DNA of 35,951 nt, from the NCBI GenBank assembly GCA_029933225.1, contig JAOZOO010000020.1, forward strand, positions 1 to 35,951. Reading direction: 5' to 3'. The notes beneath the pieces were generated by a model. That model was not told the DNA's origin and did no database searches. It saw nothing but the letters and a program-made list of their open reading frames with translations. Source of the DNA: Bacteroidales bacterium (GTDB lineage: Bacteria > Bacteroidota > Bacteroidia > Bacteroidales > F082). This document shows positions 1 through 35,951 of this stretch, one piece after another. Position 1 is the first letter of the stretch. Each line of letters starts with the position of its first letter. Position numbers and translations under genes: made by a program.

Positions 1-1
1 T

Positions 2-256
2 TTCAAAGAGGATATGAAATTTCTCCGAAATGGTGATACCGTATGGCTTGCCGTCCAAACCGGCCCGGAAGAAGGTTTTGTGTTTTTCAGGATGGAGGAA
101 GCCGGTCGCAGGAAATGGACGTTCAAAAACCCTGAAAACGAGTATCCTGCCATTATCCGCTATCACCTGAAAAAAGATACTGTTTTGGAAGCCGGTATTG
201 CCAACATCCGGGGGAACAAAGAAGTAGTTTTTAAATTTAAAAAGATCTCACAATGA
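2..256 (+). CDS. DUF6265-like protein, C-terminal part (5' end outside window)
   Basis: The frame is open from base 2 with no stop before the first ATG at 14, so this is most likely the tail of a longer gene cut by the window edge, not a complete 80-residue protein. The visible part ends in a beta-rich stretch with F-K-N-P-E-N-E-Y-P followed by I-R-Y and a short hydrophilic end. This matches the C-terminal pattern (F-x-N-P-x-x-D/E-F/Y-P) of small Bacteroidota proteins of the DUF6265 type, which have no known function. Its TGA stop overlaps the ATG of the nitroreductase (ATGA, 253-256), so the two are probably translated from one message. The family call rests on motif memory only. Confidence 0.6.
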   Translation, partial: FKEDMKFLRNGDTVWLAVQTGPEEGFVFFRMEEAGRRKWTFKNPENEYPAIIRYHLKKDTVLEAGIANIRGNKEVVFKFKKISQ

Positions 257-801
257 AATTTATGGACCTGGTCATGAACCGGCAAAGCGACCGGTCATTT
301 ACTGATAAGCCCGTTGAAAAAGAAAAACTGGAATTGTGTCTCGAAGCAGCCCGCATGGCGCCATCGGCCAGCAATTCGCAACCGTGGACTTTTGTGGTTG
401 TCAATGACCCTGTGCTGGTGAAAAAAGTGGCGCATAAGACTTACGGACCGTTGAAGAGTTTCAATAAGTTTGTCCCCCAGGCGCCTGTTATTGTGGCCAT
501 TGTCATGGAGCCGCCCAAGCTGATTACCGAAGTAGGCGGGCGCATCAAGAAAAAGGAATATCCGTTGATTGACATGGGCATTACCGCCGAACATTTCTGC
601 CTCCAGGCCACCGAACTGGGTCTGGGTACCTGTATGCTGGGCTGGTTTGATGAAAAAGGTGTGAAAGAACTGATCAGAGTTCCCGAAAATAAAAACATCC
701 CTCTTCTCATAGCCGTGGGCTACACACCCGATGATTATAAAAAACGAAAAAAGATCAGAAAGGGTTTTTCAAAAGTAGTAAAGTACAACTACTATCAATA
801 A
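253..801 (+). CDS. Nitroreductase family FMN-dependent oxidoreductase
   Basis: A 182-residue protein of the usual length for single-domain nitroreductases, which use FMN and NAD(P)H to reduce nitroaromatics, quinones or related compounds in the cytoplasm. The N-terminal basic FMN-phosphate segment (R10, S12, R14) is followed by the family block A-P-S-A-S-N-S-Q-P-W near residues 36-46. The later D-M-G-I-x-A-E-H-F-x-L-Q-A-x-E-L-G-L-G-T-C block (about 110-130) and the I-A-V-G-Y-T-P-D near 152-160 are also typical. The C-terminus is lysine-rich. The ATG overlaps the preceding stop by 4 nt, suggesting coupling. It ends 7 nt before the convergent glutamine synthetase stop. The physiological substrate cannot be read from the sequence. 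Confidence 0.93.
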   Translation: MKFMDLVMNRQSDRSFTDKPVEKEKLELCLEAARMAPSASNSQPWTFVVVNDPVLVKKVAHKTYGPLKSFNKFVPQAPVIVAIVMEPPKLITEVGGRIKKKEYPLIDMGITAEHFCLQATELGLGTCMLGWFDEKGVKELIRVPENKNIPLLIAVGYTPDDYKKRKKIRKGFSKVVKYNYYQ

Positions 802-808
802 AAGCATA

Positions 809-2311
809 CTACCCGCAATAAAAAAACCTGTCCACCAGCTCCATCACTTTTTCATCATCATCCTGGATGCGGGCGATCAATCCTTTGTCGTTGAAGCTTT
901 TTAATAAATCGGCCTGACTGATAAGCACACGCATTGGGAAAACATCATGTTTGGTATAAAAATCCCTTTGCTTCAGCAACTGTTCTGCCGACTCTGCACA
1001 CGAAGCCGGCAGCTTGGCCAGCGCATTTTGTCTTTCCCTGAATTCCGGATCGAAGATGTTCACGTCAACATAAGTTTTTTCAGCCACCTTCAAAGCATCT
1101 TTTATTTCAAAGCCATGACGGGCGGCAACGGTGAGGCCTGCCAGTAACAGATAGATGTCGGCTGACCCGTCCGGGCACCTGAATTCAACCGTTTGCTTGT
1201 CGGAAAAGTCAACCACGCTGCCACTTTCCTGTGGATTGACCGAATGGGCCATATTGGAAGGTGTGGACCATCCCAGCGGTACACGCACCAGCACCGACCG
1301 GTTCCGATCACCCCAGCAGATGTTGGTCGGCGCCTCCTGGTGAGGTACCAGCCTGAAATAGGATGTGGGATTCAGGTTGCCAAAAGCCGTGAGCGAAGGT
1401 GCCAGCTCCATATAACCGGCAATGGCTGTTTTGGCCACATCACTCAGCTTGCCGTTCTTTGTCATTTGATTTTCGCCGTCTTTCATCACACGCGTGTGTA
1501 TGTGCAGTCCGCTGCCCGCCTTCCCCACGGTGATCTTCGGGGCAAAAGTTATCGTTACGCCATATTGATACGCCAGGGTCCTGATAATCCATTTCGCTTT
1601 TACGAGTTGGTCGGCAGAATCTTCCACATTGGTAGGGAGGAATTCTATTTCGTTCTGCTCATACACCCAGCCGTCTTTGGTAAAGTTCCCCACTTCCGAA
1701 TGGCCGTATTTGATCAGCCCTCCCGCTTCGGCAATCAGTTTCATGGCATGGGTACGGAAGTCATTCCATTTTGAAAAAGGTGACGACTCGTGATATCCCC
1801 GCTGGTCATCGGCTTTGAAAAGTCCGTCATCTTCGCTGATGATGTAATACTCCAGCTCGCCCATGGTCTCAAACTCATAACCCGTAACCTTTTTAAAAGC
1901 ATCATGTGCCTTTTTCAGGATGTTCTCGGGTGCGCCATCCAGTGCATTTCCATCCCGGTCATAATATGAGCAAAGGATATCGAGCGTGGGCACTTCCGCA
2001 AACGGGTTGACAAATGCGGTTTTGTAGCGAGGGATGACATACAGGTCGGATGAGCCCGCTTCAATGAACGGAAACAGGCTGGATCCATCAACACGTTCGC
2101 CCGCCATCAACAATGTTTCAAGATGCTCACGGCTGTTGATCACAAAGTTCAGGGTTTTCAGGCGACCGTCCCAGCCGGCATATCTGAAGTTGATCATCTC
2201 AATATCATGATCTTCAATGAACCGGATCAAGTCATCCTTGGTCAGTTGTTCGGGGTGTTTGCCAAGGTATTGAACGATCGGGTTGGGATTCATCGAAAGG
2301 TTTTGTTTCAT
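809..2311 (-). CDS. glnA: Glutamine synthetase (GlnA-type), lacking an adenylylation motif
   Basis: About 500 residues from the chosen ATG at 2311. The frame extends upstream to 2401, but those 30 residues are not glutamine-synthetase-like. The enzyme makes glutamine from glutamate, ammonia and ATP. From the 2311 start, a beta-grasp N-domain carries D-G-R-L (48-51) and V-D-G-S-S (74-78). The catalytic barrel has G-E-L-E-Y (151-155), G-H-S-E-V-G (203-208), E-Q-N-E-I-E-F (218-224), G-S-G-L-H-I-H (266-272), N-P-T-S-Y-F-R-L (314-321) and, later, E-F-R-C-P-D-G-S-A-D-I-Y. The N-L-Y adenylylation site of enterobacterial GSI is not seen; the corresponding stretch reads K-T-Y-V-D-V-N-I-F. It is therefore probably not controlled by GlnE. 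The gene is monocistronic and converges on the nitroreductase. A role in gamma-glutamylation of another amine cannot be excluded. Confidence 0.9.
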   Translation of the reverse strand: MKQNLSMNPNPIVQYLGKHPEQLTKDDLIRFIEDHDIEMINFRYAGWDGRLKTLNFVINSREHLETLLMAGERVDGSSLFPFIEAGSSDLYVIPRYKTAFVNPFAEVPTLDILCSYYDRDGNALDGAPENILKKAHDAFKKVTGYEFETMGELEYYIISEDDGLFKADDQRGYHESSPFSKWNDFRTHAMKLIAEAGGLIKYGHSEVGNFTKDGWVYEQNEIEFLPTNVEDSADQLVKAKWIIRTLAYQYGVTITFAPKITVGKAGSGLHIHTRVMKDGENQMTKNGKLSDVAKTAIAGYMELAPSLTAFGNLNPTSYFRLVPHQEAPTNICWGDRNRSVLVRVPLGWSTPSNMAHSVNPQESGSVVDFSDKQTVEFRCPDGSADIYLLLAGLTVAARHGFEIKDALKVAEKTYVDVNIFDPEFRERQNALAKLPASCAESAEQLLKQRDFYTKHDVFPMRVLISQADLLKSFNDKGLIARIQDDDEKVMELVDRFFYCG

Positions 2312-2547
2312 TTTTCTTTGTTTTTCAGCATGCAAACATACTGATTTATCCCGGCTGAATATCCTTTGGTATAAAGAATTAATTGCCCATTCCTGCATCA
2401 AATTTCTAAATAACTGTTAAAAATTCCGAACCGGACATCCGATGTCTGGTATGGAATAAAACAAGGGCTGTAGTTTTGCCGCAGATTTTGATCAATGATA
2501 AACATTTGATCTTTTAATTTTTTGAAACTAACGTAAATAACATAACT

Positions 2548-2973
2548 ATGACAGCATACATCATTAGTCTGGGAATTATCCTGTTTATCCTATATATGTT
2601 GGGGTTAAAAACGCAGAGGACAGACAATATTTATAAAGAGAATTTCAAACAGAACCTTGATATCTCAAGGCAACAGTGCCGGGAGATCGCTCTGGAGTTT
2701 GCGGATCACCTGTCGGCGCAAAAGAAAAAGCATTCCTGCGAAACTGATTCCGGGAGAACAAATTATGACGAGTGGTACCGGAAAGACATTGAGAAATTTC
2801 TGCATTCCACGGTGCTGCCCCGCATGAGCGAACCTTACCGGAGTCTTTTGCTCAACTATGGTAACTATGCCGGGATCATTGACAATGTAGCCAAAACAGC
2901 AGATCAAAAAGTTAAAAAGGAGGTGCGGCACATTTCCGGCCAGGAAAAGGTAGCCGTTGCCATAAACATATAG
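2548..2973 (+). CDS. Small membrane-anchored protein of unknown function
   Basis: I do not recognise this 141-residue protein. Residues 3-20 form one hydrophobic segment (I-I-S-L-G-I-I-L-F-I-L-Y-M-L-G-L), probably an uncleaved N-terminal anchor. The remaining ~120 residues are charged and mostly helical in character, with two cysteines in the middle (near 43 and 64). The C-terminus ends K-V-A-V-A-I-N-I. It stands alone between a divergent glutamine synthetase and a clear terminator at 3003-3037, which supports it being a real transcribed unit. A TAGTTTTG box at 2471-2478 fits a -7 element, but no matching TTG lies upstream at normal spacing. Confidence 0.7.
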   Translation: MTAYIISLGIILFILYMLGLKTQRTDNIYKENFKQNLDISRQQCREIALEFADHLSAQKKKHSCETDSGRTNYDEWYRKDIEKFLHSTVLPRMSEPYRSLLLNYGNYAGIIDNVAKTADQKVKKEVRHISGQEKVAVAINI

Positions 2974-3002
2974 TTTGGGTTGTTAGTTAGTAGTGTGAGT
3001 GG

Positions 3003-3037
3003 AACCCCTGCTGCGCCTTGCAGTGAGGGTTTTTTTT
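3003..3037 (+). terminator. Rho-independent terminator after the 2548-2973 gene
   Basis: AACCC (3003-3007) pairs with GGGTT (3027-3031), and CTGC (3008-3011) pairs with GCAG (3020-3023), leaving a TGA bulge and a short loop. An uninterrupted run of eight T (3030-3037) follows. It lies 30 nt after the stop codon, in the right orientation. Confidence 0.75.
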
Positions 3038-3468
3038 ATGAGAATGCCGTACCGGAATGAATGTTTTGGAGCAGCTTGAATGGTATGATTAAATGACTCA
3101 TATCACACAGGCCTTGCAGACCTGATAAGAAGACTGCGCCAAGAGGGGACATAAGCTAATAAGGTGGAGATTATTTTCCATTTTATGTTTACTAAGGTTG
3201 TCCGGTTGCTACCGGGCTAAAAGACTATAAAATAAGGTTTTTTTATTATTACCGTGGACTGAAAACATCATTATCGGAAATCAAAGCCTTATCGCAAAGG
3301 AAACCTTAGTAGCCCGGTCAAATAATGCGAAATTCAACCTTATTACATTATTTGGGGAAACAAGGTATAAATTCAGATGGTTCGATGAAAAAATATGGAT
3401 AAAAAGGTTAAAAGGGCTTAAGTCCTGCCAGCGCGCAAGGCCTGGGGGAAGACTTAAGCCAGGAGGGA
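3038..3468. other. Gene-free 430-bp region; its second half is rich in complementary segments
   Basis: No convincing reading frame was found. Positions 3038-3189 show nothing clear. From 3190 the sequence carries several exact complementary pairs: 3190-3199 with 3301-3310 (10 nt), 3211-3219 with 3309-3317 (9 nt), 3318-3326 with 3345-3353 (9 nt), 3231-3239 with 3335-3343 (9 nt) and 3415-3424 with 3451-3460 (10 nt). The first two interleave in pseudoknot order. This could be a structured non-coding RNA, a regulatory leader or a degenerate repeat. The strand of transcription is unknown. Confidence 0.5.
3415..3460. repeat. Perfect 10-bp inverted repeat beside the toxin gene
   Basis: GGCTTAAGTC (3415-3424) and GACTTAAGCC (3451-3460) are exact complements separated by 26 nt. 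The inverted repeat ends 8 nt after the toxin stop on the minus strand. No T-run follows on either side, so a classical terminator is not supported. It could still form the 3' end of the toxin-antitoxin message. Confidence 0.7.
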
Positions 3469-3768
3469 TTAACCTTCAATTATCAATTCATCCGGATTCC
3501 TCCTGCTATCCCAAAGGTGTAAAATTCTAATCTCGCTGTCGGTACATTTGTAAAATATTTGGTAGTAGTCAACAACAAGAAACCGTATTTCAGTATCTTC
3601 AAGTTGTCTTCCCATTTTAGGAAAATGCCGTAGATTTCTGACAGCTTGTCTTAATTCTTTATCAAGTTTTTCAGAATAGGTCTTTGTTCCAATTCTCTTG
3701 TACCAATAGTCAAGAATTTGAATCCTGTCCGACAGGGCATTTTTCGACCAGATTATTCTTCTAACCAT
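3469..3768 (-). CDS. RelE/ParE family toxin of a type II toxin-antitoxin system
   Basis: A 99-residue protein of the usual RelE/ParE size. It begins I-I-W-S-K-N-A-L-S-D, followed by an amphipathic helix with I-x-D-Y-W-Y-K-R-I. It continues through L-R-H-F-P-K-M-G-R-Q (about 51-60) and F-L-V-V-D-Y-Y-Q-I-F-Y-K (about 63-75) to the terminal I-R-I-L-H-L-W-D-S-R-R-N-P strand. The pattern (N-terminal helices, F-P-x-x-G-R, strand, basic D-x-R-R-N-P) fits the ParE/RelE fold. RelE members cleave mRNA on the ribosome and ParE members poison gyrase; the sequence does not decide between them. Its ATG lies 16 nt inside the upstream antitoxin gene, as is usual for coupled pairs. Confidence 0.88.
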   Translation of the reverse strand: MVRRIIWSKNALSDRIQILDYWYKRIGTKTYSEKLDKELRQAVRNLRHFPKMGRQLEDTEIRFLVVDYYQIFYKCTDSEIRILHLWDSRRNPDELIIEG

Positions 3769-3989
3769 TTATCAATGATTTTGTTGGCTTGCTCGTCAGA
3801 CAGAAAATCACCTTTTTCAATTTGTTTATCAGATTCTTTTATCCTTTTCATTTGAATATCGGAGATCTTACCGGTATCTAAAGAATTGTATTTTCTTTCT
3901 ATCAACTCTTTGATGGCAAGTAAAAAATCAGCGTCATCAATATTCTCAATACCTTCGTGTAATCTGCTTTTTATTTCCTCCGTTTTCAT
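3753..3989 (-). CDS. Antitoxin partner of the RelE/ParE-type toxin
   Basis: A 78-residue acidic protein from the ATG at 3989. The frame continues 57 nt further upstream, but that part overlaps the peptidase stop and looks non-coding. It starts M-K-T-E-E-I-K-S-R-L-H-E-G-I and is helical throughout. It ends in a K/D/E-rich tail (D-E-Q-A-N-K-I-I-D-K-W-L-E-E) that would wrap the toxin. The N-terminus resembles the short antitoxins that Bacteroidota pair with ParE-like toxins (D-A-D-F-L-L-A-I-K-E-L-I-E near 18-30). It precedes and overlaps the toxin by 16 nt. A DNA-binding domain is not obvious, so autoregulation is uncertain. Confidence 0.85.
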   Translation of the reverse strand: MKTEEIKSRLHEGIENIDDADFLLAIKELIERKYNSLDTGKISDIQMKRIKESDKQIEKGDFLSDEQANKIIDKWLEE

Positions 3990-4003
3990 TTGTCTATTTT
4001 TTT

Positions 4004-4037
4004 CAAATTTACAAATTATCCCTGAAATACTCCCAAA
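4004..4037 (-). promoter_or_regulatory. Possible promoter for the toxin-antitoxin pair
   Basis: On the minus strand TTTG (4037-4034) is followed after 22 nt by TAAATTTG (4011-4004), close to the Bacteroidota TTG/TAnnTTTG pattern. It overlaps the 3' end of the peptidase gene and lies 15 nt before the antitoxin ATG, so the pair could be transcribed independently of the peptidase. Confidence 0.4.
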
Positions 4038-6141
4038 TTTTCTCATTCAGGTTCAGCCGGTCTTTACCACCCACCCCGTGTCCGTGGCCGGGATAGACAA
4101 AGTAGTCCACCTGCTTGTTGAGTGAGACGGCTTTCTGGATAAACAACAGCGACTGTTGCCAGACGACCGTGGGGTCCATGGTGCCGTGGATGACCAGTAT
4201 TTTGCCCTGCGCATTCTTCACATAGTTGAGGATGCCGGCTTTTTTGTATCCTTCCGGATTAGTTTGCTGGGTGTCCATATACCGCTCTCCGTACATCACT
4301 TCGTAATATTTCCAGTCGATGACCGGCCCGCCGGCCACCGCCACCTTGAAGATTTCCGGATGTCGTAATTTAAGTGTCAGCGTCATGAATCCGCCGTAGC
4401 TCCAGCCGTCCACCCCGATGCGGGTGCTGTCCACATAAGGCAATGATTTCAGGTAGTTGACCCCGACTAACTGGTCTTTGGTTTCGAGGGTGCCGGCATT
4501 CCTGAAGATGGCCTGCTCGAATGCCAGTCCGCGGTTGGCCGAACCCCGGTTATCCAGCGTGAAGATGATGTACCCGCGTTCAGCCAGGAAGTTTAGGAAC
4601 AATCCTGCCCCGCCAAGCCAGGAGTCGGTTACCAATTGCGCATGCGGACCTCCGTAAACATAAACGATCACCGGGTATTTCTTCGTGCTGTCGAAGTCAA
4701 TGGGTTTGATCATCCGGTAATACAGTTCGGTTCCGTCTTCGGCTTTCAGCGTAGAAATGGTCATCTGTCCCAGCTTGTAATCGGCCAGTGTGTTTTTATC
4801 ATTTTGAATAACCCTGATGATTTTCCCCTTGCTGTCCACCAACTGGTATTGCCGGGTCACATCCGTACTGCTGAAAATGTCTATCACATATTTTCCGCTT
4901 TTGCTAACCATGGCATAATGTGTTCCGTGATCGGGGGATATGCGGGTTATCTTTCCATTTTCAATATTGACCTTGTAAATGTTCTTTTGCAACGGACTTT
5001 CTTTGGTTGACATGAACCAAACCTCGTCTTTGTTTTTACCATAATATCCAAGGAAACCGGTAACCACCCATTCGCCGCTGGTGAGTTGTTTCAGGAGTTC
5101 TCCGTTGGTATTGAACAGATACAGATGATTGTATCCGTCTCTTTCACTTTGCCAGATGAATTGGTCGTTGTGTCCAGGACGGAAATACAGCGGGTTCTCG
5201 GGTTCCACATATTTCGGGTTTTCTTCTTCGAAAAGGGTTTTTTGCAACTCGCCGGTGATTGCGTCATACCGGTTCAGTTTCAGATGGTTCTGATCACGGT
5301 TCAGGATGGCGATATAAATTGTTTTGCTTTCCGGCCCCCATGTGACCGCCGTCAGGTAGTGGTCTTTGGGCTCGCCGGTTTTCATGAAAACGGTTTTCCC
5401 GGTTTCCAGATCATAAACGCCGAGTGTAACCTGTTCACTTGTTTCCCCGGCCATGGGATATTTGATGTTTTTAACTTTGGCTATTCGCTGGTTGATGTCC
5501 ACGAGCGGATAATCGGCCACCATGGTTTCGTCTTTCCGGTAAAAGGCGATCTTTTTCCCGTCGGGCGACCAGAAGATGCCGGTTTTGATGCCAAACTCCA
5601 CCCGGTGCACAGTCTGACCGTTCACAATGCCGGGACTGTCATCAAAGGTGATCTGATGCACTTTCCCGTCGGCGGAATAATACAGGTTGTTTTTTATGGT
5701 GAAGGCCGCATTGAACGTATTTTCGTTGAAATCAACATTTTCTGCCGAATCCGGTACCGAATTCACTTTCCGCAACTGATGGGATTTATAGTTGTATTCA
5801 TAATAAGTATGTCCTTTTTTAAAATATCCGGCTTCATCATTATAAAGTGTGATACGTGGCATTCGTTTTAACGAGTCGGACCCATTGGCGCGCATGCCGG
5901 TATTCAGCATGTCAAGATCCAGCAACAGGGTTTCGGTGCCCCGTCTGGCTGATACCTTATAAAGCGAATTGCCTTTTGCAAAAGCATAACTGTCGGTTTC
6001 GCCAATCCACTGCAACTGCTGAACACGGGCAGGGAACAACGATCGGTTCATGTAAGAGGCATCCTCAATGGTCAGGAGCTTTTCCTGTGCAGTCAGCGAA
6101 AGAACAATAAAACTGAAAATGAATACAAATGATTTTTTCAT
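4009..6141 (-). CDS. S9 family dipeptidyl peptidase (DPP-IV type), secreted
   Basis: 710 residues with an N-terminal signal peptide (M-K-K-S, hydrophobic core, cleavage near T-A-Q at 17-19), so it should act in the periplasm. The first ~450 residues form the beta-propeller domain, with recurrent W-S-P-D-G-K and W-Q-S-E-R-D-G-Y elements. The C-terminal ~250 residues are the alpha/beta-hydrolase domain with Y-V-Y-G-G-P-H and nucleophile motif G-W-S-Y-G-G (S581). D656 lies in G-T-M-D-P, and H688 in P-G-H-G-H-G completes the triad. Enzymes of this type remove dipeptides, often X-Pro, and feed peptide uptake in Bacteroidota. Length is normal. Activity class is firm; Pro specificity is inferred from the overall type. 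The toxin-antitoxin pair follows 19 nt after its stop. Confidence 0.92.
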   Translation of the reverse strand: MKKSFVFIFSFIVLSLTAQEKLLTIEDASYMNRSLFPARVQQLQWIGETDSYAFAKGNSLYKVSARRGTETLLLDLDMLNTGMRANGSDSLKRMPRITLYNDEAGYFKKGHTYYEYNYKSHQLRKVNSVPDSAENVDFNENTFNAAFTIKNNLYYSADGKVHQITFDDSPGIVNGQTVHRVEFGIKTGIFWSPDGKKIAFYRKDETMVADYPLVDINQRIAKVKNIKYPMAGETSEQVTLGVYDLETGKTVFMKTGEPKDHYLTAVTWGPESKTIYIAILNRDQNHLKLNRYDAITGELQKTLFEEENPKYVEPENPLYFRPGHNDQFIWQSERDGYNHLYLFNTNGELLKQLTSGEWVVTGFLGYYGKNKDEVWFMSTKESPLQKNIYKVNIENGKITRISPDHGTHYAMVSKSGKYVIDIFSSTDVTRQYQLVDSKGKIIRVIQNDKNTLADYKLGQMTISTLKAEDGTELYYRMIKPIDFDSTKKYPVIVYVYGGPHAQLVTDSWLGGAGLFLNFLAERGYIIFTLDNRGSANRGLAFEQAIFRNAGTLETKDQLVGVNYLKSLPYVDSTRIGVDGWSYGGFMTLTLKLRHPEIFKVAVAGGPVIDWKYYEVMYGERYMDTQQTNPEGYKKAGILNYVKNAQGKILVIHGTMDPTVVWQQSLLFIQKAVSLNKQVDYFVYPGHGHGVGGKDRLNLNEKIWEYFRDNL

Positions 6142-6167
6142 AGCCGGTGTGTTAAAATTTGAGGCGG

Positions 6168-6198
6168 CAAATGTAGTACGTTAAATCACAAATAACAA
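6168..6198 (-). promoter_or_regulatory. Promoter of the S9 peptidase gene
   Basis: On the minus strand TTG (6198-6196) is followed after 20 nt by TACATTTG (6175-6168), an exact match to the Bacteroidota TAnnTTTG -7 box. Transcription would begin about 20 nt before the ATG at 6141. Confidence 0.55.
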
Positions 6199-6366
6199 CA
6201 CGTAAATATCAAACAAATTCCAAATATCAATATTAAAAATCCAAATAATCCGATAGTAATCTAAAACAATACAAAGGTTTGAAGCAAAGATATTTTTTCA
6301 ATGTAATTCTTTTGTACATCATATATTGTGAAACATGAAATTCATCATGTAATAAAATACCTTCCT

Positions 6367-6443
6367 CATCGAATGACCCGAATTACACGAATGGTTTTTC
6401 GCCGGCGAAAAACAAAAATTCGTTTCATTCGTTGAATTCGATG
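6367..6443. repeat. Nested hairpin with a perfect 20-bp palindromic core
   Basis: The core 6394-6413 is a perfect palindrome (GTTTTTCGCC and its complement). It is flanked by ACGAATG (6387-6393) pairing with CATTCGT (6426-6432), and outside by CATCGAAT (6367-6374) pairing with ATTCGATG (6436-6443). The words 'gaattacacgaat' and 'ttcattcgtt' are of a kind that recurs in Bacteroidota intergenic regions. It may be a dispersed repeat. No T-run makes it a standard terminator. Confidence 0.65.
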
Positions 6444-6556
6444 ATAAAAAATATCCCGATGAGCATGTGTCCTGCATTTTTGTTGTGGAGAAAAAACCGT
6501 ATGTTTTAGGTGCAAATGAGGATGAAGATTAGGCCGACGAGGCAGGCATCCGCGGC

Positions 6557-7153
6557 CTACTCCTTATTCTGCGCTGCTTTCTCGACCAGGAATTTGAAGT
6601 CAGACAAATACTGGCTTAGCTTGTCATTCAGGTAAACATAAAAAGGCGGATTCAGTTCGATAGGAATCTTAACGGTTGTATAATTCCACCAGCCCCTTTC
6701 GTAAGGCACTTCCGGCGCCTGGTAGTCAAGATAATGCTCCCATAATTTGCCTTTGTCTTCCGGGCCGCGTATGATCACAAAAAACCATTTGAAATTGGCC
6801 CGGTTTTCATCATAACGGGAAATGTATATTTCGAGTTCGCCGCCCCTGGCTTCTTTTTCCAGTTCCATGAACTTACGATCGCGTTCTTCAGTGCTCCAGT
6901 TGTTTTCTTCCGCTTCTTTGGTGAGTTCCGCTTTCAGTTGAGTCAGATCTTTATATGCTATGGCTGTAATGGGCAGAAAATTATATGCTGCCGGCGCATG
7001 CATCACATGACCGAAAATGCGGGTGACGGCATAGCCGTTGAAATAGCGGGTTTCTTTGTCCTGCCACGTTTTATTGTAAAGCCGGGGGTTAATTTCCTGT
7101 GAATAAGCTGCGAAAAGGTTAAATAGTAAAGCAAAAAGAATCAGTTTTTTCAT
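6557..7153 (-). CDS. Secreted protein of unknown function
   Basis: I do not recognise this 198-residue protein. It has a clear signal peptide (M-K-K-L-I-L-F-A-L-L-F-N-L-F-A-A, cleavage near Y-S-Q at 17-19). The mature part has a central charged helical segment (about 70-105, rich in K and E), then an aromatic-rich portion with K-W-F-F-V-I-I-R-G-P-E-D-K-G and R-G-W-W-N-Y-T. It ends in an amphipathic helix (D-K-L-S-Q-Y-L-S-D-F-K-F-L-V-E). No cysteine or lipobox is present, so a soluble periplasmic or surface protein is likely. It is monocistronic, with 416 bp of non-coding sequence downstream and 157 bp upstream. Length and signal support a real gene; function is open. Confidence 0.75.
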   Translation of the reverse strand: MKKLILFALLFNLFAAYSQEINPRLYNKTWQDKETRYFNGYAVTRIFGHVMHAPAAYNFLPITAIAYKDLTQLKAELTKEAEENNWSTEERDRKFMELEKEARGGELEIYISRYDENRANFKWFFVIIRGPEDKGKLWEHYLDYQAPEVPYERGWWNYTTVKIPIELNPPFYVYLNDKLSQYLSDFKFLVEKAAQNKE

Positions 7154-7278
7154 ATCCGGAAGATTTGATGAATGCCGTCATGAACAATTGCAAAAACAGT
7201 GCCGCATACCGGGATAATGTCATGATTTTGGTTGGCTTCCGGAAAATAATAGTTATAATAATATGCCCGGTTTGGAGT

Positions 7279-7296
7279 CGGCGACTGAAGTCGCCG
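7279..7296. repeat. Short palindromic hairpin (CGGCGACT / AGTCGCCG)
   Basis: CGGCGACT (7279-7286) and AGTCGCCG (7289-7296) are exact complements around a 2-nt centre. The hairpin sits 15 nt beyond the minus-strand stop of the GGGPS gene. No T-run follows in that direction, so it is more likely a dispersed palindromic repeat than a terminator. Confidence 0.6.
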
Positions 7297-7310
7297 GTAC
7301 GTTAATTAAG

Positions 7311-8036
7311 TCAGAATCCTTTGACGACCTCTGCAAATTCAAAGATAAGTTCCGGTTCTTCTTCAAAACGGTTGCCGACGACAGCGATATCGGCTCCTGC
7401 TTCGAGAATGGATTTCATTTTTTCTTTGGTTCGAATCCCGCCGCCTACGATCAAAGGTACCTCGATGGATTGTTTCACAAAGCCGATCATTTCTTCGGGG
7501 ACGGTTTGTGAAGCGCCGCTTCCGGCATCCATATATATTAGTTTCAGCCCCAGCATTTCTCCGGCCATGGCTGTACAGGCGGCAATGTCTTTTTTGTCGT
7601 TGGGGATGGGGAATGAGTTACTCATGTATGTCACTGCTGTGGGTTTCCCGCTGTCGATAAGCATGTATCCGGTGGGAATGGTCTCGAGGCCGGCCAGCCT
7701 GATGTATGGGGCAGCCAGCACATGCATTCCGATAAGCATATCAGGGTTACGACCCGATATCAGCGAAAGAAAAAGCATGGCATCGGCATTGCGTGCAATC
7801 TGGTAAGTATTTCCGGGGAACAGGATGACGGGGATATCACTGTTTTCTTTTAGTGTTTTAACACAGTGGAACAGTGAATCGCTGGTCAGCAGGCTACCAC
7901 CGACAAACAAAAAGTCCACACCGGCTTTCTGGGATTTTCTGGCCACAAGTTCAAGCTGTTCCGGCGATAGTTTATCGGGATCGATGAGCACTGCCAGTTG
8001 CTTTTGCCCTTTGAAGAAATGATCAATGGTTTTCAT
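7311..8036 (-). CDS. Geranylgeranylglyceryl / heptaprenylglyceryl phosphate synthase (GGGPS/PcrB family)
   Basis: 241 residues from the ATG at 8036. The open frame extends to 8126, but those 30 residues are not family-like, and a TAnnTTTG-type box (8053-8060, minus) precedes the 8036 start. The enzyme joins sn-glycerol-1-phosphate to a polyprenyl diphosphate, the ether-lipid step best known from archaea. TIM-barrel markers are visible: L-I-D-P-D-K-L (about 17-23), F-V-G-G-S-L-L, I-L-F-P-G-N, Y-M-D-A-G-S-G-A, I-V-G-G-G-I-R and the phosphate-binding A-D-I-A-V-V-G-N-R-F at the end. Bacteroidota carry a known bacterial group of this family. The prenyl chain length cannot be read. It follows the TPR gene by 106 nt and may be the end of the same transcript. 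Confidence 0.92.
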   Translation of the reverse strand: MKTIDHFFKGQKQLAVLIDPDKLSPEQLELVARKSQKAGVDFLFVGGSLLTSDSLFHCVKTLKENSDIPVILFPGNTYQIARNADAMLFLSLISGRNPDMLIGMHVLAAPYIRLAGLETIPTGYMLIDSGKPTAVTYMSNSFPIPNDKKDIAACTAMAGEMLGLKLIYMDAGSGASQTVPEEMIGFVKQSIEVPLIVGGGIRTKEKMKSILEAGADIAVVGNRFEEEPELIFEFAEVVKGF

Positions 8037-8142
8037 CTGTCTTGCTTTGCTGCAAAAGTAGAAAAAATCCTGTGGAAGTAAGACGGGATGCAGAGTGGTT
8101 GACACGTGACAATTACGGATTATCAATCCTGATGATTGCCGA

Positions 8143-8760
8143 CTATTTGATCAACCCCAGTCCTTCGGTGGCAGACTTATCGCCCGGCTTGATGAGCAGT
8201 GCTTTCTGGAAAAGCACCCTGGCTTCACGGAATTTGCCCAGTTTGTAGTTGGTCCAGGCCAGCATGATCACCCCGTCGTAATCAAACGGATAATGGTTGA
8301 CCACTTTTTCTAAGTATTTGAATGCTGTTGTAAAATCCTCCCGGCCATAATAGATAACCCCCATCCTGTAATTGACTGTGGAATTTTCAGGATCAATTTC
8401 CAGGATTTCCTTGTAATATTTCTCCACCTGTGTCCAGTTGCCCATGGCTGCCGCCGGGTTGACAATGCCCAGCCGGGCTTCGATGGACATGGGTTTCAGC
8501 AGGATGCTTTTCTGGTAATAGGGCATGGATTCGTTGAACAACCCCGAAAGATAGGTCAGCCAGCCCAGTCTGAGATTGATCTCATACGATTCTTCATTAT
8601 AGACATCTTTCAGCACATTGATGGCTTTGCTGTACTCCCCGCCGTATTCCAGTTCGTAAGATTTCAGGAAAGCGGCTTGTGTTTGTTCAAAATTCTGGGC
8701 GATAGCTGCTGTTCCTAATGCAACAAAAACAACAAGCAGTATTCTTTTTAAAATGTCCAT
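8143..8760 (-). CDS. Periplasmic TPR-repeat protein
   Basis: 205 residues with a signal peptide (M-D-I-L-K-R-I-L-L-V-V-F-V-A-L-G-T-A-A-I-A-Q, cleavage after ~22). The mature part is built almost entirely of tetratricopeptide repeats, with the usual pattern of small residues and tyrosines: Y-S-K-A-I-N-V-L, F-N-E-S-M-P-Y-Y-Q-K-S-I-L-L-K-P, K-Y-Y-K-E-I-L-E-I-D-P, A-F-K-Y-L-E-K-V and A-R-V-L-F-Q-K-A-L-L-I-K-P. It should be a protein-binding scaffold in the periplasm. Its start overlaps the end of the TPR-barrel gene by 13 nt, so the two products are likely made together. It is the last gene of the run that starts with the PqqD-like protein. Confidence 0.88.
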   Translation of the reverse strand: MDILKRILLVVFVALGTAAIAQNFEQTQAAFLKSYELEYGGEYSKAINVLKDVYNEESYEINLRLGWLTYLSGLFNESMPYYQKSILLKPMSIEARLGIVNPAAAMGNWTQVEKYYKEILEIDPENSTVNYRMGVIYYGREDFTTAFKYLEKVVNHYPFDYDGVIMLAWTNYKLGKFREARVLFQKALLIKPGDKSATEGLGLIK

Positions 8761-10301
8761 TTTATTCCTCCGATTATATTTTGTGTTTGATAATTAAACA
8801 AAAAATTCTGATATCTTGTATGTTCCTGATCAAAAGTGAAATAATTTCCCGATTTGTCCATGTACCGGTAGTAAAGGCCCAACTCAAGATGTCTGGTCAC
8901 CATTACCGTAAAATTCAGCCCAAGACTCAGATTGATGTTTTCAGGCAGATTGTAAACAATGAAGGCATTATTTAGGTTAACGTTATTCAGGTTCCCAAAA
9001 TAAACATCTCCTTCAAGCCAGGCTGATTTAAAAAGTCTTATCCCCAGTTTTTGTATAAAAATGAAACGGTTTTCGGCGTTGTATCGCCCGGAATTGTTTT
9101 GTCCGTTGCCATGTCCTCTGCTGTTGCCGTTGTCATTATTATTTCCGGTGTTTTCCTGCGAGGAGCCATTAAAAAACAGAGCACCTGAAGACCCGTAAAA
9201 TGATGTATTTCCAAAAGGATAATACAGTGCAGAAAGCCCCAACTGAAGCTGGGTTCCCTTGTTGAGTTGTGAAAATGAACCGGTAAAAGAAAAAAGAACG
9301 GTATTGATGTCTTTTTCCAGATCGAATCCGGCTACCCAGTTCACAAACGAAGAATCAAGACTTGTAAAATTGTAGGAATCGGTTTGATAGTCAAACAACT
9401 CATATTCACCGGTGGCATCCACATAATAAGCCGTATCAGTGAAAGTAACGGCTTCGTAATTTGCTTTTGTTTTATTCACATTAAGGAACAGGACATTTGA
9501 ATAAAGGGTCAGCGCCCATCCTTTGTTGAACTGAAACCGCATATTCAGGTAAATTTCGTTTTGTGTCATGGGATTGCTGAAAGTCAACCTGTTTGTATCG
9601 GGAATAGTATCAGGATAACGAATATAGCCCCATGAAGTATCGATGGTAGTGGTACCCTCTTTATAGGTGATAAACTCAAAATTACTTCTCGTCTGAACGT
9701 TAATATTATTATAAGAAGCAAACAGGCTAACCGTTGGGGAAATATTAAACCTTAATCCGGCATGCAGATACCGTTCGTCGCCGTACATTTTTTGTTTGCC
9801 AAAAAGCGAATCGCTGCCCATTAAATATAGGTCGTTGTTTTTTTCGTAATTATTTGAGAATATATATCCGCCCATTACGTCAACAGATTCCACGGCTTTC
9901 ATGCGAGTGTTCAGCGATGATTTCATTGCCGGGTTAAATGTCCCGGCCAGTTTCCATGCCCTGTTTGTTTTTCCCATTTCAAGGTACGAATCGTAAAGGT
10001 ATCCCTGGGCTACCGGGTCGTTTTGGTTGAATTCCAGCGCTTTCTGAAAGTGTTTTGCCGCTATGGCCGGTTTTCCTGTTTCCAGGGCGGCAATGCCCAT
10101 TCGCATTCTCAAGTAGTAATAATCAATGTCATTTTTCAGGGCCAGTTTTCCGGTTTTCAAAACAGGCTTCCAGTTTTTATTCAGATAATGGTTGTATGTG
10201 ACAGAATCAATTTGTACAAAATCAGGTCTTTCCTGTCCGGTCATGCTGTTGGCCAGCATTAGAATCAGCACAATTGACGTAATTTTATCTATCGTTTTCA
10301 T
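8748..10301 (-). CDS. Outer-membrane beta-barrel protein with N-terminal TPR domain
   Basis: 517 residues. A signal peptide (cleavage near T-G-Q at 21-23) is followed by a short TPR segment (about 35-125: A-A-L-E-T-G-K-P-A-I-A-A-K-H-F-Q-K-A-L-E-F-N). From ~140 on there are alternating aromatic/polar beta strands (G-G-Y-I-F-S-N-N-Y, L-H-A-G-L-R-F-N-I, I-Y-L-N-M-R-F-Q-F, L-E-L-G-L-Y-Y-R-Y-M). The protein ends I-G-G-I-K-W-T-F; a terminal aromatic residue is the usual BAM recognition feature. Residues 379-408 are an N/G/S-rich low-complexity stretch, probably a surface loop. The ligand is unknown. It starts 11 nt after the UT-M23 fusion and overlaps the TPR gene, indicating a joint envelope role. 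Confidence 0.85.
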   Translation of the reverse strand: MKTIDKITSIVLILMLANSMTGQERPDFVQIDSVTYNHYLNKNWKPVLKTGKLALKNDIDYYYLRMRMGIAALETGKPAIAAKHFQKALEFNQNDPVAQGYLYDSYLEMGKTNRAWKLAGTFNPAMKSSLNTRMKAVESVDVMGGYIFSNNYEKNNDLYLMGSDSLFGKQKMYGDERYLHAGLRFNISPTVSLFASYNNINVQTRSNFEFITYKEGTTTIDTSWGYIRYPDTIPDTNRLTFSNPMTQNEIYLNMRFQFNKGWALTLYSNVLFLNVNKTKANYEAVTFTDTAYYVDATGEYELFDYQTDSYNFTSLDSSFVNWVAGFDLEKDINTVLFSFTGSFSQLNKGTQLQLGLSALYYPFGNTSFYGSSGALFFNGSSQENTGNNNDNGNSRGHGNGQNNSGRYNAENRFIFIQKLGIRLFKSAWLEGDVYFGNLNNVNLNNAFIVYNLPENINLSLGLNFTVMVTRHLELGLYYRYMDKSGNYFTFDQEHTRYQNFLFNYQTQNIIGGIKWTF

Positions 10302-10312
10302 GAGTCCGGTTG

Positions 10313-12514
10313 CTAAAATTTTCTGTGTGCTGTTAAAGATTTTCCCGAATGGTTGATTTCCAGTTTTTCAATTCCTTTTGGCGTAAGCTGAATGACAAAC
10401 CTGAATGTATCGTTCACTTTTTTTCTTCGTCCGAAAGCCGAGGAGGATTCGAGCACAATTCGTTCTGTTTTCCCTTTTTCAAGGGATTTGTAATTCAGCG
10501 TGAATTCTGCTTTAAGAAACTTAAAGAACGGGATCAGAAAATCCTGCAGGAAAAGCCACTTTTTATTTTGAAATACAGTTAATGGATAATTGTCTTTCAA
10601 CTGCATGTTTTTATAGAATGCAGCGACAACCTTGAAAGATGACAGATAGAAATAATAAAGCAATGAGTTCGATTTTCCACTGTACTGGGTAAAGAAAAAT
10701 ACGTCGCCTGTTTGCCTGAACCATGCTTTGGCCCCGGTATGCTGACAAACAAAATAGGTGTTGTTGTAAATGTCGGCTTCAATCAGCCATTCATGCAATA
10801 CGGTTTCTCCTTCTGTTTCCGTTTCAAAGCGTAATTTTTCTCCCGGAACAAAATGGTATGCTTTTTTGATGATCTCGTTGGTTGTCAGATTTGAAACCAT
10901 CTGTCCGCCTTTCGGTATTCCCGATAATTCAAAATGATAGTTGCCATTTTCCCTGACGATATACGACGAAATGGGATAACTGAGTGTTTTTGATCCGATA
11001 TCAGGTGTTGACTGAAACTGAAAGTGAATATGCGGTATCGGCGATCTGCCCGAATTACCACAATAACCGATCAGTTCACCCTGTTTCACAGTCTGCCCCT
11101 TTGTCACCTTAATACTGTCTTTTTTCAAATGACTTATCTGCGAGTACAACTTTTCGGCATGTTTGATCACAACAGAATTACCCCAGTTGTTTTCCATGTT
11201 CACATCCCCGATCTCGTTGTCATCCACGTCGTTTTTTATGGCCTCTACCGTTCCGTCGCCAGGGGCGATCACCGGTTTGTTGTAACAATAATAATCTTCA
11301 GACCTGTTCCCTGTATTGTCGTAAACCCTGCCCTCATCATCTGCAATCTCGAAATCCCAGGCATGTTTCCAGTTGTCTTTGTGTGTGTATTGACCATTGT
11401 GTGCCTGCGTCACTTTCCATTCTCCCCAAAACGGGAATTTCATCGCCACCCACGGCAGGTTTCCGAAACGATCCATGTAATTGTTGAAATTATAAACATG
11501 TTTTTCAGGTGAAAATTGCTGAATGGTGACCAGCGCCAGCTTTGTTACATCTTTCTCCCTGAATTTTAAAACATAAAGAAACAACAAGACAATGATGTTA
11601 AAAGGCAGCGAGAAAACAGAAAGCTGGAAATAAGAAAATATGAAAGATGTGCTGCTTAAAATGATAGCGATCAGCGGTGTCAGGAAGATGACCCAAAGTA
11701 CCGACCGGCGTGAGGGCACAATGAAAAAACCACCAACAGCAATGGCTGTCAGGATATAATTGAAACCGATATAGCTGTAGGTTAACTCGTTGATATCTGC
11801 CCCGATGAAAAAATAGAAATAGTAAGCTGTGTAAAATCCAATGAGCGACAAGAGAAAAGCAATACGTGAATAAAAGAGAAGGCCAATGGCAATCAGGATA
11901 CCTGCGAACATGTGGTACTGAAAAAGAATGGCGCTGAGCGATTTGAAAAAGATACGTAACGATTCGGGCACAGCAAGATTGTTAAACCATTCATACAGCT
12001 TAACCATTGTCAGCCCGCCGATGGCATACATATCATTCAGGTTGTAAACACCGCGTTCACTGATGTTCAGCGCGGAATACCCTTTGGTGGCAATGATGAC
12101 CATCCATATTCCGAGCAAAAACGGAATACTCAGATAGGGCAATCCGTATTTTCCGAGAATGCCTTCCATGGCAACAGAAAAGAAAAGGGTAATCACCGAA
12201 ATGAGGATCAGGATGATGTAAAACTCCACACCTGGCTGGTAATAAATACCCACGCCCAGGCCCACAAGCAAAGAGTTGAACCCGTAAGCCCCTTCCCTGA
12301 TTTTGATCTTGCTTAGTCCCAGCAGCGATGCCACTGAATTTGAGATTACTACGGCAAGTAGCCCGGCCAGCCCGGCATAGAAGTCGAAAAAAGTCACCAA
12401 CAGCAGGATGACTGCAAAAACAGGATTCTTGGAAAAGAAAATCTGGCCATAGCTGTTTAGAATACAATGCCAGGCACCAAGAAGCTGTTGTTTTGTTTTG
12501 TTTTCTTCCATCAA
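10313..12514 (-). CDS. Urea-transporter-like membrane domain fused to an M23 (LytM) peptidase domain
   Basis: 733 residues. Residues ~15-320 are strongly hydrophobic and resemble the UT channel family. The first half has Q-I-F-F-S-K-N-P (24-31) and G-A-Y-G-F-N-S-L-L-V-G (76-86). The second half has I-G-F-N-Y-I-L-T-A-I-A-V-G-G-F-F (249-264), but its urea-motif segment (Q199-Y-H-M-F-A-G) is degenerate. A linker leads to an M23 domain with the zinc ligands H384 and D387 (H-A-W-D) and H495/H497 (H-I-H-F). H462 and the G-x-x-V-K-Q-G-E-x-I-G-Y motif (around 473-484) are also present. About 230 C-terminal residues are unrecognised. M23 enzymes cut peptidoglycan cross-bridges. The gene overlaps the eIF2B-like gene by 4 nt and is followed 11 nt later by the barrel. 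UT identity is moderate; M23 identity is firm. Confidence 0.87.
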   Translation of the reverse strand: MMEENKTKQQLLGAWHCILNSYGQIFFSKNPVFAVILLLVTFFDFYAGLAGLLAVVISNSVASLLGLSKIKIREGAYGFNSLLVGLGVGIYYQPGVEFYIILILISVITLFFSVAMEGILGKYGLPYLSIPFLLGIWMVIIATKGYSALNISERGVYNLNDMYAIGGLTMVKLYEWFNNLAVPESLRIFFKSLSAILFQYHMFAGILIAIGLLFYSRIAFLLSLIGFYTAYYFYFFIGADINELTYSYIGFNYILTAIAVGGFFIVPSRRSVLWVIFLTPLIAIILSSTSFIFSYFQLSVFSLPFNIIVLLFLYVLKFREKDVTKLALVTIQQFSPEKHVYNFNNYMDRFGNLPWVAMKFPFWGEWKVTQAHNGQYTHKDNWKHAWDFEIADDEGRVYDNTGNRSEDYYCYNKPVIAPGDGTVEAIKNDVDDNEIGDVNMENNWGNSVVIKHAEKLYSQISHLKKDSIKVTKGQTVKQGELIGYCGNSGRSPIPHIHFQFQSTPDIGSKTLSYPISSYIVRENGNYHFELSGIPKGGQMVSNLTTNEIIKKAYHFVPGEKLRFETETEGETVLHEWLIEADIYNNTYFVCQHTGAKAWFRQTGDVFFFTQYSGKSNSLLYYFYLSSFKVVAAFYKNMQLKDNYPLTVFQNKKWLFLQDFLIPFFKFLKAEFTLNYKSLEKGKTERIVLESSSAFGRRKKVNDTFRFVIQLTPKGIEKLEINHSGKSLTAHRKF

Positions 12515-13344
12515 TCCGTAAATACTTTTTTTACCAGTGCCAGCGGCGTGAACTCAAAATACAAATTATGTACCGTAATCCCCTGTGTGTTTCCGGGGTC
12601 CAGCTCTGCGGCCGGTTTTTCTCTTTCAACGGACAATTTATTTATTTGTTCCGTTGTCAGCGCAGTATCGCTTATTAATTTCCTTTTTTCAGCCAGCAAA
12701 TAAAGCGGTTTTTTAAAATCTTCCAGCAATAGTGCCAAAGGATAAGAGCCGGCTTTATTCAGGAAGGCATCTTCGCGGATAAGATCTGCGCCGAGGATCG
12801 CCATGTCAATGTCATGCATGAAATTGCTTAATGCATCTTCGTGAATAAGATGGGTTTCAAACCCCATACTGCTGATTGTTTTTGCCTGAACCAGCCCTTC
12901 CCCGGCGGGTGACGAGTATGTTTGCCAAACAACCGGAAAGGTCTCTTTTTCTGCCAAATGGCCGAAGAGATTATGAACGGCGGTGCTGTTGCTGTGAACA
13001 AGAACGTTTTTTCCTTTAAAACCGATTTTTGCGATCAGATTCAGCGATGCTTTGTTTCGACTGTCTTTCCAGGTATTGATATATGTGTTCACATAAGCTG
13101 TGAGTTGTTTTCCTTTAATGACCGTTTCATCCTGAAACCGTCCGGTCAACACTTTCACAAAATGCAACAACACGCCAAACTGCGGGAATTGCTCCTGAAT
13201 TTTATAAAGCGCTTCCAGAAGAATATCTTTTGCGATTTCATCTTTCTCGTTTCCCAGGTCAATGAGTTTCAATTGAACCTTGTTCAATATTGCTCCCGAC
13301 CCCGACAGGTTGTCTTTGATTATGTCGCTGAAAAGATTATTCAT
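12511..13344 (-). CDS. eIF2B / ribose-1,5-bisphosphate isomerase / MtnA-like protein
   Basis: 277 residues with the C-terminal Rossmann-type domain of the eIF2B-related family. It shows V-L-V-H-S-N-S-T-A-V (114-123), the hallmark G-A-D-L-I (185-189, D187) followed by N-K-A-G-S-Y (196-201), and P-L-Y-L-L-A (about 213-218). Enzymes of the family (MtnA, R15P isomerase) isomerise a phosphorylated sugar using a Cys in the L-T-H-C-N motif plus the Asp of G-A-D. Here the Cys position is S118, so classical isomerase activity is doubtful. The N-terminal half is helical, as in the family. It overlaps the UT-M23 start by 4 nt, indicating translational coupling. Family is fairly sure; activity is unknown. 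Confidence 0.8.
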   Translation of the reverse strand: MNNLFSDIIKDNLSGSGAILNKVQLKLIDLGNEKDEIAKDILLEALYKIQEQFPQFGVLLHFVKVLTGRFQDETVIKGKQLTAYVNTYINTWKDSRNKASLNLIAKIGFKGKNVLVHSNSTAVHNLFGHLAEKETFPVVWQTYSSPAGEGLVQAKTISSMGFETHLIHEDALSNFMHDIDMAILGADLIREDAFLNKAGSYPLALLLEDFKKPLYLLAEKRKLISDTALTTEQINKLSVEREKPAAELDPGNTQGITVHNLYFEFTPLALVKKVFTD

Positions 13345-13427
13345 ATTTTATTTTTCACCGTGATGTCTGATGTATCTTTAGAATTCTGTTAACTGGCTAT
13401 TACGCAGAAATACACGGAGTTAGAGCG

Positions 13428-14786
13428 CTAAAGTTCAAAGGTCTTTAAATGTTCCGGTACGTTTTCAAATTCCAGCAGACGATCCAGCGTTTCCCGGTCA
13501 CGGACCACATGCACATTGCTTTCGAGGTCGATCATAACGATCCTCGGTCGCAGGGTGATGAACTGCATCCATTGGGTCATGTTGTAAGCGCCCACAGTGT
13601 GAATGACTACATGGTCCCCCTTGTTCAGCAAAGGAAGACTGATGTTTTCACGGATGACGTCAATGTTCATGCAAAGCGGTCCGTAAACCACCGTGTCTTC
13701 GGTGTGCTGTGTAAAGGGTTGTGCCGGTGTTATCTTGTGGTCGTACCAGAATGAGGTGAATAACACATTCACACCGATATCAATGATGGTTGAGCGCCTG
13801 CCGTCGGACAGCCGCTTGTTGGAAATGACGGTCCCCAGCAAAAAAGCTGCATCGTCTATCAAAGCCCTTCCTGTTTCAAGGATAAGCAACGGCAGTTTAT
13901 CCGGCTTGAAGTTGCTGTTGATCAGGGCACTTGTGATGGCTTCCGCAAAGTCGTTGATAGACGGGTTGGTATCAACACCCGGAAGGTATGCGCCTTTGAG
14001 GTTATTCTGGGAAGCAAATCCGCCGCCCATGTCAATGTACTGTATTTCATGTCCGTATTTATCCCGGATGCCGATGGCGAGGTCGGCCAGTTTATTTGCA
14101 GCAACGGCATAAGCATTTGACGACAGCATGAATGTCCCAATATGTGTATGCAAACCGACGAGATCCATGACATCCGACCGCATGATCTTGTTCAGCGCAT
14201 CCCATGCCTGGCCGTTTTCGTAGTTGAAGCCAAAACGGTCCCACATGGGATAAATGCCCGTATCCATATTGACCCGGATGGCCACCTGTGCCCTGGTGTC
14301 CATATTTTCTGCCAGTTTCCGGATGGTATATAATTCGTCGAGGTGGTCAATATGGATCAATGAGCTGTTTTTAATGGCCTTTTCAAGGTCTTCTTCCGTT
14401 TTATCGGGACCGTTGAAAATGATCTTGGTGCCGTCCACACCATTGTGTATGGCTTTGTCGTACTCGAATCCCGAGACCACCTCGGCCCATGAACCTTCCT
14501 GGTGGAAGGTGCGGCATACGGCATCGAGGTAATTGGTTTTGTAAGACCAGGCAAACTGCACTTTAGGATAGCGTGTCTCGAATGCTTTCCGCGCGTTTCG
14601 TATGTTATTACGTATGGTCTTTTCGGATATGACGAACAGGGGTGATCCGTGTTCATCAATCATGTCTTTTACAGCTACATTATCAATATGTGTCATCGGC
14701 TTGTACTCGGTGCGCATGCCGAATTTGTTGGGCATGTTACTCTCGAGTTTCTTGATTACCGGCCGTTCGTATCTTTGTTTTTCCAT
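13428..14786 (-). CDS. PLP-dependent decarboxylase, DapDC/BtrK-like, with a leader-like N-terminal tail
   Basis: 452 residues, fold-type III PLP enzyme. The core has W-S-Y-K-T-N with the PLP lysine K83, H-T-H-I-G (213-217), I-D-M-G-G-G-F (251-257), E-T-G-R (304-307), the C-terminal catalytic G-P-L-C-M-N (C372) and G-A-Y (399-401). All are equivalent to diaminopimelate decarboxylase landmarks, so it is probably active. Enzymes of this group decarboxylate D/L-amino acid centres; BtrK acts on a carrier-bound glutamyl group. The first ~23 residues (R-Y-E-R-P-V-I-K-K-L, Y6, P9, I11) precede the catalytic region and look like a RiPP leader. It lies downstream of a PqqD-like gene and an ATP-grasp gene, so ordinary lysine biosynthesis is less likely. 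The substrate is unknown. Confidence 0.87.
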   Translation of the reverse strand: MEKQRYERPVIKKLESNMPNKFGMRTEYKPMTHIDNVAVKDMIDEHGSPLFVISEKTIRNNIRNARKAFETRYPKVQFAWSYKTNYLDAVCRTFHQEGSWAEVVSGFEYDKAIHNGVDGTKIIFNGPDKTEEDLEKAIKNSSLIHIDHLDELYTIRKLAENMDTRAQVAIRVNMDTGIYPMWDRFGFNYENGQAWDALNKIMRSDVMDLVGLHTHIGTFMLSSNAYAVAANKLADLAIGIRDKYGHEIQYIDMGGGFASQNNLKGAYLPGVDTNPSINDFAEAITSALINSNFKPDKLPLLILETGRALIDDAAFLLGTVISNKRLSDGRRSTIIDIGVNVLFTSFWYDHKITPAQPFTQHTEDTVVYGPLCMNIDVIRENISLPLLNKGDHVVIHTVGAYNMTQWMQFITLRPRIVMIDLESNVHVVRDRETLDRLLEFENVPEHLKTFEL

Positions 14787-14834
14787 TTTGAGTAAGTTAT
14801 TTAATTTCTGATTATTACTTCATTACGCCAATAA

Positions 14835-15365
14835 GGAATAATGGAATGATGGAATAGAGGAATTGTGGGTGGGGTTACACAAAAGTATCATCCCATCCTC
14901 CTTCCAGTCTCTTTTTTTGCAATGATTCTATTAGTTTTATTAACTGGTTTTCGACTTTAAAATGTAACTCATCTAATTGATTAAAATCTTCATCGGATAA
15001 TTGTCCCGCCTTGTTTAAACTGTAACAGGAAGAATGAAATTCTCCGGAAGAACCAAGACTAATATTTAAAAAGTTCAAATATTCATTCAAGCTTCTCCTG
15101 CAATAAACTTCGGCAATATTCCTTGATATTGAATGACAAGCGTCCACTGTATTACTGACAATTTTCCCCAATTCGAAAGGGTAGCTTCGGAATATCTTTA
15201 TACTAAGTACAAAAAGCTCAACAGCATCCTGCCAAACCCGCAGTTTTTTAAATCCACGGTTTTTATTTTTCCTTTCAACCATTTTTAATGATTCTTTTTA
15301 TTTTTTCCTATCATCCACCATTCCAACCTTCCACTATTCCATCACTCCATCACTCCATTCTTCCC
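14835..15365. repeat. Inverted repeats bracketing the four-helix-bundle gene
   Basis: The left block (14835-14869) is made of GGAATAATGGAATGATGG-type units. The right block (15314-15365) is its degenerate complement. TGATGGAATAGAGGAA (14847-14862) matches the complement of 15329-15344 at 15 of 16 positions. The right block runs up to the ATP-grasp stop codon. A similar block occurs at 35911-35943. Confidence 0.65.
14875..15282 (-). CDS. Four-helix-bundle protein (23S rRNA intervening-sequence type)
   Basis: 135 residues, all helical. It carries the family signature R-V-W-Q-D-A-V-E-L (near 15-23), S-I-S-R-N-I-A-E near 52-59, R-S-L-N-E-Y-L-N-F-L-N-I-S-L-G-S-S-G-E near 63-81 and a C-terminal helix with L-x-x-L-I-x-L-I-E-S-L-Q-K-K. 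Members were first seen in spirochaete rRNA intervening sequences and are frequent as stand-alone genes in Bacteroidota. Their function is not established. The gene sits between the ATP-grasp and decarboxylase genes on the same strand, with 82 and 88 nt gaps filled by the inverted GGAATGATGG-type repeats. It therefore looks like an insertion into an existing operon, not a pathway member. Confidence 0.9.
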   Translation of the reverse strand: MVERKNKNRGFKKLRVWQDAVELFVLSIKIFRSYPFELGKIVSNTVDACHSISRNIAEVYCRRSLNEYLNFLNISLGSSGEFHSSCYSLNKAGQLSDEDFNQLDELHFKVENQLIKLIESLQKKRLEGGWDDTFV

Positions 15366-16411
15366 TACAGCTCTCCCGTCGTAGATATTTTCTCAAACTC
15401 GCTCAAATCCACCATCATATCCCATGAATAGCGGATAAACATTTTGCCGATGTCATATTTTTCGAAGGGTTTTACCTCATTGCCCAACGCAAGGTTGACG
15501 AGCGCTTCGGGGATGTTTTGCCCAACACCCACGGCAAGGTATATCCATGCAGGGATGCGGGGATTTATTTCAAGGAGTACATATTCTCCCTCTTTGTTTT
15601 TCATCAGTTCCAGCTCAAAACCGCCCCGCCATTTTGTTTTGGCGATAAAACTTCGGGTAAGCTCCAGCAGGCGATCATCGCTTACGGCAATGCCACCCCA
15701 TGCTTTACCTATGTCGGTGATGTATTGTTTTCGCATGGGCACAGCGGCGATGGTGTTTCCTTTCCCGTCACCCAAGCCGGTAACATTAAATTCGGTACCA
15801 TGGATAAATTCCTGAATGATTATCGGCAAACCCCATTTGGAAGTAATGGTATTGAAAGCCATGGTTGCCTGCTCAAGATTGTAAACCACTTTGGCATCGT
15901 AGTATTTCCCTTTGACCAAAACAGGCCATTCAAATTCCCTGGCGATCTCCGCTATTTTTCTTGTTTCGTAAACGGCTTCGCTTTTGGGAACGGGGATATC
16001 GTATTTCTCTCCGAACTCGGGCAGATTAACTTTCAGCCGTTCTTCAAACTGTTCCAGTGTGGGCAGGAAAGTGTGGATGCCGAGTTTCTTCAATTTAGGT
16101 TCCAGTTTGATAAACGAATACAGTTCAGCATCAAAATTCGGGATAACGATATCCATTTTTTCCTGCTGCTGGATGTATTCGAGACGTTCAAACAATAATT
16201 CGGTACCCGCCGAAGGATAAGGAATCTGATAAACTTTATCCACCAGTTCATGCATATAGATGCCCGGCTCGAGCGATTCGTAGGACAAGCCGATGATGCG
16301 CACATCGAATGATTCGGACTCACGCAACGCCCGGATCACCGGAATACCCGGCCCGGGATTGTCAATGGCGTTCAGCGCCGTTACGCCGATAGTATATTTA
16401 GTCTTTTTCAT
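15365..16411 (-). CDS. ATP-grasp ligase
   Basis: 348 residues from the ATG at 16411. A TTG three codons upstream is possible but adds nothing. The N-terminal pre-ATP-grasp domain starts Y-T-I-G-V-T-A-L-N-A. The ATP-grasp core shows W-P-V-L-V-K-G-K-Y-Y (nucleotide-binding lysines, about 165-174), I-I-Q-E-F-I-H-G-T-E-F-N-V-T-G and the metal-binding L-L-E-I-N-P-R-I-P-A-W (about 300-310). Such enzymes join a carboxylate to an amine or thiol via an acyl phosphate. The nearest known types are carbamoyl-phosphate-synthase-like and amino acid ligases. Its start lies 14 nt inside the PqqD-like gene, so the two are translationally coupled. The substrate cannot be read. Confidence 0.87.
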   Translation of the reverse strand: MKKTKYTIGVTALNAIDNPGPGIPVIRALRESESFDVRIIGLSYESLEPGIYMHELVDKVYQIPYPSAGTELLFERLEYIQQQEKMDIVIPNFDAELYSFIKLEPKLKKLGIHTFLPTLEQFEERLKVNLPEFGEKYDIPVPKSEAVYETRKIAEIAREFEWPVLVKGKYYDAKVVYNLEQATMAFNTITSKWGLPIIIQEFIHGTEFNVTGLGDGKGNTIAAVPMRKQYITDIGKAWGGIAVSDDRLLELTRSFIAKTKWRGGFELELMKNKEGEYVLLEINPRIPAWIYLAVGVGQNIPEALVNLALGNEVKPFEKYDIGKMFIRYSWDMMVDLSEFEKISTTGEL

Positions 16412-16673
16412 TATCGTCAATTAAACCGTATTGTTTCAACATGGTAATAAAATCATAAAGGTCTTTGTCAATGGTCGGCGCATCGGTTTCATAATTTTCC
16501 AGAATATGATTGCTGATGTCCTGCGTCGGCATTTCTTTTTTCAACAGTTCCATGATTTCCATCCCAATGGGATTAACGGAAAAGGATTCGCCGGATGACG
16601 GATTAAACACGAACCCGGAATCACTGATGGCAATGTTCTTTTTTATCTTCATAACGTTCTGATTTTGTTGCAT
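16398..16673 (-). CDS. PqqD-like (RRE-fold) peptide chaperone / carrier
   Basis: 91 residues (84 if M8 is the start). It matches the PqqD pattern: a short N-terminal beta part (K-I-K-K-N-I-A-I-S-D-S-G-F-V-F), S-V-N-P-I-G-M-E-I-M-E-L-L (about 32-44), then I-S-N-H-I-L-E-N-Y at 53-61, D-K-D-L-Y-D-F-I-T-M-L at 69-79 and a final Y-G-L-I. PqqD and the related RiPP recognition elements bind leader peptides and present them to tailoring enzymes. It is the first gene of the run and overlaps the ATP-grasp start by 14 nt. No radical-SAM partner or separate precursor peptide was found nearby. That makes the leader-like tail of the decarboxylase a candidate ligand, as inference. Confidence 0.85.
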   Translation of the reverse strand: MQQNQNVMKIKKNIAISDSGFVFNPSSGESFSVNPIGMEIMELLKKEMPTQDISNHILENYETDAPTIDKDLYDFITMLKQYGLIDDNEKD

Positions 16674-16819
16674 AGAATTTTACAGGGTACGAAATTAGAC
16701 TTTTGAGATTTGACAGTTGTTATATAATTTTCGGAAAAATGTATAAGATTTTAATATATCCCGGCCCTGTCCAAAGGACTCCTTCGGAGAAAGACCGGAA
16801 AACTGATTTGTATGCAAGA

Positions 16820-18094
16820 TTAATCTGTGTAGAAATCAATCATGCGTTGTATGGCTCTTGTGCAGACCGGGCAGAAGGTGTCACCTGAAAAGCTGTTCAT
16901 CAGACAGTCATGATAAGGGCGGTAGATTCCTTTTGCCGAATACCCCGCTCCTTCAAAAACGCCCACCGTATGATAATATTTTTCAATATCCGGCGTGGGA
17001 ATGGGTGTTTTCTTTTTCATCATGTCTTTCCATTTCCGATCAAAATCCACAAGCGTTGTCAGGTTGGGCTCCCAGGGTTCTGCTTTCAGGTTATAAAAAT
17101 CGTTGTAGCCTGTTTCCGAGGTGTAATATTCATCTCCCAATCCTGCAAAACCATGGCCAAATTCATGAATCATGATCTTGGGCGCAAAAGCGCTGCCGAT
17201 CACGCTGACATTATAATAGTTATAAATCGAACCGCCGCCGTATTTTTTGCTGTTTACCAGGATGTAAATCTGGTCGTAAGGGGCATTGGCTGCCAGGTCG
17301 CAAACACTTTTATAATCCCCGGTCATCAGATAACGTTCCGTGTCGAATGTATAATACGAGGTATTCAAAAGGGTTCGCTTCCAGGTATGCGTTCCAGGGT
17401 TGTCGGTTCCCTTTTCCGGTGATGGTGCCAGAATACCCCGGATGTTGAATTTGTCTTTGTTTTCCTTGTAAGGAGAAAAAGAGAAAAGTTCTCCGGCAAA
17501 TTGTTGGCAATCTTTGATGAATTTTCCCATTTCTTCTTCGGTATATCCTTCGGGAAGGATGACAATATCCACTTTGTTTGCCGGATCGCCGGTAACCTGC
17601 ACATCAAAAGATGGATAAACCAGCCGCCTGTCACGTTTGATGAATTTGTCAAAAGGATCCACGATGTATTCAAACTTTTTCACAAACTCACCGTCCCGGT
17701 TGCGGCTGTAAAACTCCACACGTACTTTTTCTTTCGGAAAGGGAAAAATCACGCTTTCTGAAAAAGTACGCCGGTTTTTTTTGGCTTCATCCGTTGTCTG
17801 CCACTCGCCAAAGAGTGTTGAATAACCATGCGAATAGATTAGCGAATCATTTCTGATTAGAAAAACTTTAAAAAAATATTTTCCGTATTCAAAAGGGTCA
17901 ACAAGGTTGGTTTTTGTACCACCCCAGTAAGGTTCCATAATCAATTCATCAATGGAATAAGTCTCCGTGCTGTCGGTTCCGGTATGGTAATATCCAATTC
18001 GGAGTGTCTTGTCTTTGAAATAATTGTCAAACTGTTGCCCGAAACCTGCACCGGCCAAAAACAGGAAGGCGAATAATAGCCATATTTTTTTCAT
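16820..18094 (-). CDS. M64 family (IgA-peptidase-type) secreted metallopeptidase
   Basis: 424 residues with a signal peptide (M-K-K-I-W-L-L-F-A-F-L-F-L-A-G-A-G-F-G-Q-Q, cleavage near 20). The N-terminal ~160 residues form a beta-rich domain. The catalytic domain then shows V-D-I-V-I-L-P-E-G-Y-T (175-184), A-P-Y-D-Q-I-Y-I-L-V-N-S, and the zinc motif H-E-F-G-H-G-F-A-G-L-G-D-E-Y (H310, E311, H314, D321). These are the M64 family hallmarks. The C-terminal C-P-V-C-T-R-A-I-Q segment is also typical. Members are widespread in Bacteroidota; cleavage of immunoglobulin A is known only for the founder. The gene is divergent from the sigma factor and separated from the PqqD-like gene by 146 nt. Confidence 0.93.
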   Translation of the reverse strand: MKKIWLLFAFLFLAGAGFGQQFDNYFKDKTLRIGYYHTGTDSTETYSIDELIMEPYWGGTKTNLVDPFEYGKYFFKVFLIRNDSLIYSHGYSTLFGEWQTTDEAKKNRRTFSESVIFPFPKEKVRVEFYSRNRDGEFVKKFEYIVDPFDKFIKRDRRLVYPSFDVQVTGDPANKVDIVILPEGYTEEEMGKFIKDCQQFAGELFSFSPYKENKDKFNIRGILAPSPEKGTDNPGTHTWKRTLLNTSYYTFDTERYLMTGDYKSVCDLAANAPYDQIYILVNSKKYGGGSIYNYYNVSVIGSAFAPKIMIHEFGHGFAGLGDEYYTSETGYNDFYNLKAEPWEPNLTTLVDFDRKWKDMMKKKTPIPTPDIEKYYHTVGVFEGAGYSAKGIYRPYHDCLMNSFSGDTFCPVCTRAIQRMIDFYTD

Positions 18095-18123
18095 AACTTC
18101 ATTGTGTTTTTTATCTGAAGGTA

Positions 18124-18141
18124 CAAATGTAAATATCTTTG
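18124..18141. promoter_or_regulatory. Back-to-back -7-like boxes of the M64 and sigma-factor genes
   Basis: TACATTTG on the minus strand (18131-18124) faces the M64 gene, and TATCTTTG on the plus strand (18134-18141) faces the sigma gene; two bases separate them. Both match TAnnTTTG. Neither has a TTG at ideal distance, so only the -7 boxes are supported. Confidence 0.4.
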
Positions 18142-18189
18142 TTCAATAAGGTTGTAACCAAAGGAAGGTTGCAGCGTCAAACAGAATGC

Positions 18190-18759
18190 ATGAAAGAGGC
18201 CGACGAAATGATCATAACCCGTGTGTTGAACGGTGAGCGTGACGCTTTCGCCGTGTTGGTGGACAGGTATAAAGACAGGGTTTTTTCGCTGGTTTTGGGT
18301 ATTGTGAAGGAAAGACCCGTGGCAGAAGAGGTGGCGCAGGATGTGTTTGTAAAAGCTTTTACTTCGCTGAAGAAATTCAGGAAAGAGTCGGGCTTTTCCA
18401 CATGGCTGTACCGGATTGCATACAATACGGCGGTATCGCAGACAAGGAAGAAAAAGATTTGGCACAGGACATTTGATGAAGAGATGGAACTGGCGGGAAG
18501 TAGGGATGAGGAACTTGAGAAGGAAGTTGCTGAAACGGAAAAGAACAGACAGGAATTATTGCAACAGGCATTGGCAGAATTGCCGGCGGAAGATAAACTG
18601 ATTCTGATGTTGTATTATTTTGAGGAGAAACCTGTGGAGGAGATCAGCAGTGCGACGGGATTGAGCATTTCCAATGTGAAAGTCAAACTGTTCAGAATCA
18701 GAAAAAGATTAAAATCAATTATAGAGCGGATAGGGAAAACCGTACCGGTGATTTATTGA
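18190..18759 (+). CDS. ECF (sigma-70 family) RNA polymerase sigma factor
   Basis: 189 residues from the ATG at 18190. The frame could open at a TTG at 18139, but that lies inside the -7-like box. Region 2 is clear: A-F-A-V-L-V-D-R-Y-K-D-R-V-F-S-L (about 19-34), A-E-E-V-A-Q-D-V-F-V-K-A-F (about 45-57), and F-R-K-E-S-G-F-S-T-W-L-Y-R-I-A-Y-N for promoter melting and recognition. Region 4 has L-P-A-E-D-K-L-I-L-M-L-Y-Y-F-E-E and a helix-turn-helix V-E-E-I-S-S-A-T-G-L-S-I-S-N-V-K-V-K-L-F-R-I-R-K-R-L. A charged linker joins the two. The next gene encodes a small membrane protein that could be its anti-sigma factor. Confidence 0.93.
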   Translation: MKEADEMIITRVLNGERDAFAVLVDRYKDRVFSLVLGIVKERPVAEEVAQDVFVKAFTSLKKFRKESGFSTWLYRIAYNTAVSQTRKKKIWHRTFDEEMELAGSRDEELEKEVAETEKNRQELLQQALAELPAEDKLILMLYYFEEKPVEEISSATGLSISNVKVKLFRIRKRLKSIIERIGKTVPVIY

Positions 18760-18795
18760 TCATAAACCGCAACGAGCATAGAGAATAATTTATCA

Positions 18796-18840
18796 ACATG
18801 GCAACCTTTGCGGAAACATAGCGACCTTTGCGGTTAAATA
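18796..18840 (+). repeat. Two imperfect copies of a 'CctTTGCGG' leader word
   Basis: AACCTTTGCGG and GACCTTTGCGG stand about 20 nt apart just before the 18844 gene. Similar text occurs at 29191-29225 and 22441-22470. These resemble the loose TTTGCGG-containing leader words common in Bacteroidota intergenic DNA. Confidence 0.45.
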
Positions 18841-18843
18841 AAA

Positions 18844-19266
18844 ATGAAAGAAATGGATAACAACGACAAACTCATCAAAGACCTGCTGAAAGAAGGTTTC
18901 CTGACGGAAGCCCCGGCTGGCTTCACTGAAAAAGTGATGAATGCAGTTTCAGAAACAGAAAAAAGCAAAGTGCATCTTTCCGCTTTTCTTTCCTATTTTT
19001 TACTTATCGTCGGCTCGGTAGCTGTCGGAGTCGGAAGCATCTATTTTACAAACAAAGGGCTTATCGTTCAATATTACGAAGGGATCAAAGCTTTCTTTGC
19101 CGGCTTTTTCGTCTCCTCATTTCATGCCGTAAGCAATTCTTTTTCTTTTATCCCCGTCACCCAGGCCGCTTTTTTTGCCGGGATCATCCTCATCATTGCC
19201 CTGTTGCTTCTACTTGACAAATTGGTTTTTGGTAAAAGGTGGAGGATGAATATTCTGATGTATTGA
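18844..19266 (+). CDS. Small membrane protein, candidate anti-sigma factor
   Basis: 140 residues (137 if the second ATG at 18853 is used). The first ~45 residues are soluble and charged (D-K-L-I-K-D-L-L-K-E-G-F, P-A-G-F-T-E-K-V-M-N-A-V), the layout seen at the start of many short Bacteroidota anti-sigma-like proteins. They are followed by hydrophobic segments at about 46-68 and 107-126 and a possible third at 82-100. No zinc H-x-x-x-C-x-x-C motif is present. It lies 84 nt after the sigma gene in the same direction. The regulatory role is inferred from position and layout only; I see no diagnostic motif. Confidence 0.7.
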   Translation: MKEMDNNDKLIKDLLKEGFLTEAPAGFTEKVMNAVSETEKSKVHLSAFLSYFLLIVGSVAVGVGSIYFTNKGLIVQYYEGIKAFFAGFFVSSFHAVSNSFSFIPVTQAAFFAGIILIIALLLLLDKLVFGKRWRMNILMY

Positions 19267-19419
19267 ACAACATTGATGTTTTAAAGATTTAATTTTTTTT
19301 TATACTTGTTACCGTTGGTTCCCTTTCCTAAAACGTATTTTGATTTGTAATTGGTATTACGCGAGGGTGGGGAGTATTTCTTTAACAATTTTTAGAATTA
19401 CCTGCTATTGCAAATGTCT

Positions 19420-19448
19420 TTTGTTTATTGATATTATCCGTACTTTTG
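19420..19448 (+). promoter_or_regulatory. Promoter of the PTPS gene
   Basis: TTTG (19420-19423) and TACTTTTG (19441-19448) are separated by 17 nt, within the range reported for Bacteroidota promoters. The PTPS ATG follows 17 nt after the -7 box. Confidence 0.5.
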
Positions 19449-19465
19449 CCGCCTAATTTTTTTTA

Positions 19466-19885
19466 ATGATCCATATCACAAGGCGCGAACGGTTCAATGC
19501 GGCACACCGGCTTTTCAGGGAGGAGTTCACCGATGAACAAAACCTGGAAGTTTTCGGGAAATGCTCCAATCCAAAATGGCACGGACACAATTATGAGCTG
19601 TTTGTTACCGTTAAAGGAGATATTGATGAAAAAACCGGTTTTCTGGTCAACCTGAAAAAGCTGAGCCGAATCATCAGGGAACAGGTCATTGAAAAGCTGG
19701 ATCACAAAAACATAAACCTTGAAGTAGATTTTATGCAGGGCAAGCTGGCATCAACGGAAAATCTGGCAGTGGGCATCTGGAATGAGCTGGAACCTCATAT
19801 TCAAGGATTAAACGCTGATCTGCATTGCGTTAAAGTGATTGAGTCGGAAAACAATTATGTTGAATATTACGGAGGTAACGAATAA
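19466..19885 (+). CDS. 6-pyruvoyl-tetrahydropterin synthase family, PTPS-II-like
   Basis: 139 residues, the normal size. Zinc ligands are H14 (N-A-A-H-R-L) and H39/H41 in W-H-G-H-N-Y. The catalytic cysteine C33 sits in F-G-K-C-S-N-P-K. The spacing C-x5-H-G-H-N-Y is that of true 6-pyruvoyltetrahydropterin synthases (mammalian type), whereas QueD enzymes have C-x3-H-G-H. The D79-H80 pair and E-S-E-N-N-Y-V-E-Y near the end complete the active site. The substrate is 7,8-dihydroneopterin triphosphate, the product of FolE, whose gene follows 71 nt downstream. This favours a biopterin-type pathway, but queuosine synthesis cannot be fully excluded from motif spacing alone. Confidence 0.88.
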   Translation: MIHITRRERFNAAHRLFREEFTDEQNLEVFGKCSNPKWHGHNYELFVTVKGDIDEKTGFLVNLKKLSRIIREQVIEKLDHKNINLEVDFMQGKLASTENLAVGIWNELEPHIQGLNADLHCVKVIESENNYVEYYGGNE

Positions 19886-19895
19886 ATGAATGATG

Positions 19896-19928
19896 TTGAA
19901 TGTGGTTTTGCCTCCGGCACTATATTTG
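19896..19928 (+). promoter_or_regulatory. Possible internal promoter for folE
   Basis: TTG (19896-19898) is followed after 22 nt by TATATTTG (19921-19928), 28 nt before the folE ATG. FolE could thus be transcribed independently of the PTPS gene. Confidence 0.38.
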
Positions 19929-19956
19929 AAAAGAAGTTTATAACATTCAAAACAGA

Positions 19957-20574
19957 ATGAAGAAGCCAAAAGAATTACTTGGATACGAAAAAATAGAAAA
20001 GTTTGCTCCGGAAAAACTCAAGCAACTGGAATATCATTACCGTGAAATACTGGAACTGATAGGAGAAGACCCGACCCGGGAAGGCCTTCGGGAAACACCT
20101 TTCAGGGTGGCCAAGTCTATTCAGTTTCTCACGCAGGGCTATTATCATGATCCCGAAGAGATTCTGCGTTCGGCCAAGTTTAAGGAAGATTACAGGGAAA
20201 TGGTCATCGTGAAAGACATTGACATTTTTTCGATGTGCGAGCATCACATGATTCCCTTCATCGGGAAAGCCCATGTGGCCTATATCCCCAACGGATACAT
20301 CACGGGATTGAGCAAGATAGCACGCGTGGTGGAAGCCTATTCGCGAAGATTGCAGGTGCAGGAACGGCTGACAACGCAGATCAAGGAAACCATTCAAAGG
20401 GTACTGAACCCGCTGGGCGTTGCCGTGGTCATCGAAGCCCGGCATCTTTGTATGGCCATGCGCGGGATACAGAAACAAAATTCGGTGACTACCACATCGG
20501 ATTTCACGGGAGCTTTCGAGCGTTCCGAAACGAGAGCGGAATTTATCAGTCTGATATCGTCGAAATTATCTTAA
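19957..20574 (+). CDS. folE: GTP cyclohydrolase I (FolE, type IA)
   Basis: 205 residues, normal length. The enzyme converts GTP to dihydroneopterin triphosphate, the entry point to folate and biopterin synthesis. Landmarks are [16 protein letters not shown] near 36-51, [20 protein letters not shown] (zinc Cys and His, about 90-109), [15 protein letters not shown] and the second zinc Cys in [10 protein letters not shown] near 164-173. The terminal T-S-D-F-T-G-A-F block is also present. It lies between the PTPS and BI-1 genes, all in the same direction. Confidence 0.97.
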
Positions 20575-20603
20575 TCTGAAAACAAAAAAATAAAATATTG
20601 ATT

Positions 20604-21332
20604 ATGGAAAATCTGAACAGACCTATCGGTTTAGCCCCGGATCGGCAAATGCCGGCAACACTTGCCCGCACATATTTATCGGGGGTTTTTATGTGGATGT
20701 TTATCGCCATGGGTATCACAGCCCTTACGGCGTATTTGTTTGCCACCACACCGGAGTTGTTGCGGTTGCTTATCAATCCTGAAACCGGCGGAATGTCGCT
20801 GACGGGATGGATCGTAATGTTATCACCGCTGGGGATCGTACTCTGGATGTCCATGGGATATCAAAAATTGTCCGCATCATCCATGTTGCTGATATTTATT
20901 CTCTTTTCAATCCTTATGGGTGCCAGTTTAAGTTTTATTTTCCTCGCCTATACGGGGGCATCTATTGCCAAAACGTTTGTCATTACGGCAGCCATGTTCG
21001 GTTTTATGGCTTTTCTGGGTTACACAACCAAGACAGACCTGACAAAATTCGGAAGTATTATGTTCATGGGGCTGATCGGTATCATCATTGCCAGTCTGGT
21101 GAACATGTTCATGAGAAGCGGTACACTGGATTATGTGATTAGTTTTATCGGGGTGCTGGTTTTTACCGGACTGACTGCGTATGATGTTCAGAAGCTGAAA
21201 AGAATTGGTGCACAGATGACTGCTGAAGGCGAGAACACCCGGAAAATGACAATCATGGGATCTTTAACTTTATACCTTGACTTTATCAATTTGTTTTTAT
21301 TTTTGTTGCGCTTTCTCGGCAATCGCCGTTAA
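20604..21332 (+). CDS. Bax inhibitor-1 / YccA family membrane protein
   Basis: 242 residues from the ATG at 20604; a TTG two codons earlier is less likely. About seven transmembrane helices: Y-L-S-G-V-F-M-W-M-F-I-A-M-G-I-T-A-L-T at the start, several glycine-rich helices (F-I-F-L-A-Y-T-G-A-S-I-A-K-T-F near 113-127, A-M-F-G-F-M-A-F-L-G-Y-T-T-K) and F-T-G-L-T-A-Y-D-V-Q-K-L-K near 191-203. It ends with L-T-L-Y-L-D-F-I-N-L-F-L-F-L-L-R-F-L-G. The A-Y-D-V-Q and Y-L-D-F-I-N-L-F motifs are diagnostic. Family members conduct Ca2+ or support membrane protein quality control; the bacterial role is not settled. It starts 29 nt after folE. Confidence 0.93.
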   Translation: MENLNRPIGLAPDRQMPATLARTYLSGVFMWMFIAMGITALTAYLFATTPELLRLLINPETGGMSLTGWIVMLSPLGIVLWMSMGYQKLSASSMLLIFILFSILMGASLSFIFLAYTGASIAKTFVITAAMFGFMAFLGYTTKTDLTKFGSIMFMGLIGIIIASLVNMFMRSGTLDYVISFIGVLVFTGLTAYDVQKLKRIGAQMTAEGENTRKMTIMGSLTLYLDFINLFLFLLRFLGNRR

Positions 21333-21361
21333 GTTTGTTCATTAGCCAAAAAGCCTGATTT

Positions 21362-22240
21362 ATGAATGCTTATGTTTTTCCCGGACAGGGGGCCCAATTT
21401 GTAGGAATGGGTAAAGATCTTTACGATTTTTCTTCCAAAGCGAAGGATATGTTCCACAAGGCGAACAGCATCCTGAAGTTTAAGATAACGGATTTGATGT
21501 TTGAAGGCACGGAAGAAGATTTGAAACAGACAAATGTTACACAGCCTGCTATCTTTCTTCATTCGGTCATCCTTTCCAGGGTCATGGATGATTTTAAGCC
21601 CGATATGGTTGCCGGACATTCGCTGGGCGAATTCTCAGCTCTTGTTGCCAATAAAACGCTGACTTTTGAAGACGGGTTAAAACTTGTAGCCAAACGTGCC
21701 CAGGCGATGCAGAAAGCATGTGACCTGGAGCCGTCAACCATGGCTGCCATCATCGGGCTGGAAGATGTAATGGTGGAACAGGTTTGTGCCAGCATAAAAG
21801 ATACGGTGGTCCCGGCCAATTACAACAGTCCCGGGCAGGTCGTGATATCAGGTTCGGTAAAAGGCGTGGAAAAAGCTGTGAAAAAACTGGAAGAAGCCGG
21901 AGCCAAAAGAACCCTGATCCTGAAAGTAGGCGGTGCTTTCCACTCACCTTTGATGGAACCGGCACGGTTAGAGCTGGCCGATGCCATTAACAAAACTAAA
22001 TTCAACACAGGTATCTGCCCTATTTACCAGAATGTTACGGGACAATCCGTTACGGATCCCGAAATCATAAAAACCAATCTGATAGCTCAATTGACCTCAC
22101 CCGTTCAGTGGACACGGATCATGCAAAATATGATTGCCGACGGAGCCAACAACATCATTGAGGTGGGCCCGGGAAAAGTACTTCAGGGGCTTTTCAAAAA
22201 AATAGACCGGAAAATCAAGACACAGAGCGCAGGGATTTAG
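21362..22240 (+). CDS. fabD: Malonyl-CoA:ACP transacylase (FabD)
   Basis: 292 residues, normal length. Transfers malonyl from CoA to acyl carrier protein for fatty acid synthesis. It begins with the family start Y-V-F-P-G-Q-G-A-Q. The nucleophile S87 is in G-H-S-L-G-E, and R112 in K-R-A-Q-A-M-Q binds the malonyl carboxylate. H194 in A-F-H-S-P-L-M completes the catalytic pair. Q-N-V-T-G and the C-terminal G-P-G-K-V-L-Q-G-L are also typical. It follows the BI-1 gene by 29 nt. It is not in a fab cluster here. Confidence 0.96.
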   Translation: MNAYVFPGQGAQFVGMGKDLYDFSSKAKDMFHKANSILKFKITDLMFEGTEEDLKQTNVTQPAIFLHSVILSRVMDDFKPDMVAGHSLGEFSALVANKTLTFEDGLKLVAKRAQAMQKACDLEPSTMAAIIGLEDVMVEQVCASIKDTVVPANYNSPGQVVISGSVKGVEKAVKKLEEAGAKRTLILKVGGAFHSPLMEPARLELADAINKTKFNTGICPIYQNVTGQSVTDPEIIKTNLIAQLTSPVQWTRIMQNMIADGANNIIEVGPGKVLQGLFKKIDRKIKTQSAGI

Positions 22241-22598
22241 AGTCTGGGGGTTTGAGTTCAGAGTCTTGAGTTGATTTGAATTTTGGGAGAGACGGTTAAA
22301 ATCAATTTATTAAAGTCGTTTTCATTTTCTACCTTTACACTCACAAATATTCTGCAGGGTGAATCCATTTCAATTGCACATGTAAACTTGGGGCAGTCTA
22401 AAAAGTCAATTTTTCAGCGAATTCGATCTAATAAAATCTTTGTGGTTCTCTGTGACTTCTTTGCGAACCTCTGTGTAACAGCTTTTTATATTTGTATCGC
22501 AGAGTTACACTTCCAAAGTAATGCCTGTGGCAAAAGTAACCACAGAGGTACACAGAGGACTTTTTCGACAGCCCCAAAAGATGTGGGAGGACAAAGGA
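22241..22598. other. 358-bp intergenic region between fabD and the GH2 gene
   Basis: Contains the MITE-like element (22388-22577) and, before it, low-complexity text with repeated GAGTC and TTGAG words (22241-22275). A plus-strand open frame runs through it but has no protein character. No terminator is evident for the convergent genes. Confidence 0.6.
22388..22577. mobile_element. MITE-like element with ~20-bp terminal inverted repeats
   Basis: The ends 22388-22407 and 22558-22577 are inverted repeats matching at 18 of 20 positions (TTGGGGCAGTC, then AAAAAGTC). The sequence resembles transposase-recognised termini of the GGGGCTGTC-AAAAAGT kind known in IS1182-type elements. The interior is non-coding and itself full of inverted text: GTGTAAC (22473-22479) with GTTACAC (22504-22510), and CCTCTGTGT (22468-22476) with ACACAGAGG (22550-22558). 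No clear target-site duplication is seen. It would have to be mobilised by a transposase encoded elsewhere. Confidence 0.5.
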
Positions 22599-25133
22599 CT
22601 AATATGAATCCACCAGCGAATAAACTTTCACTGTTTCCGCAATATCAGGAATATCTTCATCAATCTGAAATACAGTTTTGACGGGCTGCCCCGGAATGAG
22701 GTCAAAGAAATTATTGGTGAAAAAGCCCTTCCCGTCATCTGTGGACAAAAACACTTCTTTGGCAAATGTATCGCCTGTGAAGGTGAGTTCATAACCGTTT
22801 TCCACTTTTTTGGACGTGAAGCTGATCTTTCCTTTTTTCAGTTTCAGGTCTTTGGGATAGACAAAGAAGAAATGGTTTTCAGCCAGTTGTTCATTATCAC
22901 CAATAACCTTCGCAACAAGAATCACATCGTTTTTACTGTGTCCTCCCGTGAATTGATTTATACTTTCAGAGAAATAAATCTTACTGGAACCCGGTGTAAT
23001 CTCAATTTGTTTCTTGTTTTCTTTCAGCAACTTACCATTAAAATCATAAAGTACCAGTCCCAGTGTGGCCGTTCTGGGTTCTAACTCGTCCGATACCACA
23101 TAAACATTCAACTTGCCTTTTTCAATCACCGGCGAAACAAGGATGTTTTTATAAATATCCCTCACCCTGTAATGCAACGCTTTCCACTTGTCGTAATAAT
23201 CCACGCTGGACCATGAAGCCACCGGATAACAATCATTCAGTTGCCAGTAGAGCGTTCCCATGCAGTGATGCATGGCGCGGCGGTGGGCCTCAATACCCAT
23301 ATCGATGCCGAACGACTGCAACACCTGGCTTACATACAGATAACCCTGAAAATCTTTCGGGAAACGGTAATACCATTTCATGTATTTGTCAATCACCGGA
23401 TAGCCGATGCGGTGCTTCTGGTGGGTAAGCATCACTTTGGAGTGGATATCCCAATCTTCCGGGAGGGTGAACTTTTTGACGGAACTCATTTCGGGCAAAC
23501 TCTGGAAACCATACTCACTCATGAACCTGCCGATGTTTTCCGGTTTTTTAAATGCCTCGAACGGTTCCTTCCCATGCCAGATACCCCAGTAATGCACATC
23601 GCCTTCCGAGTTTACCGGATATCCCCAACCCAACAACGGTGATGACGGCCAGTAAAAGCGTTCCGGATCATATTTCCTGATGACTTCGGGTAAAATATTT
23701 TCAAACAGCTTTTCGTAATCATGCCACACTCTGGCAGAGTCCTCCTTGCTGTATTGCCGTGTCCAGCCCCAGTCGCGCCAGCCGATATAATTCTCGTTAT
23801 TGCCGCACCACAGGGCGACGGAGGGATGGTTTCGCAGCCGTTTTACCTGCTGTATGGCTTCTTCTTTCACATTGTTCAGGAAATGTTCATCTCCGGGGTA
23901 CATGGCACAGGCATACATGAAATCCTGCCACACCAGCAAACCGTTTTCGTCGCACAGGTCGTAAAAAATATCTTTTTCATAAAACCCGCCGCCCCACACG
24001 CGCAGCATGTTCATGTTGGCATCCACGGCATTTTTGATGGTCCTTTTGTAGGTTTCAACAGTCGGCCTGTTGAGGAACATGTCCTGCGGAATGTAATTGG
24101 CGCCTTTCATGAAAACCGGGACGCCGTTCACTTCAAAATAAAAGCTCTTTCCCAGCGAATCGGGCTTTTGCACCAGTTTAATGGTGCGCAGTCCGGTTCT
24201 TTCAGTAATAGTATCTACCGTTTTCCCGCCGATTTTCAGTTCCGCCTTAAACGTATAAAGATAGGACTCGCCCAAACCGTTTGTCCACCAGCGTTTCGGG
24301 TTATCAATGGTGAAGAAGAGCCCGGCTTTGTTCGTTCCTTTTTGTAGCCGGAAAGTGTTTTGTTTGCGCTGGCCGGTGTTTTCACAAACGGCGCTGATCT
24401 CCACTTCCATGTCTTTGTCTGCTTCCACCTCGAAAAGCAGGGTAAGATCGGCTTTCTCATCGGTCAGGTTATCCTGGTAGATCCAGAGGTTCCGCAGGCG
24501 GGCATTGTTCCAGCCCTCAAGCAGCACAGGCTGCCAGATGCCCTGGGTGATGTAGATTGGTCCCCAGTCCCAACCGAAATGATAGGCCGGTTTGCGGGTG
24601 TAAACATTCTCGTATTCCAGCGGTATTTTGCTTTTTTCTTTTTTCTCTTTATCAATCCCGACAGGTGAAGTGAAACGAATTTCCAGGGTGTTTTTCCCTT
24701 CTTTCAGCAGCGGTTTGGCATTCACCCGCCACTCCCTGAAAAAATTGTCGGCTTTCAGCATGGGCGCATTGTTCAGATAAACATCAGCGTAAGTATCCAG
24801 CCCTTTAAACACAAGTTCAAGATTCTCTCTTTCAAGAATTTCCGGTTCAACCGAAAATTCGGTTCGATAGACCCAGTCTTTTTCACCTATCCACTGCAAG
24901 CTGTCTTCATTGGTACGGTAATAGGGATCGGGTATCTCGCCGTTGGCCAGCAGGTCCATCTGCACGCAACCGGGGACTTTGGCCAGTAACGTTTTGTCGC
25001 TGCCTTTTTCATGGAAAGTCCATTCGGCTTTTGAAAGATCAACCATTTTTTTCTCTTTTGTATTGTTGCAGGATGTGATGCCCAGGGCAAAGATCAGGAT
25101 GATTAACGGAAAGGTGAGTATGGTTTTTTTCAT
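22599..25133 (-). CDS. GH2 family beta-mannosidase-like glycosidase, lipoprotein
   Basis: 844 residues. The lipoprotein signal ends in G-I-T-S-C (lipidated C22), so it is membrane-anchored, on the periplasmic or outer face. The GH2 layout is clear: jelly-roll domain with G-L-D-T-Y-A-D-V-Y-L-N (111-121), H-F-G-W-D-W-G-P (185-192) typical of beta-mannosidases, immunoglobulin-like domain, then the TIM barrel. The acid/base E447 is in W-C-G-N-N-E-N-Y and the nucleophile E540 in M-S-E-Y-G-F-Q-S-L-P. Length matches the ~850-residue family. It would remove terminal beta-mannose from glycans. It starts 4 nt after the GH31 stop, so the two form an operon for glycan use. No SusC/SusD genes are in the window. 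Confidence 0.92.
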   Translation of the reverse strand: MKKTILTFPLIILIFALGITSCNNTKEKKMVDLSKAEWTFHEKGSDKTLLAKVPGCVQMDLLANGEIPDPYYRTNEDSLQWIGEKDWVYRTEFSVEPEILERENLELVFKGLDTYADVYLNNAPMLKADNFFREWRVNAKPLLKEGKNTLEIRFTSPVGIDKEKKEKSKIPLEYENVYTRKPAYHFGWDWGPIYITQGIWQPVLLEGWNNARLRNLWIYQDNLTDEKADLTLLFEVEADKDMEVEISAVCENTGQRKQNTFRLQKGTNKAGLFFTIDNPKRWWTNGLGESYLYTFKAELKIGGKTVDTITERTGLRTIKLVQKPDSLGKSFYFEVNGVPVFMKGANYIPQDMFLNRPTVETYKRTIKNAVDANMNMLRVWGGGFYEKDIFYDLCDENGLLVWQDFMYACAMYPGDEHFLNNVKEEAIQQVKRLRNHPSVALWCGNNENYIGWRDWGWTRQYSKEDSARVWHDYEKLFENILPEVIRKYDPERFYWPSSPLLGWGYPVNSEGDVHYWGIWHGKEPFEAFKKPENIGRFMSEYGFQSLPEMSSVKKFTLPEDWDIHSKVMLTHQKHRIGYPVIDKYMKWYYRFPKDFQGYLYVSQVLQSFGIDMGIEAHRRAMHHCMGTLYWQLNDCYPVASWSSVDYYDKWKALHYRVRDIYKNILVSPVIEKGKLNVYVVSDELEPRTATLGLVLYDFNGKLLKENKKQIEITPGSSKIYFSESINQFTGGHSKNDVILVAKVIGDNEQLAENHFFFVYPKDLKLKKGKISFTSKKVENGYELTFTGDTFAKEVFLSTDDGKGFFTNNFFDLIPGQPVKTVFQIDEDIPDIAETVKVYSLVDSY

Positions 25134-25137
25134 CTGT

Positions 25138-27663
25138 TTATAATTTTGAAATAATTATTTTGCTCGCATTAAACCGATGGGTTAACCCATCGGTTTTATT
25201 TTTTTTTACAACAACTTTACTTTTCACATCATAAACACCGGTTACAACTGTCATCTGCTGTTTATCACTATCCCAATAAATTCCTTCTTCGTCAGCCGGT
25301 GTTCCTTCCCCAAACATTTTCAGCATTTTCCCGTTCACTTTAATGGTTCCCGGTTGTTTTATCCCGTGAAAAACGATCCTGTACTTGCGTTCCGGAACCG
25401 CTCCGTTAAAGTTACCTTTTGCCGGTGAAATAACAAACCGCTTATTCTGTTCCGAATAATCTATTTCCGTTATCCGGTATTCGTCTCTTGTTCTGAACTT
25501 TTCCGTCACTCCGTCATCTTCATACAACTCAAAGCTGCCGTCTTTTCCCGTGTAAACATGCAGGATTAAAAAAGAAGGGTCCAGGTCGAACGTGCTTTTC
25601 GCATAATTGTAATTCGGAATAACAGCCCCTTCTTTTACAAACAAAGGGATTTGGTCAAAAGTCACCTGATAATTGATGATTTTGTCTCCGGCAATCAAAC
25701 TGTCATTCCGGAAATCATACCAGTTTTGCCCCGGCGGGAGCCAGATTTCCTTTACCGTATCCCCCTGCGAACGAACGGGCGCCACAAGCATTTCATTTCC
25801 CCAGAGGTATTGCAGGTCGTATTTCCATGCTTCCGGATTGTGCTGATAATCAATCACCATTGCCCGGGCCATAGGGAGACCCGTTTTGTGGGCTTTCCGG
25901 GCATAAGTGTAAATGTAAGGCATCATTTCGTACCTCATCATCCCGTATTTCAGAGCAGCGCTCTGACACGCTTTCGAACGATCCAATGGCCACCGCTTGT
26001 ACCTGCCGATGCCGTGCGGTCGCCAGATTGGCGTAAAACTGCCCAGCCCCATTGACCACTGAACATAAAGGTTAACGTCGGGTCCCGGCCAGCGGAAACC
26101 GCCTGCATCATGGTTGAAATAGGGATATCCGGCCAGTCCCGACACCTGCATGGCGCGAATGGTGGCTCTCATCCAGTTGCAGTTGCACAGGATGTCACCG
26201 GTCCAGTAAGTGGCATAGCGTTGTCCGCCCGCACAGGCGCTTCGTATCCACACATAAGGTCTTTTCTTTTCGCCGATGCCCGGCGGCCCGTTGTGGTTCT
26301 CGTTGTCCCATCCCTCGCCCACTATGGCTTTGGCAATCAGGAAAGGATAGTAATTTTCGTTTTCGGCCCAGCTTCTGCCGTTGGCACAGATCACGCTGTC
26401 GCTGATGCGGTACAGGTCATCCGTTTCATCAATCCACAGGCCGTCGCCTGGGTAGCGCAATGACGTGTCGAAAGTTTCCTGCCAGAACATTTTCCATATC
26501 CAGTTGCGCATTTCGGGATTGGTGTAGTCGGGAACGCTGTTGGGGTAGTTCACCACGCCTTCCGTACCGGGCATATTGTATTCCTGTTTCCACCCTTTAC
26601 AGGAGGCAATGTTGTTGCGGTTCAGGTCGAGGGTGACCATTACATGATTGTTATCACACCATTGTTTATACTCGGCGGGATCGGGATAGCGCGTACTGTC
26701 CCACTCGAACCATGAGCCCGACCAGGCGCCGCTTCCGGCCCGCCAGCGGTTGTCGTTGACAATGTGATCGAACGGAAAACCGGCTTTGCGATGGGCGGTG
26801 ATCTTGTCTTTCCACCATTGCTCACCGTCATTATCAGGTGAACCTTTGTCGGAAAGCTGCAACCCGAAGATGGAACGCTGGGGTAAACGTGGACGCCCCG
26901 TAAGCCGGGTGTACTTTTCCAGAATATCTTTGAAATCCGGTCCGTAGATAATGTAATAATCCATCCGTCCCGAAAAACCTTTGGTGTTAATGCCGAATTC
27001 ATAGCGGCCGTTTTCCCCGAAATTGAAAAAATGATGAAAGGTGCTGTTCAGGAAAATACCGTATCCCTTTCCGGACAAATAAAAAGGCACTGTCAACACG
27101 GCCTGCGGCCCCCAGTCATCAACTTGAAAATGACTTTCGCCATAATTGCTGCTGACCGTTTTGCCTTTCAGGTCAATGGACTCCACCCAGCCGAATGCCC
27201 GGTGACCGGTACCGCAGAAATGTTCGGAGGTGTCGGGCTGGAAGACAGCCACTATGCTGTCTGTTCTCCACTGCACATCCTGTTCCGTCAGCAACGTCGC
27301 TTTACGTCCGGGCGCGTAAACCGAAAATTGCAAAGAGGATTTTTTCACTTCAATACGAAGGCCGCTGTTCGTTGTAATGAGAAAATCATTCCTTTTTTCT
27401 TTTATTGTGAATGTTCCCGTCGTGTCATGGTCAACAACCATCTCATACCGGTCATCGGCAAAGAAATCCTCTCCGCTTTTCACCCATTGCACGCGGATCA
27501 CATCATTGCTTTGAAACCGTAACCGCAGACGGGTGCCGTTATCCGAAGTAAAAAGAAGCTGATGTTTGCTTCGGGTATGTGACTTGTAATTTCCGGTTTG
27601 TCCCGAAATGGTATTGCAAAGCACGGGTATCAATGCGACAAAAAGGAAAGTTATTTTACGCAT
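25138..27663 (-). CDS. GH31 family glycoside hydrolase, secreted
   Basis: 841 residues with a signal peptide (cleavage near I-S-G-Q, about 19-22). The N-terminal galactose-mutarotase-like domain (about 30-240) is followed by the TIM barrel. The likely nucleophile is D412 in G-L-W-I-D-E-T-D and the acid/base D490 in Y-W-T-G-D-I. H-D-A-G-G-F follows further along. In many GH31 enzymes the first motif is W-x-D-M-N-E, so this is a divergent subgroup and specificity (alpha-glucosidase, xylosidase or other) is uncertain. The C-terminal beta-sandwich has V-Y-T-G-K-D-G-S-F-E-L-Y-E-D-D-G. The last ~15 residues are encoded partly by a palindrome (25171-25196). It heads a two-gene operon with the GH2 lipoprotein. 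Confidence 0.92.
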   Translation of the reverse strand: MRKITFLFVALIPVLCNTISGQTGNYKSHTRSKHQLLFTSDNGTRLRLRFQSNDVIRVQWVKSGEDFFADDRYEMVVDHDTTGTFTIKEKRNDFLITTNSGLRIEVKKSSLQFSVYAPGRKATLLTEQDVQWRTDSIVAVFQPDTSEHFCGTGHRAFGWVESIDLKGKTVSSNYGESHFQVDDWGPQAVLTVPFYLSGKGYGIFLNSTFHHFFNFGENGRYEFGINTKGFSGRMDYYIIYGPDFKDILEKYTRLTGRPRLPQRSIFGLQLSDKGSPDNDGEQWWKDKITAHRKAGFPFDHIVNDNRWRAGSGAWSGSWFEWDSTRYPDPAEYKQWCDNNHVMVTLDLNRNNIASCKGWKQEYNMPGTEGVVNYPNSVPDYTNPEMRNWIWKMFWQETFDTSLRYPGDGLWIDETDDLYRISDSVICANGRSWAENENYYPFLIAKAIVGEGWDNENHNGPPGIGEKKRPYVWIRSACAGGQRYATYWTGDILCNCNWMRATIRAMQVSGLAGYPYFNHDAGGFRWPGPDVNLYVQWSMGLGSFTPIWRPHGIGRYKRWPLDRSKACQSAALKYGMMRYEMMPYIYTYARKAHKTGLPMARAMVIDYQHNPEAWKYDLQYLWGNEMLVAPVRSQGDTVKEIWLPPGQNWYDFRNDSLIAGDKIINYQVTFDQIPLFVKEGAVIPNYNYAKSTFDLDPSFLILHVYTGKDGSFELYEDDGVTEKFRTRDEYRITEIDYSEQNKRFVISPAKGNFNGAVPERKYRIVFHGIKQPGTIKVNGKMLKMFGEGTPADEEGIYWDSDKQQMTVVTGVYDVKSKVVVKKNKTDGLTHRFNASKIIISKL
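25171..25196. repeat. Perfect 26-bp palindrome inside the 3' end of the GH31 gene
   Basis: AAACCGATGGGTT (25171-25183) is followed directly by its exact complement (25184-25196). On the plus strand it is followed by a T-run (25199-25208), as in an antisense-oriented terminator. In the GH31 frame it encodes T-D-G-L-T-H-R-F. Confidence 0.8.
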
Positions 27664-27773
27664 GCCGGTTTTTGGTTTTATGCGATAAAAATACGATTAA
27701 CTTTTATTATTAAAACATGAGAATATTCATTATTGACCCACGCATGTGCGGGATTCCTTTTTATACCAATTCA

Positions 27774-27804
27774 TTGAATTATTTTGTTAAACGTATTATC
27801 TTTG
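27774..27804 (+). promoter_or_regulatory. Promoter of the cfa gene
   Basis: TTG (27774-27776) and TATCTTTG (27797-27804) are separated by 20 nt, the preferred Bacteroidota spacing. The cfa ATG lies 28 nt downstream of the box. Confidence 0.6.
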
Positions 27805-27832
27805 ATATCATGATTAATGCTGATACAAACTG

Positions 27833-29053
27833 ATGCTTATGGCTCTTAACAATGTTTATCAAAATATCGTGCTGAAACTTCTGGAGAAAATGCAGCACGG
27901 AAAACTGCGGCTTTCAATTAAAAATGGCGCGGAATATTCTTTCGGACAAGGCGATGGAACAAGCGCCGACATCCGGGTTAACGACGAGAACTTTTTCAAA
28001 AGAATCGTTCTTTACGGCGATATTGGTTTCGGCGAATCGTACATGCTCAATGAATGGGAAACAAGCAATCTGACCAATGTCATTTCGTTCCTGCTCGGCA
28101 ACATGAAATACATTCCAACCCTGTCGGGTGCCCGGAAAACATTTAGCCCCGTCAATCTGCTCAAGCTCATCAACAGAATTCAACATGTGTTAAACCCCAA
28201 CAGTCTGAAAGGGGCAAAACAAAACATTTCAAAACATTATGACCTGAGCAATGAATTTTTCAGCCAGTTTTTGGATCGTACGATGACCTATTCGTGCGCT
28301 TTGTTCAAAGACCCTGATGATACGCTTGAAGACGCACAAATCAGAAAGTATGACAGTCTTTGCAAATCCACAAAACTTTCAAAAGACGATCATGTGCTTG
28401 AAATCGGCTGCGGATGGGGCGGGTTTGCCATTCATGCTGCAAAAAATTACGGATGTAAAGTAACCGGAATTACCATTTCAAAAAAGCAATACGATTTGGC
28501 CCGTGAGCGGGTAAGGGCGGCGGGGCTGGAAGACAAAGTGAATATCGTATTTGAAGATTACAGAAAAGTTAAGGGCGAGTTCGACAAAGTTATTTCCATC
28601 GAAATGATTGAAGCGGTCGGGCACCGGTATTTTAAAACCTATTTTGACAAGATCAACAAAATCCTGAAACCAAACGGTGTGCTTGGCCTGCAAGCCATCA
28701 TTATTCCTGACAGCCGGTATAGCGAATACCGAAAAAGTGTGGACTGGCTGCAAAAACATATTTTTCCGGGAGGGTTGTTGCCTTCCATAGCAAAGATCAA
28801 TGAATCGCTGAATGCATCAGGCAATCTGAATCTTTACAGTCTGAAGGAAATGGGCCTTAGTTATGCGCGGACGCTGAAAAACTGGTACGATAATTTCCAA
28901 TCAAACCTGGGCACTGTCAGGGCGCTGGGATTTGACGATGTGTTCATCAGAAAATGGGAATATTACTTATGCTCCTGCGAAGCTTCCTTTTTACAGCGAA
29001 ATATCAATGTGGTTCAGATGGTGTATGCCCGGCCGAATAATCCAGGTTTTTAG
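27833..29053 (+). CDS. cfa: Cyclopropane-fatty-acyl-phospholipid synthase
   Basis: 406 residues (404 if the second ATG at 27839 is used). An N-terminal ~110-residue lipid-binding domain has F-G-E-S-Y-M-L-N-E-W (about 64-73). The SAM-dependent domain follows: H-Y-D-L-S-N-E-F-F, L-D-R-T-M-T-Y-S-C-A-L-F with the conserved Cys, and the SAM loop L-E-I-G-C-G-W-G-G-F. I-S-I-E-M-I-E-A-V-G-H-R-Y-F supplies the catalytic Glu and His. The late Y-A-R-T-L-K-N-W-Y block is typical too. The enzyme methylenates double bonds of membrane phospholipids at the inner membrane. It stands alone with its own promoter and is divergent from the glycosidase operon. Confidence 0.94.
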   Translation: MLMALNNVYQNIVLKLLEKMQHGKLRLSIKNGAEYSFGQGDGTSADIRVNDENFFKRIVLYGDIGFGESYMLNEWETSNLTNVISFLLGNMKYIPTLSGARKTFSPVNLLKLINRIQHVLNPNSLKGAKQNISKHYDLSNEFFSQFLDRTMTYSCALFKDPDDTLEDAQIRKYDSLCKSTKLSKDDHVLEIGCGWGGFAIHAAKNYGCKVTGITISKKQYDLARERVRAAGLEDKVNIVFEDYRKVKGEFDKVISIEMIEAVGHRYFKTYFDKINKILKPNGVLGLQAIIIPDSRYSEYRKSVDWLQKHIFPGGLLPSIAKINESLNASGNLNLYSLKEMGLSYARTLKNWYDNFQSNLGTVRALGFDDVFIRKWEYYLCSCEASFLQRNINVVQMVYARPNNPGF

Positions 29054-29234
29054 TTGCCGGATCTTACCACCCACCCGTCCTGCATACCCGCATGGCCCTG
29101 ACCGGAAGATTGGCGCCAGCTGGGATACGTGGTATTAAAGTTAAATGTGGGGATATCATAACCCGACAGGCAAATAATATTTTTTCCTGCGTCCTTTGCG
29201 CATACTTTGCGAACATGGCGGTTAAGAATTGGTA

Positions 29235-30620
29235 TTATTTATAAACCTCCCTCACAAATTTCTCCACTTCGGGGACGCCGCCCTGGTAAACGAGGTAGCC
29301 GTTGTAGGGCTCGCGCAGGGTGATTTCGTCGTTGACGGGTGTCAGCATCATTTCTTTCACTTTTTGCGGGTCGTCGGTTTGTCCGAGAATCCAGGAGAGT
29401 TTCACCCAGGCAACCTCGGGCAGCATGTTGCCTGCCGGGATGATGCCTTTGGCCATCATGTCGCGGCCGGTGTCGTAAACGAACATGTGCACATACCCCC
29501 AGATGGTTTGCAAGGTCATATACATGTGCACCCCTTTAGCCTGTGCCCGTTCGATGGCGGGATAGAGTTCCTTGTTCACATGGCCCAGCCCGGTTCCTAC
29601 AAAAACGATCCCCCGGTATCCGGCATCAATCATTGCGTCAAGCACATCGGGTTTCATGCCGGGATAATAATACAGCATGGTCACCTCGTCGCTGAAATAA
29701 GGCAATATTTTCACATTCCGGTCGCTGCGGCGTCTGTTGTAGTTTTCCTTGATGGGGATGATCTCCTTGCGGTTGATACGTGCCAGCGGTGTGTCGCCGA
29801 TGGTGCGGAAGGTGGAACGGTAAGAGGAGTGCATCTTGCGTACTCTGGTGCCTTTATGCAGCAGTCCGTATTTGTCGGATGTCGGGCCGAACATGCACAC
29901 CATCACCTCGGCAATATCGGAATGGCCGGCGGCTTTCATGGCGTGCATCAGGTTCAGCGCTGCATCGGAGCTGGGCCGGTCGGATGAACGTTGTGAGCCA
30001 ACCAAAACCACAGGCACCGGAAGGTTCTGCACCATGAAGGTCAGCGCCGCACCGGTGTGATGCAGTGTATCAGTACCATGCCCGATGACAATGCCGTCAA
30101 CTCCTTTTTTAATTTCTTTTCCAATGGCTTTGGCCAAAGCCATGTATTGTTTCGGCCCCATGTTTTCGCTGAACACGGCAAATACTTTTTCGGTTTCCAG
30201 GTTGCAGATATCGGCCAGCTCGGGCACGGCGCCGTACAGCTCGCCGGGGGAAAAGGCGGGGATAACCGCCCCCGTCCGGTAATCCAGCCGGGAAGCAATC
30301 GTGCCACCTGTGCCAAACAGTTTTACCTTCGGCAGGCCGGGCGTTACGGGAAACTGCTTTTCCGGTATTTTGTAATTGGCCTTTTTATACCCCGTCTCTT
30401 TCATTTTTTTAATGGTACGGACATCAATCCCGATATTGTAACCCGTAATGATCTTGATGACAATGTGCTGGTCGTCATCATTTTCTGACCGCGGCAATAC
30501 GGTTCCTTCAAAAGTTCCCCGGGTGGTTTCTGCTTTCACCTGTCCCCATACCCGTACTTTATATTTTTTCAAAATTTTAAGTGCATCGCCCTTATATCCC
30601 TGGAAAATATCTTCTGTCAT
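29235..30620 (-). CDS. gatD: Glu-tRNA(Gln) amidotransferase subunit D (GatD, archaeal type)
   Basis: 461 residues. The N-terminal ~90 residues form the Tudor-like domain of GatD (V-R-V-W-G-Q-V-K, then G-T-V-L-P-R-S-E). The asparaginase-like domain follows: F-G-T-G-G-T-I-A-S (T107), G-H-G-T-D-T-L (T183, D184), V-G-S-Q-R-S-S-D-R-P-S-S-D and V-R-K-M-H (K262), the four catalytic positions of GatD. Ordinary asparaginases are ~330 residues and lack the N-domain. GatD hydrolyses glutamine and passes ammonia to GatE to convert Glu-tRNA(Gln) to Gln-tRNA(Gln). Its partner gatE lies 132 nt upstream on the same strand. GatDE is regarded as an archaeal system, so horizontal origin is likely. Confidence 0.93.
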   Translation of the reverse strand: MTEDIFQGYKGDALKILKKYKVRVWGQVKAETTRGTFEGTVLPRSENDDDQHIVIKIITGYNIGIDVRTIKKMKETGYKKANYKIPEKQFPVTPGLPKVKLFGTGGTIASRLDYRTGAVIPAFSPGELYGAVPELADICNLETEKVFAVFSENMGPKQYMALAKAIGKEIKKGVDGIVIGHGTDTLHHTGAALTFMVQNLPVPVVLVGSQRSSDRPSSDAALNLMHAMKAAGHSDIAEVMVCMFGPTSDKYGLLHKGTRVRKMHSSYRSTFRTIGDTPLARINRKEIIPIKENYNRRRSDRNVKILPYFSDEVTMLYYYPGMKPDVLDAMIDAGYRGIVFVGTGLGHVNKELYPAIERAQAKGVHMYMTLQTIWGYVHMFVYDTGRDMMAKGIIPAGNMLPEVAWVKLSWILGQTDDPQKVKEMMLTPVNDEITLREPYNGYLVYQGGVPEVEKFVREVYK

Positions 30621-30642
30621 GATTTTTCTTTGTTTAAAAAAA

Positions 30643-30718
30643 TCAAAAATGATTGGATTCTATAATTAACCCACCCCTTCGCCCCTCCAAGGAGGGGATA
30701 AGTGGTAATCATTTTTGA
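30643..30718 (-). terminator. Hairpin between gatE and gatD, probable terminator of gatE
   Basis: On the minus strand TCAAAAATGATT (30718-30707) pairs exactly with AATCATTTTTGA (30654-30643). An inner CCCCTCC/GGAGGGG hairpin lies between (30682-30698), and T-rich sequence follows (seven T running from the stem). The layout fits a terminator for the upstream gatE, which would give gatD separate or attenuated expression. The inner hairpin resembles a common Bacteroidota intergenic repeat. Confidence 0.5.
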
Positions 30719-30752
30719 ATTTTTTCATTCATATTTCTGATATACTTTATAT

Positions 30753-32693
30753 TTATATTCTCTCGCTTAATTCTGTTAAACTCATGTTGCCGATGGCGAC
30801 ACTTCTCAATTGTCCCATCACCCAGTTTCTTCGGTTGGTTTCACCCCCTTTTTTGTGCCCGTTTGCAAATTTTTCATTTAAAACAGGAATCTGTTCAAGG
30901 ATTGTTTCCGGGCTTACCCTTTTGAATTTTATGGAGTTGAGGATTGACTCGAAATCCATTTTGGCATTTTGCATCAAAACAGGAAGCATGTCTTCAGCGA
31001 GCGTGAAATCCAGGTTTTCTTTTTTCAAAAAAGCAAACAGATGATACAAAATCGAATATTTGAAATCATGTGTGCAACATATTTTGTTTTCCACCGATTT
31101 CAGTGTGTGGCCGAAAAACGTCCCTACGAATTTCGGGTCAATATCCAGCTCTTCGATAATCCGTGAGATGAGGTCAAAATGGTTTTTTGAAAGGATATAA
31201 ATATAAGTGTCATCAGGTATTCCCCATGCTTTCATTTTTTTATACCTGTCGATAATATCTTCCGGCAGGTTTTTCTTCAGGCTTTCGATAAATTCGTCTT
31301 CCAGGGGAATGGGTGCCGAGTCGGTATCGGGGTACATCCTGTCAGCTCCCGGCAACACCCTTTCGAAAACAGTAGTGCCGTCTTCAAATGATTTTCGGGT
31401 CTCGTTGGGTATGCCCTCAAGCGCCATCCGGCATCTTTCTTCCACGGTTTCCAAAGCTGTCGGAATGTCTTCTGCAGGACCGGTGATAATGATCTGGGCG
31501 TCATTGTCCCGCGCATCTAACAGTTCCCTGATCTCTTTCCATTGTTTCCCGTTTACAGAGGGCTCAAATTCTTCGGAATGCAGCATGTTGGGATGCTCAA
31601 TGCAGGCGATTACTTTCAGGCGGCCGGAAAGCTCATCAGCGAACATTTTTCCCGGCTGGGTAAACCACGATAAAGCGCCTTTGAAATCAGGCAGGTTTAC
31701 CGCCACAAGTTTTTCAGCATGACCGGGTAACTTTACGCCTTTCAAAACATGTTTTTCCAGCTCAACCGAATTGATCTTCCATTTGTCCGGTTTTTTTATC
31801 CGTTCTTTTAACTCATCCCTCAAAAGCAAAAGCGACCACTGCCTGAAAGCTTCATTGTGTGTTAGTTTCGGTATCCATTTGGTATGTGCCACACCTTTGA
31901 TCTCCACCCGTGAGCCACCCCGGCAGCTTACGTTCACATCCTGCCGGCCTGCGCCCATTCCCGTTCGTACTTTGCCGGTGCTCCGGTTCAGGAAACGGAT
32001 ATAATCACAGGCATCTTTCACTTCATAAGGATTCAGGCAATCAGGATAAGTTACCGTTTCGATGAGCGGCATGCCGAGGCGGTCGGTTTTATACACCCGC
32101 GTATGACCGATGTCCGAAATCTCGCGGCAGGAGTCTTCCTCGATGCTCAACTGGATCAGACGTATTTTCTTATAAGGCAACTCAATCTCCCCTTCTACGC
32201 CGAGGATAGCCGTTCGCTGAAATCCTGTCGGTATGCTTCCATCAAGATATTGCTTCCGGGTGATGTGCACCTCCCCCACAATGTTCAGTTTCGACAACAA
32301 CGATATTTCAAGGGCAATTCCCAGCGCTTCCCGGTTCATGGGGAAGGGTGGCGTGTCATCCACTTCGTAAGTGCAGGCCGACTGGTTTTTCAGGCGATAA
32401 ATGATCTGTTTTCTGGTCTTGAATTCCATCAGTGCCGTCCCGTCGTATTCGCCCAGCTCGCTCAAGGTGGGACGCATGTGGCGGATAAGTTCGGCATCGT
32501 AATCATCATGACCGTTATAAATCCCCGCCGGACAATGACAAAAAAGTTTTTCTTTTGTAAGCAACTGCTGATGAACCTCCAGCCCCGACATAAAACCGAT
32601 GCGGTCGTAATCTTTCTGTGTGGCATCTTTTAGTGAAATATATCCTGCTTTCCCGCGGCTTTCTTCATAATTGCGTTTCGGATCGAATTGCAT
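30753..32693 (-). CDS. gatE: Glu-tRNA(Gln) amidotransferase subunit E (GatE, archaeal type)
   Basis: 646 residues, close to archaeal GatE (about 620-640) and longer than GatB (about 480). It starts with the GatB/GatE kinase domain: G-L-E-V-H-Q-Q-L-L-T-K-E-K-L-F-C-H-C-P (about 38-56). D-D-T-P-P-F-P-M-N, L-D-G-S-I-P-T-G-F-Q-R-T (about 149-160), I-E-E-D-S-C-R-E and G-M-G-A-G-R-Q-D-V-N-V-S-C near 245-257 follow. The middle holds the AspRS-like insertion that only GatE has (about 290-430). The C-terminal ~150 residues form the helical YqeY-like tail domain that binds the tRNA. GatE phosphorylates Glu-tRNA(Gln) and amidates it with ammonia from GatD. Confidence 0.93.
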   Translation of the reverse strand: MQFDPKRNYEESRGKAGYISLKDATQKDYDRIGFMSGLEVHQQLLTKEKLFCHCPAGIYNGHDDYDAELIRHMRPTLSELGEYDGTALMEFKTRKQIIYRLKNQSACTYEVDDTPPFPMNREALGIALEISLLSKLNIVGEVHITRKQYLDGSIPTGFQRTAILGVEGEIELPYKKIRLIQLSIEEDSCREISDIGHTRVYKTDRLGMPLIETVTYPDCLNPYEVKDACDYIRFLNRSTGKVRTGMGAGRQDVNVSCRGGSRVEIKGVAHTKWIPKLTHNEAFRQWSLLLLRDELKERIKKPDKWKINSVELEKHVLKGVKLPGHAEKLVAVNLPDFKGALSWFTQPGKMFADELSGRLKVIACIEHPNMLHSEEFEPSVNGKQWKEIRELLDARDNDAQIIITGPAEDIPTALETVEERCRMALEGIPNETRKSFEDGTTVFERVLPGADRMYPDTDSAPIPLEDEFIESLKKNLPEDIIDRYKKMKAWGIPDDTYIYILSKNHFDLISRIIEELDIDPKFVGTFFGHTLKSVENKICCTHDFKYSILYHLFAFLKKENLDFTLAEDMLPVLMQNAKMDFESILNSIKFKRVSPETILEQIPVLNEKFANGHKKGGETNRRNWVMGQLRSVAIGNMSLTELSERI

Positions 32694-32787
32694 ATTCGTT
32701 CTGTTTTCTAATCAAAAAAATAATGCGCTAATGTAGGAAAGTTGTTGAAACATTTTTAAACTCCAAAACGAGTGACTTTATTATTCT

Positions 32788-32795
32788 TACATTTG
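32788..32795 (+). promoter_or_regulatory. Possible -7 box of the AlbA_2 gene
   Basis: TACATTTG matches the Bacteroidota -7 box and lies 47 nt before the ATG at 32843. No TTG is found at the expected distance upstream, so support is partial. Confidence 0.35.
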
Positions 32796-32842
32796 CATGG
32801 AAGAAAAGAAAAAGCGGAAAAAAAAGAGAAATTAGATGCATA

Positions 32843-34258
32843 ATGATAGTAAATGAATTAAAGCACCTGATTTCCAATGGTGAGAATATTACCGTTGAAT
32901 TTAAAGAATGTAAAACCGCATTAAACAAAGATGTGTACCAAAGCATTGGCGCATTTCTTAATCGTAATGGCGGACATGTTATTTTAGGTGTAAACAACAA
33001 AGGAAAAATAACAGGCATAGATAAAAATGCCCTTTATCAAATCAAAAAAGATTTAGTAACTACGCTAAACAATCCGCAAAAAATCAATCCGCCACTTTAT
33101 TTATTACCGGAAGAGTTTGAAATCACAGGCAAAAAAGTTTTGTATCTTTCCATTCCTGAAAGTTCGCAGGTTCACCGTGTTAATGGAAAAATATATGACA
33201 GAAACGAAGATGGTGATTTAGATATCACTTTACAATCAGACGCAGTTGCAACTCTTTATATCCGCAAACAAGCCTCTTATTCTGAAAATAAGATTTATCC
33301 TTACGTGGAGTTGACCGACTTAAGAGAAGATTTAATAACAAGAGTTCGTAAAATGGTTTTTGCTCATCAGTTAAACCATCCCTGGGCAGATCTTAATAAC
33401 ATGGAACTGCTGAAAAGTGCACGTCTTTATCAGAAAGATTATCGTACTAAAAAAGAAGGTTTCACGCTTGCTGCTGTTATGTTATTGGGAAAAGACGAGG
33501 TAATTCAAAGTATTCTTCCTCATCATAAAACAGATGCTATTTTAAGAATAAAAAATATTGACCGTTACGATGACCGGGATGATATTCGTACAAATCTAAT
33601 AGAGAGTTTTGACCGTTTAAGCGCATTTGTATCAAAACATTTGCCTGACCCATTTTATCTTGAAGGAGATATAAGAATCAGTCTGCGTGACAAAATATTT
33701 CGGGAGGTCATTAGTAATATTCTGATACACCGGGAATTTTTAAACGGTTTCCCGGCAAAATTTATAATTGAAAAAGAAAGAGTAATAACAGAAAACGCCA
33801 ACCGCCCGCATGGACACGGTATCATTAACCCGCAAAATTTTTCACCATTCCCTAAAAATCCGATAATTGCCCGTTTTTTCAAAGAAATCGGCAGGGCAGA
33901 TGAACTTGGTTCAGGAGTACGTAATCTTTACAAATACACAAAACCGTATTCCGGCAACACACCACAACTTATTGAAGACGACATTTTTAAAATTATTATT
34001 CCAGTTACCCCGCAAGTTACCCCGCAAGTTACCCCGCAAGTTACCCCGCAAGATGAGCGGACAAAGAAAATTATCAAATTTTGTGAAATCCCACGATCAA
34101 GGGAAGAAATACAAATATTCATTGGGCTTAAAGATAGAGAATACTTTCGTTCTGTAATATTAAAACCATTGATTGAACAGAAAATATTAAAACTAACTAT
34201 CCCGAATAAACCAAGAAGCTCTAAGCAAAAATATTATTCAGGTAAAGAACAAAAATAA
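32843..34258 (+). CDS. AlbA_2 (Schlafen-like) domain / RecG-C-like ATP-binding protein
   Basis: 471 residues. An AlbA_2 domain (about 10-145) shows V-E-F-K-E-C-K (18-24), R-N-G-G-H-V-I-L-G-V (41-50) and Y-I-R-K-Q. A GHKL-like ATPase part follows, with L-R-D-K-I-F-R-E-V-I-S-N-I-L-I-H-R-E-F (281-299) and E-L-G-S-G-V-R-N-L (354-362). Residues 388-403 are a fourfold V-T-P-Q repeat. A winged-helix-like C-terminus follows (P-R-S-R-E-E-I-Q-I-F-I). Proteins of this layout are abundant in Bacteroidota and thought to be DNA-binding regulators; a few are in defence contexts. This one stands alone between gatE (divergent) and the OstA-like gene. Its AT-rich composition suggests a mobile history, as an impression only. 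Confidence 0.87.
   Translation: MIVNELKHLISNGENITVEFKECKTALNKDVYQSIGAFLNRNGGHVILGVNNKGKITGIDKNALYQIKKDLVTTLNNPQKINPPLYLLPEEFEITGKKVLYLSIPESSQVHRVNGKIYDRNEDGDLDITLQSDAVATLYIRKQASYSENKIYPYVELTDLREDLITRVRKMVFAHQLNHPWADLNNMELLKSARLYQKDYRTKKEGFTLAAVMLLGKDEVIQSILPHHKTDAILRIKNIDRYDDRDDIRTNLIESFDRLSAFVSKHLPDPFYLEGDIRISLRDKIFREVISNILIHREFLNGFPAKFIIEKERVITENANRPHGHGIINPQNFSPFPKNPIIARFFKEIGRADELGSGVRNLYKYTKPYSGNTPQLIEDDIFKIIIPVTPQVTPQVTPQVTPQDERTKKIIKFCEIPRSREEIQIFIGLKDREYFRSVILKPLIEQKILKLTIPNKPRSSKQKYYSGKEQK
34004..34051 (+). repeat. Four exact tandem copies of a 12-bp unit (GTTACCCCGCAA)
   Basis: Copies at 34004-34015, 34016-34027, 34028-34039 and 34040-34051 are identical and encode V-T-P-Q four times, a linker between the ATPase and winged-helix parts. 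The unit is a multiple of three, so copy-number changes would keep the frame. Confidence 0.93.
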
Positions 34259-34300
34259 AACGGAATCAAAAAATTGTAATTCAAATTTTAACTTCAAGCA

Positions 34301-35830
34301 TTGAAACTTTTCATCAAAATATATTTAATTTCTTTATTGTCACTGATAGTGATAGCATTAACCCCTTTTTCCGCTCATGCCCAGCGAAAATCAAAAATAT
34401 ATGTCGAGAAAACGGATGTCCAGCGTTATACAAAGAAAATAGGTAAAGAACGGTTACTCGGAAACGTGATCATCCGCCAGGGGAAAACCCGGTTTTACAG
34501 CGACAGCGCTTACCTTGATAATAAGAAAAACAGTTTTGAAGCTTTCGGCAATGTCCACATCAATGTGAATGACACGCTGGATGTTTATGGCGACCGGATG
34601 TTTTACGATGGCAATACCCGTATTGTTGAAATTTTCGGTGATGTGAAACTGGTTGACAAAAAAGCCACCCTGACCACCCCGCATCTGGTTTACAACAGAA
34701 ACACCAAAATAGCCTATTACGAGCGGGGAGGCACCATCGTCAGCAAAGACAATACGCTGACCAGCAAAAGCGGTTATTATCAGACCGAAAACAAAACTTT
34801 CTATTTCCGAAAAGATGTGGTGCTGGTGAATCCGCGATCCGAAACATATTCTGATACTTTGATTTACAACACCGTGACGGAAACAGCTTTTTTCCTCGGC
34901 CCGACGGTCATCAGGGGAAAAGAAAGTACTATTTACACCGAAAAAGGCTGGTACAACACAAAAACGGATTTTTCAAAACTGATCAAAAGGCCGGTGATCA
35001 GCAGCTCGCAGCAAACCATCACTGCCGACAGTATTCATTACAACAACCTGACTGCTTTCGGACAGGCCTTTGGCAGGGTGGAAATACTGGATACCCTGCA
35101 CAGCGTCATCATCAGGGGAAAATCAGGAAAAATGTGGGACAAAACCGGGGTCTCCTTCATCACCGACAGTGCGATGGCCATTACTTATGATGACAGGGAT
35201 TCAATGTATATCCACTCGGATACTTTGTGGATGTTTTTCGACAAGAAAAAACAGGCAAAAAAAATGCTTGCCTATTATAACGTCAGGTTTTACCGGGATG
35301 ATCTGCAAGGCAGGTGCGACTCGATGGCTTACAGCATGAACGATTCAACCATCCGGCTTTATCACGAACCGGTGATCTGGTCGGGTGAAAACCAACTGAC
35401 TTCCGATTCGATCCATGTAGTTGTCTCGGGAAATCAACTCGACTCGCTGGTGATGTACAATACGGCTTTTATTGTTTCGCTTGATTCGACGGATACATAC
35501 AATCAGATCAGGGGAAAAGACATGATCGGCTATTTTAGGAATAACGAACTTTATAAGATACTGGTGGACGGCAATTCACAGACCCTTTATTATTTTCGGG
35601 ACGATGACGGAACCCTGATCGGGATTGATCTGGCCGAATCCAGCGAGATGGTCATCAGACTAAAGGATAATGAGGTTGACCGGATTATTTACGTTTCAAA
35701 GATTACGGAAGTAACTTATCCCGAGGAAAAACTTCCCGCAGACATGAAACGGTTGAAAGGCTTTAACTGGAAAGAAGAGTTGCGGCCTGTGGATAAGATG
35801 GATATCTTCAGGAATCCCGGTGGGATGTAA
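34301..35830 (+). CDS. OstA/LptA-like lipopolysaccharide transport protein
   Basis: 509 residues starting at TTG. In frame, a TAA stop lies at 34289-34291 and no ATG follows for ~100 codons. The TTG gives a complete signal peptide (M-K-L-F-I-K-I-Y, hydrophobic core, cleavage near A-H-A-Q at 25-28). The mature part is almost wholly repeated beta strands of the OstA type: L-L-G-N-V-I-I-R-Q-G-K-T-R-F-Y-S-D-S-A-Y-L, F-G-N-V-H-I-N-V-N-D-T-L-D-V-Y-G-D, then F-G-D-V-K-L-V-D-K-K-A-T-L-T-T. This beta-taco or barrel fold carries lipopolysaccharide across the periplasm in the Lpt system. E. coli LptA is ~185 residues; this longer form is frequent in Bacteroidota. It lies 42 nt after the AlbA_2 gene. Confidence 0.85.
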   Translation: MKLFIKIYLISLLSLIVIALTPFSAHAQRKSKIYVEKTDVQRYTKKIGKERLLGNVIIRQGKTRFYSDSAYLDNKKNSFEAFGNVHINVNDTLDVYGDRMFYDGNTRIVEIFGDVKLVDKKATLTTPHLVYNRNTKIAYYERGGTIVSKDNTLTSKSGYYQTENKTFYFRKDVVLVNPRSETYSDTLIYNTVTETAFFLGPTVIRGKESTIYTEKGWYNTKTDFSKLIKRPVISSSQQTITADSIHYNNLTAFGQAFGRVEILDTLHSVIIRGKSGKMWDKTGVSFITDSAMAITYDDRDSMYIHSDTLWMFFDKKKQAKKMLAYYNVRFYRDDLQGRCDSMAYSMNDSTIRLYHEPVIWSGENQLTSDSIHVVVSGNQLDSLVMYNTAFIVSLDSTDTYNQIRGKDMIGYFRNNELYKILVDGNSQTLYYFRDDDGTLIGIDLAESSEMVIRLKDNEVDRIIYVSKITEVTYPEEKLPADMKRLKGFNWKEELRPVDKMDIFRNPGGM

Positions 35831-35910
35831 GGGGGTGTAAGGTATAGGGATATAGGGTTTGCAAGTTTTTTTTCTTTTGGTATAGGGTATCGGCGATTTT
35901 ATTCGCCCGT

Positions 35911-35943
35911 GGAATGTTGGAATACTGGAGGGATGGAATAATG
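35911..35943. repeat. GGAATGnTGGAATA-type repeat block at the window end
   Basis: Units such as GGAATGTTGGAATACTGGAG and GGATGGAATAATG resemble the blocks that bracket the four-helix-bundle gene at 14835-14869 and 15314-15365. It may mark a similar gene or the rest of a repeat beyond the window. No gene is seen in 35831-35951. Confidence 0.5.
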
Positions 35944-35951
35944 TCGAAATT

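Follow-up and report, generated by a model that had tools for sequence, protein, structure and literature searches.

Organization of the gene unit

The window is the whole analyzed stretch of DNA, 35,951 nucleotides from a Bacteroidales bacterium. Its minus strand carries an entire gene unit, which opens with the gene of a PqqD-like RRE protein (91 aa, positions 16398–16673), followed by an ATP-grasp ligase (348 aa, 15365–16411, ATG at 16411) and, after one intervening gene, by an alanine-racemase-fold PLP decarboxylase with an N-terminal tail (452 aa, 13428–14786). The ATP-grasp gene starts within the end of pqqD, so that the two share 14 nt, and overlaps of 4–23 nt occur at 95 of 104 homologous loci; both the overlap and the shared strand of the three genes, reported in the first-pass annotation, are thereby borne out. 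That annotation omitted the fourth gene, between ligase and decarboxylase, and the conserved continuation of the unit to its downstream end at 8143. The unit is larger than it described: the decarboxylase is followed by genes of a urea-transporter (UT)/M23 peptidase fusion, an outer-membrane-looking protein and a TPR protein.

The expectation that the PqqD, ATP-grasp and decarboxylase genes are kept together in other genomes was confirmed. They adjoin in 29/29 retrieved loci of the same family and in 29/29 retrieved loci of the phylum, and lie side by side in this order at 104 of the 108 loci counted. The exceptions are two loci at contig ends (L048 and L102), one with the decarboxylase split over two frames (L055) and one with the decarboxylase on another contig (L110); in the last genome, where the genes are scattered, the tailed decarboxylase and the UT gene are retained on other contigs. 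Locus L112 was left out of these counts, because the stretch joining its apparent ATP-grasp/decarboxylase fusion consists of N, translated as X; the fusion was rejected. Such conservation of the gene neighbourhood excludes adjacency by chance. At locus L097 there are two PqqD genes, the best-scoring one 5.5 kb upstream and the other directly before the ATP-grasp gene.

The unit (hereafter the cassette) is common. In the family of the window it was found in 45 of 100 drawn genomes (one paralogue set aside), and in the phylum Bacteroidota the ATP-grasp ligase (E 1e-40) and this type of decarboxylase (E 1e-110) are present in the identical 34 of 395 genomes. A search of the open-licence literature yielded no description of the unit; the work of Iyer et al. 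on amidoligases reportedly could cover related operons. A role in anti-phage defence was considered and rejected, PADLOC giving no match for seven proteins. A promoter scan returned 15 sites, fewer than in shuffles (19.4), and 18 terminator-like sites lie on both strands (10.6 in shuffles, sd 3.3).

The PqqD-like protein

The 91-aa protein belongs to the RRE group by its PqqD domain (PF05402, 48.1 bits; gathering cut-off 23.4). Its profile matched four sequences of the PDB, namely TbiB1 (2.3e-13), TfuB1, a lasso PqqD-family chaperone and a PqqD-family protein; the first two we take to be lasso RREs. The protein stays below the cut-offs of both specialized models, scoring 28.8 bits with the lasso RRE model (NF033536, cut-off 80) and 18.5 bits with the PQQ PqqD model (TIGR03859, cut-off 46). 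A Pfam scan of 29 proteins of the window gave no lasso protease or cyclase, no PqqE-like or other radical-SAM enzyme and no acyl carrier protein, the latter two absences agreeing with the first-pass annotation.

The same annotation proposed that the PqqD-like protein could be a covalent carrier, by analogy with LysW or an acyl carrier protein. Such a function could be thought of for a small protein whose gene overlaps that of the ligase and whose S17 is 96% conserved. The invariant residues, however, are A15, G20, F23, G28 and N34, with no conserved Cys or Lys; the window protein lacks Cys, any Cys is present in just 8 of 107 homologues, and the C-terminus varies, with 76 different last-four-residue ends in 107. 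The carrier function is therefore disfavoured as very improbable.

The ATP-grasp ligase

Fold and motif place the 348-aa protein (PF15632, 44.3 bits; cut-off 29.1) among the ATP-grasp ligases. Residues E266, E268, E281, N283 and R285 are invariant in 45 sequences and belong to the segment E..E-I-N-P-R, the metal/ATP motif. In the fold comparison it matches 2pn1 (Z 31.0, rmsd 2.5, 302 residues) as well as L-amino-acid ligases and PylC. Carbamoyl-phosphate synthase is the top profile match, with many other ATP-grasp enzymes also matched. A single plasmid relative was found at E 1e-20, in Streptomyces (30%).

The decarboxylase and its substrate class

The 452-aa enzyme is assigned to the alanine-racemase-fold PLP decarboxylases by its PF02784 and PF00278 domains, both above cut-off. 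Catalytic residues K83 and C372, previously noted as intact, are indeed present and invariant in 39 decarboxylases below 80% identity. Among solved structures, the N-citrylornithine decarboxylase FigC comes closest to it in sequence, in profile and in fold. According to PMC7857480, the substrate of FigC/FslC is an already conjugated amino acid, decarboxylated after ligation. FigC, SbnH, AcsE, MccE and BtrK lie in one clade and act on modified or conjugated substrates, according to PMC7857480 and PMC8503589; the same clade is described in the former as also containing DAPDCs and D-ODC, users of free amino acids.

Alternatively, the enzyme could be a plain LysA, with free diaminopimelate as its substrate and with functionally unrelated neighbours. 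In the window's own genome (92% complete) the cassette decarboxylase is the sole PF02784 protein and no other notable TIGR01048 match exists. Its score with the LysA model (TIGR01048) is 225.2 bits, not far under the cut-off of 297.9; with the FslC model (NF041039) it reaches 238.5 bits, below the cut-off of 500. FslC thus outscores LysA for the window enzyme, while three distant cassette enzymes, with TIGR01048 scores of 218–245, slightly reverse this ranking; six LysA proteins of sister genomes score 350–398. Furthermore, 103 of the 105 cassette enzymes have the segment GPLCMNID where LysA has GPxCESSD; contig ends truncate the remaining two (L095 and L111). A strong LysA-size PF02784 match besides the cassette is present in 12 of the 45 cassette genomes of the family set, and six of these proteins, when retrieved, proved to be LysA above cut-off and without the tail. 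A LysA-size match is absent from the cassette-free genus g14 too, and the decarboxylase shares its genomes with the ATP-grasp ligase; both points speak against the LysA reading.

The first-pass annotation had named, as a case against its proposal, a decarboxylase of free diaminopimelate in a genome without other lysA. The second half of this case applies here. The LysA role itself is disfavoured because true LysA co-occurs in relatives and the CESSD motif is missing; judged by these sequence features, it is unlikely, and LysA with unrelated neighbours would be a very improbable account of the locus.

The N-terminal tail

Residues 6–23 of the decarboxylase (YERPVIKKLESNMPNKFG, 14718–14771, minus strand) form a motif, [YF]E[RKS]Px[IVL]x9K[FYIAM]G, that fits 105/105 enzymes; its general form, [YF]-E-x-P-x-[IVL]-x9-K-x-G, holds for all 105 decarboxylases tabulated. 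E7, P9, K21 and G23 are invariant in 39 sequences below 80% identity. The first residue is F rather than Y in 5/105, and in the tail of cassette L165 E and G are altered (G to A). In the monomer model of the window protein residues 1–25 have pLDDT <50 and are predicted to be disordered, with the domain modelled confidently.

Discrete lasso-peptide RREs bind the leader motif [Y/W]xxPx[L/V/I/F/A], as given in PMC13381572. The first part of the tail resembles this motif, and from its sequence the tail appears to be an RRE ligand. A search of 109 loci (1.42 Mb) for motif-bearing open reading frames detected no separate precursor with a leader-like motif, of the kind that a graspetide ATP-grasp enzyme would modify: the loose motif occurs in 107 decarboxylases and at 40 other sites sharing no common sequence. 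The statement that no precursor peptide lies nearby therefore stands as regards a separate peptide with this motif and needs amending in that a leader-like peptide does exist, fused to the decarboxylase. Since the leader-like sequence is found solely on the enzyme, docking of the tail by the RRE is suggested.

The tail could instead serve the regulation or assembly of the decarboxylase itself, contributing to the dimer or forming an active-site lid, while the PqqD-like protein serves the ATP-grasp ligase or an unlinked peptide. In this enzyme family the active site lies at the dimer interface, as described in PMC7857480, and might be within reach of the tail. Such a role is unlikely, given that the tail is of low confidence in the model, a monomer that would not show a dimer contact, and that its motif is of the type bound by RREs; a peptide encoded elsewhere is poorly matched by the own genome, where the tail as a query gave a second match of just 45% over 20 residues (E 0.95).

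Another possibility is that the tail is itself the substrate. The RRE would then present the tail, the ATP-grasp ligase would load an amino acid on K21, and decarboxylation would proceed in cis. The enzyme would either act as a carrier for itself or release the tail, once modified, as a peptide by cleavage. K21 and G23 equal the YxxP part in invariance, the RREs of known systems bind peptides that are to be modified, and the predicted disorder of the tail would suit such a function. On the other hand, no protease or cleavage site was identified, K and G might be mere binding contacts (G is A in L165), and an enzyme acting as its own carrier would be unusual; this reading is considered improbable. 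Its self-carrying version is likewise given little credence: the ATP-grasp ligase would load the RRE-bound tail at Lys21, the polypeptide would decarboxylate its own tethered amino acid, and the product would be released and then exported via the urea-channel/M23/outer-membrane apparatus. If true, it would amount to a pathway in the style of ribosomal peptides in which an enzyme permanently contains the 'precursor'.

Downstream and optional genes

The fusion protein (733 aa, 10313–12514, minus strand) combines a urea-transporter domain (PF03253, 204.9 bits; cut-off 25) with an M23 peptidase domain (PF01551, 62.3 bits). A UT match is present in 34/34 cassette genomes of the phylum set, and the UT gene lies within 6 kb at 54 of the 56 loci with room for it; the genome of L089 has it on another contig, and for L043 it was found in a separate locus survey. 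The count of urea-pore motifs is zero in 24 of 62 UT proteins. The next gene encodes a 517-aa protein (8748–10301, minus strand) with a signal-like N-terminus, a C-terminal F and weak TPR similarity under the Pfam cut-off, whose location in the outer membrane is probable from these features. It is followed by the TPR protein (205 aa, 8143–8760, minus strand; TPR_2, 64.4 bits). Both are conserved downstream genes.

As a further alternative, the pathway could take up or use urea, or a solute resembling it, by way of the UT domain, and the ligase could work on a carbamoyl group or one derived from urea. The PF03253 domain and the first place of carbamoyl-phosphate synthase in the ligase profile would fit it. 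However, the profile matches span many ATP-grasp enzymes, Pfam found no urease or similar enzyme among the 29 window proteins, and the UT domain is fused to M23, with the genes of the outer-membrane-looking and TPR proteins coming next, so that a urea pathway seems quite improbable.

Two further genes accompany the cassette in the window. An IF-2B-family protein (277 aa, 12511–13344, minus strand; PF01008, 87.4 bits) is an optional member, its gene sitting between the decarboxylase and UT genes at 9 of 80 loci. The gene between ligase and decarboxylase (14875–15282, minus strand) encodes a 23S-rRNA-IVP four-helix bundle (PF05635, 61.6 bits); beyond the window it occurs at this site just in L013 and L040, the latter being the same contig stretch. 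It was rejected as a working part and is probably a hitchhiker.

Proposed pathway

In many Bacteroidota the six-gene set probably ligates and then trims an amino acid and passes the resulting compound through the cell envelope. For the way in which this could be realized, we tentatively favour, at somewhat less than an even chance, a scheme in which the partner that PqqD brings to the ATP-grasp ligase is the decarboxylase instead of a precursor peptide, with ligation, decarboxylation and export following in this order. The gene unit, its co-occurrence, the tail, the nearest solved relatives and the absence of the LysA motif were computed; the binding of tail to RRE, the order of the chemistry, the substrates and the export are what we infer.

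In this scheme, the PqqD-like RRE would bind the disordered decarboxylase tail through Y/F-x-x-P-x-I/V/L and keep decarboxylase and ligase together. The ATP-grasp enzyme could couple an amino acid to a partner molecule by way of the side chain. From this conjugate the FigC-like enzyme would then strip the alpha-carboxylate, yielding a small amide-bearing amine. The urea-channel/M23 fusion, together with the outer-membrane-looking and TPR proteins, may deal with this product or its polymer at the envelope; carriage by the UT domain is a conjecture, as is the direction. Ligation followed by decarboxylation, with PqqD presenting, was already envisaged in the first-pass annotation. This order is reasonable because the closest solved relative, FigC/FslC, works on a conjugated amino acid, and it is plausible for a conserved trio; PqqD as carrier is the part that is disfavoured.

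Several observations speak against the scheme. The YxxPxI segment is short, and the published form begins with Y or W, not with the F of the five deviating tails. The equally conserved K-x-G is not accounted for by lasso-type binding. The tail of L165 changes, and the clade of FigC includes enzymes of free amino acids. Scores are below both the FslC and the LysA cut-offs, with mixed ranking across members.

RREs serve as markers of RiPP clusters, a precursor peptide being the expected ligand. RRE–tail docking as a mode of assembly for a small-molecule pathway would alter the mining of such clusters. Fused UT–M23 proteins gain a biosynthetic context, and an uncharacterized metabolite becomes directly testable.

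Comparison with known systems

Lasso systems with a B1/PqqD-type RRE share with the cassette a discrete RRE, the best solved relatives being TbiB1 and TfuB1, and a ligand motif resembling the tail. They differ in the protease and cyclase, absent from the window Pfam matches, and in the position of the motif, which is here on an enzyme. LysA has the same fold and catalytic residues; CESSD is characteristic of it, whereas the cassette enzymes have the N-terminal tail and the TIGR01048 cut-off is not reached.

LysW systems employ a small protein together with an ATP-grasp enzyme. LysW has zinc-binding Cys and a conserved acidic C-terminus, and the PqqD-like protein has neither such Cys nor such a C-terminus. 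In butirosin synthesis (BtrI/BtrJ/BtrK) an ATP-grasp enzyme, BtrJ, is likewise combined with an alanine-racemase-fold decarboxylase, BtrK, of the same structural family. BtrI is an acyl carrier without counterpart among the 29 window proteins, and the window enzyme matches BtrK less well than FigC.

FigC/FslC of rhizoferrin synthesis (PDB 7kh2) is partnered by an NIS synthetase instead of an ATP-grasp ligase and lacks the tail. Its R387 and N389, proposed as citrate contacts by docking in PMC7857480, correspond to Q405 and M407 of the window enzyme (HMMER alignment, counted from FigC C354); Q405 is invariant and M407 nearly so in cassette decarboxylases. The segments CM-x-x-D, GAYN and W-x-RFG are common to both enzymes in the pairwise alignment.

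Gene Layout and Conservation of the Unit

The PqqD-like gene (16673-16398, minus strand) overlaps the ATP-grasp gene (16411-15365, minus) by 14 nt, and the DapDC-type decarboxylase gene (14786-13428, minus) lies further along the same strand. This overlap and the active-site residues of the decarboxylase are as the first-pass annotation gave them. The three genes that it grouped into a possible carrier-based pathway are all present, but the unit is larger. A free-standing gene of a four-helix-bundle protein (23S-rRNA-IVP; 15282-14875, minus) lies between ATP-grasp and decarboxylase. Downstream are an IF-2B-family gene (13344-12511, minus), a urea-transporter (UT)/M23 fusion gene (12514-10313, minus), the gene of a 517-aa outer-membrane-looking protein (10301-8748, minus) and that of a 205-aa TPR protein (8760-8143, minus).

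The IF-2B-family gene stands between decarboxylase and UT genes in 9 of 80 loci. An IVP gene, 71% identical over residues 54-135, occupies the same site in another genus (locus L013, the same contig stretch as L040). The TPR gene is directly followed by a co-oriented PcrB-family gene (7311-8126). An M64 peptidase gene (16820-18094), upstream on the same strand, is kept in close relatives and absent from most farther loci. GatDE amidotransferase pairs are known as archaeal; the adjoining genes at 29235-30620 and 30753-32693, which encode GatD-type asparaginase domains and a GatB/GatE catalytic domain, look like such a pair in a Bacteroidota genome.

ATP-grasp was found in 46 of 100 genomes drawn from the family of the window, or in 45 without G071, whose match is a 30% paralogue. 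This paralogue (L166, contig C7 of G071; 27-30%) belongs to a cassette-free genome and has a different neighbourhood. PqqD and decarboxylase genes flank ATP-grasp in unchanged order in each of the 29 loci retrieved from further family genomes, one of which has the IVP gene. A scan of genome_contigs, in which each of 84,980 species is represented by one genome, yielded 440 stretches that encode relatives, of which the best 80 were retained; some of these come from genomes of the family set. By title, these 80 are mostly MAGs of Bacteroidetes, Bacteroidales, Bacteroidia, Bacteroidota or Chlorobiota, the exceptions being Draconibacterium orientale (two), 'uncultured bacterium' (one) and 'Alphaproteobacteria' (one). 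In a phylum-wide draw, ATP-grasp was present in 34 of 395 genomes, and all 29 loci fetched from it carry the three genes. Searching separately for the decarboxylase by its alignment, under an E threshold of 1e-110 chosen to exclude diaminopimelate decarboxylase (LysA), recovered the identical 34 genomes.

PqqD, ATP-grasp and decarboxylase occur together in 104 of 108 loci (79 scan loci, with L112 omitted, and 29 phylum loci). The four exceptions comprise two contig ends, one split gene and one true separation (L110, genome G494), where the tailed decarboxylase and the UT gene are kept on other contigs. An apparent ATP-grasp/decarboxylase fusion in L112 was rejected as a false frame made by a scaffold N run near 6700.

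Several irregularities were observed in single assemblies. The decarboxylase of one MAG (L055, from about 2883) reads as two frames of 228 and 185 residues, the result of a broken gene or an assembly error. L097 carries, besides the adjacent PqqD-like gene, a second one (842-1090) about 5.5 kb upstream of ATP-grasp. On contig C1 of G223 (L162), the cassette matches twice with identical scores, once at each contig end, probably because a circular assembly is terminally redundant.

Decarboxylase

Among 39 decarboxylases under 80% identity, K83, H213, H215, G254-G256, E304-x-G306-R307, C372 and Y401 are invariant; their roles are presumed from the enzyme family. The window enzyme scores 238.5 bits with the curated model of the N-citrylornithine decarboxylase FslC (cut-off 500) and 225.2 bits with that of LysA (cut-off 297.9). 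For three distant cassette decarboxylases, the LysA score slightly exceeds the FslC score, both being under cut-off. Sequence, profile and fold comparisons all place FigC/FslC first among solved structures, with DapDC and BtrK behind it.

According to the FigC paper (PMC7857480), the FigC clade comprises enzymes for modified or conjugated substrates (SbnH, AcsE, MccE and BtrK) together with DAPDCs and D-ODC, whose substrates are not of that kind. Clade membership alone therefore leaves the substrate undecided. The proposed citrate contacts of FigC described there, R387 and N389, align with Q405 and M407 of the cassette enzyme; the distal part of its substrate should thus differ from that of FigC.

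The motif GPLCMNID is found in 103 of 105 cassette decarboxylases and is interrupted by contig ends in the remaining two; L164 and L165, outside the 105, have GPLCMQID and GPMCMQID in its place. In the family set, twelve genomes with the cassette have a strong PF02784 match of LysA size. The six of these proteins that were fetched exceed the LysA cut-off and possess GPxCESSD but no tail; another protein retrieved (L173) is a different, arginine-decarboxylase-like enzyme. No separate LysA was found in the window's own genome. A cassette-free genus of the family (g14) has either no matches or only those in frames of 634-694 residues, whose size suggests arginine decarboxylase; with no LysA-size match there, LysA absence seems usual in the family.

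N-Terminal Tail and PqqD-Like Protein

Residues 1-31 of the decarboxylase form a tail ahead of the enzyme fold. Alignments with solved relatives start no earlier than residue 24, and those with FigC at 28-32. The pattern [YF]-E-[RKS]-P-x-[IVL]-x9-K-[FYIAM]-G, with fixed spacing, is present in 105 of 105 decarboxylases (first residue Y in 100, F in 5); since it was drawn up from the first alignments, this count measures conservation and is no blind prediction. Outside the 105, L162, L163 and L164 from phylum genomes match it, and L165 retains Y, P, L and K with E replaced by T and G by A. A looser pattern occurs in 1.42 Mb in 107 decarboxylases (including L055 and L112) and at 40 other sites, which by eye share no sequence or position.

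Mean conservation is 0.71 for residues 6-24, 0.72 for the domain and 0.43 for residues 25-31. In the AlphaFold2 monomer, otherwise confident (mean pLDDT 87.0), residues 1-25 are under 50. Conserved and apparently disordered, the tail resembles a docking motif. Among the 39 sequences, E7, P9, K21 and G23 of the tail are invariant, and no residue within 24-31 is. The boldest alternative is that Lys21 serves as the loading site.

The PqqD family profile gave four matches in PDB: TbiB1, TfuB1, a lasso PqqD-family chaperone and a PqqD-family protein. According to two papers, the leader motif bound by discrete lasso RREs is [Y/W]xxPx[L/V/I/F/A] (PMC13381572), and YxxP is the lasso motif, with W/Y/LxxP/L/I for groups including PqqD (PMC12710340). 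The tail segment Y/F-E-R-P-x-I resembles this leader motif, and the simplest reading is that the decarboxylase is the putative ligand of the PqqD-like RRE.

ATP-Grasp Ligase

The ATP-grasp model (pLDDT 91.6) has its best fold match in 2pn1 (Z 31.0, rmsd 2.5, 302 residues). Closely spaced behind it are biotin carboxylase 3rv3 (Z 26.8, rmsd 3.3, 316 residues), PurD 3lp8 (Z 26.6, rmsd 3.0, 310 residues), L-amino-acid ligase 3vot (Z 25.0, rmsd 3.7, 314 residues) and PylC 4ffr (Z 24.8, rmsd 2.8, 276 residues). The modelled fold is compatible with an amino-acid ligase and does not name the substrate. The C-terminus, ISTxGEL (15365-15400), is unusually conserved (G346 invariant, E347 94%, L348 77%) and might touch PqqD or the decarboxylase.

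Downstream Envelope Genes

Where a locus extends 6 kb past the decarboxylase, a UT gene follows it in 54 of 56 cases. In the phylum set (395 genomes), the UT family occurs in 34/34 cassette genomes and in ten others (L182-L185 and six more), where the open frame has only 280-332 residues and UT thus stands alone. Cassette frames have 689-769 residues, except in G354 (535) and G104 (365, split in two). Pfam detects M23 in three UT proteins (window, L156 and L161); in other loci, the M23-type patterns TH-x8-DF and H-[IL]-H-[FI] occur in 61 and 52 of 62 UT proteins. UT and ATP-grasp co-occur in 44 genomes of the family set. Two others (G049 and G053) have UT only, with decarboxylase matches that start at bases 7 and 136 of their respective contigs, and one (G070) has ATP-grasp only. 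Fisher's value for this association, 9e-25, is not an independent-sample probability because the genomes are related.

Two more genes, for the TPR and outer-membrane-looking proteins, are found 3' of UT; their order is UT-OMP-TPR near the window versus UT-TPR-OMP in several more distant genomes. The 517-aa protein looks like an outer-membrane protein, to judge by its signal-like start, strand-rich appearance and terminal F. Pfam gives TPR alone for it and a porin match for one distant counterpart, both under cut-off. F, W or Y is terminal in 37 of 63 homologues, some of which end at contig ends.

Proposed Pathway and Comparison with Known Systems

The gene unit, its co-inheritance, the enzyme classes and the tail are established. 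In the proposed pathway, the RRE would dock the decarboxylase tail, and ligation would precede decarboxylation. The product may be small and could be transported or processed by the UT-M23, outer-membrane-looking and TPR proteins.

No paper on these genes in combination was found in the open-licence literature searched. The accessible portion of a graspetide survey (PMC8939145) mentions PqqD by way of analogy and in a single cited reference, and does not use the word 'decarboxylase'. The components are known. Their combination, the RRE-type motif borne by an enzyme and the fused UT-M23 protein are undescribed as far as the searches go.
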